A DNA stretch of 58,667 bases from Candidatus Saccharimonadota bacterium (GTDB taxonomy: Bacteria; Patescibacteriota; Saccharimonadia; Saccharimonadales; Saccharimonadaceae). The stretch covers positions 1 through 58,667 of the forward strand of contig JAUMZA010000005.1 of the NCBI GenBank assembly GCA_030528355.1, given 5' to 3'. Both the position numbers and the translations under genes were made by a program. The notes beneath the pieces were generated by a model that searched no databases, was not told the origin of the DNA, and was given only the letters and a program-made list of their open reading frames with translations. This document shows, piece after piece, positions 1 through 58,667 of this stretch. The first letter of the stretch is position 1. Each line of letters starts with the position of its first letter.

Positions 1-1
1 G

Positions 2-1225
2 CCAGAACCACCAAAACCACAACCGCCAACCCCACCGACCCCACCTCGACCACAGCCGCAGCCAATTCCAAATCCGTCGCCAAAGCCAAATCCATCGCCA
101 ACCCCGAAGCCACAGCAGCCGAAGCCATCACCTTCACCACGGCCACATACTCCATCACGCCCAAGCACTCCATCACGCCCCTCACAGGGCGGCGGCGGTG
201 CAGCCTCGACTCCAACTCCTACCCCACCAGCTCCAACCGAGGAGCCGGTGCCTATTCAGCAACAACCACCAGATGAGCCTACGCCAGAAAGCAGTGCTAC
301 CGACAAGTCACGCATTCGCAATATTCAAATAAAAGCTATTTACGACAGGGCAACAATTACATGGATTAGCGATAATGCTAGTAGTAGCACTATTAGCTAT
401 AGCACCTCTCAGCTAAAGCCAAAACAAGAGGCGAAGGTGACAAAGACAGGTGAAAATAGCTTTAGTGCGGTGATTGACTCACTCTCACCAGGCACCTCAT
501 ACCACTATACCATCACCTCGAAAAGTGATGATTCGGGCACAGGGGAAACTTATCGTAATGGCACCTTTGTTACCCGTGGCTATCCGGTAAAAATTACCGT
601 ACGAACTGAAAAGAGTGTGGTGGGTGGTGTGTCGCTATCAATCAAGGGACAGTCGGCAACTGCTACCACTAAACAAGACGGTACTGCCGAGCTTGAGCTG
701 CCGGCCGGCGATCACACTATCACTGCCCTTAACGGCAGCGTGACAACCACCAGCGATATTAAGGTGAGGACTGTTGCATTTTCGTCTGGCAGCAAACCTC
801 CAACTCAAGAATTCACTATTACTCTTGAAGCCACCAAAAAGAAAGGTTCAGCCTTTGTATTGGTTGTTACCGGTATCCTCACGCTGCTAATGATTCTTGC
901 AGCCATCATCATCTTCATTGTCATTCGCCGCAAAAAAGCTGCCGAGAATTCCTATAATAGCTATCAATCATTCTTTGACGACAGCGACGCCTGGACAACA
1001 CCGCCAGCCGGCTATGATACCACCACCCCAGCCACCTACGACCCTAATCAGCCGATTAGTGATGCGCAATACCAGACTCCAGGCATGCAAAACGGCGACT
1101 TCAATTACTATCAGCCGCCGCAAGAAGATTTACCTGAAAATGAGCTATTCGGCGATACTATTGCACCTCCGCCGCCGCCTCCACCGCCAGCAAGCGGTAA
1201 CGATCCGACACAGTATCCCAATTAA
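2..1225 (+). CDS. Proline-rich fibronectin-III membrane protein (5' end outside window)
   Basis: The reading frame is open from base 2, so the true start lies upstream and the GTG at 248 is only an internal codon. The first 80 codons are almost all Pro alternating with Lys, Thr, Ser, Gln and Asn (PNPSPKP and PSRPSTPSRP type repeats), typical of a wall-spanning linker. An Fn3-like domain follows (about 310-590), then a beta-rich Thr-rich segment, one membrane helix near 850-930 and an RRKK stop-transfer. The remaining C-terminal tail is acidic, Tyr/Gln/Pro-rich and ends in a run of eight prolines. The predicted topology is an outside Pro-rich and Fn3 region with a cytoplasmic tail. Its last 68 bases overlap the superoxide dismutase gene on the other strand. 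The ligand is unknown; a role in host or surface attachment is inference. Confidence 0.75.
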   Translation, partial: PEPPKPQPPTPPTPPRPQPQPIPNPSPKPNPSPTPKPQQPKPSPSPRPHTPSRPSTPSRPSQGGGGAASTPTPTPPAPTEEPVPIQQQPPDEPTPESSATDKSRIRNIQIKAIYDRATITWISDNASSSTISYSTSQLKPKQEAKVTKTGENSFSAVIDSLSPGTSYHYTITSKSDDSGTGETYRNGTFVTRGYPVKITVRTEKSVVGGVSLSIKGQSATATTKQDGTAELELPAGDHTITALNGSVTTTSDIKVRTVAFSSGSKPPTQEFTITLEATKKKGSAFVLVVTGILTLLMILAAIIIFIVIRRKKAAENSYNSYQSFFDDSDAWTTPPAGYDTTTPATYDPNQPISDAQYQTPGMQNGDFNYYQPPQEDLPENELFGDTIAPPPPPPPPASGNDPTQYPN

Positions 1226-1784
1226 TCACTGACCACCACGCAGCAATATATTCAGGGCGAGCACTCTTGTAATCAAGATAGTATGCATGCTCCCATACAT
1301 CAATCCCCAAAATAGGCTCTGGCAGTCCCTGCATAAGAGGTGTATCCTGGTTTGGCGTTGTCACAATTGAAAGGTCTGGCATAAGCCATGCCCAGCCGCT
1401 ACCAAATACCGCCAAGGCCTGTTCCGTAAAAGCCGCTTTGAACGCATCAAGACTGCCATATTTTTGCACTAGTGCTGCCAAAAGTTCACTTGACATCTGC
1501 GTTGTATTAGCTGGTGCAAGACACCGCCAGAACAGTGAGTGGTTATAGTGCCCACCACCATGATTACGCACCGCCTGGCGTATTGACTCTGGCACTTGTG
1601 CTAGATCTCGCAATAGTTCGTCTAGCGGCATCGCACGAACCGCTTCAGGGGCCCCCTGTAGTGCTGCGTTTAATTTATCTATGTATGTTTGATGGTGTTT
1701 TGTATGATGCAATGTCATTATATCACTACTGATATATGGCTCTAATGCATGATATTCATATGGTAGTATAGGCAACGTATACAC
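1158..1784 (-). CDS. sodA: Superoxide dismutase, Mn-type
   Basis: Dismutates superoxide to oxygen and peroxide. The family blocks are all present: YTLPILPY at the N-terminus, HHTKHH, GGGHYNHSLFW, SGWAWL, NQD and DVWEHAYY, giving the three His and one Asp metal ligands. GGHxNHSLFW and the NQD glutamine are the combination usual in Mn rather than Fe enzymes. The ATG at 1811 gives an unnatural leader containing its own Shine-Dalgarno; I prefer the GTG at 1784, because AAGGAG lies 9 nt before it and the product then begins M-YTLP like other SODs (208 aa). The C-terminal AVEAAAEV is encoded antisense to the polyproline end of the convergent upstream gene. Mn use is inferred from motifs. Confidence 0.93.
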   Translation of the reverse strand: MYTLPILPYEYHALEPYISSDIMTLHHTKHHQTYIDKLNAALQGAPEAVRAMPLDELLRDLAQVPESIRQAVRNHGGGHYNHSLFWRCLAPANTTQMSSELLAALVQKYGSLDAFKAAFTEQALAVFGSGWAWLMPDLSIVTTPNQDTPLMQGLPEPILGIDVWEHAYYLDYKSARPEYIAAWWSVINWDTVSDRYRLLAVEAAAEVQ

Positions 1785-1823
1785 GTAGGTTAACTCCTTT
1801 CCACACATCATATGTGCTGGTTA

Positions 1824-2903
1824 TTATTGCGTTACTTTTGGCTGTGTATCAGGCACTGTAATGTAGTGCTGGATTTTATTATCTGCTCGCAGCTTCGCCA
1901 AGCGGGCATCAAATTCAGTAAGTGGCACACGAATAAATTCGTAGTTTACTTCACCATCTTTATTCGTATCAAGCAGACGTACAAAATAATACCCATCACC
2001 CTTGAGTGACTTAATCATGCCTGATGACTGCCCCTTTTGCAACTCAGACGCAGCCCGTGCGAGGCCGCCATCTTTATTATCCTTCTTAACCCAGCCGGAA
2101 GCTAAAATTTGTATCGTTGGATGTGAACGCTGAAGCTCTGGTACAATTTCTTCGAAGGATTTTTGTGGCTGTGCCTGCACAGCCTTCTGAGTAGCCTCGG
2201 CCGCCTGCTTTGCCTTATTGTCGATTGCATACGATACCGCCTGACGCAGCAGCCGCTTACGAAGATAGTGACGATGCTCTGATGGTGAAAAGCCATAATA
2301 CTGCTCGGTAGCACGATCGTACGCCTCCTGGCTTATCTCACCCTGCGACGAAGACGTTTTACGAGTGCGCATGATAACCTCTTCAACCTGCTTATCCGTT
2401 ACAGTCACGTTATGTTCACGGGCAAGCTTTTGTGCATAGGTTTCGGCCACCGCATTGTGCATTGCCTGTGCCTTATAAAAATCATACTGGCTTTTGCTGT
2501 CGTTACCGTTGGCGTAAGTGTTTTTATTCACCTTTTCAATAGCAGTTAGATACGTCTCTGAGCCCTTGTAGTTTAGTAAGTAATCGCCATACTTAACAAA
2601 CTCACCATCGACCGAGGCAACCGGTACAGGTACAATTCGTACAATTCGATAGAAGAAATCAGCAGTCGTCTGTACCTTATAGAGCTGCCACCACGAAAAC
2701 AGCAAAAATGCCACCACCACAACCGCACCCAAGATAGCCACGTTCACTACCACACGATGCTTAGTGTACTGAATTGGGTATTTAAACCGACGTGCTTTTG
2801 CAATAATCTGCTCACGATGCTCTGCAACGGTCTGATTAGTAATGCGGACTGGCTTTTTCGCCTGCTTTTTCTTACGCAGTAACTTCAATGTTGGCTTCTT
2901 CAT
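1824..2903 (-). CDS. Membrane-anchored SurA/parvulin-like protein
   Basis: A 359-residue protein with a very basic cytoplasmic N-terminus, one membrane helix near residues 50-72 and a large outside domain. That domain begins with the SurA/PpiC-type pattern VDGEFVKYGDYLLNYK and continues with a helical region containing LAREHNVTVTDKQVEEVI. A weaker parvulin-like stretch (GWVKKDNKDGGL through GYYFVRLLD, near 270-315) resembles the rotamase core, but I cannot confirm the catalytic residues. It is probably a foldase or chaperone for exported proteins on the outer face of the membrane. The start lies inside the end of the upstream PH-domain gene (32-bp overlap), so the two are translationally linked. 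A second protein of this type sits at 21195-22052. Confidence 0.7.
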   Translation of the reverse strand: MKKPTLKLLRKKKQAKKPVRITNQTVAEHREQIIAKARRFKYPIQYTKHRVVVNVAILGAVVVVAFLLFSWWQLYKVQTTADFFYRIVRIVPVPVASVDGEFVKYGDYLLNYKGSETYLTAIEKVNKNTYANGNDSKSQYDFYKAQAMHNAVAETYAQKLAREHNVTVTDKQVEEVIMRTRKTSSSQGEISQEAYDRATEQYYGFSPSEHRHYLRKRLLRQAVSYAIDNKAKQAAEATQKAVQAQPQKSFEEIVPELQRSHPTIQILASGWVKKDNKDGGLARAASELQKGQSSGMIKSLKGDGYYFVRLLDTNKDGEVNYEFIRVPLTEFDARLAKLRADNKIQHYITVPDTQPKVTQ

Positions 2904-3408
2904 TCACTCCTCGCTCTGCTGCCTCTGTGGCATCTTGTAGTAAATTATATATCTTTTCAGGATGTTCAACGTTTCTAATCACTAAATCACCTACGTAGGT
3001 TTGAATCACAATGGTACCAAATCCAAACATTTCACCACTAAAGCCGGGTATGTTATAGCTAATGTTGTGAATTTTTGAAAGCTTCAACTCTACCACATCG
3101 CTCCCAAAAAACCCTTTTTGCGTGATTTGTCGTAGTCGCTGATTAGTTAAGACAAATACCGTGTAATACCAAATGATGAAATGATAGGCAAACAATAGCA
3201 GCCCCAGACCAAGCCCCGCAATCGGCAGTAAGAATAGCTCAAGATTTGTCTGCCAAATAAGTGGCGGGATTGACGATAAGGCAAGGGGCACCAAAAGGCA
3301 ATAAAATCCTTTGCGCATTGCGATAATATGGCGACGAAATATCTTGATAACTTCCTCACCCTCACGCTGCCCTTCAAATGCTTTATCGTGCTCTTTTGCG
3401 TCTGACAT
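2872..3408 (-). CDS. Bacterial PH-domain (bPH2/YdbS-like) membrane protein
   Basis: A 178-residue protein with a charged N-terminus, two membrane helices (about residues 34-80) and then a compact beta-rich domain beginning FVLTNQRLRQITQKGFFGSDVVELKLSKI split around its conserved LTNxRL motif. LTNQRL, the ELxLSKIxNI motif and the GFGTIVIQT strand are the hallmarks of the bPH2 (DUF304) family. Function in this family is mostly unknown; a membrane stress or envelope role is usually assumed. It overlaps the downstream SurA-like gene by 32 bp in another frame, so the pair probably forms a two-gene operon, and tRNA-Arg lies just upstream. Confidence 0.75.
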   Translation of the reverse strand: MSDAKEHDKAFEGQREGEEVIKIFRRHIIAMRKGFYCLLVPLALSSIPPLIWQTNLELFLLPIAGLGLGLLLFAYHFIIWYYTVFVLTNQRLRQITQKGFFGSDVVELKLSKIHNISYNIPGFSGEMFGFGTIVIQTYVGDLVIRNVEHPEKIYNLLQDATEAAERGVNEEANIEVTA

Positions 3409-3429
3409 GTGTTGTATTAATTACTATTA

Positions 3430-3506
3430 TGGTACCCCGAGCAGGAGTCGAACCTGCAACCTTTTCCTTAGGACGGAACTGCTCTATCCAATTGAGCTAT
3501 CGAGGC
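3430..3506 (-). tRNA. tRNA-Arg (anticodon CCT), CCA encoded
   Basis: On the minus strand a full cloverleaf can be drawn. The 7-bp acceptor stem GCCTCGA pairs with TCGGGGT (two wobble pairs). The D stem GCTC/GAGC encloses AATTGGATA. The anticodon stem TTCC/GGAA encloses the loop GTCCTAA, with T33 and anticodon CCT. The T stem GCAGG/CCTGC encloses TTCGACT. Discriminator A is followed by an encoded CCA. Total 77 nt. Only the outermost anticodon-stem pair (G-A) is mismatched. It decodes the AGG codon. Confidence 0.95.
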
Positions 3507-3535
3507 GTATCGTTACTATTGTAGCAATTTTTGCA

Positions 3536-3572
3536 CAAAAACTAAAGGCACCCCAGTCTCTACCAGGGTGCC
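3536..3572 (-). terminator. Rho-independent terminator of ndk
   Basis: Perfect 7-bp stem GGCACCC/GGGTGCC (3547-3553 and 3566-3572). On the minus strand it is followed by TTTAGTTTTTG, a T-rich tract. It sits about 25 nt after the ndk stop and before tRNA-Arg. Confidence 0.8.
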
Positions 3573-3595
3573 CTGTCACTATCGCCACTTGCCGA

Positions 3596-4120
3596 TTACT
3601 GACAAAAACGCTCGTTCGCCGACTGGTACACGTATAGCTCGGTGCTGCTAAACCAGTGACTAATTTCTTGACGAGCCTCTTCTACATCACCACTGGCATG
3701 GATAAGGTTTGGAATCGCCTTATCTTGATCATCTGCATAGCCAAAGCTAATGTGCGAATAGTCGCCACGAATCGTACCAGGAGCTGATGACTTTGGCTCG
3801 GTACCACCAACTAGCTTACGCACCAGACTTACCGCCTCAACACCCTCAAACACCATAGCAATAACGGGGCCTTGTGTCATAAAATCAAGGGTAATATTAA
3901 ACGCCTTATCCCCCCGACGTGTCACCATCTTGCCAATTTCTTCGTAGTGAGTATAGAAGTGCTCACGACTTGGCGAAAGCATCTTAGTGCCCACAATCTT
4001 CAGTCCAACACGCTCAAAGCGAGTTAAAATCTCGCCAACAATGCCACGCTGTACTGCATCGGGCTTAAATACTACTAGAGTGCGTTCAATTTTACTATTA
4101 CATACTTGTGCGTCTGCCAT
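3596..4120 (-). CDS. ndk: Nucleoside diphosphate kinase
   Basis: Transfers the gamma phosphate of ATP to other NDPs. The sequence shows the family start ERTLVVFKPDAVQRGIVGEI, the GTIRGDY nucleotide-binding block and the active-site His in NLIHASG. An upstream in-frame ATG exists (4162), but AAGGAG followed by ATAATA directly precedes the ATG at 4120, which gives 174 residues. This is longer than the usual roughly 135-150: there is an insertion between GDYSHISFGYADDQD and the catalytic His, plus a C-terminal tail (TELYVYQS). Similar long forms occur in archaea and some CPR; whether the insertion alters the oligomer is unknown. It is a single gene with its own terminator. Confidence 0.95.
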   Translation of the reverse strand: MADAQVCNSKIERTLVVFKPDAVQRGIVGEILTRFERVGLKIVGTKMLSPSREHFYTHYEEIGKMVTRRGDKAFNITLDFMTQGPVIAMVFEGVEAVSLVRKLVGGTEPKSSAPGTIRGDYSHISFGYADDQDKAIPNLIHASGDVEEARQEISHWFSSTELYVYQSANERFCQ

Positions 4121-4176
4121 TATTATCTCCTTGTTAACGTATGATTTCAGTATAGCAAACAACCCCCACTATACGC

Positions 4177-4182
4177 TATGCT
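4177..4182 (+). promoter_or_regulatory. -10 box for a leaderless xer transcript
   Basis: TATGCT at 4177-4182 ends 6 nt before the ATG at 4189, and no Shine-Dalgarno precedes this ATG. The spacing matches the other predicted leaderless genes in this window, although this box is less perfect than most. Confidence 0.45.
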
Positions 4183-4188
4183 AAATAT

Positions 4189-5109
4189 ATGAGCCAGCAT
4201 TTTTTACACGAACTGATTTACGAATATGCCGAATCGCTTGAGGTGGAGGGTGGTCGCAGCACTCGTACTGCTGATAACTACACTCACTATTTGATGCGGT
4301 TTAGTGATTTTACTGGCGATATATCTGTTGAGGAAATTACACCAGAATTGCTGCGAAAATTTCGATTATGGCTGAATCGCTACGAAAACAAGCAAGGCGA
4401 ACGTTTAAGCATTCTAACACAAAGCTACCATCTCATTGCATTGCGGGGATTTTTACTCTACCTCTCAAAACGAGACATCCCAAGCCTGGCTCCACACAAA
4501 GTAGAACTCCCTAAAACCCACCGCAAGCAGGTTACGTTTTTGCATATTGATGAAATTGAACGACTTATTGATGTAATAGATACATCAAATGATACAGGTT
4601 TACGTGACAGGGCAATTATCGAACTATTATTTTCGAGCGGGCTACGTGTGAGCGAATTAGTTGCACTCAATCGAGACCACGTAAATACAAAACGACGTGA
4701 GTTTATGGTGCGAGGAAAGGGGCAAAAAGATCGGCCAGTCTTCATCTCGCACACAGCTGCCGACCACCTAGAAAACTACCTAGCAGTACGAACCGACAGC
4801 CTTGTGCCGTTATTTATCAGCTATAGCCGCAACACCACAACCCCCAATACGACGGGCGATTTTCGTCGTCTTTCGAGCCGCAGTATCCAACGAATTGTAA
4901 ATAAATACGCCAAGCTTGCCGGGATTACTAAGCATGTAAGTCCACACACCATGCGACACAGTTTTGCAACCGACCTACTGATGAATGGTGCCGATATCCG
5001 CAGTGTGCAAAATATGCTAGGTCATAGCGATATTAGCACCACCCAAATCTACACCCATGTCACAGACGCACATCTAAAGGAAGCACACGAACGTTTCCAC
5101 AGTAGATAG
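4189..5109 (+). CDS. XerC/XerD-family tyrosine recombinase
   Basis: A 306-residue site-specific recombinase with an N-terminal SAM-like core-binding domain (about 1-110, including TADNYTHYLMRF) and a C-terminal catalytic domain. The catalytic set is complete: Arg in SSGLRVSEL, Lys in GKGQKDRP, HTMRH (HxxR), His in LGHSDISTTQ and Tyr in IYTHV. Length and motif layout match chromosomal dimer-resolution recombinases (XerC/D/A/H) rather than phage integrases. Its neighbours are housekeeping genes on both sides, which also fits dimer resolution, probably with the FtsK translocase encoded at 29235-31502. It is the only plus-strand gene between 1812 and 22192. Confidence 0.9.
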   Translation: MSQHFLHELIYEYAESLEVEGGRSTRTADNYTHYLMRFSDFTGDISVEEITPELLRKFRLWLNRYENKQGERLSILTQSYHLIALRGFLLYLSKRDIPSLAPHKVELPKTHRKQVTFLHIDEIERLIDVIDTSNDTGLRDRAIIELLFSSGLRVSELVALNRDHVNTKRREFMVRGKGQKDRPVFISHTAADHLENYLAVRTDSLVPLFISYSRNTTTPNTTGDFRRLSSRSIQRIVNKYAKLAGITKHVSPHTMRHSFATDLLMNGADIRSVQNMLGHSDISTTQIYTHVTDAHLKEAHERFHSR

Positions 5110-5140
5110 TTCGTGGCTGCTGTTATTTTTTAGACTATAC

Positions 5141-6409
5141 CTACAAATCCCCCGTCACTGGCTGATGTATGACGTCAATTTTTGACCCACCAATACCACA
5201 CACACCACGTTCAAAATCCGCTGCAGTATCAGATACGAGATATCGCTTACAGATATCGCCATTAATCGCAATGGTTGCTCGTGGCAGCGGAATCGCCCTG
5301 TCTGAAACGGTCGTCTCAATACGTGCTTCAATCCGCCTAAAGACATTGTTAGCTCGCCCTGTCGCATCGACACGTGGCTGCACGTTATCAAACAAAACAG
5401 GGTTGCCACTGGCATCAAGCATACGAATCTTTACGTTAAAAGGACTCCCCTTGCCATACAGGCCTGCCAAGGTTAAGAACGCAGACCTATTATTATTGTG
5501 TTTTGGTAGACGCAGCAATGCACGACACGCATACTGCCCAACTGCCACCCTGCTGTCACACTGAGAGCCTCGTGCCATGAGCGGCTTACCGTACGCACCA
5601 TCCGTCACGGGCATATCAGCACTGTGTGGAGAGAAGGCCGTATGTGGGTCAGCGGTTGCCATATCAACCACTGTATTACCCCGTGTGCCCGCATCTGGGT
5701 ATAAAAATACCGTACGAGCATCGCTGTCGAGCTCACGCAATGAGCCAATGCCAACAGCTGGATACGATAGGGCCTGCACGCGCAGTAACGTACCCCACTC
5801 GCCACGCCAGTTATCCTCCTCAGGAAGCTGTGCATTAACACGAGTATTTCTTTCGCCACCTAATCGTCGATTTTTTTCTGCCTGCGAGAAGTTGAGAGCC
5901 GCACTGCCGGCTGGGCGTTGGAACCACGATACCTCGACCGTTTCAAATGGCTGCTTGGCCCGCAACGGCACAATTTTTATATCACCCTCATTCTTAATCG
6001 TTTTTACAACATCTTCTGTATCGGTTGCCACTGTTACACAGGTGTATGCCTGTTGTAATTGCTCATCGGCTTGCGTTTGCCTAATTAACTGCTCGCCGCC
6101 GCCGCCCAACAAGCGAGAAACGGTATCGCATTTTTGAGCTCGGACAGTGTTGACAACTTTACGACAAGAGTAATCTTGGTTATTGTTGGCCTCCATACAG
6201 GTGGCATACTTGGCAAGTACTCGCTTTGCATCTTCTACTCCTGCTTTGGCCGAATCCAATGCACTCTGCGACAGGTCGTTATCAGTCGCTCGATTTTGAT
6301 CGCGCAACATCAACATTGCAAACCCTACCGAGATTGCCACAAATAACAATGTTGCAAAAAGTACTATAAATATCGAAACCGCCCCTTTTTGTTGTTTCAT
6401 ATACGCCAT
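5141..6409 (-). CDS. PilX-like minor pilus assembly protein
   Basis: A 422-residue protein with a short basic N-terminus (MKQQKGAVSIF) and one strongly hydrophobic helix directly after it. The rest is an exported domain with several Cys pairs. It lacks the G-F-T-x-x-E prepilin cleavage site of its neighbours, but KGAVSIFIVLF resembles PilX-type N-termini (the KG, then hydrophobic, then an early E/Q position). It is the last gene of the minor-pilin run 8785-5141 and probably a minor pilus or pilus-tip component. The start is uncertain: ATG at 6409 has GGGG only 2-3 nt upstream; ATG at 6400 has it 11 nt upstream. No enzyme motif seen. Confidence 0.6.
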   Translation of the reverse strand: MAYMKQQKGAVSIFIVLFATLLFVAISVGFAMLMLRDQNRATDNDLSQSALDSAKAGVEDAKRVLAKYATCMEANNNQDYSCRKVVNTVRAQKCDTVSRLLGGGGEQLIRQTQADEQLQQAYTCVTVATDTEDVVKTIKNEGDIKIVPLRAKQPFETVEVSWFQRPAGSAALNFSQAEKNRRLGGERNTRVNAQLPEEDNWRGEWGTLLRVQALSYPAVGIGSLRELDSDARTVFLYPDAGTRGNTVVDMATADPHTAFSPHSADMPVTDGAYGKPLMARGSQCDSRVAVGQYACRALLRLPKHNNNRSAFLTLAGLYGKGSPFNVKIRMLDASGNPVLFDNVQPRVDATGRANNVFRRIEARIETTVSDRAIPLPRATIAINGDICKRYLVSDTAADFERGVCGIGGSKIDVIHQPVTGDL

Positions 6410-6445
6410 TACCCCTTCTTCTCTTTTATCATACCATATTCTACC

Positions 6446-7375
6446 TTATAGACTGCCCGAGCGTGCCACGAATTCTATATTGTTAATTGCACAATATTCT
6501 GCGTATGGATCGCCCCTGATGACGTTCTTACCACAGAAGTGCGTGCTGCCCACCTCGCTATCTCGGACGATGCGGGAACGATCAATCATGTACTCTTCAT
6601 CGAATAATGACGAGCCAATTGTAATGTTAATCGTATAGAATGATGAGTAAAAGCGGCTTGCAGACAAGGCTGGGTCTTGTTGTGATTGGTACGACAATTC
6701 TCTTGGTGAGGTGATGTGTATGTTGTAGACAACTAGGTTACGCTCACTGTCCCCAAAAATTGGCACAACATCAATAGCACTGCTATAGTTGGGTAGCCGC
6801 CATCCCTCCTGAAACTCACGATCTGTCATGCCATTCTCTGCTAGCCGAGCTGCACTACATAATCGCTTATCTGTATCAAGTAACTTGGTAAAGCGAACTG
6901 GCTCGAATGTGCGAGTTGTTGGTGATCGCATAAATTGTGCTTTTCCGACCACCCCGTTTGCTGGCAATGTGCCATTATTAACCCGCTTATTATACTCTAT
7001 AAAACTACGGCGATGATTCCATACATAGGTATATACACCTGTACACAAGCGGCCGCCAGATTCAGGGTCATTATAGTAATCCAGCTCTCTATCAGTAGCT
7101 TCTCGCAGGGTTTTTGCGACACGGGTCTGTAGTGCCCCGCCCGGCCGAGGCACCACGTCAGCAAGCTGCAACGCTCCAGGAGATCTTGCAATATCATCTT
7201 GCAAGCTACGAATTAGATGTCTTGTTGCAGTATTCACATCACGCATTGTAACACCTTTGTTATATAACGAGGTGAGCTGAATGCCAATAAATACCACAGC
7301 AAGAATCAATGCCGAAATAAATGCCATCGCCAGCGTGACCTCTAGTATAGTAAACCCCTTACGCCTCTGGTGCAT
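6446..7375 (-). CDS. Type IV pilus minor prepilin (PilW/PulJ-like)
   Basis: A 309-residue prepilin. The N-terminal class III signal is RRKG/FTILEVTLAMAF, with cleavage after Gly and the conserved Glu at +5, followed by the long hydrophobic assembly helix. The body is larger than a major pilin and contains RLCTGVYTYVWNHR and RSRIVRDSEVGS; I cannot assign a fold. Its start overlaps the end of the preceding prepilin gene by 17 bp. The size and position (third in a run of four) fit PilW/GspJ-type minor pilins that prime fibre assembly. Confidence 0.8.
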   Translation of the reverse strand: MHQRRKGFTILEVTLAMAFISALILAVVFIGIQLTSLYNKGVTMRDVNTATRHLIRSLQDDIARSPGALQLADVVPRPGGALQTRVAKTLREATDRELDYYNDPESGGRLCTGVYTYVWNHRRSFIEYNKRVNNGTLPANGVVGKAQFMRSPTTRTFEPVRFTKLLDTDKRLCSAARLAENGMTDREFQEGWRLPNYSSAIDVVPIFGDSERNLVVYNIHITSPRELSYQSQQDPALSASRFYSSFYTINITIGSSLFDEEYMIDRSRIVRDSEVGSTHFCGKNVIRGDPYAEYCAINNIEFVARSGSL

Positions 7376-8069
7376 ATAACCTCACAACTGTCCCCATTCG
7401 CTGCAAACCGCCACCAACAGGCGACTGCCAACATGCCCGAACATGAAAATCATAATGACTCGACAATGGCTGTGTACCACTCGCACCACCTTGCAAATCT
7501 CGTACCGGCTCTCCTACCCTAATTGCATAAATCCACACCATATGCGACACCGGCCGAGAAGTACCAGCACCGCCCGAAGCTTCTTGTACTACTCTTGCAA
7601 AGGTGGTAGGTGTTATTATATTTGGCTTTACATCAGTAGTATTCACAAGTTCTACTTGGCCGGTTCGTGGGTCGATAAAAAACGCATTTACTCTACTGCC
7701 ATTGCGTAGACTTGACGGTATTGCCCCTTCAGGGCTACAGTCTTTTATCTCACGCACCCGATCAAAGGCGGGTATTGTGTCACCAGAAGTAAAGCTTGCA
7801 CTGCGTATCTGTTGCCAGCTGTTGGCAATATTACTAGTGCTACTATTGGTCCGGGCAGGGTCGATATTCACAATTGCCACACTATTAATGTGACGTAGCA
7901 GCTCTACCTGGGTATCAATTTGAGCACGCACTTGGGTAATCTCTAAAGAACGCTGTGCACTGCCGATACTACGATTCATGACAAACATTGCCGAACTAAC
8001 CACGGCTGAAAAAATCGTCATAGCAAGCAACACTTCGATAATCGTATCGCCTCGGGTATACTGCCTCAT
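7359..8069 (-). CDS. Type IV pilus minor prepilin (PilV/GspI-like)
   Basis: A 236-residue prepilin with the cleavage signal RQYTRG/DTIIEVLLAMTIF. The residue after the processed Gly is Asp rather than the usual Phe or Met, while Glu+5 is kept. Such D-T-I-I-E-V-L signals are common in CPR and Gram-positive minor pilins. After the membrane helix comes a mixed alpha/beta domain ending VRACWQSPVGGGLQRM. It overlaps both neighbours (4 bp upstream, 17 bp downstream), so the minor pilins are made from one message. Confidence 0.8.
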   Translation of the reverse strand: MRQYTRGDTIIEVLLAMTIFSAVVSSAMFVMNRSIGSAQRSLEITQVRAQIDTQVELLRHINSVAIVNIDPARTNSSTSNIANSWQQIRSASFTSGDTIPAFDRVREIKDCSPEGAIPSSLRNGSRVNAFFIDPRTGQVELVNTTDVKPNIITPTTFARVVQEASGGAGTSRPVSHMVWIYAIRVGEPVRDLQGGASGTQPLSSHYDFHVRACWQSPVGGGLQRMGTVVRLYAPEA

Positions 8070-8785
8070 GAACGCACCCTTTCACATACCCCATCCCCGC
8101 TACGGGTGGAGATTTCTGCTGCACTCACAGCATGGTTAGGTATAACGATTGCCGACCACTGGCGAGGATCGGGGTTCTGAGGATGACGCAAACATATCAC
8201 GATATCCTCCCATACTCTCCCCCAGCTGCCGCCCTCCCTCGACTCCTGGAGCAATACAAACCCTTGGGTGGGGTGTTTTATAATGCGAAAGGCATGATCT
8301 CGATACGGCATGCCGCCCCGAGCTTGCGAATACCGAGCCTGCACCCCCCAGTCGATCGTAAAATTGGTACGGTTTTCATCATTTTCACCTCGTTCACCAT
8401 AACTAACCCGTCGATTATGATCGAGAAATGCCTTTACCGCACTACTGGTGACATTGGTGGTTTCGTTTGCACCGTTTGTAATGCGAAGCTCTTTGCCTGC
8501 AAAAAAGCATGGTGCCGCCCCACGCCACGTTTGCGGGGATTGTCGTGGATCGGGCGTGCGGCCATTACAGCGATCAACCGTACCCTGGAGGTCGTTTTTA
8601 ATTGCATCAGTATCTTCAAATGCACCAGCAACAAAATCACGAAAAGAACTTACTGCCTCTCGGTAGTGCTGATCCTGCAGACGGCGATGTGAATTCGCCA
8701 TGATGCCCGTCATTAATAGTGTGGTGATTGCCAGTACCAGTATCACCTCTATTAACGTGAAGCCTTGTTGTAGATGCCGACCCAT
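8066..8785 (-). CDS. Type IV pilus minor prepilin (GspH/FimT-like)
   Basis: A 239-residue prepilin starting MGRHLQQG/FTLIEVILVLAITTLLMTGIM. It has a canonical processing site with Phe+1 and Glu+5 and a 20-residue hydrophobic helix. The outside domain is rich in Arg, Gln and Trp with two Cys near IVICLRHP and DGVCERV. It is the first of three overlapping minor-pilin genes, immediately downstream of the prepilin peptidase. The GspH label rests on order only. Confidence 0.8.
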   Translation of the reverse strand: MGRHLQQGFTLIEVILVLAITTLLMTGIMANSHRRLQDQHYREAVSSFRDFVAGAFEDTDAIKNDLQGTVDRCNGRTPDPRQSPQTWRGAAPCFFAGKELRITNGANETTNVTSSAVKAFLDHNRRVSYGERGENDENRTNFTIDWGVQARYSQARGGMPYRDHAFRIIKHPTQGFVLLQESREGGSWGRVWEDIVICLRHPQNPDPRQWSAIVIPNHAVSAAEISTRSGDGVCERVRS

Positions 8786-8818
8786 TATGAACCCATTATA
8801 GCATAAGGGTTTTATCGC

Positions 8819-9712
8819 CTAAAGAGGCATTGCACCAGATAGATACGCAGCGACAAGTTTCGTGCCGTAAAGCATAGCAATCACCCAGCCAATAATCAGA
8901 AATGGGCCGAACGGAATACGAGTTTTGCGAGTAAATTTTTTCATGGCCATGCCTGGAATAATCCAAATACACCCCAATAAATTGGCCAAAAATAACGCCA
9001 GCACTGCCTCTGTCCAGTGTGGTAGCATTATCGCCAACGGTACGAGCAACTTTACATCACCAAAACCAATCCAGCCACCCTTAGAAAATGCATATAACGC
9101 CCAATATAAACCCGGCAACACCAGCAGAGAACCGCCTATGGTAATCGGCAATGTGGCAATTTCAGCAAAGCCGCCCACCGTTCGTAACGCAACAAACAGT
9201 ACTGCACAAACTGTTAACACTATCGTAATCTCATCTAGTAGCAAAAACCACTTGGCATCGTAGATGATATGGATCGTCACCAGCACTAATACCACAATCC
9301 AAACAACGAACAGTGCAACTGCCATCACCGACGAGAACCCAAATGGCCACGCAATGTACGATACCGCCATAGCGGCTGCCAAACCAAGTTCTGCGAGCAA
9401 TTCTACCTTCCCGATCGGAGCCTGACAGGTGCGACACTTGCCACGTAAGCACAACCAACTGAGTACTGGAATAAGATCGAACCACGCCAATTGACGATTA
9501 CAACCTAGGCATATCGAACGGTCTTTCGCACCTTTTTTGCCACGCAATTTTTTAATCGTTGCGAGCTCCTTTTTTTCTGACGAGGTAAGCATATAGCCCG
9601 CTGCAGCATCGCTTGCCAGTTGGCGAGCACGCAATCGCCATACGGTTGCTGCGGCAAAACTACCCAGCATAGCCCCTAATATTGCCATAATTACTACCAT
9701 ATACTGCTCCAT
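8819..9712 (-). CDS. pilD: Prepilin peptidase (leader peptidase/methylase)
   Basis: A 297-residue polytopic aspartyl protease that cleaves prepilin leaders after Gly. The cytoplasmic loop after the first helix carries two CxxC pairs (CLGC and CRTC around LIPVLSWLCLRG). The two catalytic Asp are in the IIYDAKWFLLLDE region and in GFGDVKL, the family signature. The loop between helix 1 and CLGC has a lysine-rich insertion (SEKKELATIKKLRGKKGAKD) that is longer than in standard PilD. It lies between the major pilin and the minor pilins, separated from the pilin by a hairpin. Confidence 0.93.
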   Translation of the reverse strand: MEQYMVVIMAILGAMLGSFAAATVWRLRARQLASDAAAGYMLTSSEKKELATIKKLRGKKGAKDRSICLGCNRQLAWFDLIPVLSWLCLRGKCRTCQAPIGKVELLAELGLAAAMAVSYIAWPFGFSSVMAVALFVVWIVVLVLVTIHIIYDAKWFLLLDEITIVLTVCAVLFVALRTVGGFAEIATLPITIGGSLLVLPGLYWALYAFSKGGWIGFGDVKLLVPLAIMLPHWTEAVLALFLANLLGCIWIIPGMAMKKFTRKTRIPFGPFLIIGWVIAMLYGTKLVAAYLSGAMPL

Positions 9713-9744
9713 CGCCTTATACTACCACACTGCTACCATAAGCA

Positions 9745-9770
9745 CAAACCCCGCAGCGAGGCGGGGTTTG
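9745..9770 (-). terminator. Hairpin between major pilin and pilD
   Basis: Perfect 10-bp inverted repeat CAAACCCCGC / GCGGGGTTTG with a 6-nt loop, 28 nt after the pilin stop. On the minus strand only TTTGTGCTTATG follows, a weak T tract. It may act as a partial terminator or 3'-end stabiliser that lets the pilin be made in excess over pilD and the minor pilins. Confidence 0.7.
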
Positions 9771-9797
9771 GATTGTTATGTAGCTAGGTAGTAATTA

Positions 9798-10289
9798 TTA
9801 CACCTGTTCACAGCGAGGAGTTGGATTACCACTACCTTCTACCTGGAAAATGAGTGCCGCTTGGCGAGCACCAGCCGCAACCACTGCACCGTCCGCTCCA
9901 CAGGCTGCACTAACCACATACACAACATTAATCAAGTTACCTGCACGCAGTCCATCTGTTGAGCCGGCTGTATTAGGGTTGGTTGTAATATTAGTACCAG
10001 CAATCGTACCACCAATCAATGAAGTCGCTGGATCATAAATATTAGTAGCCTGATTTGCCATCTGAGCCCTCAACTGAGCAAGTGTTGGCAAGGTGCCTCG
10101 GTTATTCGATTTAAAGGTACCGACCACCGAACTAATAAGACCTACGTCCTGTAGACGCTGCTGATCGCGCTGGCTACGCTGCAATGCTGGCCATGCGATA
10201 AACACCATCAAGATAATCAAGGCCGCAATCGCAAGCACCAAAATCACCTCGATAATGGTAAAACCCTTCAGTTGCATTTTTTTGTTCAT
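9798..10289 (-). CDS. Major type IV pilin (prepilin)
   Basis: A 163-residue prepilin with leader MNKKMQLKG followed by FTIIEVILVLAIAAL. Cleavage after Gly, Phe+1 and Glu+5 are all canonical. The helix is followed by a globular domain with NxxG/T-rich loops. Two Cys, at SAACGADG and PRCEQV near the C-terminus, could form the D-region disulfide loop. It is the simplest and most pilin-like of the prepilins here, has a good Shine-Dalgarno (AAAGGGTGG, 7 nt), is preceded by a 109-bp gap and followed by a hairpin, all suggesting separate strong expression. I therefore call it the main fibre subunit. Confidence 0.88.
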   Translation of the reverse strand: MNKKMQLKGFTIIEVILVLAIAALIILMVFIAWPALQRSQRDQQRLQDVGLISSVVGTFKSNNRGTLPTLAQLRAQMANQATNIYDPATSLIGGTIAGTNITTNPNTAGSTDGLRAGNLINVVYVVSAACGADGAVVAAGARQAALIFQVEGSGNPTPRCEQV

Positions 10290-10398
10290 ATATTTTCCAC
10301 CCTTTCGGTATTATGTTAGTTAATTAACAATTCGTGGGCTTAACCCGCTTATGCTAATGATACAAAATTTCCTACGCAATGTCTAGGCTTACCCACCA

Positions 10399-11619
10399 CT
10401 AACGTGCAATATTGGTGCCACTCGTACCTACCAATGTGTAGATTGGCATCAGCACTGCCATCACAATGCCACCCGCCATTAGTGCCATCACCACCATCAA
10501 GGCCGGCTCAATCACCGTTGAGAGGGCTTTAATCTCCTCGTCAATCTCGTCCTCGTACACTGTTGCAAGCTTGCCAAGCATTTGACTAATACGGCCAGAT
10601 TTTTCGCCGATCTTAATCATTTGCGGCACCAGTGTAGCAAAATACTCTTGATCTGACAACGCCTTCGACAGTGCCATACCACCCTTAACCCGCTCGGCGG
10701 CGGTATGGATATTTTTTGCCACATGCACATTATCGACTGCGTCAGCCACCACATCAAGCATATCAAGCATTGGTACGCCAGTTTCGAGCAGTGTTTCAGC
10801 AGTACGTGTAAAGCGAGCCATGTAGAGCTTGCGAAAGAGCTTGCTCACAAGTGGAAGATTGAGCTTTAAGCTATCAACTACACTCCTGCCGGCATCGGTA
10901 CGTACATACTGGCGTGCAAAATAAACCGCAATAATCACACCCATAATCATCACCCACCAAAAGTTCTTAACGGCGGCAGCCACCCACACCAGTACTGCCG
11001 TTGGAATTGGCAGCGGTTTATTAAGTCCAGCGTAGAGCTGTTCGATTTGCGGCACAATCGTGACCAGCATGAAAGTAATTACTAGAATAATCACTACAAA
11101 CACGATTGCCGGATAATACAACGCTCCTCTCACACGACGCATAATAGCAGCATCTTTTTCCTGCTGGTCGGCGATGCGTTTCAGTGCACGATCAAGTGTT
11201 CCAGAAGTCTCGCCCGATCGCACCAGTGCGATATAGAGATTATCGAACACCGCTGGATGGCGAGCAAACGAATCGTGTAGCGTCCGACCACCCTCGACAG
11301 AGGTAACAATATCCTGCACCACCGCTTGCATCTTTTTGTTTTGAGTTTGTTCAAGAATAGTATGCAAACTTTGTGCAAGCGGCAAGCCAGCCTCCACCAG
11401 GGTTGCAAGCTGCCGGGTAAAAAATACCTTATCCTTCGATGAAATACGCTGTTTGATTTTGTCTAAAAACGACCCCCTACCCTGCTCATTGATTGCTAAC
11501 GGCGAAAGATTCTGCGCCAGCAAAATACGAGCCGCATCTCGTTCAGTGTCAGCTTGCACGGTGGCATGAATGACGCCTTTTGTTTCGTTATCACGAGCAG
11601 TATAGGTAAAGGCTTTCAT
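10399..11619 (-). CDS. pilC: Pilus assembly platform protein PilC/GspF
   Basis: A 406-residue inner-membrane protein with two tandem T2SSF domains (about residues 70-195 and 275-395). The two share RQLATLVEAGLPLAQSL and RTAETLLETGVPMLDML motifs. Three hydrophobic segments are visible (near 167-190, 215-235 and 370-395). The N-terminal MKAFTYTARDNETKGVIHA is the usual PilC start. It connects the PilB/PilT motors to the pilin pool. It lies 3 nt downstream of pilT, so the two are co-translated. Confidence 0.95.
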   Translation of the reverse strand: MKAFTYTARDNETKGVIHATVQADTERDAARILLAQNLSPLAINEQGRGSFLDKIKQRISSKDKVFFTRQLATLVEAGLPLAQSLHTILEQTQNKKMQAVVQDIVTSVEGGRTLHDSFARHPAVFDNLYIALVRSGETSGTLDRALKRIADQQEKDAAIMRRVRGALYYPAIVFVVIILVITFMLVTIVPQIEQLYAGLNKPLPIPTAVLVWVAAAVKNFWWVMIMGVIIAVYFARQYVRTDAGRSVVDSLKLNLPLVSKLFRKLYMARFTRTAETLLETGVPMLDMLDVVADAVDNVHVAKNIHTAAERVKGGMALSKALSDQEYFATLVPQMIKIGEKSGRISQMLGKLATVYEDEIDEEIKALSTVIEPALMVVMALMAGGIVMAVLMPIYTLVGTSGTNIAR

Positions 11620-11622
11620 ATG

Positions 11623-12693
11623 CTATGCCCGAAGTGACCTTTCAAGCTCTGTCAGATCAACTGCGTAGTTGCGAGCTTCTTCCATGGTAATTGTCCCCGC
11701 TTGTACCAAATTTGCCAGCGTGCGATCCATTGTCTGCATGCCTTGATCAGCACCGGTCTGAATCACGGCATCAAGCTGGTGACTCTTACCCTCCCGGATA
11801 ATATTACGTACGGCCGGATTCGCCACCAAGATTTCTGCAGCCACCACCCGACCACCGCCAATCGCCGGCACTAAACGCTGTGAACAAATTGCCATCAAAA
11901 TATTTGAAAGCTGTGCACGAATTTGCGGCTGCTGGTGCGGTGGGAAAACATCAATCATGCGGTCAATCGACTGTGCCGCCGAGTTAGTGTGCAGGGTTGC
12001 AAATACCAAGTGTCCGGTTTCGGCAATGGTAATGGCTGCTGAAATTGTTTCGAGATCACGCATCTCGCCAATCAATACTACATCTGGGTCTTGGCGAAGA
12101 CTTGAACGCAGTGCAGCCCCAAACGAGTATGTATCGTAATGAATTTCACGCTGCACAACCACTGATTTTTTACTTTTATGAGCATATTCAATTGGATCTT
12201 CGATTGTAATGATGTGTTGAGATTTTTCAGAATTAATCTTATCGATAATGGCTGCTAAGGTGGTTGATTTACCACTACCAGTTGGCCCCGTGACCAATAC
12301 CAAGCCACGAGGATAGTCGGCAAACTTCGAGACCACTGATGGCATACCTAACTCTGTAATAGTGCGGATTTCACTTGGGATTAAGCGGAAGGCTGCCGCC
12401 AAGTTGCCTCGCTCATGAAAGGCATTTACACGAAATCGTGCAAGCGTACCAAAGGCAAAGCTAAAGTCAAATTCTTTGTCTTTTAGTAGGACTTTTTGCT
12501 GCTCTTCATCCAAAATAGTAAAAATCAACCGTTCAATCGTTGGCTCATCTAGCGGTTCGCTGTTTGCAACCGGCGTTAAGCGGCCGTCAACACGAATAAT
12601 CGGCGGTAAGCCAACCTGCAAATGAAGATCTGAGGCGTTTTTACGCAGCACTTCGTCTAGTAGTATTTCGATTCGCATTTCTTGGTTAGTCAT
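11623..12693 (-). CDS. pilT: Pilus retraction ATPase PilT
   Basis: A 356-residue hexameric ATPase of the secretion ATPase family. It shows the Walker A GPTGSGKST, Asp box, Walker B region (VLIGEMRDLETI) and His box (HLVFATLHTNSA). The PilT-specific C-terminal AIRNLIRE motif appears as AVRNIIREGKSHQ. It retracts the fibre, so twitching motility or DNA uptake is plausible. It sits between pilB and pilC in one operon with short spacers. A Shine-Dalgarno-like GGGGGAT is just upstream of the start. Confidence 0.95.
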   Translation of the reverse strand: MTNQEMRIEILLDEVLRKNASDLHLQVGLPPIIRVDGRLTPVANSEPLDEPTIERLIFTILDEEQQKVLLKDKEFDFSFAFGTLARFRVNAFHERGNLAAAFRLIPSEIRTITELGMPSVVSKFADYPRGLVLVTGPTGSGKSTTLAAIIDKINSEKSQHIITIEDPIEYAHKSKKSVVVQREIHYDTYSFGAALRSSLRQDPDVVLIGEMRDLETISAAITIAETGHLVFATLHTNSAAQSIDRMIDVFPPHQQPQIRAQLSNILMAICSQRLVPAIGGGRVVAAEILVANPAVRNIIREGKSHQLDAVIQTGADQGMQTMDRTLANLVQAGTITMEEARNYAVDLTELERSLRA

Positions 12694-12708
12694 GATATCC
12701 CCCCTCTT

Positions 12709-14472
12709 TTATACTGTCACCCTATTTACTTCCTCGAGCGTTGTCACCCCATCGAGCGCCTTCAAGTAGCCATCTTGTCGCATTGTAATCATGCCCTGCT
12801 CGACCGCTAATCGCTGAATTTGTGCACTAGTTGCCCGTGAGGTAATGAGTCGCTGAATCTCTTCGGTCACATCCATCACCTCGTACAAGCCAGCACGCCC
12901 CGCATACCCACCTGGCGAAATTGGCGTATTTTTGCCAATTGCGAGGTCGTATTCGGATTGCCCTGCGAGCGGTAAGCCTTCATATCCCAGGTCTTCTGAC
13001 ACGGCCGCCACCTCTTCACGGGTTTTTGGCAATAAGTGGCCAACGGTCGAAAGAATGGTTTGTGTTTCAAGCTCGTTTGACTTATAGATTTCACGACGAC
13101 GAGCAATCCGTCGCACCAAGCGTTGCCCAATCACCGTATTCACCGTACTAGCAATCAGAAATGGCTCAATTCCCATATCAAGCAAGCGAGGCAGCACGCC
13201 TGCTGCACTATTGGTGTGGAGTGTGCTAAACACCAAGTGCCCTGTGAGTGCCGCCTGCACTGCCAAGGCCGCCGTTTCGGAGTCACGAATCTCTCCGACC
13301 ATTACTACATCTGGGTCTTGACGCAAAATACTACGTAATCCGTTGGCGAAAGTTAGCCCAACTTCGTTATTGACCTGAATTTGGTTTACTCCCGAAATTT
13401 TATATTCAACTGGGTCCTCCAGGGTAACAATATTGATAGATTCGCTTTTTATCTCCTTAATGAGTGCATACATACTGGTTGATTTACCGCTACCAGTTGG
13501 CCCCGATGTCAAAATCATGCCGCTTGGCTTTTGAATACCTGCCCGGATTGCTCGTAATGCACGCCCTGCATATCCCATTTCCTCAAGATCAAACGAATTA
13601 CCTGTTTTATCAAGCAAACGGATCACGATCTGCTCACCCCAAATAACTGGGCTGATTGCGATACGCAAGTCTACTTCCTTTTGTGCAACATTAACTGCAA
13701 ACTGACCATCTTGCGGGATGCGATGTTCGTCAATCTTCAACTCTGAGAGAATCTTCACACGACTCACCAATGCCGGTTCGATGGTTTTTGGTAGCCGCAT
13801 CACCTCGCGCAATACGCCATCAATACGAAAACGAATAAGCAAAAATTCTTCCAGCGGCTCGACGTGGATGTCGCTCGCTCTAGTTTTCACTGCGTACTCG
13901 AGAATAGTGCTCAGTGCTCGGCTAATTGGCGAATCCTGCACAATTGTTTTGACATTGGCGGCTTCTTCTTTGATGCTTTCCGCCTGTGAAACGCTCGCTG
14001 CTTGATCGACCGCACTTAAATCAGTTTTGTACTGTTCGAGCACATGCTTAATACTGGTTTCAGAGGCCATAAATACCTTCACTGGCCGCTGAATTTGGCT
14101 AGCCAAGTAGTCAACCGATTGGACATTGCCCGCATCAATCATCGCAACCGCCAGGCGGTTTTGCACTTCTGCCAGCGGCACAGCCATAAACCGCTCGGCG
14201 ATATCTTGCCGCAGCAAGCCAAGAATATCCTGGTTAATTACCGCCGAGGTGAGATTAACATAAGGCACGCCCGAAACGTACGCCACGCCGTGGACAATCA
14301 ACTCCTCATCAACAATATCTTTTTCAATCAGCACAGAGGTTAGCTGACGATTAGTGTTCATCGCCTCCTCTATGCAACTTTCAAGTACGGCACTATCAAC
14401 CAGACCCTCTTCAACGAGGGTGTGCTTGAGTCTATCCTGGATTTCTACTGTAAGTTGTATTGGCATATGCAT
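12709..14472 (-). CDS. pilB: Pilus extension ATPase PilB/GspE
   Basis: A 587-residue motor ATPase. An N-terminal T2SSE_N-type domain (about 1-150) precedes the ATPase core with Walker A GPTGSGKSTS near residue 325, Walker B MVGEIRDSETA and His box HLVFSTLHTNSA. The tetracysteine zinc motif that normally lies before GYxGRxGLxE is absent: the segment reads PISPGGYAGRAGLYEVMD without Cys. Two possible starts (ATG 14472 and 14466) both lack a clear Shine-Dalgarno. It drives pilus polymerisation and is part of the pilM-to-pilC operon. Confidence 0.94.
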   Translation of the reverse strand: MHMPIQLTVEIQDRLKHTLVEEGLVDSAVLESCIEEAMNTNRQLTSVLIEKDIVDEELIVHGVAYVSGVPYVNLTSAVINQDILGLLRQDIAERFMAVPLAEVQNRLAVAMIDAGNVQSVDYLASQIQRPVKVFMASETSIKHVLEQYKTDLSAVDQAASVSQAESIKEEAANVKTIVQDSPISRALSTILEYAVKTRASDIHVEPLEEFLLIRFRIDGVLREVMRLPKTIEPALVSRVKILSELKIDEHRIPQDGQFAVNVAQKEVDLRIAISPVIWGEQIVIRLLDKTGNSFDLEEMGYAGRALRAIRAGIQKPSGMILTSGPTGSGKSTSMYALIKEIKSESINIVTLEDPVEYKISGVNQIQVNNEVGLTFANGLRSILRQDPDVVMVGEIRDSETAALAVQAALTGHLVFSTLHTNSAAGVLPRLLDMGIEPFLIASTVNTVIGQRLVRRIARRREIYKSNELETQTILSTVGHLLPKTREEVAAVSEDLGYEGLPLAGQSEYDLAIGKNTPISPGGYAGRAGLYEVMDVTEEIQRLITSRATSAQIQRLAVEQGMITMRQDGYLKALDGVTTLEEVNRVTV

Positions 14473-14479
14473 TTATAAA

Positions 14480-14821
14480 TTAATTTGGCCGCTCCACTGG
14501 GGCTGCGGTAACTGTTGGGTCGGCAGCTTCTTCGGTAGCCTCTTTTGATCTGTCTGCAGGCGAGATTCCAAGTCCACCAACTGAGGCACCAGCCGCCGCC
14601 TTGATATCATTTTGTACGTGTACTTCAACAGTTGGATTAATGGCTTTTTCGTTAAAAATGAGCTTTGATGGCTCTACGAGCGAATCCTGCACTGCATCAA
14701 TCGTTTGCACCTTTTTTTCACGCTTTACCTTATCACCCAATACAGATTGAGCAATAAAAAATGTCAACATCATACTAAATGAGGCTATCAATATAATCAT
14801 GGCAATCTCTGCACGCTTCAT
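14480..14821 (-). CDS. Small single-pass protein of the pilus operon
   Basis: A 113-residue protein starting MKRAEIAMIILIASFSMMLTF, with one N-terminal membrane helix. A charged linker and a low-complexity tail rich in Ala, Glu, Thr and Pro follow. It lies between pilO (1 nt upstream) and pilB (7 nt downstream), the place PilP takes in proteobacteria. It has no recognisable PilP beta domain and no lipobox, and without a secretin a PilP-type function is not needed. Possibly an alignment-complex accessory; I do not recognise a family. Confidence 0.7.
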   Translation of the reverse strand: MKRAEIAMIILIASFSMMLTFFIAQSVLGDKVKREKKVQTIDAVQDSLVEPSKLIFNEKAINPTVEVHVQNDIKAAAGASVGGLGISPADRSKEATEEAADPTVTAAPVERPN

Positions 14822-14822
14822 A

Positions 14823-15506
14823 TTACCCCTTTATTACCTTTTGTTTCATTTCTAATTTGGCCGGCGGTAAATAACTGACTGATCCGGAAATTTGCAACGT
14901 CACTACACCACTTTCCCGGGAGGACGCACTAATAGATTGGATATCGACCGCACGAATTGATCGCTCAAGCCGCTGCAATACCGTACGTAGTGCTTCTGGC
15001 GAACCAGAAACCGTAAAGGAGAATTGCTGACTCATCTCTTCTGATGAAGGCGACGAGCCACCTACGGCCCCGCTAGGCGTACCGCTGCCAGCGGCAAATG
15101 ATACCGACTCAACCGAAACACCCGGCACGTCAGCAAGCAATTTTTGCTGCAAGGATGCACCAAGAGCAAGGTCATTTGCATCAGCCGGCAAGGCATCAAG
15201 CACCGATTGTATCGCTGGCGTATCCTCGTTCAATCGAACCGCTTTAAGCTGTGGACTGGCATCAACCACCTTTATACCTGCCTTGAGCTCCTTGGCTGCG
15301 GTAATATTCTTTCGCAACTGATCGGCGGTTTTACCCTTTTCGTGGAGTACCTTCTCGTTAAAAATAAGCAACTGCACAAGCAATATCATCAATACTACTG
15401 CTGCACCAATCAGAGATGAGGCAACCACCACCCATGTAAACACTGCCTTGCTAGTTTGATCAATAAGTACCTGTTTGCGAATGATTCCACCGTTTTTATT
15501 TTTCAT
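14823..15506 (-). CDS. pilO: Pilus alignment protein PilO-like
   Basis: A 227-residue bitopic protein with one N-terminal helix (about 22-48). A coiled-coil stretch (EKVLHEKGKTADQLRKNI) and a C-terminal ferredoxin-like domain follow, with FSFTVSGSPEALRTVLQRLERS, the typical PilO strand-helix pattern. It partners PilN at the membrane. A Gly/Ser-rich loop (SGTPSGAVGGSSPSS) interrupts the domain. The stop and start codons overlap with pilN. Confidence 0.82.
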   Translation of the reverse strand: MKNKNGGIIRKQVLIDQTSKAVFTWVVVASSLIGAAVVLMILLVQLLIFNEKVLHEKGKTADQLRKNITAAKELKAGIKVVDASPQLKAVRLNEDTPAIQSVLDALPADANDLALGASLQQKLLADVPGVSVESVSFAAGSGTPSGAVGGSSPSSEEMSQQFSFTVSGSPEALRTVLQRLERSIRAVDIQSISASSRESGVVTLQISGSVSYLPPAKLEMKQKVIKG

Positions 15507-16279
15507 TATTGCCCCTCCGTTGTCGCTGGTGTCTTTGGTTTTGTTTTCTGGAACAAATTACTTGGCAAGCGCACATACGAATCGGTGACATTACCCCTTG
15601 AAAGCCCTTGAATAGATTCGATATGATGACGCATACTAAATACCTCTGGGGCATACGTAAACGAAATACTAAAACTTACCGAACGCTTATCACCATTGTC
15701 ACTATTGGTAGTACCCAGGCTAGAAAGCACCACATTAGATGCAAAATGCACTGACGTTAACTTTTCGTTACCGCTCGGTATCGTACCATCATCGTTATAT
15801 GGTTTATAAAATATTCGCAACGCCTCAATATTCTTCTTAAATACATCGGCCGCCTCAAATCCGCCTACATCGGTCTGAGCAGTTACCGTCATACTACTAT
15901 CCTGCTTATTGAATGAAAAAGTCAAAATACTTACTGAATTATCAGTCCCCTTTGCCGAGGCTACCGATAAAATATTAAGAATACGTGACGTCAGCTGCTT
16001 ATTGGCATGCGTTTTATCGATATGAGTGAGTTGATTCTGAATTGTAATCGTCTTATCAAGATCTTCCACGGCACGCAAACTATCGTACTGCTTTTTTATC
16101 TCTTGATTCGCTGCCGCATCACGAAATGCCTGCACGCCAAATACATATATCGCCGTCAACACGACCATCGACAGTGTAATAATGGTTACTAAAATCGCTA
16201 CCGACACCACAATATTACGCTGACGCTGGGCTCGTATCAGTTTTAGTTTGACATCTGGGATAAGATTAATTTGAATCAT
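15506..16279 (-). CDS. pilN: Pilus alignment protein PilN-like
   Basis: A 257-residue protein beginning MIQINLIPDVKLK. The INLIP motif is the classic PilN N-terminus that docks into PilM. A membrane helix (about 22-48), a helical coiled region and a beta domain with VHFASNVVLSS and SFSISFTYAPEVF follow. The C-terminal 30 residues are extra and rich in Lys/Pro/Thr. It overlaps pilM by 4 bp and pilO by 1 bp. Confidence 0.88.
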   Translation of the reverse strand: MIQINLIPDVKLKLIRAQRQRNIVVSVAILVTIITLSMVVLTAIYVFGVQAFRDAAANQEIKKQYDSLRAVEDLDKTITIQNQLTHIDKTHANKQLTSRILNILSVASAKGTDNSVSILTFSFNKQDSSMTVTAQTDVGGFEAADVFKKNIEALRIFYKPYNDDGTIPSGNEKLTSVHFASNVVLSSLGTTNSDNGDKRSVSFSISFTYAPEVFSMRHHIESIQGLSRGNVTDSYVRLPSNLFQKTKPKTPATTEGQ

Positions 16280-17322
16280 TTTAGGACCCTCTGGGCAAGC
16301 CCGACTGCGGTGGCAAATTCATATTCAACCGCTGCCATGCGTTCACGCTCAGTATCTGGAATTGCAACTTTTTGCCAAGGGCTTGTCACCTGTACTGGTG
16401 TCGCAAGCCGCTCAGCCACAAACTCGGCCAATAATGGAATAGTAGCCGCATAGCCCACCACATTAATTGACTCTACTGTCACTGCTGGGTATTTTGTTTG
16501 TAAAAACTTAATCGATTTTGTGAGTTCGGCAATAAAGTTTTCAAGTGTGGCATCAAGTGCCTGGTATACCTGGCCTTCTAGCTTCTCCTTTTCAAGCCCA
16601 AACTTGAGCAAAAATTGCTGTGCTTGCTCATCCTTCGCATTCATTGCTTGGGTGATTGTCCGCACCATCATCTGAAAGCCGGTTGGCAGTGTACGAACCA
16701 ATCGTGGTGAGCCATCAATTGTAATAACCACATCGGTTGAGCGTTCGCCGATATCAATCACCATACAACCACCTTTAGCGGTTGCTGGCACCACCGCTCG
16801 CAGCATCGCAATAGGGCTTGGCTCGGCAGCAATCACATTAAATCCAAGTGAATCAACCATATCAACAAGATTCTCAACGTATTCTTGAGTAACACTAGCA
16901 AGCAACACCTCATCCTGTGCAGGATCTTCAGGCGAATCGCCTAACACCGCCCAGTCAATCTTGGCGTCATCCAGCGGCATAGGAATATACTTATCTGCCT
17001 GGTACTTGAGTGTTCCCGCACGGTCGCTTTCGCTCATTTTTGGCAGTTGTACCATAGTAGTAAAGGTTTTGCTTGATTCGAGCCCCAGTACACAATTGGT
17101 TGCACTAATCCCAGCCTGTGCCACTACTGATTGAATTGCCTGACCAAGCTTGCGGCGAGCCTCTTCCGAGTCGCTAGCTACAGTTTGTGCATCAACCGAC
17201 GCATACCCCACATGCAGCAACGACCAGCTGTCATCACCCTGTCGTGCCAACTGTACCACACGAATCGATTTCGTGCCAATATCCAGTGCAAAGTAGTCGC
17301 CCATCCCCTTAAATATACGCAT
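16276..17322 (-). CDS. pilM: Actin-like pilus protein PilM
   Basis: A 348-residue cytoplasmic protein of the FtsA/PilM actin-like fold. Phosphate 1 motif DYFALDIGTKSIRVVQL near residue 10, phosphate 2 MVIDIGERSTDVVI near 190 and the adenosine motif INVVGYAATIPLL near 290 are all visible. It binds the PilN N-terminus to build the inner-membrane platform. It is the first gene of the pilM-N-O-x-B-T-C operon, with its own promoter and almost no leader. Confidence 0.94.
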   Translation of the reverse strand: MRIFKGMGDYFALDIGTKSIRVVQLARQGDDSWSLLHVGYASVDAQTVASDSEEARRKLGQAIQSVVAQAGISATNCVLGLESSKTFTTMVQLPKMSESDRAGTLKYQADKYIPMPLDDAKIDWAVLGDSPEDPAQDEVLLASVTQEYVENLVDMVDSLGFNVIAAEPSPIAMLRAVVPATAKGGCMVIDIGERSTDVVITIDGSPRLVRTLPTGFQMMVRTITQAMNAKDEQAQQFLLKFGLEKEKLEGQVYQALDATLENFIAELTKSIKFLQTKYPAVTVESINVVGYAATIPLLAEFVAERLATPVQVTSPWQKVAIPDTERERMAAVEYEFATAVGLAQRVLK

Positions 17323-17332
17323 AGTTATCCCT

Positions 17333-17361
17333 ATTATACATAAGCTTTTTTACCGACGCAA
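17333..17361 (-). promoter_or_regulatory. Promoter of the pilM operon
   Basis: On the minus strand TTGCGT (17361-17356), a 17-nt spacer and TATAAT (17338-17333). The -10 ends 10 nt before the pilM ATG, so the leader would be only about 3-4 nt. Confidence 0.75.
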
Positions 17362-17369
17362 TAGATGGT

Positions 17370-17408
17370 AAGAAAATAGTCATGCCACAGTAATTACAGC
17401 ATGACTAT
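17370..17408 (-). terminator. Terminator after the 1262-residue protein gene
   Basis: Perfect 10-bp stem ATAGTCATGC / GCATGACTAT with a 13-nt loop (17376-17408), followed on the minus strand by TTTCTT. It ends 9 nt upstream of the pilM -35 box and separates the two transcription units. Confidence 0.75.
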
Positions 17409-17419
17409 GTTACACAACA

Positions 17420-20400
17420 CTAGTAGCGAGGCGGTAAGTCAACTGTTTGCACAGTGGTAAACGTATATTGCCCTGCATCCACCTGACCAAGTGCCCAAAG
17501 GTATGCATCTGGCCGCAAGTTAAAGGTTTCACCCGAGATACTCTGTCGTAGTTCGTATGGCGGCTGATTATGCTGATCCTCACCGCTGCTACGCCGCAGA
17601 TAGAGTTTCTTCACTGCCACCGGACCATTCACTACCAGGCGATTCGTGTAGCACGGATGCGGCACATCCGACCCATCCCCACTGCGTGATCGAGGCGTAT
17701 CGGTCGCTACACCCTCAACATAACAGGTGTTGATGATACCTTGCGGATTTAGCAGCCATGCATCGATTTGACTTACTCTGGCATCAATATCGATCAGATA
17801 CTTACTAGTAGTAGTTGCTGGTACAAATACAATCTGGCTCAATTCGCGCCGATGTACGTATGATTCTGGCAGCTTCACGTCGTTAATAAAGTGCAGTCGA
17901 GCCTTATCACCAACATAGAAGACAAGCGTAGTAGCCTTTTTTGCATCAAAGCCAGTGGCATCAATCTTATAGTTGGCCTTTTTAGGGAGGGTGTATCGCT
18001 GAGAGCCACAGCGTGACAGCCTGATAATCGTACCATCAATACATGGTGCAATAGGTGTCACAGCACCCTTCTGCCGCAGTGCAAAGAAGGCCTGTAGGCG
18101 GTCAACTCCATCATTGACACTATCCTTAAAGCTGCCAAAGCTCGTTCGGTTGCCTGTCATCCTACGGGCAGTGTACTGATTACTAAAGGTCAGGAAACCG
18201 TACGGATCGTAGTCGAAAGCATCACTCAAGCCTGTGCGATATGCACCACCGCTTGCCATATTCTCTATCCATCGAGAGCCAATTAAGGCATACTCTGCCC
18301 AGGAGCCATATGTACGTTGGCTGCCAGCCGCACCTAAGCGATCTTTGCGGTTAGTTTCAGTAAAGACATAGCCATTCACAATGGCGTCGCCACCACGCAC
18401 CTGTACTGATGGCCGATAACCCGAAACAATACATTCCGCACTTGAAAGATAACGCTTGTACGAGTGAGCATAGTAGCCAGGGTTGAAGTTAGGTGTTGAA
18501 TTACCCCTCGTATAATAACGCCTATCTGGATATTTAAGGTCGTTATCCATTTTATCGATATACACTGCGTAGCAATATTTTGTACCCGGCGGCGTTTCTG
18601 GAGGGATGTCGCGCACGATGGTGCCAAGCTTAATAGTGCCAGTATAATTATCATAACCGCTCAATGTGCGAATGCCCGGTTCGCCGGCAGTTAATGCTTT
18701 TTCGCGATTGTCACCATCATCACACGATACGACTGCATCGTTACCAAGCCTTTCACGATAGAAGCGGCAAATCTCATCATCATTCAAACCGTTGACTGGC
18801 CGGTCGTTATTAAAGTATAGCCCGTGCTGCCCGATATAGCGTTGCTCAAACCCATGTGCACGAATTTTCTTACCCGCACTGCCCGGCTTCAGCACCACTT
18901 CAACCACACGCAGCTTTGTATGCTTAATCGGGCCGCTATTGGTTGTATCGTGCTTATCATACGGATGTACGGTGTCGGTATAGCCACCCTTTTTCACCGA
19001 AACCTCTGCCTTTATACCCTTTGTGCCGTCAGGGGTGAGGTTAGAAGCTCGCACCTCACCACGAAGATTATGTGGCCTCTTAAGTCGCAAGAAGATATGC
19101 GGGAAGTAGGTATCGGCATTGGTTGATTTGGCGTGATTCGCCTCCCGGCCCATTGTGAAGAAGCGGCCATCACGAATGCCTTCCATCCACGTGAGCTTTG
19201 AACGCTCCCAGTCAATCTCACGGTCTGCCAGCTCCGGCGGCAATACCACCGAGCTCCTATCCGTTACCTGGAATACATTAAACAAGCCGTTATAATAATT
19301 AATCTGTCGCACATATGGCACCTTAATATGATCTAGCAGCTTCCAGTTGCGGGTTAGGGATTCGATTGCAAACCCAATTGCTTGCCAGCCAGCTCGCTGT
19401 TTGGTATCGTCATCACCCGCCCCAAACACTGCCCCCAGCAACTCAAATAGAGTTTTTAGTGAATACTTTCCAATATAATCCTCTTTATCTTGCCGCAACG
19501 TATTGGTATTACCACGACCATAACAGTCTAGCATCATCTTGCCATTATACGAACCCTGGAACAGGAAGGTAATGCCATCATACGAAGGCCCCTTGCCAAT
19601 CAAAAGCGATTGAATACTGAACAACCAACCCGGAATAACAATTGGCAGCTGTGTATTTGGCACAGAAAACGCATACGAAGGCACTTTTGGCACCGCACCA
19701 TGCCTACCTAAATCTGGAGCATTGGCATATTCGTAACACATTGCATACTGATCGCTAGCTCGTACCTGGACATTTGCCATCTTACCAGTTGGGCCAAACA
19801 GCCTACTGGCCAAGTTACCGATCCTTACCTCAATTGTATCTGCGATTGAACTTAAATCACTCCCAGAATAGTTACGATATCTATATAGCTCCCTCTGCAT
19901 ATCTCGCAAGTTATTAGTAGCATTGCCGGGCATGCCAGCCTGTAGTTGACTATTAACCCCATTTTGGAAGTTAAACGAATCATTAATCACGTTCATAAGA
20001 TCGCCACTATGGTGCTCAAGTCCACCTAGGCCGGGTGTCGCTGCATTGTAGGAGCCAGCACCATTTTTCACTTTATTATACATCTCGTCATCAGTTGCAA
20101 AAAAAACACGAGGGACTATTGTGGTTTTATCTCGGCCAAACCTGTCTGGTTTCGTAATTCTAACATCATTCCAGTGATCAATATACTCATTGCCAAATAG
20201 CGACTGTGGCATGCCGTTGCGCCTGGCAGAGTCTGGCATATCTTGCAATGCATACAAAAATGACTTTCGTATGCCATCTTCGTTAAATGCACTATCACCA
20301 GAGGCTTCACGCTTACGCCGTTCCATACCCACTCGAACTGCATCTTCAACCACCTGAGGATAGTTAGTTGTAAGCGGCTTCTTATGATCGGGGAGTCCGA

Positions 20401-21208
20401 AAGCTACATGCCTCTCAGCTCGATGTGGCTGGTCTGCCGCATATCGTACATACCGCACCAGCAACTCCTTTATATACTGCTCACGCTTCTCATACTCATC
20501 CTTAAAGTATCTGTCTGGCAGACTAATCGCACCACTTGCTTCGGCGTACTGCTTGTACTTATTGTAAGTATATTTGTGGTTGGCAGGACTGTAGTCATGC
20601 GTCTGATTATTAATCCCCTGAAACAAACGCCATGCTGGTGTGCCACGAGGGTTCAAAATACTTGCCTGCTGATATAAAAACGGGTTGGCAGTTTTACCGA
20701 AAATTGATGTAATACTCTGGGGATCGCTTGCTAATCCACTGAGCCATGCTAAGCTGGGTACCGGAGTAATATCAAACCGAAATTCGTTTGCATAACCAAC
20801 TGGTTTAGCGTCCCTTTCGGCAAAGCCGTTAATTGCATTGGCTTTCTCGGGCGTTTTTTGATCCCAGTCATAAATTGGCAGACGCACAATTGCATTCACC
20901 AAGCCAAACTTTGGCTCTTGAATCTTGCCCATCGCAGGGTCAATCGCCCCAATAAGGGCGTTAATTCCACTAATAGGCAGACTTTGACTCAACGCCGTAC
21001 TGCCTGCACTAAAGAACGAATAGCAGCGATCGTCATCTCTGTTAGCACCTCGTGTCAGGCTATTGCCGCGCCATGAAGGATGAATTGTACCATTCCCAAG
21101 CGCCCCGGCACCATTCGCCAAACCTAGCGAAAGCGATAACACCAACAAGCAACCCAGCACTGCCATGTCGGTTCGCTGCAATAATCGTTGTAATTTAGTC
21201 TTCATCAA
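17420..21208 (-). CDS. Very large exported protein upstream of the pilus operon
   Basis: A 1262-residue protein, the largest in the window. A signal-peptide-like helix (about 15-36: AVLGCLLVLSLSLGLANGAGA) is followed by a long Tyr/Asn/Arg-rich exported region. There are about 16 Cys, mostly in the C-terminal third. No C-terminal membrane anchor, LPxTG motif or metal-binding EF loop is seen. The C-terminal third (RGGDAIVNGYV, ISQIDAWL-like and NRLVVNGPVAV segments) looks beta-rich, as in surface adhesins. Its position directly before pilM, where other pilus loci carry tip adhesins such as PilY1, suggests a pilus-associated or surface adhesin; this is inference. It overlaps by 14 bp the gene of a SurA-like protein that may fold it. 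Confidence 0.72.
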   Translation of the reverse strand: MMKTKLQRLLQRTDMAVLGCLLVLSLSLGLANGAGALGNGTIHPSWRGNSLTRGANRDDDRCYSFFSAGSTALSQSLPISGINALIGAIDPAMGKIQEPKFGLVNAIVRLPIYDWDQKTPEKANAINGFAERDAKPVGYANEFRFDITPVPSLAWLSGLASDPQSITSIFGKTANPFLYQQASILNPRGTPAWRLFQGINNQTHDYSPANHKYTYNKYKQYAEASGAISLPDRYFKDEYEKREQYIKELLVRYVRYAADQPHRAERHVAFGLPDHKKPLTTNYPQVVEDAVRVGMERRKREASGDSAFNEDGIRKSFLYALQDMPDSARRNGMPQSLFGNEYIDHWNDVRITKPDRFGRDKTTIVPRVFFATDDEMYNKVKNGAGSYNAATPGLGGLEHHSGDLMNVINDSFNFQNGVNSQLQAGMPGNATNNLRDMQRELYRYRNYSGSDLSSIADTIEVRIGNLASRLFGPTGKMANVQVRASDQYAMCYEYANAPDLGRHGAVPKVPSYAFSVPNTQLPIVIPGWLFSIQSLLIGKGPSYDGITFLFQGSYNGKMMLDCYGRGNTNTLRQDKEDYIGKYSLKTLFELLGAVFGAGDDDTKQRAGWQAIGFAIESLTRNWKLLDHIKVPYVRQINYYNGLFNVFQVTDRSSVVLPPELADREIDWERSKLTWMEGIRDGRFFTMGREANHAKSTNADTYFPHIFLRLKRPHNLRGEVRASNLTPDGTKGIKAEVSVKKGGYTDTVHPYDKHDTTNSGPIKHTKLRVVEVVLKPGSAGKKIRAHGFEQRYIGQHGLYFNNDRPVNGLNDDEICRFYRERLGNDAVVSCDDGDNREKALTAGEPGIRTLSGYDNYTGTIKLGTIVRDIPPETPPGTKYCYAVYIDKMDNDLKYPDRRYYTRGNSTPNFNPGYYAHSYKRYLSSAECIVSGYRPSVQVRGGDAIVNGYVFTETNRKDRLGAAGSQRTYGSWAEYALIGSRWIENMASGGAYRTGLSDAFDYDPYGFLTFSNQYTARRMTGNRTSFGSFKDSVNDGVDRLQAFFALRQKGAVTPIAPCIDGTIIRLSRCGSQRYTLPKKANYKIDATGFDAKKATTLVFYVGDKARLHFINDVKLPESYVHRRELSQIVFVPATTTSKYLIDIDARVSQIDAWLLNPQGIINTCYVEGVATDTPRSRSGDGSDVPHPCYTNRLVVNGPVAVKKLYLRRSSGEDQHNQPPYELRQSISGETFNLRPDAYLWALGQVDAGQYTFTTVQTVDLPPRY

Positions 21209-22052
21209 TATACTCCACCACTCTTACCTGTTCACCAGCACGTTCGAAGGCCTGTACCTGCGCTCCTGTCACGTTTTTTAATCGATCAAGAATATGCATA
21301 AAGAAGAACGTACCGCTATATGCCACCTCTTGCACCCCACATATAGCAGTCTGTTTACAGTTGGCGATATACTGTTTAATATCATCTTTGAGTATTGGAA
21401 TTGGCTTATAGATAGTACGGCCATCCTGCCCGGTCATTAATCCATCATAGGTAAAAATACTTTCGTTCACAACACCAAGACTAGGATATTGTTCCCTAAT
21501 CGCATCAACACCTTCGTCACTCCTACGCTCCACAATCGCTGTACGGGCAGCTTCGATAAGCTTCTTGGCTTCTTGTTTAGTTGGCAACCCGTACTGCCCA
21601 GGAGTTGTCTGAAACGGCAAGCGAATCAACCGGGCTTCAACCCCTTCAATTCCCTGCAAATCAATAGCCCGCTGCACCGCCGAACGATACGCCTGTGCCC
21701 GAGCAACTGCGTCAGTCATTTTACTGTCTTGTGCTTTATAAAACGCACGGCGATTTTCAGCATACTCATGGGACACTGGGAAGTTCGCCACCCGAGCCGC
21801 CTCCTGCAAGCGATAATAATCAATCAACAATGAGCGAGCATCTTTTTTAGTAAAGCCAGCCCCTTCCGCCTGTTTGATAAACGAGTGGTAATCTCTTGTA
21901 TAAATCACCTTGTCGCCAATCTTAAGTGCTGGCGTGTCTTCCAATCGTTTTATCAGCCACCAGCCAATCGCTAGCAATACCAATACAATCACCGCCACCC
22001 CTGCAATGATTATGAGCTGTTTTTTTGTCGGTTTAGTTATCTTTTTTTGCAT
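21195..22052 (-). CDS. Membrane-anchored SurA/PpiC-N-like protein
   Basis: The ATG at 22052 (MQKKITKPTKKQ) is preferred over one 14 codons upstream, because it gives a basic N-terminus directly before one membrane helix (about residues 13-35). The outside part starts with LKIGDKVIYTRDYHSFIKQA, the pattern at the beginning of SurA/PpiC N-domains, then a helical region and a C-terminal beta segment ending VAYSGTFFFMHILDRLKN. No clear rotamase active site is visible. Its end overlaps the start of the 1262-residue exported protein by 14 bp, so it is probably a dedicated chaperone for it. Confidence 0.68.
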   Translation of the reverse strand: MQKKITKPTKKQLIIIAGVAVIVLVLLAIGWWLIKRLEDTPALKIGDKVIYTRDYHSFIKQAEGAGFTKKDARSLLIDYYRLQEAARVANFPVSHEYAENRRAFYKAQDSKMTDAVARAQAYRSAVQRAIDLQGIEGVEARLIRLPFQTTPGQYGLPTKQEAKKLIEAARTAIVERRSDEGVDAIREQYPSLGVVNESIFTYDGLMTGQDGRTIYKPIPILKDDIKQYIANCKQTAICGVQEVAYSGTFFFMHILDRLKNVTGAQVQAFERAGEQVRVVEYIDED

Positions 22053-22175
22053 ACACAACACCCTTTTCACCCATACTGTAGTTATATCCATCATACACCA
22101 TAAGCACGTTCCATGCCACTGTTTTGTAACAGATTGAGCAAAATTAGTATTCTTGCGGTCACCAAGGGGCTTTTC

Positions 22176-22184
22176 TGTTATAAT
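22176..22184 (+). promoter_or_regulatory. Extended -10 promoter of ychF (leaderless)
   Basis: TGT followed by TATAAT (22176-22184), ending 7 nt before the ychF ATG. A TTGCGG lies 20 nt upstream, too far for a standard -35. No Shine-Dalgarno is present, so the transcript should start at or next to the ATG. Confidence 0.75.
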
Positions 22185-22191
22185 TTACTAT

Positions 22192-23274
22192 ATGAGTTCA
22201 CTTTCTATCGGTATTGTCGGACTGCCTAATGTTGGCAAGTCCACCACATTTAACGCCTTAACGAATAATGATATTTTAGCAGCCAATTACCCGTTCGCCA
22301 CCATCGAGCCAAACACCGGCATTGTGCCAGTGCCTGATGAGCGGCTGGATGTGCTCGCCAAGATGTACGGCGCCCAAAAAGTTCTGCCTGCGACGGTAAC
22401 GTTTGTGGATATTGCCGGGCTGGTGGCTGGTGCCTCAAAGGGTGAAGGTCTCGGCAATAAGTTCCTCGCCAACATCCGCCAGTGTGATGCAATTGTGCAT
22501 GTGGTGCGTGCCTTTGAAAATCCTGATATTTTGCGACACGATGAAGCACCAGTCAATCCGCAAGCTGATATCGACATTATCAACACCGAGCTGATTTTGG
22601 CAGACATCCAAACCATCGAAAACCGCCTACCTCGTCTGCAAAAAGAGGCCAAAGCTCGCCCGGCCGCCCGTGAAGAGGTCGCCTATCTTGAGGAGCTACT
22701 TGCCAAACTGCAGGCCGGCACACCACTGTCTGCTCTATCAGACGTGAACACAGAATTGATTCGCGACCTGCATTTGCTGACTGCCAAGCCAGTTATTTAC
22801 GCCTTTAATGTTGATGAAGCCGGCCTGACCGACGCTGACTTGCAAGCCAAACTCACCGCCATGGTCACGCCAAGCAAAGCCCTGTTTTTGAGCGCCAAGC
22901 TTGAAGAAGAACTCAAAGGCCTGTCGCCTGATGATGCTGCCGAGCTGCTCGAAAGCTACGGCGTCAAGGAGACAGGCTTGATGCAGTTGATTCATGCCGC
23001 CTACGATACGTTGGGCCTGCAAAGTTACCTGACCGCTGGGCAAAAAGAAGTCCGCGCCTGGACCATTCATCAAGGCTGGACCGCCCCGCAAGCCGCTGGC
23101 GTGATTCATACCGATTTTGAACGAGGTTTTATTGCCGCCCAGATTGTAAATTATGATGATTTAGTCGCAGCCGGCTCTGAAGCGGCGGCTCGTGCGGCCG
23201 GCAAACTCCGCACCGAAGGCAAAGAGTATATCATGCAGCCGGGCGATATCGTTGAGTTTCGCTTCAATGTCTAA
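22192..23274 (+). CDS. ychF: Ribosome-binding GTPase/ATPase YchF (Obg family)
   Basis: A 360-residue protein starting MSSLSIGIVGLPNVGKST. The P-loop (GLPNVGKST), switch region (DIAGLVAGASKGEGLGNKFL) and NVDE in place of NKxD are diagnostic for YchF, which prefers ATP. An HVVRAF block precedes the coiled-coil insertion. The C-terminal TGS-like domain ends EYIMQPGDIVEFRFNV. The start at 22153 is rejected, since the promoter lies inside that extension. The gene overlaps the next by 8 bp. Confidence 0.97.
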   Translation: MSSLSIGIVGLPNVGKSTTFNALTNNDILAANYPFATIEPNTGIVPVPDERLDVLAKMYGAQKVLPATVTFVDIAGLVAGASKGEGLGNKFLANIRQCDAIVHVVRAFENPDILRHDEAPVNPQADIDIINTELILADIQTIENRLPRLQKEAKARPAAREEVAYLEELLAKLQAGTPLSALSDVNTELIRDLHLLTAKPVIYAFNVDEAGLTDADLQAKLTAMVTPSKALFLSAKLEEELKGLSPDDAAELLESYGVKETGLMQLIHAAYDTLGLQSYLTAGQKEVRAWTIHQGWTAPQAAGVIHTDFERGFIAAQIVNYDDLVAAGSEAAARAAGKLRTEGKEYIMQPGDIVEFRFNV

Positions 23275-24118
23275 TATTTTTACTGGCATATATTATACGG
23301 GCGAGCCACTTCGCCCTATGTGCCGCACGCTGGCGGATACTCATTCTCTCCTAGGCGCCACCTGCACCCTGTCGTTTGCTACCAACGCTCGCTTTTGTAT
23401 TGGTTGGCATGATCTCGCCACTGGTGAGAATCACCCCTGCCCCGAGCAAGCAGCCACCAGCAATTCGTACGATACCTGCCCCGCCTGCCAAAAACGCACC
23501 GGCTTTAATCCGGCATTTTATCATGCCGCCAGCATATCGCCGCAGCAAGCAGCGCGTAACGCCCAGCCGCACATTTTATATCTCGCCTACATGGGTGGCG
23601 ATTATGTAAAGGTTGGCATTAGCTGGGCCAAGCGCGGCATTCGTCGCCTGCTTGATCAAGGCGCCCGAGGCTGCATCGTACTAGATACCTTCCCAACTGC
23701 CCTCATCGCCCGCCAGTACGAAGCCAAAATCGCTGCCCTGACCGGCTTGCACGAAACCACACCAACCACCAAAAAACTGCAATTATTAGCGTATCCCGTA
23801 ACTGAGGCTGACGCCGAGCGACACCTGCACACTGCCTTGGCCACCATCAACCGCGAGCTATCGCTTTCGTTCACCAATCCCACCATACAATCACTCACCC
23901 AGCACTACACCACCACTACCGTACCGCATCAGTTTACCGTGCGTAATGAGCCGACCATCAGCGGCACCGTCACGGCGATTGTTGGTGATATTATCTTTAC
24001 CAATTACGATGACCGCACACTAGCCTTGCCACTTGGTCGCTACACAGGCTACCCACTCACCATCACCCAAACGCTTACCGAGCTTGATTTACCCGCCGAA
24101 CAAATCAGCCTTTTTTAA
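23267..24118 (+). CDS. DUF2797 family protein
   Basis: The ATG at 23267 overlaps the ychF stop by 8 bp and gives 283 residues. The longer frame starting at 23192 lies inside ychF and is not real. The pattern fits the DUF2797 family: an N-terminal GxYYTGEPLRPM-like block, several Cys including CPACQKRTG (a possible zinc site), and a central block HILYLAYMGGDYVKVGIS followed by R-x-x-R-L-L-x-QGA. That central block resembles a GIY-YIG nuclease core (two tyrosines, KVGI, Arg), which is my own reading. Function is unknown. It ends inside the 3' end of tlyA on the other strand (14-bp convergent overlap). Confidence 0.72.
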   Translation: MSNIFTGIYYTGEPLRPMCRTLADTHSLLGATCTLSFATNARFCIGWHDLATGENHPCPEQAATSNSYDTCPACQKRTGFNPAFYHAASISPQQAARNAQPHILYLAYMGGDYVKVGISWAKRGIRRLLDQGARGCIVLDTFPTALIARQYEAKIAALTGLHETTPTTKKLQLLAYPVTEADAERHLHTALATINRELSLSFTNPTIQSLTQHYTTTTVPHQFTVRNEPTISGTVTAIVGDIIFTNYDDRTLALPLGRYTGYPLTITQTLTELDLPAEQISLF

Positions 24119-24827
24119 GCCGTAATTTATAAAATCGCTCGACGTTGCCTTTACTGCCGGCAACATCGCTATCCTTCTTATCAAGCACTACAAAGTACTG
24201 CCGTGCCCACATTTCAAACTCTGCGAGAATCTGGCGACGAACGGCGTTGTTTTTGACCACGCCTTTGTTGGTTTGCCCACGGCCAGCTTCAAACTGTGGC
24301 TTCACCATCGCCACCAGCACAGTTTCGGGCTGCATTAAATGTTTCGCCACATGCGGCAAAATCTCCCGCAAACTAATAAACGATACGTCGCCCACAATCA
24401 TATCAATCGCCTCATCGGTGTAAAACTCACGAATATCGGTTTTTTCGTGCAGACTAATCCGCTCATTGCCGCGCAAACTCGGGTGCAGCTGATCCGTCCC
24501 GACATCCACCGCGAACACTTTTTTTGCTCCATGCTGCAGGGCGTAATCCGTAAAACCGCCCGTGCTTGAACCAATATCCAGCACCACCGCATCACGAAAA
24601 TCAAGTGCAAACTCGCGCGCCACACTGGCCAGTTTTAGCCCCGCTCGGCTCACGTAGCGCTCCATCAATTGCAGCTGCACCGTGTCACGCTCGCCTATCA
24701 TATGGCCTGCTTTTCGCACCACCACACCATTCACCATCACTTTACCAAGCCGAATGTAATTTTCGGCCTGCGAACGGCTGGTTGCCATACCTTGGGCTGT
24801 TATATATTTATCAAGTCGTTGTTTCAT
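24105..24827 (-). CDS. tlyA: TlyA-family rRNA 2'-O-methyltransferase
   Basis: A 240-residue protein with an N-terminal S4 RNA-binding domain (MKQRLDKYITAQGMATSRSQAENYIRLGKV split in the usual way, residues 1-60) and a FtsJ-like Rossmann domain. The SAM motif is LDIGSSTGGFTDYALQHGA and acidic motif DVGTDQLHPSLR. SRAGLKL and the PQFEAGRG block identify TlyA rather than a generic S4 or FtsJ protein. It methylates ribose in rRNA and in mycobacteria determines capreomycin sensitivity. It starts at the last base of the upstream gene. Confidence 0.92.
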   Translation of the reverse strand: MKQRLDKYITAQGMATSRSQAENYIRLGKVMVNGVVVRKAGHMIGERDTVQLQLMERYVSRAGLKLASVAREFALDFRDAVVLDIGSSTGGFTDYALQHGAKKVFAVDVGTDQLHPSLRGNERISLHEKTDIREFYTDEAIDMIVGDVSFISLREILPHVAKHLMQPETVLVAMVKPQFEAGRGQTNKGVVKNNAVRRQILAEFEMWARQYFVVLDKKDSDVAGSKGNVERFYKLRLKKG

Positions 24828-26584
24828 TATGGATACATGAACGCTTCTAATTCACGCGTTATCTGTGCAATTATACCATAATTTGCACCTTTTGTCATAA
24901 TTGCCACGATGTAGGTGCCGCGCGGGTGGTGTACAATCCCCGCATCGTGCACATAATCCCACAAAAAGCCCACTTTGTTTGATGTCCAACCCTTGGTGCC
25001 GGCCGGAATCCCCTTGCGCCAAATTTGCCGCCGCAGCATATCGAGCAGCTTTTCACGATTTGCTCCGTTCGCCAGACGACCATCATAAATGCCGTGCAAC
25101 ACCCGCACAAGATCATCTGCACTGGTGCGGGTTGCATCGTGCGATACAAACGTTGTCACTCCGCTAATACCCCGCTGATGCAGATACTCATTCAGCTGCC
25201 TACGCCCAAATTGATTAATCCACGCCTCTGCACATTGGTTAGTAGAGTGCAAAATCATCCGGTCAAAACAGCCCGCCACCGACGTATCAAGCATTGGTGA
25301 TTGCCAACTGCTACGCCCGGCTTGCAGCTCTTCAAATAGTCGCAACGCCACATATAGCTTGTAGGTGCTGGCACTTGGCGTGCTTTCATCACCACGATAA
25401 CTTGCCTGCCAACCCGCCCCGTCCAGCTGCTTTACACTAACACGCACATTATAGCGGCGGCCAAACTCTCGCAACTTTGCAGCTAACCCAGCCTGAGAAT
25501 TGCTATAGCTGTGCGTTGTTTTGATTGATGGTGGCACGGCAGCGAGCTCGGCTTGCACATACTTGTAACGGCCAGGTGTAAACAGCACGGACTGCAGTTG
25601 CGAGATAAAATCGGCCTGATTGACCTGCTCACCAGGGACAGCCTCTTGCCGACTGGTCTCACGACCATCTACCATCGCCACAATTGTTTCACCCGCAGGG
25701 CGTGCTACTTTTTTGTTCAGCTCAGCTACATAGGCACCGACCGCCTCAGTTCGCAGCTGCAACGTCGGTGTACCGTTCACCTCTGTAATTTGTAGCCAGC
25801 TTGCAAGCTGTTCACGATTTGGTGTAAAAATATCATCTCGGTTTTCTACGGTAATTCGCACCTGTTTTGCAACGGTTAGTTCAGCCTGCTCACGCACTGC
25901 CGCCAAATCTTCTGCCGTCGCCACCGGTGGAATGGTTTGCTCGGGTACTGCAACTGTAGTAAATCCCACAATGTCATACTTAGTCTCAGTAATACGACGC
26001 ACTAGCCCCGCTGTGTCGATTCGCACACCTGGCACTGCCGCCGTAGCAACCACCCTTCCATCCTGGATATTAACAGTGGCATTTTTCGGCTCCACTGTCT
26101 TTATGCGTGCTAACTCCTGTGCGTATCGCTCTACTGTAGCAGAATCAAACTTCACCGGCAGTGACACCACTTGTGGCCACTGCCACAATATCGAAAACGG
26201 CACCAAGCGCCACCCAAGTGGGTAGGCATGCAACGTATCAAATGAAGCCGTTTCATATAGACTTGCTCCTAGCTTTGGCAGTGCCACCTCTTGTGTGCCA
26301 TGTGTCATTTGAAGCCGTACACGCGCAGCGGCCAACGCCTGCTGCTCTTTAATTGCTAGGCCATTGCGATGCTTGAGACCATACCATTCATGATTATACC
26401 GGGCAAACGGCAACGTATAGCGCGGCGGATACAACACCTGCGCCAACACCTCAAGCACCAGCACCACCGCAACCAGCAGCCACCACTTATAGCGACGCAG
26501 CCATTCACCAGCCCGCATAGACACAGCACGACGACCTTCTGCCTGCTTGGTTCGTCGTGCTGTCTTCTTTTTTACCATTGCCAC
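24827..26584 (-). CDS. Membrane-anchored serine beta-lactamase-fold protein with PG-binding-like repeats
   Basis: A 585-residue protein with a basic N-terminus and one membrane helix (about 34-55). The middle region (about 130-340) resembles two domains of the type linked to VanW/YoaR proteins (for example VRITVENRDDIFTPNREQLASWL). The C-terminal class A beta-lactamase/transpeptidase fold has SxxK as STYK, an S-x-N equivalent STN (LHSTNQC) and a K-x-G equivalent NKVGFLWD. It probably acts on cell-wall peptides, or is a relative that only binds them; beta-lactam resistance cannot be inferred. The start is GTG 26584 or ATG 26578. It shares one base with tlyA and may be co-transcribed with efp. 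Confidence 0.82.
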   Translation of the reverse strand: MAMVKKKTARRTKQAEGRRAVSMRAGEWLRRYKWWLLVAVVLVLEVLAQVLYPPRYTLPFARYNHEWYGLKHRNGLAIKEQQALAAARVRLQMTHGTQEVALPKLGASLYETASFDTLHAYPLGWRLVPFSILWQWPQVVSLPVKFDSATVERYAQELARIKTVEPKNATVNIQDGRVVATAAVPGVRIDTAGLVRRITETKYDIVGFTTVAVPEQTIPPVATAEDLAAVREQAELTVAKQVRITVENRDDIFTPNREQLASWLQITEVNGTPTLQLRTEAVGAYVAELNKKVARPAGETIVAMVDGRETSRQEAVPGEQVNQADFISQLQSVLFTPGRYKYVQAELAAVPPSIKTTHSYSNSQAGLAAKLREFGRRYNVRVSVKQLDGAGWQASYRGDESTPSASTYKLYVALRLFEELQAGRSSWQSPMLDTSVAGCFDRMILHSTNQCAEAWINQFGRRQLNEYLHQRGISGVTTFVSHDATRTSADDLVRVLHGIYDGRLANGANREKLLDMLRRQIWRKGIPAGTKGWTSNKVGFLWDYVHDAGIVHHPRGTYIVAIMTKGANYGIIAQITRELEAFMYP

Positions 26585-26596
26585 CCCTGTAAAAAC

Positions 26597-27157
26597 TTAC
26601 TTCTTGCGTTCGCGGTAATCGCCAGTGGCGGTATCAACACTCACCACATCACCTACCTTAATAAAGGCCGGCACCTTAATCACCAAGCCAGTTTCGAGCG
26701 TCGCATCTTTTAGCACGCTGCTGGTGGTATCACCCTTCACCACGTCTTCGGTGTAGGTAACTTCAAGATAAAGATTTTTTGGCAGCTCTACGTTAATTAC
26801 CTTGCCATCAAAAAATTGCAATGTCAGCTCTTCGCCTTCTTTTAGATAGCCAGCGGCTTCATCCACAATCTCGGCCGAGAGTTCAAACTGCTCAAAGCTT
26901 TCTGGGTCCATAAAATGAAAGGCATCGCCGGTGTTATACAAATACTGCACCGTTTTGTTGCTTACTTCTGCCGGCTCGATTTTATCTTGCCCCTTAAAGG
27001 TTTTAGGGATCACGCTGCCATCAATCAAGTTCTTGAGCTTCACATTCACAATCGAACCGCTACGACCCATCACCTTTTGGCCGTATTCAATCACCCGATA
27101 TGGCTTGCCGTCAATCTGGCAAACGGTTCCTTTTTTAAGATCAGTTGGTTGATACAT
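26597..27157 (-). CDS. efp: Translation elongation factor P
   Basis: A 186-residue protein with the three beta domains of EF-P: KOW-like N-domain from MYQPTDLKKGTVCQ, a middle OB domain with YLYNTGDAFHFMD, and a C-terminal OB domain ending DTATGDYRERKK. It relieves ribosome stalling at proline runs, which occur in this genome (for example the eight prolines near 1170). The loop tip that carries the modified residue reads MGRSGS, so Arg sits where most EF-Ps have Lys. The start is ATG 27157 with AGGAG 11 nt upstream; an in-frame TTG at 27166 is less likely. Confidence 0.95.
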   Translation of the reverse strand: MYQPTDLKKGTVCQIDGKPYRVIEYGQKVMGRSGSIVNVKLKNLIDGSVIPKTFKGQDKIEPAEVSNKTVQYLYNTGDAFHFMDPESFEQFELSAEIVDEAAGYLKEGEELTLQFFDGKVINVELPKNLYLEVTYTEDVVKGDTTSSVLKDATLETGLVIKVPAFIKVGDVVSVDTATGDYRERKK

Positions 27158-27239
27158 ATGCGACAATTCTCCTTTTCTTATTTGTTGGTACGGCTATGTA
27201 GCCAGCACACCACGTGCGATGTGCTGAAACAGAGCCCTA

Positions 27240-27440
27240 TTAGTTGCTAGTTACAAATGGAAGCAAGGCAAGGTGGCGTGCACGCTTGATTGCGGTTGCC
27301 AACTGGCGCTGTTGCTTTACGCTCAAACCGGTGCGGCCGATTGGCTCAATCTTGCCGTATGCATCGATAAAACGTTGCAGGGTTTTTACATCTTTGTAAT
27401 CAAAATACGCTGGGGTATCTTTCTTAAATCGCTTTGCCAT
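27240..27440 (-). CDS. rpsR: 30S ribosomal protein S18
   Basis: A compact 66-residue S18 with the diagnostic block [18 protein letters not shown], then [27 protein letters not shown]. It binds S6 on the platform of the small subunit. It is the last gene of the classic rpsF-ssb-rpsR cluster, 18 nt after ssb. The N-terminus is shorter than in E. coli and has no Cys. Confidence 0.97.
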
Positions 27441-27458
27441 AATTTATTCTCTTCTTAC

Positions 27459-27881
27459 TTAAAATGGTATTTCTGAAAGGTCGATTGGCTCATCAGTAAT
27501 CTCATCAGCCGCAACTTCCTTCTTTTGCACTGCTGCAGCTGGAGCCGCTGAACCACCGTCTTGAGGGCCGTCCAGGAAGGTCACATCAAAGGCAACCACC
27601 TCAACACGACTACGCTTTTTGCCGGTTTCTTTGTCTTCCCAGCTATCTTGACGCAATCGGCCTTGCACAAGGCAGCGGCGACCCTTTGAAAGGTATTGAT
27701 TGACCAACTCGCCAGTCTTTTCCCATGCAATCACATCAAAAAAGTCTGCTTGATCATCTTGCCCCTGGCGATCAACCGCCAAGCTAAAGCTGCACACGTT
27801 CTTTCCACTGGTAGTGGTGCGCATTTCTGGATCACGGGTGAGGCGACCCATCAAAATTACTTGGTTAATTCCTCGTGCCAT
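27459..27881 (-). CDS. ssb: Single-stranded DNA-binding protein
   Basis: A 140-residue SSB with an N-terminal OB fold (GINQVILMGRLTRDPEMRTT through VVAFDVTFLDG, residues 3-107). A short Ala/Gly-rich linker and the acidic interaction tip DLSEIPF follow. It coats single-stranded DNA and recruits repair and replication proteins through the tip. It sits between rpsF and rpsR in the standard order. Confidence 0.97.
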   Translation of the reverse strand: MARGINQVILMGRLTRDPEMRTTTSGKNVCSFSLAVDRQGQDDQADFFDVIAWEKTGELVNQYLSKGRRCLVQGRLRQDSWEDKETGKKRSRVEVVAFDVTFLDGPQDGGSAAPAAAVQKKEVAADEITDEPIDLSEIPF

Positions 27882-27933
27882 AGTGTATTGCCCACGGATT
27901 TCTCCCTGGTACTCCCCCTTCTATTGTTGTTAA

Positions 27934-28284
27934 TTACGCATCAGTTGATTCAGCTGCTTCGCTGGCTTTTTTGGCTTCTTCAGCCAAGGCGGCACGGCCT
28001 TTTTCGTCAACCGTTACCAGCAAGTAGCGCATCACTTCTTCGGTGATATTGAGCGTATTGCTGATCTTAAGTGGTGCCGTTGCTGGCAATTTTACATCCA
28101 TTGCAACATACACCGCAAAATCTTCTTTGTTGATTTTGTAGGCAAGCTTCTTCTTACCCCAGTTATCTTCTTTGATAACTTCACCACCAGCTTTCGTGAT
28201 GATATCACGCACCTTAGTAAGCGGCGCTTCGATATCAGCCTCGAGGTCTGGGTGGATCAGAACAGTTAGTTCGTATTCCTTCAT
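27934..28284 (-). CDS. rpsF: 30S ribosomal protein S6
   Basis: A 116-residue S6 with the start MKEYELTVLIHPDL, the KKLAYKINKEDFAVYVAMD strand region and RYLLVTVDEKG. It ends in an Ala/Glu-rich tail (EEAKKASEAAESTDA), as in many S6 proteins. First gene of the rpsF-ssb-rpsR cluster, with a strong GAGGAG Shine-Dalgarno and a leader of about 65 nt holding a hairpin. Confidence 0.96.
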   Translation of the reverse strand: MKEYELTVLIHPDLEADIEAPLTKVRDIITKAGGEVIKEDNWGKKKLAYKINKEDFAVYVAMDVKLPATAPLKISNTLNITEEVMRYLLVTVDEKGRAALAEEAKKASEAAESTDA

Positions 28285-28314
28285 AGATCTCCTCCTCTGG
28301 AATCCTTATTGGAT

Positions 28315-28339
28315 GCGTACATCACGATATTGTGTACGC
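28315..28339 (-). promoter_or_regulatory. Inverted repeat in the rpsF leader
   Basis: Perfect 7-bp inverted repeat GCGTACA / TGTACGC around an 11-nt loop in the untranslated leader of rpsF. It could be the S6:S18 feedback site known in other bacteria, but the CCG bulge typical of that element is not evident. Confidence 0.45.
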
Positions 28340-28358
28340 CTAGGTTAATAACCCCTTA

Positions 28359-28388
28359 ATTATACCATATACGCACACTTGTTGTCTA
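28359..28388 (-). promoter_or_regulatory. Promoter of the rpsF cluster
   Basis: On the minus strand TAGACA (28388-28383), an 18-nt spacer and TATAAT (28364-28359) preceded by TGG, an extended -10. A plus-strand TATAAT at 28394-28399 faces the divergent membrane protein gene, so the two promoters overlap back to back. Confidence 0.72.
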
Positions 28389-28431
28389 TGTAGTATAATT
28401 TAAGTATATAAACTAATCAAAGGGGGCTTGT

Positions 28432-29181
28432 ATGTCAGAACAGACAACAACACCAACGCCGCAGCCGCGTGCGTCGATTATCAATCAAGAGGCGGTGAAT
28501 TCGATGTTTTCACAGTCGCTACCAATTCCTTATTTGGCAGCACTCGTTGTGTGCATTAGCCTATTTCTTGCCAGCGTATTCACTATGGTGGATTTGGTTG
28601 GCTTTGTGATGAGCAATCTCATCTCGGGCAGTGGCAGTGCATCAGTTGGCGGATTACTAAAGGGGATTATTGGCAACCAGGCTGCATTTGGTAAAATTGC
28701 GGCATTGATCGTATGTTTCCCAACCGCCCTATTTGCCATGAAGCTCGTTCGCCATCTCGAAACTAAAGAACCATGGCGACTCACTCAGCGGGCTCGTCGT
28801 GGTGTTTACGTCGTTGCCATTACACTGCTGCTTTTGGTGCTGGTTGGTGCCGCAGTCAGCTTCGTACAAGGTCTGCTTACCGCTGGGGCTGGTAGCAACG
28901 CTGGGCTTGCCATTCTTCGCACGCTACTTCAAGGTGTTATCACCATCTCGGCAGCACTCACTGGCTTATTTGTGGTTGCAAATATGTATGTACAACGCAA
29001 CCAAACTACCGTACGCACCGCACTACTCATCCTGGGCATTGCAGCTATCGTGCTAGTATCATTTGGCTTGTATCAGCTCTACACCAAATCAAGCAGCTCA
29101 AACAATTCATTACGCAGCACAACAGAAGAAATTCTCAAAACACCACGCAGCAATTCATTGCGTCAGTTTGACAGCTTCTAG
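28432..29181 (+). CDS. Multi-pass membrane protein of unknown function
   Basis: A 249-residue protein with a Thr/Pro-rich cytoplasmic N-terminus and about five hydrophobic helices (near residues 35-60, 85-103, 125-147, 160-183 and 198-220). A Ser/Asn-rich C-terminus follows. There are no conserved charged residues in the helices that would suggest a transporter. The layout recalls the DUF5671-like membrane proteins of CPR bacteria, but I cannot confirm this. AAGGGGG lies 7 nt before the ATG, and TATAAT at 28394 gives a leader of about 30 nt. It is a single gene ended by a shared terminator. Confidence 0.7.
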   Translation: MSEQTTTPTPQPRASIINQEAVNSMFSQSLPIPYLAALVVCISLFLASVFTMVDLVGFVMSNLISGSGSASVGGLLKGIIGNQAAFGKIAALIVCFPTALFAMKLVRHLETKEPWRLTQRARRGVYVVAITLLLLVLVGAAVSFVQGLLTAGAGSNAGLAILRTLLQGVITISAALTGLFVVANMYVQRNQTTVRTALLILGIAAIVLVSFGLYQLYTKSSSSNNSLRSTTEEILKTPRSNSLRQFDSF

Positions 29182-29197
29182 CCAGTTGCTGTCACTA

Positions 29198-29231
29198 AAA
29201 ATATCCCGCCAACTAGCTGGCGGGATATTTT
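29198..29231. terminator. Bidirectional terminator between membrane protein and ftsK genes
   Basis: Perfect 13-14 bp inverted repeat, AAATATCCCGCCA and its complement around a 6-nt loop, with A/T runs on both sides. It serves the two convergent genes. Confidence 0.88.
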
Positions 29232-29234
29232 ATA

Positions 29235-31502
29235 TTATTCGATTTCATCCAAACTCGCTACCAACACCTCTCGTGGGCGGGCACCATCGGCCGGGCCGAT
29301 TACACCATTTTCCTCCAGCTCCTCAATCAAGCGAGCCGCCCGGGCATACCCCACTCGCAAGCGTCGCTGTAGCAGACTGGCGCTAGCTTTCTTACTCTCT
29401 ACCACCACTCGCAAGGCGTCTTTGTACATATCATCACTACTATCGCCGCTACCACCAAAGTCCATCACCGTACTGCCCTTGCCACTCAGCTGCACTGGCT
29501 GTGCCACAATTTCATCATTATATTGCGGTGCAGACTGTGCACGTAGATGGTCGGTGATTTTGTTCACCTCTTCATCGGTTACCCACGCACCCTGAATACG
29601 CTTCGGCTTGCCCATTTGGGCGGTTTTCATCAGCATGTCGCCATACCCTAGCAGCTTTTCGGCACCGTTTTGATCCAAAATTGTGCGGCTATCAACTTGC
29701 CCCGCCACCGTAAAGGCAATACGTGCGGGTACGTTCGCCTTAATCAGGCCGGTAATCACATCTACACTTGGTCGCTGGGTGGCCAGTACCAAATGAATCC
29801 CCACCGCACGAGCTTTCTGCGCCAAGCGTACAATCAGGGCTTCTACGTCACGGGCGGCAATCATCATAAGGTCAGCCAGCTCGTCAATCACTACTACAAT
29901 ATACGGCATTGCACCTTCTTCGTGCTGCTGCATATTACCATCCTCGTCTTCAACGCTGATTTTACGACCACGCTGCTGCAAGCGTTGATTGTAAGTTTTA
30001 ATATCACGAATTTTCTCTTCTGCCAACAATTTATAGCGTCGCTCCATCTCATTCACCGCCCACTTTAAGGCGCTGATGGTCTTTTCTGGATCGTTAATCA
30101 CCGGAGTGAGCAAGTGTGGAATATCTTCATATGGTGCCATCTCCACCTGCTTTGGGTCAACCAAAATCAGCTTCATCTCGCTTGGACTGTTGCGGTACAG
30201 CAAGCTAGTGAGCAAGGTGTTAATCATCACTGATTTACCAGAGCCGGTTTGCCCGGCAATCAACAAGTGGGGCATCTTATTGAGCTCACCCACCACCGCC
30301 TGACCAGAAATATCCTTCCCGATAGCAAAACTTAATGGCTCAGTCGCACCCTTCCACTGTTTTGATTCCAACACGCCATGCAGTCGCACATCGGCTGCTC
30401 GCACGTTTGGCACCTCAATCCCAACCGCCTTCTTGCCAGGAATCGGTGCCTCGATACGCAAGCTTGACGCTGCCAAGTTTAGTGCAATATTGCTTTCCAG
30501 ATTAGCAATACGAGTGAGCTTCACTCCGCTTGGTGGACGCAGTGTGTACTGGGTTACCTTTGGCCCCACATTTGCCCCCTCCATTTCTACGTTAATATTA
30601 AACTCGCTCAGCGTATCTTTAATGATTTGAGCATTAGCCTGCACATCACCAGCATCAGCCGGACGCTGCTTCTTTTCTAGGATATCAAGACTTGGTGGCT
30701 GCCAATTTGGATCGCTCACTGCTACCAGCGCCTGCTTTTCCTCGGCCTGCTTATCCGGCACCGCACTACCCTTTAGGCTTGCCAGGCGTGGCTTTTTAGC
30801 TTGCTCGGCAGCTTCGGTTGGCACGCCCATATTCAGCTTAAAGTCATCACCCAGACTAGCTGCTGTATCTTTTTTAGTGCCGCCAAATTTAAGCCGCATC
30901 GGTGCATCTTCACTAGCATTCGCCTTCTGCATCATTTCTTTGTTCGAACGCTCTTCTTCACGTAAGTTTGATTGCATCCAACCCCAAATACTGCTTATCA
31001 CGGTAAACGGTGACACTCTAGTGATAAACAGGGCGGTAATCAAAATCAATAATACATACAAAAAGCCAGCAATTGTCGCATCAACCATCTGTAGCATAAT
31101 ATAGTTGTTCAATAATTCACCCACAAAACCGCCCGTAGTATGGCCGGCACTGTCCTTCATCAAACCAAATAAGCCTGCACACCACACCACCATTAAGCCG
31201 GTTGCAAACCGCATCACAAAAGGCAGCTTATTATCTTCGGCACGGAAAATCTCTACCGCCACATACACAAACAATAGCGGCACTACGTACACTGCATAGC
31301 CAATTGCCTGCAGGCTGGTTTTTTGCAGCCACTCAAGCACAGGGCCGCCAGCCCCAAACCAAGCAACTACATACAAAATAGAGATTGCAATTAAGGACAC
31401 CGCTCCCACCTGTGCCCAAAAGCCAGCAGGCAAGGTATGTTGTGGTGCCTGCTTGGCTGATTTTCTTCCTCGGGTTGTCTTTTTCTTTCTTGGCATAATC
31501 AT
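29235..31502 (-). CDS. ftsK: DNA translocase FtsK/SpoIIIE
   Basis: A 755-residue translocase. Four membrane helices in the first 175 residues are followed by a charged linker (about 185-270), shorter than in E. coli. The alpha/beta motor has Walker A GQTGSGKSV and Walker B IVVVIDELADLMM, plus the RPSVDVITGLIKANVPARIAF split family block. The winged-helix gamma domain near 690-745 (SASLLQRRLRVGYARAARL) reads KOPS-like sites. It pumps chromosome ends through the septum and would activate the Xer enzyme at 4189. The extended -10 box ends 5 nt before the ATG, so the message appears leaderless. Confidence 0.96.
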   Translation of the reverse strand: MIMPRKKKTTRGRKSAKQAPQHTLPAGFWAQVGAVSLIAISILYVVAWFGAGGPVLEWLQKTSLQAIGYAVYVVPLLFVYVAVEIFRAEDNKLPFVMRFATGLMVVWCAGLFGLMKDSAGHTTGGFVGELLNNYIMLQMVDATIAGFLYVLLILITALFITRVSPFTVISSIWGWMQSNLREEERSNKEMMQKANASEDAPMRLKFGGTKKDTAASLGDDFKLNMGVPTEAAEQAKKPRLASLKGSAVPDKQAEEKQALVAVSDPNWQPPSLDILEKKQRPADAGDVQANAQIIKDTLSEFNINVEMEGANVGPKVTQYTLRPPSGVKLTRIANLESNIALNLAASSLRIEAPIPGKKAVGIEVPNVRAADVRLHGVLESKQWKGATEPLSFAIGKDISGQAVVGELNKMPHLLIAGQTGSGKSVMINTLLTSLLYRNSPSEMKLILVDPKQVEMAPYEDIPHLLTPVINDPEKTISALKWAVNEMERRYKLLAEEKIRDIKTYNQRLQQRGRKISVEDEDGNMQQHEEGAMPYIVVVIDELADLMMIAARDVEALIVRLAQKARAVGIHLVLATQRPSVDVITGLIKANVPARIAFTVAGQVDSRTILDQNGAEKLLGYGDMLMKTAQMGKPKRIQGAWVTDEEVNKITDHLRAQSAPQYNDEIVAQPVQLSGKGSTVMDFGGSGDSSDDMYKDALRVVVESKKASASLLQRRLRVGYARAARLIEELEENGVIGPADGARPREVLVASLDEIE

Positions 31503-31507
31503 TTATT

Positions 31508-31516
31508 ATTATACCA
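31508..31516 (-). promoter_or_regulatory. Extended -10 promoter of ftsK (leaderless)
   Basis: TGG followed by TATAAT on the minus strand, 5 nt before the ftsK ATG at 31502. No Shine-Dalgarno can fit. Confidence 0.72.
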
Positions 31517-31581
31517 CTTTCCTACACCCCACAAGAGTAATTCCCTGCAAAGCCCCCTATATACAATTTTATACGTAAGCA

Positions 31582-31610
31582 TTGACTTTTTGTAAAGCTT
31601 ATGTTATATT
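31582..31610 (+). promoter_or_regulatory. Near-consensus sigma-70 promoter
   Basis: TTGACT, a 17-nt spacer and TATATT, with TG one base before the -10. Among the strongest promoters in the window. It starts a leader of about 120 nt for the gene at 31739, with a near-perfect hairpin GGTTCGTAC...GTATGAACC (31619-31643) right at its 5' end. Confidence 0.85.
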
Positions 31611-31738
31611 AAGGCTAGGTTCGTACGACATATGTATGAACCCGCTTGGCACACTTGCCACGTTCATTTACATTCGACGTACTATCGAGAATCAACGATT
31701 TTCTAGTATGTCCCTACCCCAAGAAAGGGAGAGTCAAA

Positions 31739-32209
31739 ATGACTCGCAAGGAAAACATCTCCGTCTTCAACAGCACTGTTCGTAGCCGGCATGCAATCGT
31801 CAGTGTCGATGCCAATATCGAAGTAGATAGTAGCCGCCACTACCCAAGCCAGCTCGAAGAGGTGCAAGAAGTGCTCGATTGGGATCTTTTCATGGCTCTC
31901 AACGACCTACGAAAAGGCAAAAATATCACATCATTCATTAATGATGTCAATCCCTACGATGAATTCATCGGTGCGTGCACAATTGCCCTGCCTGAAGCCG
32001 AGGTACATATCCTATTTAGCGTCAAACCAATCAACGTTCCCGAAACCAAGAGCCCTATACTCAAATACGCTCGGAAGTTTATCCAGGAATCTGTCGATAC
32101 GGTCGCTAAAACTACCCAAGCCCATCTTACTCAACTGTTTACTGAAGAAGAAACCTATCTCAATGAACTGTTTGAACAGGCCCAAGTAGAAGCATGCACC
32201 CCCGCATAG
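31739..32209 (+). CDS. Unknown 156-residue cytosolic protein
   Basis: ATG at 31739 is chosen because AAAGGGAGAG lies just upstream; the ATG at 31646 would place the Shine-Dalgarno inside the gene. The product begins MTRKENISVFNSTVRSRHA. There is no signal peptide or membrane helix. The predicted mix is alpha/beta, with a helical C-terminus rich in Glu and Gln (LFTEEETYLNELFEQAQ). It is not a family I recognise. A near-consensus promoter, long leader and strong terminator mark it as an insulated, probably highly expressed single gene. Confidence 0.72.
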   Translation: MTRKENISVFNSTVRSRHAIVSVDANIEVDSSRHYPSQLEEVQEVLDWDLFMALNDLRKGKNITSFINDVNPYDEFIGACTIALPEAEVHILFSVKPINVPETKSPILKYARKFIQESVDTVAKTTQAHLTQLFTEEETYLNELFEQAQVEACTPA

Positions 32210-32308
32210 CTCACAGGATACCCTGCCAATTTTGATCTCTTACTTCTCTTACGTAGTGATTATGTATCTGAATTGGCACACCCAAGCATTGCGTATCCCC
32301 TACGCACC

Positions 32309-32342
32309 ACCCCCTCCTTTATGAGGGGGTTTCCCCTTTTTA
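32309..32342 (+). terminator. Strong Rho-independent terminator
   Basis: Perfect 8-bp stem ACCCCCTC / GAGGGGGT with a 6-nt loop, followed by TTCCCCTTTTTAT. A second small hairpin (GCGTA/TACGC, 32291-32305) lies just before it. Confidence 0.88.
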
Positions 32343-32359
32343 TACCACCCTATACCCTA

Positions 32360-32388
32360 TTGACATATTATAGTTTTTGTGCTAATAT
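32360..32388 (+). promoter_or_regulatory. Consensus sigma-70 promoter of the lipoprotein gene
   Basis: Perfect TTGACA, a 17-nt spacer and TAATAT. It starts a leader of about 80 nt. Confidence 0.85.
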
Positions 32389-32418
32389 AATGACGTGGTT
32401 GTTACTAGGTTATTCTAC

Positions 32419-32450
32419 TTAGGCCACGCCTAGTGTTGAGCTAACACTAG
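32419..32450 (+). promoter_or_regulatory. Overlapping hairpins in the lipoprotein leader
   Basis: A perfect 8-bp hairpin CTAGTGTT-GAGCT-AACACTAG (32430-32450) shares its 5' bases with a smaller hairpin TAGGC-CAC-GCCTA just upstream. The two cannot form fully together. This is the layout of a switch or a stabilising 5' structure; no known riboswitch is recognised. Confidence 0.5.
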
Positions 32451-32476
32451 CGAACTCAAGAAAGGAAGTGGTCATC

Positions 32477-32923
32477 ATGACTACTCGTTCGTTAAAAATC
32501 TACGCTACAGTTATGGCAGTCGCTGCCTCGTTAACGCTTGGTGCCTGCAGCTACGCATCACCAGATAGCCAGCCTACCAAGACAGGCCAATCTACGATAG
32601 AGCCAATCCCTTGGGCAGAGCTCGAACTACAAGAGCGTGACTTCAGCGGTATCAAAGCTATCCCTAACCCAGACAGTAAAGCAGTACCCGCATTCTACGC
32701 TAACGCTGACAACTGTCGAGTGAAGATTGAGGTACACAACGAGAATAAACTCGTACTTATCCTGCCTGATGGCAAAACCATGGAAGAGCCTACACTTCAC
32801 AAAGTGCGGCAAGAGCCTGCGTTTGTCTCGTGCAGTCAAGATCCAAGCACGTCCAACGTTACCGAATCACTACCCGCATCAAATGATGCCCTCATGGAGC
32901 CCATACCCTACCCCAACTGGTAG
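32477..32923 (+). CDS. Small lipoprotein of unknown function
   Basis: A 148-residue protein with a lipoprotein signal: basic MTTRSLKIY, a hydrophobic stretch and lipobox LGAC (Cys near residue 22). The mature part is acidic and rich in Pro, Glu and Asn, with two further Cys (NADNCRV and AFVSCSQD) that may pair. Two similar segments, EPIPWAEL near the start and EPIPYPNW at the very end, frame it. AAAGGAAG lies 8 nt before the ATG. With its strong promoter, structured leader and terminator it should be an abundant surface protein. Confidence 0.8.
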   Translation: MTTRSLKIYATVMAVAASLTLGACSYASPDSQPTKTGQSTIEPIPWAELELQERDFSGIKAIPNPDSKAVPAFYANADNCRVKIEVHNENKLVLILPDGKTMEEPTLHKVRQEPAFVSCSQDPSTSNVTESLPASNDALMEPIPYPNW

Positions 32924-33001
32924 ATCCGTACACCAGAACAGCGCCCCTGCCAACTCTGTTGCCTTTCATGGCATATTGTTGTAGCCTAGTAGCTCCACTA
33001 G

Positions 33002-33034
33002 CCCCTCTTTTTACAAAGAGGGGTTTTCCCTTTT
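33002..33034 (+). terminator. Terminator of the lipoprotein gene
   Basis: Perfect 9-bp stem CCCCTCTTT / AAAGAGGGG with a TTAC loop, followed by TTTTCCCTTTT. Confidence 0.9.
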
Positions 33035-33065
33035 CTACACCCCAACGCTAACTGTTGCATATAAT

Positions 33066-33099
33066 CAAATCCCCCACACCAATACAATGCGGGGATTTT
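33066..33099 (-). terminator. Terminator of the RNase J gene
   Basis: Inverted repeat CAAATCCCC / GGGGATTTTG around a 16-nt loop, with TTTGATTATAT following on the minus strand, 16 nt after the RNase J stop. Confidence 0.7.
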
Positions 33100-33114
33100 G
33101 CGCATTACAGCGTA

Positions 33115-35232
33115 TTAGTAACCACGAGTTTGTTCACGGTTTTTAGGCTCAACCACTTCGGTGTCTGGCACCTGCTTGGGTGGAAACTTCTTGGCTGGCG
33201 GACGGGTAAATTCAGCCGGCTTATCGGCCGCTGGTTTTTTGCCAGCACCAGCCCGGCCACCAATTTCGTTAATCACCGGAATCACAATTGGTGTACGGCG
33301 AGTTTGGTCGTAGAGTAGATGGGTAATTTCGTCCTTCAACTCCTTCTTCAAGACATCCATATCCACCTTTTTGCCACCAAAGCTGCGAGCCACTTTTTGC
33401 TTAAGATACTGACGGATCAGATTCATCAACTCTTCACTATCGCGCAAGTAGATAAAGCCACGACTGATGATATCTGGGCTGGTCAGCAAGCGGCCAGTGC
33501 CCTTTTGCACCGTCAGCACTACCACAAACATGCCTTCTTGGCTCATATGGATACGATCCTTCAAAACTACCTCTGATACAATTGTGCCGGAATCGTCGTA
33601 CATAATACCACCCACTGGAATACGGCCATTCTTGCGGGCATTACCATCTGGCGTAAACTCTAGCACATCACCACTATCGCAGACAAAGATATTTTTGCGC
33701 GGAATGCCACATTCTTTTTCGGCTAGCTCGGCATTATGCACCAACATATGGAACTCACCGTGGATTGGCATGTAGTAGGTTGGGTTCAGTGCGTTGATAA
33801 GTTTGACATGATCGTCGTAGTACCCATGCCCCGAAAGGTGCAGCGGGCCAACGCCAGTTAGGTGGGTTTTACCGTTTTGAATCACATCTGAACCTTCACG
33901 CATCAAACCATCAACCGTGCGTACCACATACTTTTCGTTGCCAGGGATTGGGTTTGAGCTAAACACCACCACATCGCTATTTTTAATTTTGATGTGCTTG
34001 TGCGAACCGCTAGCCATACGGTTAAGTACAGCATTAAACTCACCCTGACTACCAGTACAAACAATCGTCACCTTGCCATCTGGCAGCTTGACAATGTCTT
34101 CCATCTTTACGATCACATCTTTTGGCACTTTAATGGTGCCGGTACGCAGTGCTACCTCAAGGTTTTGCAACATACTGTAGCCGGCTAACGCCACCTTGCG
34201 ACCGTGCTTTTTAGCTTCTTCCATGATGCCCTGAATACGATGGATTTGGGAACTAAAGGCACTGATAATCAAGCGATTTTGTTGATACTTTTCCATCACC
34301 TGGCCAATGCTTTGTTGAATCTCTGGCTCGCCATGTGTGTGCGTACCTTCACTTTCACAGTTGGTACTTTCGTTCATCAAAAGCAAGATACCTTCTTTAG
34401 CCGAAATTTCGGTTAAGCGTTCAAGGTCAAACTTTTTGCCATCAACTGGGTTGTCTTCAAAACGCCAGTCGCCGGTATCCACCAATACCCCAACTGGAGT
34501 ACGAACTACCACCGCCGTACTGTCTGGAATTGAGTGGTTCACACGCACCAACTCAATACTAAAACTGTCACCAATCTGGGCACGCTCGTGTGCTTCTGGG
34601 TTTAGCTCGTGATAGGTTGGCTCATAGCCGCTATCACTCTCTTCCATGGTACGCTTCAGCATGCCAAGCGTAAACTTACTGGCATATACTGGGGCAGGGA
34701 TTTGCGGAATTAAATGACGGAACGCACCAATATGATCAAGGTGACCATGAGTAAAGACAACCCCACGAATCATATGCTTACGCTCGAGCAGATAGGTAAT
34801 ATCTGGAGTGATGTAATTAATACCTGGATAGTCACTCCCAGGGAACAAAAAGCCCATATCAATAATCAAGATGTCATTATCGTATTCGATGGCCATCATA
34901 TTTTTACCAATACCCATCTCACCAAGGCCGCCAATTGGCATTACCTTAAGCTTTGGACCATGAGTACGTGGCTGCTTTTTCCACTCAGCCATGCTAAACT
35001 GGCGACCTTCGTAGCCATTATAGATAGATTTATTGACCGGAATGTTAATCATGTGCTGGCTGGCACGAAGATTCACGTTCTCTGACGTGCGACGCTGTGC
35101 TCGAAACACTTCACCTTTGCGAGTACTAGTTTGGTTTAGTGCTGCAATGTTTGATCTCTTTTTTGGCTGTTCGCTAGCCGAGCGTTTGCTCATGTCATCT
35201 GCTTGAGCTTTGGCGAGTCGTCGTTGACCCAT
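33115..35232 (-). CDS. rnj: Ribonuclease J
   Basis: A 705-residue metallo-beta-lactamase/beta-CASP RNase with both endo- and 5' exonuclease roles in mRNA decay and rRNA maturation. Zinc ligands are in FTHGHLDHIGAF; other blocks are MPIGGLGEMGIGKN, the DTGDWRFE ligand strand and the beta-CASP LSGHGYYDDHV and PIHGEFHML motifs. The first 80 residues are a basic, disordered extension, and the C-terminus ends in a Lys/Pro-rich tail. The start at 35232 follows AAAGGAG by 9 nt; the ATG at 35262 would put this site inside the gene. Confidence 0.96.
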   Translation of the reverse strand: MGQRRLAKAQADDMSKRSASEQPKKRSNIAALNQTSTRKGEVFRAQRRTSENVNLRASQHMINIPVNKSIYNGYEGRQFSMAEWKKQPRTHGPKLKVMPIGGLGEMGIGKNMMAIEYDNDILIIDMGFLFPGSDYPGINYITPDITYLLERKHMIRGVVFTHGHLDHIGAFRHLIPQIPAPVYASKFTLGMLKRTMEESDSGYEPTYHELNPEAHERAQIGDSFSIELVRVNHSIPDSTAVVVRTPVGVLVDTGDWRFEDNPVDGKKFDLERLTEISAKEGILLLMNESTNCESEGTHTHGEPEIQQSIGQVMEKYQQNRLIISAFSSQIHRIQGIMEEAKKHGRKVALAGYSMLQNLEVALRTGTIKVPKDVIVKMEDIVKLPDGKVTIVCTGSQGEFNAVLNRMASGSHKHIKIKNSDVVVFSSNPIPGNEKYVVRTVDGLMREGSDVIQNGKTHLTGVGPLHLSGHGYYDDHVKLINALNPTYYMPIHGEFHMLVHNAELAEKECGIPRKNIFVCDSGDVLEFTPDGNARKNGRIPVGGIMYDDSGTIVSEVVLKDRIHMSQEGMFVVVLTVQKGTGRLLTSPDIISRGFIYLRDSEELMNLIRQYLKQKVARSFGGKKVDMDVLKKELKDEITHLLYDQTRRTPIVIPVINEIGGRAGAGKKPAADKPAEFTRPPAKKFPPKQVPDTEVVEPKNREQTRGY

Positions 35233-35427
35233 ATGGTTATTCTCCTTTTGCGTATCATGCAATTATTTAGTTAGTTTCGATAGCAGTTCTACATAGGGAC
35301 GGTGTTAGATTAGTCTGTCGCTACTACCCTCATATAGAATCAAAAATTACTTACCATTGTAACAAGCATATACACCTGCGTCAAGTTGCCCACGCCTCAA
35401 GTGTCCCTCCTCAGCTCCACACGCAAA

Positions 35428-35455
35428 CATACAGCCCTATGTTTCGGGCTGTATG
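35428..35455 (-). terminator. Terminator after the anchored coiled-coil protein gene
   Basis: Perfect 10-bp stem CATACAGCCC / GGGCTGTATG with an 8-nt loop, 25 nt past the stop at 35480. Only TTTG follows, so the U tract is weak. The stretch 35263-35427 holds the RNase J leader and nothing else recognisable. Confidence 0.7.
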
Positions 35456-35479
35456 CTTCTTTTGGTTGCTTCTGGTAAT

Positions 35480-36355
35480 CTACTTGGCTTCGTTGTATTT
35501 TTTCGTTAACAATCGACCCAGGGTGTTAATTTCATCAGCAACATCGTAGGTTTTCACATCTTCGCGCAGCTTGTTTGAAAATTCACGCATAGCCTCGCTC
35601 ACAGTACGTACAGCTCGTAGCATGTCAGTGCGAGCCTCTAGCGACTTCAGCGGATCACTGGCATCAGACTCTGCCACCTTAAACGCTGCCTTGCGAGCAG
35701 CATCAAATGATTCAGACAACTTGCTACCCAACTTTGCAACTGTCTCATTTTTCGAATCTTTAAGCTTTTCGATTGCCTTTTTACATGGAGCCATCTTTTC
35801 ATCAAACTCAGCCCCAGATTGCTTTGCCATACTGGCGTTAAGCCCACGGAAGACTGACGAAAGTGCGTTACACGTCTTGTTTATACTGGTGTAATCACCC
35901 AAAGACTTGCCCATTTCTTCTATATACGGAGCAAATTTTTCGTTCTTTTGTACAAATTTATCGTAAGCTTCTTTCACCTCTTTATCGCGCAGTGCCTTCA
36001 TGTCTTTTAGCTTGGCCACGCTATCCTGATAGGTTTTAAGCTCTTTTTCAACCGATACTGGCTCTGATTCTGTGTTCGAAAGCAGAAGACCGCTATTTAC
36101 ACGTCGCATACCACGATCGATTTCTTTGTAGTTATCGCGCACTGTTTTCATGGTGGTTAGTGCGTCGTTGTAATCAGTCTTGGTTGGGCCAGCCAACAGC
36201 AGCATTGCTACCACAATCGCCACAATTGCCGCAATCACGCCGCCACCAATCAATAGCAGCTTCTTGCTAAACATCGGCTGTGCCGCAGCCGTTTGTGGCG
36301 GTGGTGCAACCGCTTCTTCCTTAACTGTTTTTGTGGGTGCTGGTTTCTTTTCCAT
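35480..36355 (-). CDS. Membrane-anchored helical protein of unknown function
   Basis: A 291-residue protein with a Pro/Ala-rich cytoplasmic N-terminus (about 30 residues) and one membrane helix (about 33-56). Almost entirely helical, Lys/Glu/Asp-rich outside sequence follows, with coiled-coil character. Only two Cys occur outside (TCNAL and APCKK) and may pair. No catalytic motif is seen. It has an extended -10 (TGC TATACT near 36395) and a GGGAGAGG Shine-Dalgarno. It lies between RNase J and PNPase but is probably its own unit. Confidence 0.7.
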   Translation of the reverse strand: MEKKPAPTKTVKEEAVAPPPQTAAAQPMFSKKLLLIGGGVIAAIVAIVVAMLLLAGPTKTDYNDALTTMKTVRDNYKEIDRGMRRVNSGLLLSNTESEPVSVEKELKTYQDSVAKLKDMKALRDKEVKEAYDKFVQKNEKFAPYIEEMGKSLGDYTSINKTCNALSSVFRGLNASMAKQSGAEFDEKMAPCKKAIEKLKDSKNETVAKLGSKLSESFDAARKAAFKVAESDASDPLKSLEARTDMLRAVRTVSEAMREFSNKLREDVKTYDVADEINTLGRLLTKKYNEAK

Positions 36356-36420
36356 ACGCCTCTCCCTCTGTAAATCTAGTTATCCTCTTATTAGTATAGC
36401 AAAAAGCTACACAACAACAC

Positions 36421-36444
36421 AGACGGCAACTCTCGCCGCCGTCT
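36421..36444 (-). terminator. Hairpin after pnp
   Basis: Perfect 7-bp stem AGACGGC / GCCGTCT with a 10-nt loop, 10 nt past the pnp stop. It lacks a clear T run on the minus strand, so it may be a 3' end-protecting hairpin. Confidence 0.5.
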
Positions 36445-36453
36445 ATTCTTACC

Positions 36454-38562
36454 TTACAAACCAATCATTGTGAGGTTGATTTTGCCTCGTTCATCGATAC
36501 CTGTAATCTTCACACGCACCGTTTGGCCATCCTTCACCACATCGGTCACCTTCTCGACCCGGCCTTCTGCCAGTTTCGAAATATGTACCATGCCGTCAAT
36601 CCCTGGCAAAATGTTCACAAACGCACCAAAATCTTTAATGCTCACCACCTTACCTTCGTAGATTTTGCCAACCTCTGGCTCTTCGGTCAGGCTTTTAATC
36701 CAGTGCATTGCCTTTTCGATCGATTCACCGTTCGGGCTAGCTACCGTAATCAAGCCATCTTCTTTAATATCGATTTCGGCGCCAGTTTCGCTGGTAATTT
36801 TGTTGATGGTTTCACCGCCCTTGCCAATTACCGCACCAATTTTATCTGGGTTGATTTTGATCTTTTCGATACGTGGCGCATATGGGCTAAGGCTTGGGCG
36901 CGGCTGGGCAATCACCTCTAGCATGTGCTGCAAAATGTGGGCACGACCCGCCTTTGACTGCTCAATTGCCTGGTGCAAAATCGCCACCGGCAAACCGTGT
37001 ACCTTCATGTCCATTTGCATCGCAGTCACACCCTTGGCGGTACCCGTTACCTTAAAGTCCATATCGCCCGCAAAGTCTTCAGCATCAGCAATGTCACTCA
37101 GCACGTACGGCGTGTCGCCATCCATCATCAAGCCCATCGCAATACCGCTCACTGGCGCCTTAAGCGGTACACCAGCGTCCATCAACGCCAAGCAGCTCGA
37201 ACAGGTGGCTGCCATACTGGTTGAACCATTCTGGCTCATAATTTCGGTGACGCTGCGGATCGCATACGGGAACTCTTCTTCGGTTGGCAGTACTGGCACC
37301 AAAGCACGTTCCGCCAAATAGCCATGGCCAATTTCACGACGACCCGGGCTCCCAAGACGCTTGACCTCGCCCACGGTGTAGCCAGGGGCGTTGTAGTGGT
37401 GCATATAGCGACGTTCGGCATCGGTTTGCTCCATCGTATCAACCACTTGTGCGTAGCTGAGTGGTGCCAAGGTCACAATGTTCATACCTTGGGTCACACC
37501 ACGGGTAAACAAGCTACTGCCGTGGGCACGTGGCAACAGGCCAACCTCGCTCGAAAGCGGACGAATTTCATCTAGCTGACGACCGTCTGGGCGAACCTTA
37601 TCGGCCACAATCCCCTCACGCACATCACGATGCAAGGCGGTAGTAAATGCGTTGTCATATTCACTACGAAGCTCATCGTAGGCCTCGCCATGGGTTTCGC
37701 TCATAGCTGTGTGGAACGTCTCACGAATGTCAGCAATCATCTGATTACGCACTGGGTATGGATGACGTAACGTCGCACCAAATTTGCCGTTTGTCCAAGC
37801 ATCTACCTCTGTTTGGATGGCTTCATCTGGCAGCACTAGTTCGTACTGCTGTGCGGCTGGCTGCACGGCGGCAACCAGTTCTTTTTGCAGAGCAATCGCC
37901 GGCTGGAACTGCTCGTGTGCCCAAGCCAAGGCATCAATAATTACATCTTCTGATACCTCATCTGCACCGGCTTCTACCATGGTGATACCGCTTTCAATAC
38001 CAGCCACCACCAGATCAAGATCGCTCGCTTCACGCTCTTCTGGGGTCATAAAGGCCTTAAATTCACCGTTCACACGGCCAACACGCAGGCCAGCCACTGG
38101 GCCATCAAACGGCGCACCGCTGAGCATCAAAGCGGTCGAGGCGGCAATCATCGCAATCATATCTGGGCGGAAGTTTGGATCCATCGAAAGGACGGTCGCC
38201 ACCACCTGCACTTCTTGGCGATACCCCTTTGGAAACAACGGACGAATTGGGCGGTCGATTAAGCGACCAATCAACACCGCTTCATCGCTTGGGCGGCCTT
38301 CGCGCTTAATAAAGCGGCTGCCGCTAATCTTGCCGGCTGCATAAAATTTTTCTTCATAATCCACACTTAGTGGGAAGTAATCCATATCAAGTGCTCGGCT
38401 GCTGATTTGGGTCGTGCCCAATACCACCGTATCGCCATAGGTTACCAGCACGCTAGCAGTTGAACGAAAGCCAACACGGTTCACCTCAAGCGTTAGCGGA
38501 CGGCCACAGAATTCAGTCGTAACACGAAGAATATCCTTGCCATAGGGATTAATAATACTCAT
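36454..38562 (-). CDS. pnp: Polyribonucleotide nucleotidyltransferase (PNPase)
   Basis: A 702-residue phosphorolytic 3'-5' exoribonuclease. Two RNase PH domains flank a helical domain: the first holds [18 protein letters not shown] and [24 protein letters not shown] parts, the second [13 protein letters not shown] and [21 protein letters not shown] domain ([15 protein letters not shown], near 570) and an S1 domain ([17 protein letters not shown], near 630) complete it. ATG 38562 follows AAAGGAG by 5 nt. Together with RNase J it gives the core RNA-decay set of an organism without RNase E. Confidence 0.97.
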
Positions 38563-38651
38563 AGTTTCTCCTTTCACTGCGAAAAGTAACAGAGGTAAAA
38601 GCTACAACATTAGCCCTTATCACTATCACCTTCGCACTTGTTAACTCTTTT

Positions 38652-38660
38652 ATTATACCA
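38652..38660 (-). promoter_or_regulatory. Extended -10 promoter of pnp
   Basis: TGG plus TATAAT on the minus strand, about 90 nt before the pnp ATG. No -35 match is seen. The leader is long enough for the PNPase autoregulation known elsewhere. Confidence 0.6.
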
Positions 38661-38681
38661 CCAATTCCCCACGTAACCTAC

Positions 38682-38712
38682 ACAACACCCCGCATAATCT
38701 GCGGGGTGTTGT
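38682..38712. terminator. Long hairpin between spherulin-like gene and pnp
   Basis: Perfect 12-bp inverted repeat ACAACACCCCGC and complement with a 7-nt loop. It lies 26 nt past the stop of the gene at 38738 and about 22 nt upstream of the pnp -10. No strong U tract. Confidence 0.65.
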
Positions 38713-38737
38713 ATGTAAGTACACAATACTGCATGGC

Positions 38738-39928
38738 CTAGCGTCGCTTGACACTCATCGCCCGACGAGCCAACCAGCCCACTATAGCCAGCACAATACC
38801 CATCACAGCAAACATAACCGTGTACCATACCGTCTGCCGTTGATGTCCGGTATTTGGTGTCGTCACTCCGCCAGATTGCACTGCTGCACTGGCAGCATCA
38901 CCGTCTGCCGTCGCTTGTACTTGGACCACCGGATTAACTGGCGAACCAGTGCCTGGTGCAGTAGGATTTGATGGAGTGATAGCTGGCGGATTCTGTGCAG
39001 TCACATTCAACTTAAAGACATCATCACAGCCCGCTGGCAGCGGTACTGGTGTGCCAATCTGCAATGTAGTTGGCGGCATCGCACTCGCCTTATTTACAAA
39101 TTCGGTAAAGTACACCGAAAGGTTATTGTATGGATTACTATCCCCTGTTGTTAAGCTATCCGAGGTAAAATATACCCAGCCCGCATTACGCTGCTTGGCA
39201 AGTTCTAGCACTTGGTCTTGCTCTGCCACAGAGGTGATGTCATGCACCGCATGCCAAATTTTTGGGGCGTTAGCCGGATCTTTTTCAAACGGCTGCGCAT
39301 CTGGATGGTTCATGTCGAGGTACGGGTTGTTGATATACTCACTTGCACTAGTTTCTGCCACCATAAATACATCACCATATGGCACAATTGATTCATTGCG
39401 CAAGCGTGTGCCAGGGTTGTGTACCACAATCGAACCCGGGTGTTTTACCTTCATGTAGTTGTATAAATTAGCAATATAACAGGTCTGCACTGGATTACTT
39501 TCGTTATGCGTTTCATCAAAAAACATCCCTTTAATACCAGGATACAGCTGATACCAACGGTCAATTTCAGCCGCTACTTCTTTAATGTCTCGCTGCTGCT
39601 TATTATGCTTCACATAGCCAATATACTTCACACCCTTTGCGTCGAGGTCGGCTAATTCCCCAGTATAGTCCGCATTGACGCTTGCCCCTGGGCCGCTGTT
39701 TGGATTTACTACCACAAATGGCACCTTAGCAGCACCCGCCCCACGGATTGCCTCCCAGTAGCTGTTATTACCACCCGGCCAACGCTCAGGGTAGCTATAG
39801 CCCGGCACAAACACTGATTGCGTCGTAGTAGCAGCATGCGTCGTCGCCGGCAATATACACTGCCCCGCCAGTGCGGCAGCTACTACCGCCACACCAATTC
39901 TTGTTCGCATTAGGTTTATTTTCTTCAT
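38738..39928 (-). CDS. Secreted spherulin-4-like glycosidase with cell-wall anchor
   Basis: A 396-residue exported protein. Signal peptide: basic MKKINLMRTR, a hydrophobic core and ATTHAA. The catalytic-type domain (about 40-270) matches the spherulation-specific family 4 pattern, a TIM-barrel glycosidase family: VFVPGYSYPERW, PFVVVNPNSGPG, KYIGYVKH and the acidic GMFFDETHN. The 100-residue Pro/Thr/Ala linker ends in TPNTG, one membrane helix and RRAMSVKRR, the layout of a sortase signal with Pro in place of the usual Leu-Pro start. It probably cleaves an extracellular polysaccharide; the substrate is unknown. Confidence 0.8.
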   Translation of the reverse strand: MKKINLMRTRIGVAVVAAALAGQCILPATTHAATTTQSVFVPGYSYPERWPGGNNSYWEAIRGAGAAKVPFVVVNPNSGPGASVNADYTGELADLDAKGVKYIGYVKHNKQQRDIKEVAAEIDRWYQLYPGIKGMFFDETHNESNPVQTCYIANLYNYMKVKHPGSIVVHNPGTRLRNESIVPYGDVFMVAETSASEYINNPYLDMNHPDAQPFEKDPANAPKIWHAVHDITSVAEQDQVLELAKQRNAGWVYFTSDSLTTGDSNPYNNLSVYFTEFVNKASAMPPTTLQIGTPVPLPAGCDDVFKLNVTAQNPPAITPSNPTAPGTGSPVNPVVQVQATADGDAASAAVQSGGVTTPNTGHQRQTVWYTVMFAVMGIVLAIVGWLARRAMSVKRR

Positions 39929-40054
39929 AAGAGCACCTACCTCTCTGTTTGTTTATTTACCTACACACTCGTTATTGAGCATTGCATCTATATATCATTA
40001 TAAAACTTATGCTAATTTATGCAATACTTTGCTCATATTTTTGTCTTTTTCAAC

Positions 40055-40092
40055 AAAAAACCACCCCCGCATTAAAGGAAGGGGATGGTTTT
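40055..40092 (-). terminator. Terminator of rpsO
   Basis: Hairpin pairing AAAACCA-CCCC with GGGG-A-TGGTTTT (one bulged A), followed on the minus strand by TTTTTTG. Confidence 0.85.
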
Positions 40093-40111
40093 CGCTCATC
40101 GCTATTGCGTT

Positions 40112-40378
40112 TTATTTACGCAAACCGAGCTTGGCAACAATTGCTTTGTACGCTTCGAAATCAGTACGTTCAAGGTATTTAAGAAGACGCTTACGCTTCC
40201 CTACCATCTGAACCAGACCGCGACGAGCCATAAAGTCGTGCTTATTTGCTTTAAGATGCTCTGTCACCTCTTTGATACGAGCGGTCAAGATTGACACCTG
40301 CGCCTGTGGGCTACCGACATCATTCTTGTTCACCTGAGTCAAAGCAATCGCTTTCTGCTTATTCTCTTTAGTAATCAT
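40112..40378 (-). CDS. rpsO: 30S ribosomal protein S15
   Basis: An 88-residue S15 of standard length, with the DVGSPQAQVSILTARIKEVTEHLK region split around SPQAQ, then HDFMARRGLVQMVGKRKRLLKYL and the C-terminal YKAIVAKLGLRK. It binds the 16S central domain. It is a single gene with its own promoter and terminator, the -10 box ending 7 nt before the ATG. Confidence 0.97.
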   Translation of the reverse strand: MITKENKQKAIALTQVNKNDVGSPQAQVSILTARIKEVTEHLKANKHDFMARRGLVQMVGKRKRLLKYLERTDFEAYKAIVAKLGLRK

Positions 40379-40385
40379 CTCCTGT

Positions 40386-40394
40386 ATTGTACCA
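40386..40394 (-). promoter_or_regulatory. Extended -10 promoter of rpsO (leaderless)
   Basis: TGG plus TACAAT on the minus strand, 7 nt before the ATG. An AGGAG lies between the box and the start but would fall outside, or at the very 5' end of, the transcript. Confidence 0.65.
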
Positions 40395-40405
40395 GATATC
40401 TACAA

Positions 40406-41380
40406 CTATTGCAACGTATCGTGGTGTGGCGTCATCATCTCTTGGTACACCGCCCGACGAGCCGCCTCAAGCTGCCGGTCACGCTCCGCACCTGGATTAT
40501 GCAGCTCGGCAACACCGTTGTGCAATCCTTCCACAGGCTGCCCAGCAGGTCGCTCCTGCATCTTAGCATCCTGCAACTCTGCCACCCCCTCTTCATTCAC
40601 AAAAGACTCCGCTTGCATTACTTCTGCAGGCGACTCAACCCGAGGAATAGTTGGCAGTTTTTCCAGCATCGCACCCAATTCAGCCAGTGCGTCATTGGTT
40701 TGCTGCTCGATATTTGTCAAAAAACCCATATAGCCGTAAATCTTATCCCGCAACCCTACTTCAAGCTGGCTCATATCGATTTTATTGGCTCGCACATCTT
40801 GTAAAAACTTTTCAGCCGTTGCCGCCCGGTTCAGCTGACGAGTTTGCTCATGATTCAAAATCATGCCACCTACTGTTTCATCTGCCAAGTTCTCCTGTCC
40901 GTACGCACGATCTTTCAAGCCTGCCGTCAATACCTGACTAGTTGCGCGAGTTGCTACTCGCTCACGAGTATCTCCATCAAGCTCCAGCCCTAGCCGTGTA
41001 AATTCATCCTGCACTGCCTGCTCGGTTGCTTCTAGCTGCCGGGCAAATTTACCACCAGCCGGATTTTGACTATGCAAAGCGGTATTAAGCTCGGCAACTT
41101 CTGCCTGCATCATACCAGGATTATCGCCACCCTCAATCAGCGTAGCTGTTTCGCCGATTTGATGCGATACTGCCTCGGTGTTAATCGAAACAGTATCATA
41201 CGGACGAGCCAGCGGCTCCTCGTTAGTCGTGCCAAAGCCATACAAGGCCTCAATCGCTTGGCGATCAGCTTCTAATTCTTCATCAGTACGTTCAGGCTTG
41301 TCTGCTTGCTCAGTACCGTATAAACGACGACGAGTAGCCGGGTCTAGTTCATAGATTGGTGTGTTTGTTGTTGGTTTCAT
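40406..41380 (-). CDS. Hypothetical acidic cytoplasmic protein
   Basis: A 324-residue, very polar protein rich in Glu, Ala, Gln and Thr, with no signal or membrane helix. The N-terminal YELDPATRRRLYG is followed by helical segments, and the last quarter is low-complexity with a repeated GVAEL motif (EEGVAELQDA, HNGVAELHNP). An extended -10 (TGC TATAAT) lies 15 nt before the ATG and no Shine-Dalgarno is visible. I recognise no family. It resembles the polar leader region of the DUF1704-like protein at 48113 only in composition. Confidence 0.62.
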   Translation of the reverse strand: MKPTTNTPIYELDPATRRRLYGTEQADKPERTDEELEADRQAIEALYGFGTTNEEPLARPYDTVSINTEAVSHQIGETATLIEGGDNPGMMQAEVAELNTALHSQNPAGGKFARQLEATEQAVQDEFTRLGLELDGDTRERVATRATSQVLTAGLKDRAYGQENLADETVGGMILNHEQTRQLNRAATAEKFLQDVRANKIDMSQLEVGLRDKIYGYMGFLTNIEQQTNDALAELGAMLEKLPTIPRVESPAEVMQAESFVNEEGVAELQDAKMQERPAGQPVEGLHNGVAELHNPGAERDRQLEAARRAVYQEMMTPHHDTLQ

Positions 41381-41445
41381 AAATTATCAAGTAATATTAT
41401 AGCAAATTATGCATAAAAAGTCAAGCATAACCGTCTTCTTCTAAC

Positions 41446-42150
41446 TTACGCTTGTTCGATTGCGATAGTATATGTTTTGGTTTCACCTGGCACAATCACC
41501 TGATTAGCCGCTGGATCAGACTCATTAAACGCATTACCCGCCAAAGTTGGTTCAACACAAAGATATCGTTCTGGCTGAGCACTCCATAACGCATACGATT
41601 GCAATACGTCTGTACTAATACGGTAGCGAGTCGCTTCGTCTATCGTTAACATAATCTGTGTACCACCTGGGTGCAACTTCATCTCCTCTAGCTGTGAAGT
41701 TTCGTACATTGTCTCATCAATCCACACACGCCCATCATGCCCCAACGGCACCACAAAATACGGATGAAACCCAGGGGCTACCCGCAGGCGATGCGTACCA
41801 GAATTATGCACCGTCAGCTGCATAACCAAGCCACTCTCCTTCAATCCATACAGTAAAGAGAGCTGCAGCCCGTCATACATGCCGCTGGTATGGCGATACA
41901 CAAACCGAATGCGATCCTCTAGCTGCTCAGCACACCGCCAGGTAACCGTTCGTCCAAATCCATGCTGCGGCTGATCTGAGGTGCCGCCGGGGCCAAAATT
42001 AGGCACACACACATGCGAACCACCTCGCAGTTTGCCATCATGCATACGTCGTTGATATAACACATCCCGACCATGCCGTGTATATGCGAGCAATGCTGCA
42101 CCCTGCGGCTCCACTGCGATTGTTTGATTGTATGCGGTAATAATTTGCAT
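41446..42150 (-). CDS. Aldose 1-epimerase-family protein
   Basis: A 234-residue galactose-mutarotase-fold protein, shorter than GalM (about 340) and closer to YeaD-type hexose-6-phosphate epimerases. The supersandwich motifs are visible: FGPGGTSDQPQHGFGRTVTW in two parts (early His), VAPGFHPYFVVP (catalytic-type His) and a C-terminal LCVEPTLAGNAFN with a Glu in the acid position. It interconverts sugar anomers; the exact sugar is unknown. It is 12 nt downstream of truB and shares its transcript. Confidence 0.82.
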   Translation of the reverse strand: MQIITAYNQTIAVEPQGAALLAYTRHGRDVLYQRRMHDGKLRGGSHVCVPNFGPGGTSDQPQHGFGRTVTWRCAEQLEDRIRFVYRHTSGMYDGLQLSLLYGLKESGLVMQLTVHNSGTHRLRVAPGFHPYFVVPLGHDGRVWIDETMYETSQLEEMKLHPGGTQIMLTIDEATRYRISTDVLQSYALWSAQPERYLCVEPTLAGNAFNESDPAANQVIVPGETKTYTIAIEQA

Positions 42151-42162
42151 ATGCCCCCTTTT

Positions 42163-42858
42163 CTAATCTGTTATACCAAAATCTGCCAACGTCTGAGCTG
42201 TGGCCACATCCCACTCGGCAATTTGCGTACGACGCAGCTCGCTACAATACGCACCCGTCCCTAACGCCTCGCCAATATCCACTGCCAAACTGCGAATATA
42301 GGTACCACTGCTCACATGCGTGCGAATTCTTAATCGTGGATATTCATAAGATATCACTTCTAGTGCATAAATATGGATTGGCCGCAGCGGCAACTCAACC
42401 TGCTCACCATCACGAGCCAACTTATACGCTCGCTTCCCGTCTATCTTAATGGCACTAAAAATTGGCGGACGCTGCAGTATATCGCCTATAAAATTTTGCA
42501 GAGCTGCTTCTATCTCTTGACGAGATGGTACTATATCCGACTGCTGCGTAATCTCACCCTCTGGGTCGCCAGTTGTACTCACCTCCCCCAGTGTGATAGT
42601 TGCTTCGTACACCTTGTCTAGCTTTGTGTAGTACTGTGCATTCTTACACTCCTTACCCACTACTAAAATCATTAAGCCAGTCGCAAACGGATCAAGCGTG
42701 CCAGTATGCCCCACCTTCACTTTTGCCCGCCCTTGTGCATCACCCGCTGCGAGCAGTGCTGCTTTTTTCTCTGCCGTCAATACCCGACGAATACGAGCCA
42801 CCACTCCAAAGCTGGTCATGCCGGCAGGCTTATCAAGCAGTATAATGCCATCATTCAT
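42163..42858 (-). CDS. truB: tRNA pseudouridine-55 synthase
   Basis: A 231-residue TruB, making pseudouridine 55 in the T loop of tRNAs. Motifs: GIILLDKPAGMTSF, the catalytic Asp in KVGHTGTLDPFATGLM, YEATITLGEVSTTGDPEG and SSGTYIRSLAVDIG. It is shorter than E. coli TruB since the C-terminal PUA domain is absent. ATG 42858 is preferred over the longer frame because the -10 box (TACAAT) ends 6 nt before it. Confidence 0.95.
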   Translation of the reverse strand: MNDGIILLDKPAGMTSFGVVARIRRVLTAEKKAALLAAGDAQGRAKVKVGHTGTLDPFATGLMILVVGKECKNAQYYTKLDKVYEATITLGEVSTTGDPEGEITQQSDIVPSRQEIEAALQNFIGDILQRPPIFSAIKIDGKRAYKLARDGEQVELPLRPIHIYALEVISYEYPRLRIRTHVSSGTYIRSLAVDIGEALGTGAYCSELRRTQIAEWDVATAQTLADFGITD

Positions 42859-42864
42859 ACTGCC

Positions 42865-42873
42865 ATTGTAGCA
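42865..42873 (-). promoter_or_regulatory. Extended -10 promoter of truB (leaderless)
   Basis: TGC plus TACAAT on the minus strand, 6 nt before the ATG. The TGC directly follows the T run of the upstream terminator, so promoter and terminator abut. Confidence 0.68.
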
Positions 42874-42903
42874 AAAACCCACCGTTTCGTGGTGGGTTTT
42901 TTG
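42873..42903 (-). terminator. Terminator of the DHH-like gene
   Basis: Perfect 11-bp stem AAAAACCCACC / GGTGGGTTTTT with a 7-nt loop, 6 nt past the stop at 42909. The T run is the 3' side of the stem itself. Confidence 0.88.
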
Positions 42904-42908
42904 TAGAT

Positions 42909-44651
42909 TTATTGCCCCGGTATCTTAAACTGTCCAGGATCAGCTGGTGTGGCCGGTGGCGGCGTGACTGCTGTACCTTTTGGCAGTGGCGGCAAAACGG
43001 CACCAAGCGGCTGTGCAGGAGTATCCGGCTCTGCCTCTGGCTGCGTTGGTAGCGGTGGCAGTTGTGAAAAGTCTGGAGCTGGCGGCAGCGGTGGTAATTG
43101 TGCAAAGTCTGGCATTGGCGGCAGCGGTGGCAAATTGAAGCCCGGGGTGATGGCGGACTCCTTCTTAACCTCATCGCGCACACCCTGCAGTAAGTCATCT
43201 GCGTGCGGTGTTGCATTGCCGGTCGGCTGGCGGTGCTGTGCATCTAATTCTGCGAGTGTCACCTCTGGGCTAGCAATCGGCGGCAATGATGGGCCAGATG
43301 GTGCAGTGCCTGCTACAGATGCAGCGTCAGGATTTGTATCAGCTGCTTCTTTTGCAAGCTCATCCGCTAACTTAGCTGCTGGTAATGTTGGCGGCGGTGT
43401 AACAACAGGGGTGGCCTCAAACTGCAACGCATCAGCTACTGGAGCAGCTGGCTCAGCAGGAGCCGCACTAGGCAGTGGCGGCACCACTGGCGGTAACGAT
43501 GGGCCAGACGGTGCGGCTGGCATGGTTGGTGTGGCTGGTTTAGCTTCTGTGTGCGGGGTGTCGGTAGCTACGGTTGGCAGTGCTACCTCTGGCGTTGGTA
43601 GCTGTGGAGTTGGCAGTACAGGTGCTGATTCCTTTGTTGGTTTTGTGGATTCTACTGCTGGTGTTACGGCTGATTCTTCCACTGGTTTGTCGGAATCGGG
43701 TTGCGGTTTTTGTGCGTCAGCTTTTTTTACTGCCGGCGTAGGCGGTTCTTTTGCTGCTGCCGCTGGCTTCTCAGCCGATTTGTGCTCGACCTTCTCTGAT
43801 GATGCCGATGCAGCATCCTTCTTCACCTCTAATACCGCATCTTTCTTCGCCGTGTCAGTAGGTGTAGCTGCTGGCTTTGCTACAGGCTTTTTACCAGCTT
43901 GCTCTTGCAATTTTGCTGCAATCAGCTGTTGGTTAGCCCCGTACGACATCAACTTGGCCGCCGCAGTCATCACCGTGGCGTTGGTTTTATCATTACTAAA
44001 TCGTTCTGTAGCTGCAACAATACCGGTTAGCAAGGCACTCGCAACTTGTTCGGCTACCGGTTTATCATCCTTCAATGCTTCTACCAGGCCTGCCGCCATC
44101 TCCGACACGCTGCTAGCCCCAGCATCATGCCAGCTCACACTCCCCAGCGTACTTTCCTTAAGGCCAATCGTCGCCACGGTGGCATCATGCAAAATCCTAC
44201 CGTGCGATTCAAGTGCGGCATCTAGCTCTTTTTGTTCGGTTACCCCTATCGCCAACACCGTCTCAACATTGTAATCACCCTGGCTATATTCAAGATCTTT
44301 TTCGGTGATGACGGTTTTGTACGGCGTAATAAAAATCTTTACCACATCACCTTCCACTTTGTAGCGAAGGTGGTCGGCCTTCTCTTTATCAAGAGCAATC
44401 ACAAAATCACGCAGGCTATCAACACTATTTTTGAAGGTTTTTTCCGGCTCGAGAAAAGTAATGGCCGACGGCAAATCACCGCTCACTACGGCAGTTGCAT
44501 GCTTGCCCATTTCGTTAAGTTGCATAGTGATGCCCAGTGCGGCCGATAATTCATCGACGCTTGGGTGCTTACTCACTGTTACAAGCAGGGTTTCGGCACC
44601 GCGAATGACTTCAGCGATTTTATCCCGAGCACCAGATCCAGATGTGTTCAT
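42909..44651 (-). CDS. Degenerate DHH-like domain protein with a long Pro/Ala-rich tail
   Basis: From the ATG at 44651 (AGGAA about 10 nt upstream) 580 residues. A GTG 60 bp upstream is possible. Residues 1-260 follow the DHH phosphoesterase/nanoRNase layout: an ETLLVTVSKHPSVDELSAALG block split around HPSVDE, AVVSGDLP, ITFLEP and TALLTGI-like SALLTGIVAATERF. Metal-binding Asp are largely missing (HPSVDE where NPDGDA is usual; HDATVATI at the DHH position), so the domain may bind nucleotides without cleaving. Residues 270-580 are Ala/Pro/Lys low complexity with PPLPPMPDFAQLPPLPP-type repeats. Confidence 0.7.
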   Translation of the reverse strand: MNTSGSGARDKIAEVIRGAETLLVTVSKHPSVDELSAALGITMQLNEMGKHATAVVSGDLPSAITFLEPEKTFKNSVDSLRDFVIALDKEKADHLRYKVEGDVVKIFITPYKTVITEKDLEYSQGDYNVETVLAIGVTEQKELDAALESHGRILHDATVATIGLKESTLGSVSWHDAGASSVSEMAAGLVEALKDDKPVAEQVASALLTGIVAATERFSNDKTNATVMTAAAKLMSYGANQQLIAAKLQEQAGKKPVAKPAATPTDTAKKDAVLEVKKDAASASSEKVEHKSAEKPAAAAKEPPTPAVKKADAQKPQPDSDKPVEESAVTPAVESTKPTKESAPVLPTPQLPTPEVALPTVATDTPHTEAKPATPTMPAAPSGPSLPPVVPPLPSAAPAEPAAPVADALQFEATPVVTPPPTLPAAKLADELAKEAADTNPDAASVAGTAPSGPSLPPIASPEVTLAELDAQHRQPTGNATPHADDLLQGVRDEVKKESAITPGFNLPPLPPMPDFAQLPPLPPAPDFSQLPPLPTQPEAEPDTPAQPLGAVLPPLPKGTAVTPPPATPADPGQFKIPGQ

Positions 44652-44766
44652 GTTGTATATGTTCCTGTGTTTATTGTTTGTGTGTTGCGTTTGTGTTGAT
44701 TCGTTATTCACTATTACTGTACCATAAGCAGTATATAAAAGTCAAATACTTTTTTGGCTGTACCTC

Positions 44767-44795
44767 TTTACATTTCGCACAAAAATCTGTATAAT
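44767..44795 (+). promoter_or_regulatory. Promoter of rpsT
   Basis: TTTACA, a 17-nt spacer and TATAAT; the transcript begins about 45 nt before the ATG, and AAAAGGAG lies just upstream of the start. Confidence 0.85.
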
Positions 44796-44846
44796 TCATG
44801 ATTGATTGTATTTACAAAACGTATAAAGAGGTATAAAAGGAGCAAT

Positions 44847-45203
44847 ATGCCAATTATCAAATCAGCTATCAAGCGTGTCAAACAAGCAACTAAGCGTCGT
44901 GAGCGCAATATTGCAATTAAAAAAGATATCAAACTTGCCACTAAAGCCTTCTTGGCAAAGCCAAGTGCTGCTACCCTTGCAGATGCACAACGTGAACTCG
45001 ACACGGCCGTAAAAAAGAATTTACTTAAAAAGAATACCGCTAGCCGCCGCAAAGCCGCACTTGCAAAAATCGCCAAAGAAGCCGGTGTAAAACTAGCTGA
45101 AGCCAAGCCAGCTACCCCAGCAAAAAAACCAGCTGCGAAGAAAACTGCTGCAAAAAGCACAACAGCTAAAAAACCGGCTGCAAAAAAGACTGCCGCCAAG
45201 TAA
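44847..45203 (+). CDS. rpsT: 30S ribosomal protein S20 with Lys/Ala-rich tail
   Basis: The ATG at 44847 follows AAAAGGAG and gives 118 residues. Residues 1-85 are a normal S20 (MPIIKSAIKRVKQATKRRERN, then KKNLLKKNTASRRKAALAKIA in two parts). The remaining 30 or so residues are an AKKPAAKKTAAK-type repeat, like histone H1 or Hc1 tails. S20 binds 16S rRNA near the 5' domain. The tail could add nonspecific nucleic-acid binding. It is a single gene with promoter and terminator. Confidence 0.95.
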   Translation: MPIIKSAIKRVKQATKRRERNIAIKKDIKLATKAFLAKPSAATLADAQRELDTAVKKNLLKKNTASRRKAALAKIAKEAGVKLAEAKPATPAKKPAAKKTAAKSTTAKKPAAKKTAAK

Positions 45204-45232
45204 TCCCGCACGTCATTTGCGTTTTGTAAATC

Positions 45233-45256
45233 ACCACCCTGCCCTGTCAGGGTGGT
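45233..45256. terminator. Terminator between rpsT and holA
   Basis: Perfect 9-bp stem ACCACCCTG / CAGGGTGGT with a 6-nt loop; TTCTTGT follows on the plus strand. It sits between two convergent genes. Confidence 0.8.
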
Positions 45257-45268
45257 TCTTGTATAATC

Positions 45269-46180
45269 CTATTGCTGCCCAACCGCCAGCAATGCCGTTT
45301 CAATAGCAAGCCACGGGTCGATATCAGATGTCTTCATACGCTCATCGGCTACTGCCAGCTCGGAAATCAGTTCTCGCACAGTTTGCAGCTCAAGCATGCG
45401 TGCTGATTGTTGCAAATTACGCAACACAAACGGATGTACCCCCAAGGTTGCCGCCAACTCTGTCGCAGCAATATCCTCACCCCGGGTAAGCACTAGCCCG
45501 CTTATGGCATATACCTGTGATACCACTAATCCAAATGTCATGTACGGATCGGCAGTCAAGCGAGCCATCGCTACCGCCTGTCGTACTGCCGAAGCGTCAG
45601 AGGTAAGTGCCGTTTCTAGCAGCGAAAAGGCTACCTCCTTTGGCGATGCCGGTGTATGCATACACACTACTTCTTTGGTAATCTCGCCCACTACTGCCAA
45701 CCGCAATAGCTCGTGCAGCAGCCGATACTGATCAACCCCCACCCGTGCCACCAGCTCAGTTGCAGCCTCTGCAGAGAGGCTAATTACTCGTTCATTCGCC
45801 AGTGCCTGCAGCCAACGCACCGCCTTGCCAGTATCTTTTTCACTAAAAGGATTACACTGCACAACCGTCGCATGTTTTTGTAGCAGTTTGTAAGTTTTCG
45901 TACGTTTATCAGGCTTGGTCTCCAGCAATACCACTTCGGCGGCAGCGATTAGCTCTGGCGTTAAAAGTTCACCTAAGTCGCTCCATACCGCCTTTTGCTC
46001 ACTCAGGCCATTAATTATTACTTTTTGTTGTGTAGAAAACAATGATACTCCTTGTAGCAACTGTCGCAACGTTGCAATATCAACCTCCGTGCCATCGTAA
46101 CGATGACACTCCGCCAATCCGTGTGCCGCCATATACTGATCTCGTTCGTAGGCGTTTTCACCACATAGCAAAACCAACAT
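45269..46180 (-). CDS. holA: DNA polymerase III delta subunit
   Basis: A 303-residue clamp-loader subunit that opens the sliding clamp. It has the family layout: MLVLLCGENAYERDQY start, an AAA+-like N-domain without Walker A but with VVLLETKPDKRTKTYKLL in two parts and CNPFSEKD, then a lid and a C-terminal collar (DPYMTFGLVVSQVYAI, LGVHPFVLRNLQQSA). Last gene of the operon starting at 48061, 6 nt after mutM. Confidence 0.9.
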   Translation of the reverse strand: MLVLLCGENAYERDQYMAAHGLAECHRYDGTEVDIATLRQLLQGVSLFSTQQKVIINGLSEQKAVWSDLGELLTPELIAAAEVVLLETKPDKRTKTYKLLQKHATVVQCNPFSEKDTGKAVRWLQALANERVISLSAEAATELVARVGVDQYRLLHELLRLAVVGEITKEVVCMHTPASPKEVAFSLLETALTSDASAVRQAVAMARLTADPYMTFGLVVSQVYAISGLVLTRGEDIAATELAATLGVHPFVLRNLQQSARMLELQTVRELISELAVADERMKTSDIDPWLAIETALLAVGQQ

Positions 46181-46186
46181 CGCTCG

Positions 46187-47053
46187 CTACCTCTGGCACA
46201 CAGGGCAAAAATGCGTACCCCGTCCTGCATGTTGTATTTTTATAATTGTTTCGCCGCAACGGCTACACGACTGCCCCTCTTGGCGAAATACTTCTGCAAA
46301 GTCCAAATAGCTACCCCGCTTACCTTCGGCATTGACGTAATTTTTATCAGTGCTGCCACCCTTTGCAATCGCTAACTTCATAATGCGTCGTAGCTCCTTA
46401 TACAACAATGTAAATTCCTCTGCAGTCACGTCCGCCACCTTACGCCGTGGATCGATCTTGGCCGCCCACAAGCTTTCATCAGCATAAATATTACCCACAC
46501 CCGCCACTACCGTTTGGTCAAGCAAGGCTGCTTTAATGTTGGTATTTTTACGACGAACAAACCGTGCAGCAAACTCCCTTGCAGTAAACGTATCCTCGAG
46601 CGGCTCAGGGCCAACTTTTTGCATAAATGGCAAGTATGACACCTCGGCAGTCGGCATAAGTTTTATCCAGCCAAATTTACGCTGATCATTGAAAAAGAGT
46701 GTACTACCATCAGAAAATGCAATACTTACCCGAGTGCTTCTATCTGGCAGTTCGCCAATTAGTGAATCGTTGGGGTGGCCAGCTCCGAATCGCTCCGTAC
46801 CATGATACACCAACTGCCCTGTCATCTTTAAATGAATTACCAGGCTGCACTGCGAGGAAAGCTCAATCAGCAATACCTTTGCCCGGCGACGCACCGCTAC
46901 GACAGCTGAGCCAATCAAAAAGCCTTTTACCACCTGCGGATCATTAGGGAAGCTTTTGGGCGAATCATGCACCTGCACATCAGCCACTTCACGGCCAATC
47001 AGCAATTCTGCCAAGCCACGACGAACTGTTTCTACCTCTGGCAGCTCAGGCAT
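46187..47053 (-). CDS. mutM: Formamidopyrimidine-DNA glycosylase (Fpg/MutM)
   Basis: A 288-residue bifunctional glycosylase/AP lyase that removes oxidised purines. Pro2-Glu3 (MPELPEVETVRRGL) is the catalytic N-terminus; the helix-two-turn-helix has LLDQTVVAGVGNIYADE. The zinc finger is CSRCGETII through HFCPVCQR. The initiator must be ATG 47053, because the enzyme needs Pro at position 2. Its start overlaps the HAD gene by 8 bp. It pairs logically with the superoxide dismutase as oxidative-damage defence. Confidence 0.96.
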   Translation of the reverse strand: MPELPEVETVRRGLAELLIGREVADVQVHDSPKSFPNDPQVVKGFLIGSAVVAVRRRAKVLLIELSSQCSLVIHLKMTGQLVYHGTERFGAGHPNDSLIGELPDRSTRVSIAFSDGSTLFFNDQRKFGWIKLMPTAEVSYLPFMQKVGPEPLEDTFTAREFAARFVRRKNTNIKAALLDQTVVAGVGNIYADESLWAAKIDPRRKVADVTAEEFTLLYKELRRIMKLAIAKGGSTDKNYVNAEGKRGSYLDFAEVFRQEGQSCSRCGETIIKIQHAGRGTHFCPVCQR

Positions 47054-47453
47054 GACATAACTCCTTGAGTCGGGCGATTGTTGCAGCCACGTCACGATAG
47101 TGCACTGCCAACATGCCACAGGCGACCGCTCCTGCAATATTATCAGCACTGTCATCTACTAGCACTGCTTCGTGTGGCTCTACCAACAATCTATCGAGAA
47201 CATATTGATATGCAGCTGGGTGCGGCTTACCCACCCCAATCGCCTCAGAAGTGGCAATTTCGCTAAATAGCTGGTAATCCGCCTGAGTAAACAGCCGCCG
47301 AGCGGCTTGCTGGCTGCTGTTGCTCAATACGGCCACCTGGTAGCCACGCTGCTGTAATGTTTGTACATACGCAAATAGTGCTACATTACGCACAAGCGGT
47401 GTGCCAGTGTATAGCACGCCATAGCAATCAAATACTACCGCCTTTACGCTCAT
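47046..47453 (-). CDS. Small cap-less HAD-like hydrolase
   Basis: A 135-residue HAD-fold protein. Motif I reads VVFDCYGVLY, with Asp nucleophile but Tyr where phosphatases have the second Asp, as in haloacid-dehalogenase-type HADs. Motif II is AVLSNSS, motif III Lys in GKPHP and motif IV VDDSADNI. At this size there is no cap domain, so only about 40 residues separate motifs I and II. The substrate is unknown. The stop and start overlap on both sides (upstream TAATG, downstream mutM by 8 bp). Confidence 0.82.
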   Translation of the reverse strand: MSVKAVVFDCYGVLYTGTPLVRNVALFAYVQTLQQRGYQVAVLSNSSQQAARRLFTQADYQLFSEIATSEAIGVGKPHPAAYQYVLDRLLVEPHEAVLVDDSADNIAGAVACGMLAVHYRDVAATIARLKELCHA

Positions 47454-48061
47454 TATTTATTGATTTTCTGCAGAAGCTTCTTACCATCCGGAATCTGTGC
47501 AAGGAACATGTCACTCAGCTCAGTTGCGTTAGCTTGCAGCGAGCCCCTGTCTTTACAGGTGGTAGTCCATAATCGCTTGAGGCTACGGTCGTTTTGCAGA
47601 ATTTCAAACTCTAAAATTTTACCAGTCGAACAAAGCCCCCTGGTGTCATCTTTTTCACCAGTAAATGCCGTACCCTTTACCATGCCAGCCCGGTTCAAGG
47701 CATATACAAACTCTTCATAGGCACGGCCATTGTTTTCGAGCTGCACTGTATCAATTGGCTGATCCAAGTAGCCCGCATACGTTATCATGCTACGCATGGT
47801 TGGTTTTACAATAATTTGATAGGAGCGGAAACGCTCATCGGCAGTAATGCCGCCACGCACCGTCATGCGTACGCCACGGTCAACGCCAGTGCTCAACAAG
47901 GCAGTTTCATCAGCATTACGCTGCTCTTGCGTTTCACTGGTGGATGCACCGCCGTTAAAAATAAATGTTCGCACCAAGGCAACGATCATCGCTACACTAA
48001 TGACAACCACTACTACAATAATAATAACAGGGAGAAGCTGTGAATTTTTACCGTGTTTCAT
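47453..48061 (-). CDS. Anchored exported protein of unknown function
   Basis: A 202-residue protein with a short basic start, one long hydrophobic helix (about 10-33) and an outside domain with two Cys (GLCSTGK and TTTCKDRG) likely to form a disulfide. No enzyme motif. It is the first gene of the unit 48061-45269, giving the odd order of anchored protein, HAD, mutM and holA. The last two bases of its stop are used by the next gene's start region. Confidence 0.66.
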   Translation of the reverse strand: MKHGKNSQLLPVIIIVVVVVISVAMIVALVRTFIFNGGASTSETQEQRNADETALLSTGVDRGVRMTVRGGITADERFRSYQIIVKPTMRSMITYAGYLDQPIDTVQLENNGRAYEEFVYALNRAGMVKGTAFTGEKDDTRGLCSTGKILEFEILQNDRSLKRLWTTTCKDRGSLQANATELSDMFLAQIPDGKKLLQKINK

Positions 48062-48112
48062 ACTGCTAATATTGTGTCATGCAGCCGTGGTGATGTCAAG
48101 CATACGCCTCTG

Positions 48113-49621
48113 CTACTGCGTTGCGGCACGCATAATCTCGGCCTGTACTGGATTGGTTGGATCGAACTTACCAGCAAACAACCAATCAATCGCACGGGTG
48201 TCACGATCCTTGTAGATGTCTTCCAGGTGATTCATCGCTAAATATCGGCCCTCTAGATACGCTAAATCCTTATTAAAGGTTAGCGGCGTAACTGCAAGGC
48301 CGGTCTTTTCTTGCAAATCTGGCTGTGTTCCCCGGAAAATACGCACACAGGCCGTATAGGCAGTATTTTTTGCGTTGGCAACTGCCTTATCGGTCACTTC
48401 CTGATTATCACCCAGCCGTGCTAGCACACGGTACCGCCAGGCAGTTTCAAATACCGTACGAAAATCCGCCCCTTGCTCGGCCAGCGAGATATTAATGTAA
48501 TATCCCAAATGAACCGGTGACCAGTCTGTAACGGTATGGCCGATCATAGACTCAGCGGTACTTGCAAACCCTTCTTCAAACGTTAGGTAATCCGGCCGCT
48601 CTGTATGGGTAAATAGGCCAGTACCCAGAACCGGTAATTTACTCTTAAGCCCGTTGATAGAACGTTGCCCATGGATGCCAAATTCGTGCAGCACCTTACG
48701 AAACAATTCATCGGAATCGGGGATAGCCTTGCGTTTTACACCAACTACTACCGCCATTTCCGAAGACTCCCATGACAGTGCAGTTTTATCCTCCGCAAGC
48801 CGCACCGTTACACCACTGGCATGGTCTGGGTCGCGCATATCAATCACCGCCTGAAACACTTCGGCGATATCAGCCGGCTGGCAAGAGTATGTATCGCCAT
48901 GTTCGGCCACTCTATCACGCCAAAACTTCTCTACCAGGGCGTAAATGTCTGCGTTCTTTTCAATAATTTTTTCGCCCGCCCACTCAAGTGCTTCGTTATC
49001 AGTGAATCGAGGCAGCCGAGCGGCTGGATCTTCTGCTTTTGGCAGCGGTGACAATGCTTGACCGTTCCAATCACTACCGTAAGCCAGCTCGTCATACAAA
49101 CGCTGAGCAGATTCGCTACGCTGCTTACCATCTAATATTGCCCACATCTCGTTAAGAGCCGCATCACGGATTTCTGGGCGCGGTCTCCCGTATAGCTCAT
49201 GTCCAAGCTGCCGAGCCAGCTCTACTGTTTCACTAATCTTTTCGGTGTTGATTGTAGTTTCGTGACATAACTGATTTAATCCACCCAATACTTTCACATA
49301 CTCCATTTCGGCTCGTCGAAAATCTAACGATGAGCCAATTGCTTCACGAAATAGCTCGTTATCCTCTAACGTCATCGCCTCTTCACGGGCAGTCTCTAGC
49401 TTGGCAATGCCGTCATCAAGCCGGGTAGTATCGCCAAGATAGGTATAGGTAAGATGAGGATTACGTTGCGTATTCGCCAAAAAGTCCGCCTTTTGCTCGG
49501 TTGCATCACTAACGAGCTCCGTATACGACTGAAACCCAGCCTCGGGCAGTTCTTTTGGGCTGATTAGCTGTTCGATTGTATGTGTGTTTGTGTGCGGTAT
49601 ATGCTCAAAAGCCATAAACAT
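48113..49621 (-). CDS. DUF1704/MATCAP-like putative metallopeptidase
   Basis: From ATG 49621 (MFMAFEHIPH) 502 residues; ATG 49615 is also possible. No signal peptide. The zinc motif HEFGIH is followed by GQRSINGL and, about 30 residues later, by a Glu in FEEGFAS. The pattern HExxH, then NG, then EEG, is that of DUF1704 proteins, which include the eukaryotic MATCAP tyrosine carboxypeptidases. The first 250 residues are helical and acidic. A -10-like TATATT with TG in front ends 5 nt before ATG 49621. It is the last ordinary gene before the toxin island. Confidence 0.65.
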   Translation of the reverse strand: MFMAFEHIPHTNTHTIEQLISPKELPEAGFQSYTELVSDATEQKADFLANTQRNPHLTYTYLGDTTRLDDGIAKLETAREEAMTLEDNELFREAIGSSLDFRRAEMEYVKVLGGLNQLCHETTINTEKISETVELARQLGHELYGRPRPEIRDAALNEMWAILDGKQRSESAQRLYDELAYGSDWNGQALSPLPKAEDPAARLPRFTDNEALEWAGEKIIEKNADIYALVEKFWRDRVAEHGDTYSCQPADIAEVFQAVIDMRDPDHASGVTVRLAEDKTALSWESSEMAVVVGVKRKAIPDSDELFRKVLHEFGIHGQRSINGLKSKLPVLGTGLFTHTERPDYLTFEEGFASTAESMIGHTVTDWSPVHLGYYINISLAEQGADFRTVFETAWRYRVLARLGDNQEVTDKAVANAKNTAYTACVRIFRGTQPDLQEKTGLAVTPLTFNKDLAYLEGRYLAMNHLEDIYKDRDTRAIDWLFAGKFDPTNPVQAEIMRAATQ

Positions 49622-49685
49622 AATTAAATATAACATATTTTTGTAAATAATGCAATATTATGCATATGGTTAAATGATGTTATCT

Positions 49686-49728
49686 TACTGGCATTTAACT
49701 GTCCTGGTGGGTAATATCGCTGCCAGTA
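49686..49728. repeat. Inverted repeat at the left edge of the island
   Basis: Perfect 8-bp inverted repeat TACTGGCA (49686-49693) and TGCCAGTA (49721-49728), 28 nt past the last island gene. It could be a weak terminator for the array or a recombination border; no T run follows. Confidence 0.4.
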
Positions 49729-49755
49729 GAATATACACCAACCCTATTCTACCTG

Positions 49756-50085
49756 CTACACCTCTTTATCGTAGATGTGGTGCCGCCTAAAATGCACTAT
49801 GTCATTACAACGCAACCCTTTTACATATAGCGGGTCGTTATCTAACCTACCACTAAAAACACCTTGGCTATTCATTGCAATAATTTCAACCCACATTCGC
49901 TCGGCGTGCACCTTGCTGCCTTTTGGTAAGAGAAATACAAGCTTTACCATCTCACCATCAGCAAAGCGTGCATCTAGCTGATATTGTGGCTTATACCTCC
50001 GCCACAGCCCAACCTTTGCAAGCGTATAGGTATTGTTATTGTACACTGACGAATTTTTGTATGCAGACATTATTCTTTTATGCAT
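49756..50085 (-). CDS. DUF2314-like small protein, probable orphan immunity protein
   Basis: A 109-residue protein. The C-terminal half has ERMWVEIIAM, GVFSGRLDNDP, LRCNDIVHF and HHIYDKE. This W-V-E, G-x-L-x-NDP, G/ND-x-V-x-F and I-x-D series is the DUF2314 pattern, a family often found next to polymorphic toxins. It is the last of three closely spaced genes at the left end of the island. The target is unknown. AGGAT lies 4 nt before the ATG; the internal ATG at 50070 is an alternative start. Confidence 0.65.
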   Translation of the reverse strand: MHKRIMSAYKNSSVYNNNTYTLAKVGLWRRYKPQYQLDARFADGEMVKLVFLLPKGSKVHAERMWVEIIAMNSQGVFSGRLDNDPLYVKGLRCNDIVHFRRHHIYDKEV

Positions 50086-50109
50086 GATATCCTATGGGGC
50101 TATAGTTGA

Positions 50110-50370
50110 CTACACATGCCACCACCATTGCTCCTTTGGCATTTCTGGGTACTGAAGTTTGTCAGCTGGATTTGTATATACATACTGAGCCGCCTTGAGC
50201 TTAAAGTCTTCATCAATTTTCGCAAGCCGTTCGATGTCCTTCGAGGAAAGCGTACGGATCTTATCCTGAATATAATCACGCTCGCTTCTTATTAAGTCTA
50301 TCTCTTCAGGCTCAAGCAGATTGATGTTGCCGTCCACCAACGTTTCGTAGTATTCTAGCAAATCTAGCAT
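50110..50370 (-). CDS. Small hypothetical protein with WWW tail
   Basis: An 86-residue, acidic, mostly helical protein (ETLVDGNINLLEPEEIDLI, then ERLAKIDEDFKLKAAQYV) that ends in KEQWWWHV. The triple Trp tail is shared with the gene at 52369-52686 (SKDWWWNI), which also sits beside small immunity-like genes. It lies 27 nt after the 190-residue gene. An immunity role is inferred from context and size; I do not recognise a named family. Confidence 0.62.
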   Translation of the reverse strand: MLDLLEYYETLVDGNINLLEPEEIDLIRSERDYIQDKIRTLSSKDIERLAKIDEDFKLKAAQYVYTNPADKLQYPEMPKEQWWWHV

Positions 50371-50397
50371 GGTAAACTATCCTTGTGTACAAACGAT

Positions 50398-50970
50398 TTA
50401 TTCATGATTACCTTCATTACGTTCAGTCCCGTATCTTACAACCGCCGCCTTATAGGCAGTCTGTATCTCGTCTGCAGCAAAGGGTAGCAAATAATTTATG
50501 CTGTACTCAGCTTGCTGCTGCGTGTAATAATGAATTTTACTAGATTGCATTAGCAGTTTCCAGTATACATAGCCAACTTTTGGTTTCTGCCAGCGTACAC
50601 CAGGAAACTCAAAAAGGTGCTTGTGGAGTCTAAACGGAAACCGCACCACTTGTTGATCATAGCCAAACATTGCTTCAGCAAGCTCATACTCCCCAACCTT
50701 ACCGGTGTGATACAGTATTTCAAAATAGGCATGCTCCTCTGTACTCACTGGAAACACGAGCGATACATAAAAATACGCATGTTTGTTTAACGGCACTATC
50801 CAAAAACGTCCATTCCCCTTTTTTAGAGAAGGAATTGCTGCTGTAAGCTGCCTGCCAAATTCTTTCACAATCTTTTGCCGTAGCACTTTTGCATTCTGCG
50901 AAATCTCGTCGGTAAGCTTCTCGTTAGCTACTTGCGTGGTTTGTTTAGCTTTTGACGAAACTAGTTTCAT
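50398..50970 (-). CDS. Hypothetical 190-residue island protein
   Basis: A cytosolic protein with basic N- and polar C-termini. The middle has beta-rich stretches (GRFWIVPLNKHAYFYVSLVFP, then GKVGEYELAEAMFGYD) and is rich in aromatics. AAAGGAG lies 5 nt before the ATG. The start region up to 51137 is homologous to the region just behind the membrane immunity gene at 53412-53798, so the gene occupies the slot after a now-decayed copy of it. Function unknown; probably part of the immunity cluster. Confidence 0.62.
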   Translation of the reverse strand: MKLVSSKAKQTTQVANEKLTDEISQNAKVLRQKIVKEFGRQLTAAIPSLKKGNGRFWIVPLNKHAYFYVSLVFPVSTEEHAYFEILYHTGKVGEYELAEAMFGYDQQVVRFPFRLHKHLFEFPGVRWQKPKVGYVYWKLLMQSSKIHYYTQQQAEYSINYLLPFAADEIQTAYKAAVVRYGTERNEGNHE

Positions 50971-50971
50971 T

Positions 50972-51137
50972 ATGACTCCTTTCCATACCCTTAGCTATCT
51001 TGTCGGCAGAATTATTACGCTTTCGCACCCTTCCACCCTTCTTTAATCTTCCCCTCAAGCAGGTGTCAATTTGCACACAGATAAAATACCCCTAACAACA
51101 AGAAGACAGGCCACACACCATCTAGTGCAAGGATTAC
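50972..51137 (-). pseudogene. Decayed partial copy of the 3-helix membrane immunity gene
   Basis: Aligned by eye to 53455-53755. The stretch 50972-51070 (CTCCTTTCC, CCCTTAG, AGAATTATTAC, GCACCCTTCCACCC, CCTCAAGCAG) matches 53455-53548 with scattered changes. Then about 140 bp are missing, and 51074-51137 (CACACAGATAAAAT, CATCTAGTGCAAGG) matches 53690-53752. No open frame is left. It is direct evidence that the island once held a second copy of this gene. Confidence 0.75.
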
Positions 51138-51224
51138 ATCCCCTTCCTTAGAGGTAGAGACTGATTGTATATCGGCCTCCTGCGTCGAAACTTACCAAAC
51201 CTGTATAAATCATAGCTCATGCAG

Positions 51225-51980
51225 CTATTCTTTCCATTCTACCATATCAAAATACCGCTCCATATCAGTGATGAAGTTTTCTATTGTTGTCACGCCATAG
51301 GTGTTAATGATGTGTTCAACATAACCCCTCACTTCTACCAATGAAAAGGTATCAGTTAGCAAAGCTTTTTTAATTTCACCTTCAGAAAATTCGGCAGCAA
51401 ATCGACAATTACCAAACTGCCTATTACAGACCAGCAAGTGGAGCCATTCCCCCACTTCTTGCGGATCTTGCTGCCAAGGAAAACGCCTTTTAGGCTGTAG
51501 AATATCTCGTATCTCCACCATCACCAAACAACCCCATGCATCACCATCTTGCCACTCCTGCTCAACCTCAAGATGTGCCAATTTAGGGTGTAGAAAATCA
51601 GCTTTCGTACGCCCAAACCACATTGGCAAAGCGTTGTATATATCGCAATGATGTTTACTAGCTTCAACCATACACTCCGGCCCTATGCCATGATCCGAAA
51701 CAACATACCTCTTATTACCAGCACCTCGGACCTCGTATGCACCGTCCAATAAGTCAATCAGAAGTTGCTCAAATTTACAATCGGACAATTCGTAAAATTG
51801 ATTGTTAACAAAATAGATTTCAGACAATCTACCATCGGTAAGCGCTAGCTTAATCACTACCTTATCATTACGATGACTAATAATATCGACTAGCAATCTT
51901 CTGCCGGACTCGTGCTCGACAAACTTTATATCGATGTCATACCGAGCTATTATTTTGCGTATACTCTCCAGATGTACCAT
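51225..51980 (-). CDS. Hypothetical 251-residue island protein
   Basis: A cytosolic, acidic, aromatic-rich protein. The N-terminal half has alternating beta strands (KVVIKLALTDGRLSEIYFV in parts), the middle includes PMWFGRTKADFLHP and GDAWGCLVMVEIRD, and the C-terminus is helical. No toxin or enzyme motif is seen. GAGGTGA is 7 nt before the ATG. Its base composition is AT-rich like its neighbours. It is possibly an orphan immunity or regulator gene; the family is not recognised. Confidence 0.6.
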   Translation of the reverse strand: MVHLESIRKIIARYDIDIKFVEHESGRRLLVDIISHRNDKVVIKLALTDGRLSEIYFVNNQFYELSDCKFEQLLIDLLDGAYEVRGAGNKRYVVSDHGIGPECMVEASKHHCDIYNALPMWFGRTKADFLHPKLAHLEVEQEWQDGDAWGCLVMVEIRDILQPKRRFPWQQDPQEVGEWLHLLVCNRQFGNCRFAAEFSEGEIKKALLTDTFSLVEVRGYVEHIINTYGVTTIENFITDMERYFDMVEWKE

Positions 51981-52120
51981 AATCTACTCACCTCAATGGC
52001 CATACACTCTCCTCATTTTACCACACCGACAAACACCCTATTGCCTTTGGCTGCAGAGATAAAGGCGAAGGTTAGTGTAAGATAGGTGATTACGTAATAT
52101 TAATATAAATACTCCTCAAA

Positions 52121-52369
52121 TCAATCACTAAAGTCCACCATGTCATACAGCCATACACCCTTGTCATCTGGCGTCACGGCCAGTTCCAGTGCACTTATCA
52201 AGTCGTAAAGATATGCATACCTACTTGCCAAAAACTGCTCAAAATCCGCATCATATTGATGATACACATTGCACACATAATCATCAGCCTCTTGCCTAGA
52301 TATAGTTCCTTGTATTAATTTTCGATACATATCAATTGTATGCTTTTCTATCTCGTCCACGCTACTCAT
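52121..52369 (-). CDS. Small hypothetical protein, immunity-like
   Basis: An 82-residue acidic protein (MSSVDEIEKHTIDMYRKLIQGT, split at the conserved ISRQEAD segment), rich in Tyr, Asp and Leu, ending YDMVDFSD. The ATG at 52369 overlaps the TGA of the previous gene (TGATG), with AGGAG 6 nt upstream; the ATG at 52375 is less well placed. The GxISRxEAD then LYDLISALE pattern recalls small immunity proteins seen after toxin genes, but I cannot name the family. Confidence 0.58.
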   Translation of the reverse strand: MSSVDEIEKHTIDMYRKLIQGTISRQEADDYVCNVYHQYDADFEQFLASRYAYLYDLISALELAVTPDDKGVWLYDMVDFSD

Positions 52370-52686
52370 CAGCATCTCCTACCCTGGTAGTACGTATCAA
52401 TATTCCACCACCAGTCTTTACTTGTGCAATACTTGCTCGGCTTATCGCTATACGTAAAGGATTTTGTACCATTTTTTAAGATATACACCTGCCATGCTGT
52501 ATCTATCTGTTTAATATCCTCTAGGATATGATCTGGCACATTGCCACTACGCTTCACTGTATCGTGAATTTCTTGGCGAATATGTGAAAGATAGTTTATT
52601 TCTTCTATCCAATGCGTGTCTATTGGGATGTTTTTATCCACCCATTCGCGATATTCTTTGATAAGTTCTTCGATAGTGATTATCAT
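52369..52686 (-). CDS. Small hypothetical protein with WWW motif
   Basis: A 105-residue helical protein from ATG 52686 (MIITIEELIKEYREW). The frame stays open to an ATG at 52737, which would overlap the DUF4304 gene by 16 bp, and no good Shine-Dalgarno settles the choice. The C-terminal SKDWWWNIDTYYQ shares the WWW feature with the gene at 50110-50370. Stop and start overlap with the next gene, so these are co-translated. Confidence 0.58.
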   Translation of the reverse strand: MIITIEELIKEYREWVDKNIPIDTHWIEEINYLSHIRQEIHDTVKRSGNVPDHILEDIKQIDTAWQVYILKNGTKSFTYSDKPSKYCTSKDWWWNIDTYYQGRRC

Positions 52687-52721
52687 ACTTATTAACTGGA
52701 TTATTGACATACATTCGGCTA

Positions 52722-53216
52722 TTATTGATATCGCCATCCGTTTACTTGCAGGTATTGTTTGATATCTTCGGTGGTTGTTAGAGAATCAAAAAGCGTAAGA
52801 CACTGTTTTTCAATCGCATTAGTGAGCATTTTGCCGGCAACATCATGTCTTCTGCCAAGACCGAGCCTCCTCCCCTCGATATACACCTTCCATGTATCAT
52901 TCATTCGGCGAGTAACTCGCTCACAAATAAGACACTCACCAATTGTCAGATTATTCAGTCTTGTTATATCCTTAGATGGATTACCATTGCTAGATACTAG
53001 TGGTGTATATATACCATAATTAACAAAAAAGCTAGGAACGGAATTGATAACATTCCATCGATCAGCCTGAATATTAACAATATAAACTATACTTCCGTGC
53101 CGTTTCGTCCAGGTTCTCCCACGCTTCGCAAAGCCATGGCTCTTCAAAAATTCTTTCAAATTATCAGCAATAAACTCATCAATTGCTTGCTTTGAGGACT
53201 GCTTCTCATTTACCAC
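52722..53216 (-). CDS. DUF4304-like protein, probable orphan immunity protein
   Basis: A 164-residue cytosolic protein. KEFLKSHGFAKRGRTWTKR, then VYIVNIQADRW and FFVNYGIYTP, follow the DUF4304 plan (F-x-x-x-G-F-x-K-x-G-x-x-W, then a strand ending in NxQ, then F-x-x-N-x-G). This family is widespread beside polymorphic toxins. A GTG start at 53216 is used: an extended -10 (TGA TATAAT) ends 6 nt before it, the same spacing as the leaderless genes in the core genome. It opens a three-gene unit. Confidence 0.7.
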   Translation of the reverse strand: MVNEKQSSKQAIDEFIADNLKEFLKSHGFAKRGRTWTKRHGSIVYIVNIQADRWNVINSVPSFFVNYGIYTPLVSSNGNPSKDITRLNNLTIGECLICERVTRRMNDTWKVYIEGRRLGLGRRHDVAGKMLTNAIEKQCLTLFDSLTTTEDIKQYLQVNGWRYQ

Positions 53217-53222
53217 ACCTTA

Positions 53223-53231
53223 ATTATATCA
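53223..53231 (-). promoter_or_regulatory. Extended -10 promoter of the DUF4304 gene (leaderless)
   Basis: TGA plus TATAAT on the minus strand, 6 nt before the GTG start at 53216. It gives the orphan immunity genes expression independent of the RHS promoter. Confidence 0.65.
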
Positions 53232-53329
53232 CCCCAATCACTATCTAAATTTAATTTCTGCAGCGACCATCTCCAGGTCATGCAGTATACTAGTTAGCAT
53301 TTTTGCAACTACACCGCATTAATACACTT

Positions 53330-53452
53330 TCATCGCATTCCCCACTGTATCGGCATGTACCATGCAGCGAACGACAGAGCAAAACAGACAATACCGAGGA
53401 TCGTAAATAATCTACTTTCTTTTTTGGGATTTTTTGATGGAGCTAGTTGCAT
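53330..53452 (-). CDS. 40-residue single-helix membrane peptide
   Basis: ATG 53452 has AAAGGAA 5 nt upstream. The product MQLAPSKNPKKESRLF is followed by one membrane helix (LGIVCFALSFAAWYMPI). It begins inside the last 41 bases of the upstream 3-helix protein gene, in another frame. It could be a second subunit of a membrane immunity system or a remnant; it is too short for family assignment. Confidence 0.5.
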   Translation of the reverse strand: MQLAPSKNPKKESRLFTILGIVCFALSFAAWYMPIQWGMR

Positions 53453-53798
53453 TGCGATTCCTTTCTGTGCCCTTAGACGCCCTACTAGTAGAATTGTTAC
53501 ACCCCTGCACCCTCCCACCTTTCTTTGGCCTACCTCTCAAGCAGACGCCAATTTTTGGCCTTTCAAAGATAGTAAGACACGATATTACTGTTAGCAATGC
53601 CTCGAGCATGACAAATAGTATAACATTTACCCCTCTTCTCTTTGCACGACGGATATACACCCTGCCGAATATAATAAACCACAGGACGACACACAGGTAA
53701 AATGCCCCTAGTAGCAAGAATACTGCCCATAGACCATCTAATGCAAGACTTACAAGTACCACGATATAGAAAATCGTGACCAATACTGTCAGTACCAT
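53412..53798 (-). CDS. Three-helix membrane protein, candidate immunity protein of cassette 1
   Basis: A 128-residue protein with three hydrophobic helices (about 2-22, 25-46 and 59-78) and a basic C-terminal tail (RGRPKKGG to KKSQKRK). It starts 4 nt after the stop of RHS cassette 1; the AGGAGG Shine-Dalgarno sits on the last codons of the cassette, the coupling expected for a toxin/immunity pair. A membrane location fits a toxin whose tip has a hydrophobic stretch. A decayed copy lies at 50972-51137. Confidence 0.62.
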   Translation of the reverse strand: MVLTVLVTIFYIVVLVSLALDGLWAVFLLLGAFYLCVVLWFIIFGRVYIRRAKRRGVNVILFVMLEALLTVISCLTIFERPKIGVCLRGRPKKGGRVQGCNNSTSRASKGTERNRNATSSIKKSQKRK

Positions 53799-53802
53799 GC
53801 GA

Positions 53803-54216
53803 TTACCTCCTATATCGATTCTGTATTCTGTTTATTGCATAAGATGATACCTGCTGCACAGCATAGCGCCTTGCACCCCACAGTATAATCCCGGCAAATC
53901 GCTTTCTAGCAGGGGCTTTTCTTATAGCAGTCGCAACAGCAACAGCCCCGCATACGCCTGCCGTCGCTACCACACAAGCACCAACACTTACCGCGATTAA
54001 CCCGTTCTTAATACCCTCCTGATGTCTCGACACCCACTTCGCCGCACTCTTCACTGCCTTCTTGGTATTATTCCAAGCATCACGAATCCAGCGTCCATCC
54101 AAATCAAACTCATTGACTGGGTCGTTGGCATAGACATAGTTGTTATCCGTGCCACCCTCAACTGGGTCAACCTGAAGGAATCTACCGAGGATTGGAAGGT
54201 ACATTCTGGCACCCAT
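53803..54216 (-). CDS. Orphan RHS tip, cassette 1
   Basis: Begins with the RHS core end GARMYLPILGRFLQVDPVEGG and NDPVNEFDLDG, then a new C-terminal domain with DAWNNTKKAVKSAAKWV and a hydrophobic Ala/Val/Cys stretch (AVSVGACVVATAGVCGAVAV). Its last part, AGIILWGARRYAVQQ, is related to the linker of the main RHS protein (AGIVLWHLGRIAVQQ). RHS-like sequence continues upstream to 54276 without a start codon or Shine-Dalgarno, so it is an orphan tip. An extended -10 (TGG TATAAT, 54229-54221) lies 4 nt before the ATG at 54216. A pore-type mode of action is only inferred. Confidence 0.72.
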   Translation of the reverse strand: MGARMYLPILGRFLQVDPVEGGTDNNYVYANDPVNEFDLDGRWIRDAWNNTKKAVKSAAKWVSRHQEGIKNGLIAVSVGACVVATAGVCGAVAVATAIRKAPARKRFAGIILWGARRYAVQQVSSYAINRIQNRYRR

Positions 54217-54220
54217 TTGT

Positions 54221-54229
54221 ATTATACCA
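54221..54229 (-). promoter_or_regulatory. Extended -10 box inside cassette 1
   Basis: TGG TATAAT within codons for GGII of the RHS-like sequence. The main RHS gene and cassette 2 have TATCAC here, so the box is specific to cassettes 1 and 3. It could drive transcription of the tip or of the downstream immunity gene. Confidence 0.45.
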
Positions 54230-54306
54230 CCGGGGATGGGGCTGGAGGTGGTTTCGGTGAGTTTTTGGTGTTGGCGTGAAGAATGATCTATGCAAGATAG
54301 TAGGAG

Positions 54307-54810
54307 TTATCTTTTAGAACCAAGAAGATGGATCGCATTTGCCAGCCTCTCAAGATATTGCTCATTATAGCTAGAGTCGTTGAATAAGTTCTGAAAAACT
54401 CTAGTTAGGGTTTGCAAGACATGTTCAATGTCATGGCGACGATCAGAAAATATCAACAAGCGAACTATCTCAACTGTCAGAGTTTTTATACTCTCTCTAC
54501 TTATGCCGAAACTTTTCAAAACCTTGTATATATGGCATGTAAAATCTGCGTCATTTTCTTGCAGAAAACCATACATTGCTTGATTATAATCTACATCCAC
54601 CAATACCATCTCATCTAGCTGACGAAAAAACTTAGCATTAATACGAATTGGCTCCACGCCGGGAATATCAGGATAAACATGGTAATGGGTGCACCACAAA
54701 CTCTTTTGTAAGCCTGTCGCCACATAAATACCATCTTTTGTAAGGATTTGCGTCTCGGTATTGAAGCCTTTTTTCGTTACCACGTCACGGAGGCACTGTA
54801 AGAAAATCAC
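54307..54810 (-). CDS. Candidate immunity protein of cassette 2
   Basis: A 167-residue cytosolic protein starting at GTG 54810 (GGAG about 11 nt upstream). It begins 7 nt after the stop of the frame-restored cassette 2 toxin (54818). Alpha/beta sequence with VEPIRINAKFFRQLDEMVLVD split at the INAKFF strand, then a helical C-terminus (HDIEHVLQTLTRVFQNLF). I recognise no family. The TAA is in the same frame as, and directly before, the RHS-like start of cassette 1. Confidence 0.62.
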   Translation of the reverse strand: MIFLQCLRDVVTKKGFNTETQILTKDGIYVATGLQKSLWCTHYHVYPDIPGVEPIRINAKFFRQLDEMVLVDVDYNQAMYGFLQENDADFTCHIYKVLKSFGISRESIKTLTVEIVRLLIFSDRRHDIEHVLQTLTRVFQNLFNDSSYNEQYLERLANAIHLLGSKR

Positions 54811-54817
54811 CTTATTC

Positions 54818-55476
54818 CTATCTCCTACTCTTTACTTTTATCTGTCTATATATGGGTAGAAATCTGTGCTTCATGTAGTGTATGGTTATATCTCCAGCTC
54901 TGCTTCTATGTGTGTATTGCATCTTTTTCCACAATATACCGTATACTCTCGGGTCATTCATCCTACTCATTATCCTAACCCCCTCTTCCTATGGCTTCAC
55001 GCATCACAAGACTTTCTCTTAAGTTTTGTGCTGCTCCTGGGCCTCGAGTAACAAACTTAGGTAGTCTACTACCAGTAAACTTCTTGAAGGAATTCACACC
55101 CCACCGAGCAACATGCCCAGCACCCTTCTTAAACAAGGGTACGACCCTCCTTGCAGCAACTCTTACGGCAGGCTTGGCAATGTATTTTACAGCAGCTCTG
55201 GCTATGTGTGGTGCAGCCATCCTTGCGACATTGCTGAGCAGAAACAGTATCGGTATTGCCTGTCCATCCAAATCAAACTCATTGACCGGATCATTGGCAT
55301 AGGCATAGTTGTTATCCGTACCACCTTCAACCGGGTCAACCTGAAGGAATCTGCCAAGGATTGGAAGGTACACTCTGGCACCCATTTGGGTGATACCACC
55401 CATTATAGCGGAGGACTCTAGGTCTGTCATCTTTTGGTGTTGGCCGACGTAGTGGTAGGTGGTGCCGGGGGTGGAT
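54818..55476 (-). pseudogene. Orphan RHS tip, cassette 2, one-base frameshift in the toxin
   Basis: As read, the frame runs from HYVGQHQK and MTDLESSAIMGGITQMG through the DLDG core end, a linker (AAPHIARAAVKYIAKP and KKGAGHVARWGVN) and a tip with RGPGAAQNLRESLVMREAIG, then stops at 54975 in AGAGGGGGTTAG. Removing one G from the G5 run opens the frame to 54818, adding MSRMNDPRVYG, ILWKKMQ, GDITIHYM and KVKSRR. NLxESLxMxEA, MxDPR, WxKM and IHY in that order resemble the toxin family Pfam calls novel toxin 16 (my recall). This is a frameshifted, probably silent toxin, or a sequencing error. Confidence 0.72.
55357..55467. repeat. 111-bp direct repeat, copy in cassette 2
   Basis: Identical base for base to 57632-57742 in the main RHS gene. 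It covers the codons from HYVGQHQKMTDL to YLPILG. The flanking sequences diverge at once upstream and gradually downstream. Confidence 0.9.
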
Positions 55477-55539
55477 ATTGAAGTATATTATGTAATATTT
55501 TTAGTTTTCACAAGGTTCGTCCTTGTAGGTCATCTATTA

Positions 55540-55974
55540 CTAATTTACCCGAATATTCCAAAATATAGTTTTATTTTCCATAAATGGTATGCATGCTACT
55601 TGCTGATCACCTAGACTGAGAGTTACGTTTTCTTTGGATCTGAGTATTGCTTCTTGAAAGCTCTTATTAGCATCGCTGAGGGCTTTAGGGAGGTCGTTTG
55701 TGATATTTCCCGTTGACTTCTTGCCAACGCTCCTCGTGCTAAATTGTAAGATTTCTTTTTTTGACCAGTCGATTTGCGTCAGAAACAGAAACCTTCTGGC
55801 GTTAAATAGCTCAATTTTAACATCATAACCGCTGTCTTGTTTTTTCAAATAAATACACACCAATCGGTTATCATAGCCAAATCCTATTGGGTCGCCAGAC
55901 GCAATGATTTTATCTATATTTTTGCAATCTATGTATTTAAAGAGTTCTCTTACATTGGTCTGTAGTTCATTCAT
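55540..55974 (-). CDS. Candidate immunity protein of cassette 3
   Basis: A 144-residue cytosolic protein (MNELQTNVRELFKYIDC). Its ATG overlaps the TGA of the cassette 3 toxin by 3 bases (ATGA), with GGAG 7 nt upstream, so it is tightly coupled. Alternating strands (LVCIYLKKQDSGYDVKIELF in parts) and a helical segment follow, ending FWNIRVN. No named family is recognised. Pairing with the toxin directly upstream is inferred from the overlap. Confidence 0.65.
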   Translation of the reverse strand: MNELQTNVRELFKYIDCKNIDKIIASGDPIGFGYDNRLVCIYLKKQDSGYDVKIELFNARRFLFLTQIDWSKKEILQFSTRSVGKKSTGNITNDLPKALSDANKSFQEAILRSKENVTLSLGDQQVACIPFMENKTIFWNIRVN

Positions 55975-56393
55975 AGTCTTGCTCCATACCTACCGTGTTT
56001 ATACTTGTATGCTCGACCGTATTTTATCTGCTTATGGATAAACCTCGTCACCTTTCCTGTAGATCGATTAATGAGCCTTATATTTATCTCCACATGTTTA
56101 TACCAACCTTTGCCCCCTATTCCTCGCCTGTGTGGCCACCAATGATTTGGTCTAGAAAATTTAATATTCACTCTAATTTTAGGTACTTTATTCCATCCAT
56201 TCACACCCCACCGAGCAACATGCCCAGCCCCTTTCTTCAGCAAAGGCACGGCTCTTTTGGCGGCGAACTTTGCGACGGGTTTGGCAATATACTTTACAGC
56301 AGCTCTTGCTATGTGTGGTGCGGCTATCCTTGCAACATTACCGAACAAGAACAGTATTGGTATCGCCCTCCCATCCAAATCAAACTCATTCAC
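55971..56393 (-). CDS. Orphan RHS tip, cassette 3
   Basis: The RHS-like sequence extends to about 56560 in the same frame (NQYQKLTETNSGP, then GTRPYLPILGRFLQVDPVEGG); no ATG occurs in it, and the GTG at 56393 is the first possible start. After DLDG comes a linker almost the same as that of cassette 2, then a different tip rich in Trp, His, Arg and Tyr: VPKIRVNIKF, PNHWWPHRRGIGGKGWYKHVE (two parts) and the basic KQIKYGRAYKYKHGRY end. The cationic, His/Arg-rich tip suggests a nucleic-acid target, but this is only inference. It overlaps its immunity gene. Confidence 0.7.
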   Translation of the reverse strand: MNEFDLDGRAIPILFLFGNVARIAAPHIARAAVKYIAKPVAKFAAKRAVPLLKKGAGHVARWGVNGWNKVPKIRVNIKFSRPNHWWPHRRGIGGKGWYKHVEINIRLINRSTGKVTRFIHKQIKYGRAYKYKHGRYGARL

Positions 56394-56496
56394 CGGATCA
56401 TTGGCATAGACATAGTTGTTGTCTGTGCCACCCTCAACTGGGTCGACTTGGAGGAAGCGTCCGAGGATTGGAAGGTACGGGCGGGTGCCTATTTGT

Positions 56497-56505
56497 ATTA
56501 TATCA
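56497..56505 (-). promoter_or_regulatory. Extended -10 box inside cassette 3
   Basis: TGA TATAAT on the minus strand at the same codon position as the box in cassette 1. Main RHS has TATCAC here. No ATG follows (ATA in place of ATG), so a transcript from here would mainly serve the immunity gene. Confidence 0.4.
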
Positions 56506-56628
56506 CTGGGGGTGGGACCAGAGTTAGTTTCGGTGAGTTTTTGGTATTGATTAGAGACCAGGAATATCAGGAATCACACCGCAGCTCTAGTCCTATCTAA
56601 TCACTACTTTACCCTCTATCCTTATCGG

Positions 56629-56799
56629 TCAAAACCTCCTGGGCGGCTCAATCACCAAATCACCCCCACGCATAGCGAGTACCAGCTTAATGAATTCATC
56701 GACAGCCTGATCGAGGTTATTGTCAAATTCAAGGATGATATCTTTGGCTTCTTGATAGGACTCATCCTCTTTTAGCGACTCTGTTAGCTTTATATCCAC
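56629..56799 (-). CDS. Short ORF between main immunity gene and cassette 3
   Basis: The open frame runs 56862-56629 with no ATG; the GTG at 56799 has GAGGG 7 nt upstream and gives 56 residues: VDIKLTESLKEDESYQ, an acidic helix (LEFDNNLDQAVDEFIKLVLAM) in two parts, and GGDLVIEPPRRF. The codons upstream of the GTG (LKTGCSWALEGYA) are also open, so this may be the end of a truncated immunity gene left by a cassette exchange. Acidic, as immunity proteins to basic toxins often are. Confidence 0.45.
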   Translation of the reverse strand: MDIKLTESLKEDESYQEAKDIILEFDNNLDQAVDEFIKLVLAMRGGDLVIEPPRRF

Positions 56800-56899
56800 A
56801 GCATAACCCTCTAAAGCCCAACTGCAGCCAGTCTTTAATTTAATAGATGTTCGTTTCCAATTCTATTTGGCTACCCTTAAGCAGCTTGAATATTTACGT

Positions 56900-57133
56900 C
56901 TAGATGTCATACATTATTCTGCCTATGATATCATCTATCCTCTCGCCTAAACTATTAATTTCATCGCCATCTATACCTTTACTGTCAAGCCTATCAGACA
57001 AGAAGTCTACTAGCTGCTCCTTTTCTGCACTATTAAGCTTACCGACCTCTAGTTTTGCAACAAGCCGAACAATGTCCTCAAAGGTCTCTTCGTTAAGGTG
57101 TTTTATAAACTGAATTTCTTCTTTCTGTAACAT
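56900..57133 (-). CDS. Candidate immunity protein of the main RHS toxin
   Basis: A 77-residue acidic helical protein (MLQKEEIQFIKHLNEETFEDI, in two helices, with EQLVDFLSDRLDSKG and DEINSLGERIDDII). Its ATG shares one base with the TAA of the RHS gene (TAATG) and a GGAGG lies 5 nt upstream inside the toxin's last codons. Charge opposite to the very basic toxin tip and the tight coupling fit an immunity protein. No named family is recognised. Confidence 0.68.
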   Translation of the reverse strand: MLQKEEIQFIKHLNEETFEDIVRLVAKLEVGKLNSAEKEQLVDFLSDRLDSKGIDGDEINSLGERIDDIIGRIMYDI

Positions 57134-58667
57134 TAATACCTCCGACCTCTTCTATTCTTTGCCCATGTAGTTATTATGCGACCCTGCTTATTAAGTATCA
57201 CTACCGCATCCTTTCCGATATACTTCACCCTGCCGCCCGACTGGTAAGCTATTCTAACGGGCCTATAGACAGCGTTATGTATAGCACGCACTGACACTCC
57301 GTGGTTATTGCGACTAATCGCTTGATTTAAACCGTGTCTTGTGTAGCCACGTATTCTTCGGACTGTAACTTTTTTTGCTGTAGTTTGTGTAATCTTCTTC
57401 GTGCTATGTGTAACTGTCTTTTTTGCAACATGCTTTACTGCATGCTTTGCTGCGTGTTTAGCAGCTACCCTAACAGTTTGCTGCACTGCGATTCGCCCAA
57501 GATGCCACAGTACTATTCCAGCTAGCGGGGCAACCTTTCCGTCAAGATCGTCTTCGTTAACCGGATCGTTAACGTACACATAGGTATTGTCTCCACCACC
57601 CTCAACTGGGTCGACCTGGAGGAAGCGTCCGAGGATTGGAAGGTACACTCTGGCACCCATTTGGGTGATACCACCCATTATAGCGGAGGACTCTAGGTCT
57701 GTCATCTTTTGGTGTTGGCCGACGTAGTGGTAGGTGGTGCCGAGGGTGGTGTTAGTTGGATTGGTTTGGTTTGGCAGGGCTTCGCCAAATGGACCAGTCA
57801 TGAAGGTGTTAATGAGGGAGCCATCGGCGTTGATGGTGGCGAAGATATCGCCGTGGATATTGGGAAGACTGAAGGTAGTGGCACCGGCGGATTGGGTGTT
57901 TGGTGTAATGGTAACGAGGACGTCGCCGGGGAGGGTTAGGTATTTTTGGGTGAGGTTGCCGGCGGCATCGTAGGTGAAATCTGGGGTGTCGCCAGAGCCG
58001 GTGAAGCCGTAGTGGGTGGTGGTATCCGGCGTGCCAGCTTGGGTGTGGGTGCGGGAAAGGATGCGGTCTTGGGCATCACGAACGTAGCGGGTTTGTTTAT
58101 TGTCAGAACGGATGGCAATATTGCGGTCGGCAGCATCGTAGGTAAATTCGGTTGTGTGGGCAGCATCACCAAGGCTGATAGTGTTACCGTGCGAGTCGTA
58201 CTGCACGCTGGTAAGGCTTGGGTCGCTGGCAGATACCAGGCGGTCGGCATGGTCGTAGCAGAAGGTTATAGCCTTGCCGTTCATTGTTAGTTTAGTGCGG
58301 TTGCCAGATTTTGCCGTATGTGGATTGGAGCCTGGCAGTGCCGTGCAGCTTTCGTGCGGTGTGCCAAATTCGTAGCTAAAGGTGTTATCCCCTAGTCTGG
58401 CACTGGTGAGGCGGCCGGCGTTGTCGTAGGTGTAGGATTTTTGTATGCCAAGCTCAACACCTTGCTTAATATCCCCGCTTACATAGCGTTCAATCTGATC
58501 ACTCAGAGTTTGCCCACTGGCCAGAGTGTAGGTGTTGCCGTTTTCACGCCCTAGGCTATCCCGGGTAATACTACTAAGCTGGATACCGGCTGGGTAGTCA
58601 ATTGTTTGGATGTCGCTGAATTCATCATACACCACTGTCGCAAACGTCACGCCATCGAGCTTGTGTT
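57133..58667 (-). CDS. RHS/YD-repeat protein with C-terminal toxin tip (N-terminus outside window)
   Basis: At least 511 residues; the frame is open to the window end, so the N-terminal part and any export signal are not seen. Many YD-type repeats (YDNAGRLTSAR, YDHADRLVSASDP, YDAADRNIAIR, YDAAGNLTQKY) build the shell-like barrel. The core end reads YLPILGRFLQVDPVEGG and NDPVNEDDLDG. The variable tip has an Ala/Lys/His-rich linker and GYTRHGLNQAISRNNHGV, then YIGKDAVVILNKQGRIITTW. This HGxxQ, R, GV, then YxGxxAxVVLNxxGxxxTxW series recalls small RNase-type (BECR-like) toxin tips; not certain. DNA of the repeat part is clearly GC-richer than the tip and its neighbours. Confidence 0.88.
   Translation of the reverse strand, partial: HKLDGVTFATVVYDEFSDIQTIDYPAGIQLSSITRDSLGRENGNTYTLASGQTLSDQIERYVSGDIKQGVELGIQKSYTYDNAGRLTSARLGDNTFSYEFGTPHESCTALPGSNPHTAKSGNRTKLTMNGKAITFCYDHADRLVSASDPSLTSVQYDSHGNTISLGDAAHTTEFTYDAADRNIAIRSDNKQTRYVRDAQDRILSRTHTQAGTPDTTTHYGFTGSGDTPDFTYDAAGNLTQKYLTLPGDVLVTITPNTQSAGATTFSLPNIHGDIFATINADGSLINTFMTGPFGEALPNQTNPTNTTLGTTYHYVGQHQKMTDLESSAIMGGITQMGARVYLPILGRFLQVDPVEGGGDNTYVYVNDPVNEDDLDGKVAPLAGIVLWHLGRIAVQQTVRVAAKHAAKHAVKHVAKKTVTHSTKKITQTTAKKVTVRRIRGYTRHGLNQAISRNNHGVSVRAIHNAVYRPVRIAYQSGGRVKYIGKDAVVILNKQGRIITTWAKNRRGRRY
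57632..57742. repeat. 111-bp direct repeat, copy in main RHS gene
   Basis: Identical to 55357-55467 in cassette 2. Lies just before the variable tip, exactly where a crossover would exchange the toxin ends. Confidence 0.9.

Follow-up and report, generated by a model that had tools for sequence, protein, structure and literature searches.

A large exported protein encoded ahead of pilM in Saccharibacteria: a candidate PilY1-like component of the T4P-1 pilus and its membrane-anchored partner

Does a large exported protein encoded just ahead of pilM belong to the retractable type IV pilus (T4P) of Saccharibacteria, and, if so, could it act there as PilY1-type proteins do elsewhere? The question is raised by a stretch of 58,667 nucleotides (hereafter the window) from a Saccharibacterium, an ultra-small parasite, in which the genes for this exported protein (here called the giant) and for a smaller membrane-anchored protein (the helper) lie upstream of a pilus locus. 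An earlier note on this DNA had read the pair as a pilus-linked adhesin with its own chaperone, standing where other loci carry PilY1-type tip adhesins.

The T4P-1 locus and the gene pair ahead of pilM

The source genome comprises 835 kb in 21 contigs and is placed in the Saccharibacteria by its gene content and by its nearest named relative and congener, TM7 phylum sp. oral taxon 348 (L095), with which it shares 67% identity in PilM. All features described here lie on the minus strand of the window. The locus opens with pilM (16276..17322; PilM_2, E = 1e-35), followed by pilN (15506..16279), pilO (14823..15506) and, in the pilP position, a gene for a small anchored protein (14480..14821), these three being assigned by a position that is kept in relatives. 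Domain matches identify pilB (12709..14472; MshEN and T2SSE), the retraction ATPase gene pilT (11623..12693), which belongs to the published definition of the locus (PMC12206443), and pilC (10399..11619); these are followed by a pilin gene in the pilA1 position (9798..10289) and the prepilin peptidase gene pilD (8819..9712). The minor pilins comprise a FimU-like protein (8066..8785; GFTLIE) and, assigned by motif only, a PilV-like protein (7359..8069; GDTIIE), a PilW-like protein (6446..7375; GFTILE) and a PilX-like protein (5141..6409) that combines a pilin-type hydrophobic N-terminus lacking Glu5 with an extended C-terminal part. Together, these motifs match the FimU/PilV/PilW/PilX set, and the last gene is likely the counterpart of TM7x PilX1 (PMC12206443, PMC7541494). 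The window thus holds the complete set of genes looked for, with pilM, N, O, B and C, pilT, pilD and five pilins, and the same set is listed for locus one of Nanosynbacter lyticus TM7x (PMC12206443). Since pilT is present and the gene list matches that of TM7x T4P-1, we classify the locus as T4P-1. The FimU-, PilV-, PilW- and PilX-like pilins are present, and no PilY1 match was found in the window locus.

The giant gene (17420..21205) encodes 1261 residues from an ATG at 21205. A TTG at 21208 provides an alternative start, giving an open reading frame (17420..21208) of 1262 residues, and the overlap with the helper gene is then 14 bp, compared with 11 bp from the ATG. The shorter overlap is likelier, because the two genes overlap by 11 bp in the congener L095 and in L096 as well; the overlap previously described is therefore real, but the length of 1262 residues and the figure of 14 bp probably give way to 1261 residues and 11 bp. 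Read from the sequence, the protein begins with a probable Sec signal peptide (residues 1 to about 36, ending ANGAGA; 21098..21205), followed by a variable N-terminal region with no Pfam match (residues ~37–864; 18614..21097) and a conserved C-terminal domain delimited by alignment and model (residues ~865–1261; 17423..18613), which closes with the conserved tail DLPPRY (17423..17440). The N-terminus is of the Sec type, without a prepilin motif, and gave no pilin match. Searches of the giant against Pfam, NCBIfam and PDB sequences returned no meaningful match, in agreement with its earlier description as unrecognised. The accompanying description as Cys-rich was overstated: the giant has 12 Cys in 1261 residues (0.95%), as against 0.44% in neighbouring pil and housekeeping proteins. 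Cys 1161 and Cys 1185 are, however, invariant in the family, and given this pair and the VKOR encoded in the genome (E = 6e-31), disulfides in the giant are possible.

The start of pilM lies 97 bp downstream of the giant. The gap holds a terminator-like hairpin of 14 pairs right after the giant stop codon (17376..17408) and, ahead of pilM, a promoter-like TTGCGT-17-TATAAT (−35/−10; 17333..17361). In 66 of 77 relatives this gap contains a TATAAT, compared with 6.5 expected by shuffling. Because this promoter-like element stands before pilM, the giant and helper genes probably form their own transcription unit and are probably not simply co-transcribed with pilM. Both genes do, then, directly precede pilM, as had been stated, but with a conserved promoter-like element in between rather than in one simple operon. 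A conserved terminator after the giant was also considered and rejected, as a strong hairpin is confined to the window and a small number of relatives.

Conservation and anatomy of the family

A scan of species genomes with the giant itself as query confirmed no relative, and a PilM alignment was used instead. Scanning 84,980 species genomes in this way gave 80 loci, picked by closeness to the window PilM and mainly representing the window's family. A family member stands upstream of the T4P-1 pilM in all 77 testable loci nearest the window (those with upstream sequence), immediately upstream in 76 and with a single gene between in one. A first search of 61 genomes had found giant relatives in 22, most of them matching the last ~340 residues only, and locus-by-locus reading of the same 61 genomes repeatedly found a large exported protein directly upstream of the T4P-1 pilM. 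In an order-wide sample, the C-terminal domain is present in 247 of 295 genomes (201 of the 223 better ones). Of the 58 genomes that have both genes among the matches listed, 44 carry the giant upstream of pilM at a distance of ≤500 bp; the pilM-adjacent giant spans several families of the order. With 77/77 of the nearest loci and 44/58 genomes of the broader sample, the arrangement is far beyond chance. Conservation next to pilM had been named in advance as the refutation test, and most relatives do not have the pair at a distance from pilus genes, in agreement with the proposed pilus linkage. We note that the presence counts are lower bounds, since some apparent absences reflect divergence or contig ends: one genome seemingly without a giant has a diverged copy of 1059 residues ending SLPPVL (G123), and in another the copy is truncated by the end of its contig (G049). 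Matches obtained outside the class were all weak and concerned the solenoid part described below.

The family shares a C-terminal domain of ~370 residues (window 865–1261), in which W1150, T1160, C1161, C1185, R1205 and E1226 are invariant. Its members end in (D/E)LPPR(Y/F), with LPP(V/I/L)(Y/L/F) variants in other families of the order. The N-terminal parts differ in length and sequence, so that whole proteins range from about 560 to about 2350 residues, and in 4 of 37 relatives Pfam places a vWA domain in this part, which in L173 and L050 covers residues 44–232, shortly behind the signal peptide, and exceeds the Pfam cut-off. Between the giant and its congener, identity is 38.7% in the N-terminal part and 54.1% in the C-terminal domain. 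Judged by its sequence, the giant heads an unannotated protein family.

The AlphaFold model of the C-terminal domain (mean pLDDT 77.5, pTM 0.78) suggests a β-solenoid of the ice-binding-protein/ComZ type. With VIA-align, the model superimposes on the ice-binding protein FfIBP (4nu2) with Z 12.3 and 3.0 Å over 181 residues, and on ComZ of T. thermophilus (6qvi) with Z 10.2 and 4.2 Å over 218 residues; a family missing from the VIA list was not counted as evidence. FfIBP 4NU2 is itself the nearest relative of the ComZ solenoid according to the ComZ paper (PMC6561018). An ice-binding fold is in itself uninformative about pili, and there is no reason to expect ice binding by the giant. Foldseek with the same model returned nothing at E ≤ 1e-3, which counts against the functional proposal made below.

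The anchored helper and its replacement in relatives

The helper gene (21195..22052, ATG at 22052) encodes 285 residues resembling SurA, PrsA and PpiD, with a short cytoplasmic N-terminus, one transmembrane (TM) helix (residues ~10–38), a SurA_N-like helical region and a degenerate parvulin-like domain at residues ~136–257. Its model (pLDDT 83.9) gave 3nrk as the best Foldseek match (E = 3.2e-4), followed by PrsA chains, and VIA aligned it with the first parvulin domain of SurA (1m5y) with Z 8.8 over 92 residues. SurA_N_3 matches with E = 0.15 in the window helper and 0.0024 in the congener, and a fused homologue matches SurA_N_2 with E = 9.7e-5; no SurA_N match in the window helper or in the homologues scanned reaches its Pfam cut-off. 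Calling this protein SurA-like is thus supported by structure and weakly by sequence. Isomerase activity of the SurA-like helpers is doubtful, because the His that would serve parvulin catalysis appears not to be conserved: a candidate C-terminal His occurs in the window helper and is absent in L095, L096 and L036.

A single-TM gene precedes the giant in nearly every relative, overlapping it or lying within a few bases, and in most of them the slot is filled by a TPR protein (among 30 scanned, TPR_8 was matched by 19 and TPR_21 by 10), the SurA-like version being limited to the genus of the window and a small number of others. The SurA-like protein diverges too fast to be traced by sequence, a search with it reaching only 4 of the 61 genomes, and we followed the helper in relatives by its place in the locus rather than by its sequence. 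Between the window and the congener it is the fastest-diverging protein of the locus, with an identity of 27.7% as compared to 67.2% for PilM and 84.8% for PilT. In G031, one open reading frame of 1258 residues fuses a SurA-like part to a giant ending KDLPPRY. In E. coli, the TPR protein YfgM and the parvulin-type PpiD are joined in a single complex at the Sec translocon (PMC9643414), and the alternation of YfgM- and PpiD-type modules in one slot would fit an anchored chaperone for the emerging giant.

A role for the helper as a dedicated membrane-anchored putative chaperone of the giant is plausible. The translational coupling of the overlapping genes, the G031 fusion and the rapid divergence are in line with the dedication originally claimed, whereas the TPR proteins of most relatives make the SurA-like form a local variant. 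TPR proteins often serve as docking scaffolds, and the TPR protein in most relatives, together with the apparent lack of conserved parvulin catalytic residues in the SurA-like helper, could also mean that the helper is an accessory part of the pilus machinery or tethers it structurally. We consider such a tether unlikely, as two chaperone-type modules (YfgM-like TPR_21 and SurA/PpiD-like) fill the same slot, and the G031 fusion links the SurA-like part to the giant itself.

A candidate tip protein, its rivals and known systems

Taking the gene order, domain border, conservation and predicted folds as observed, and extrapolating from them to export route, pilus docking, tip position and ligand, we propose that the giant is a PilY1-like tip or priming protein of the retractable T4P-1, with a coupled anchored chaperone, a reading that we hold with slightly more belief than doubt. 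It is based on the PilY1-type layout, the linkage to the locus and a type of solenoid that has been described in a tip pilin. The giant would be exported via its Sec signal peptide and, on leaving the Sec channel, would be held at the external face of the membrane by the single-pass helper (SurA/PrsA/PpiD-like here, TPR elsewhere). The C-terminal solenoid, with its Cys pair and (D/E)LPPR(Y/F) tail, could then dock on the FimU/PilV/PilW/PilX-like minor pilins, and the resulting complex would prime assembly and finish at the tip of the pilus. There, the N-terminal part, which is lineage-specific and has vWA in some members, may contact a host cell, a surface or DNA. The vWA domains make an adhesin role plausible by analogy only. 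We note that the pilus with a host-binding role in TM7x is the other one, T4P-2; T4P-1 is indispensable there and probably powers twitching (PMC12206443).

The main alternative, to which we give limited credence, is that the giant is a wall- or membrane-associated surface adhesin outside the pilus, with its adjacency to pilM reflecting inherited gene order. This would account for the absence of a pilin N-terminus, for the promoter-like element before pilM and, in the window, for the hairpin after the giant. It would also account for genera g2 and g12, where the family has several copies per genome (as many as 6 matches, with proteins up to about 2350 residues), the copies lie away from pilM, mostly without pilins nearby, and some members may be free surface proteins. 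Both the separate promoter-like element of pilM and these multiple, relocated copies count against a tip protein. However, adjacency to pilM is kept across many families of the order, and giants relocated elsewhere still lie beside minor pilins (G238 and G272, with several pilins including a PilX-like one, and G011, with a PilX-like one). Furthermore, family f35 (three genomes, two of them incomplete) lacks the giant together with PilM, T4P-1 PilB and PilT. That the giant chiefly serves natural transformation, by binding DNA at the tip of T4P-1 instead of a host or a surface, appears improbable: the C-terminal model matches the solenoid of ComZ, which binds DNA and has been argued to be a pilus-tip pilin and DNA receptor (PMC6561018), and loss of T4P-2 has no effect on TM7x competence, which leaves T4P-1 as a candidate (PMC12206443), but the giant lacks the pilin-like domain of ComZ, its large lineage-specific N-terminal part, with vWA in some, resembles variable ligand binding, and TM7x cannot do without T4P-1, whereas S. 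epibionticum can do without comEC (PMC10633639).

Returning to the tip-protein proposal, we suggest more tentatively, as a possible evolutionary extension, that Saccharibacteria may have swapped PilY1 for a non-pilin solenoid tip protein with a docking tail and a chaperone exchanged between lineages (YfgM-like or PpiD/SurA-like), the N-terminal part of the giant helping to set the target of the pilus grip, possibly the host species. The open-access papers found, covered as main texts, do not describe the giant, although an overlooked mention is possible, and name no non-pilin tip protein for T4P-1; the Saccharibacterial T4P study names pilins and machinery, and the giant gene is not in its main text (PMC12206443). 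The giant would thus offer a conserved, order-wide candidate tip protein with a clear domain border, a characteristic tail and a linked helper. Both proteins are direct targets in genetically tractable Saccharibacteria, the variable N-terminal half is an obvious place for surface or host specificity, and the swap between TPR and SurA-like helpers provides a natural test of client–chaperone pairing.

Among known systems, PilY1/PilC of type IVa pili comes closest, as these proteins are likewise large, with a Sec signal, a poorly conserved N-terminus, a possible vWA domain and a conserved C-terminal domain, and are encoded with T4P or minor pilin genes; PilY1 itself has a type I signal and a poorly conserved N-terminus, as opposed to a well-conserved C-terminus (PMC7541494). 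The giant shares the signal (by eye), the uneven conservation of its two parts and the T4P/minor-pilin linkage. The two differ in that the C-terminal domain is a β-solenoid (in the model) in the giant and a β-propeller in PilY1, and in that the giant usually adjoins pilM whereas PilY1 lies in the minor pilin cluster. The PilY1 domain PF05567 (T4P_PilY1) was found in 0 of 37 relatives and in 0 of 61 genomes, although the control genomes of the 61-genome search were also blank. With no PF05567 and a β-solenoid as the C-terminal model, we reject the giant as a true PilY1 at the domain level.

ComZ resembles the giant in bringing an ice-binding-type β-solenoid (predicted for the giant) into a T4P context, but is itself a pilin, whose fold takes up the solenoid as an insertion, whereas the giant has a Sec-type signal and no pilin domain. 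The DUF3494-type protein FfIBP shares the predicted fold of the C-terminal domain, at ~11% identity and with no such family among the Pfam matches of the giant. PilX1 and PilX2 of TM7x are, like the giant, candidate tip or adhesin components of Saccharibacterial T4P, but they resemble pilins and carry additional domains at the C-terminus (jelly roll, β-propeller; PMC12206443), and the window has a PilX-like gene of its own besides the giant. That the giant is itself the TM7x PilX1 was judged unlikely, as the gene at 5141–6409 is PilX-like and the five pilins are accounted for without the giant; this separation uses the published description of PilX1 rather than the TM7x genome sequence.

The helper, finally, shares with SurA, PrsA and PpiD a membrane anchor (as in PpiD), SurA_N-like helices and a parvulin-like fold. 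It differs from them in its very low sequence similarity, its apparently non-conserved catalytic residues and the dedicated position of its gene before that of one presumed client. The helpers of most relatives instead resemble YfgM (TPR_21), with a single TM helix and an extracytoplasmic TPR part, but differ from it in being gene-linked to a single exported protein, and it is this TPR form that the window replaces with a SurA-like version.

Fusion, copy number and placement of the giant family

In one relative (genome G031), the anchored SurA-like part and the giant exported protein are encoded by a single 1258-aa ORF (L044:7609-11385, minus strand) with the C-terminal end KDLPPRY, and a hydrophobic segment between the two parts looks like a remnant. 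Two family members stand in tandem upstream of pilM at loci L115, L157, L159 and L086. In the genera g2 and g12 (L204, L205, L206, L207, L211 and L212) the same C-terminal family is present in multiple copies away from pilM; these proteins are very large, the longest reaching about 2350 aa, and several have a small anchored gene ahead of them. We note also that a giant is lined up with several minor pilins, one of them PilX-like, at a distance from the pilM locus in both L202:4335-12247 (G238) and L212:1199-10386 (G272).

Surroundings of the giant in the window genome

The gap between giant and pilM carries a promoter-like element (17333-17361; TTG... and TATAAT, spacing 17-18 nt), conserved in the same gap in 66 of the 77 relatives nearest to the window by PilM. 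Because a VKOR homologue is encoded in the window genome (G000:C18:22466-22855, E=6e-31), this organism can probably form disulfides in exported proteins.

A further anchored protein (24827-26584, minus strand), whose C-terminal half weakly matches the class A beta-lactamase type (E=2.9e-5, far under the cut-off), adjoins tlyA and efp close to the pilus locus in several relatives.

Loci outside T4P-1

Family f35 apparently lacks the pilT-bearing T4P-1 locus, since its genomes G070 (95% complete), G090 and G100 (both incomplete) encode a single T2SSE-type ATPase, and neither PilM nor PilT was found in them. At the second pilus locus, of the T4P-2 type, in several families (L071, L072, L075, L088, L089, L090 and L094), a large PilX-like pilin of 450-660 aa immediately precedes pilM, paralleling the placement of the giant in T4P-1.
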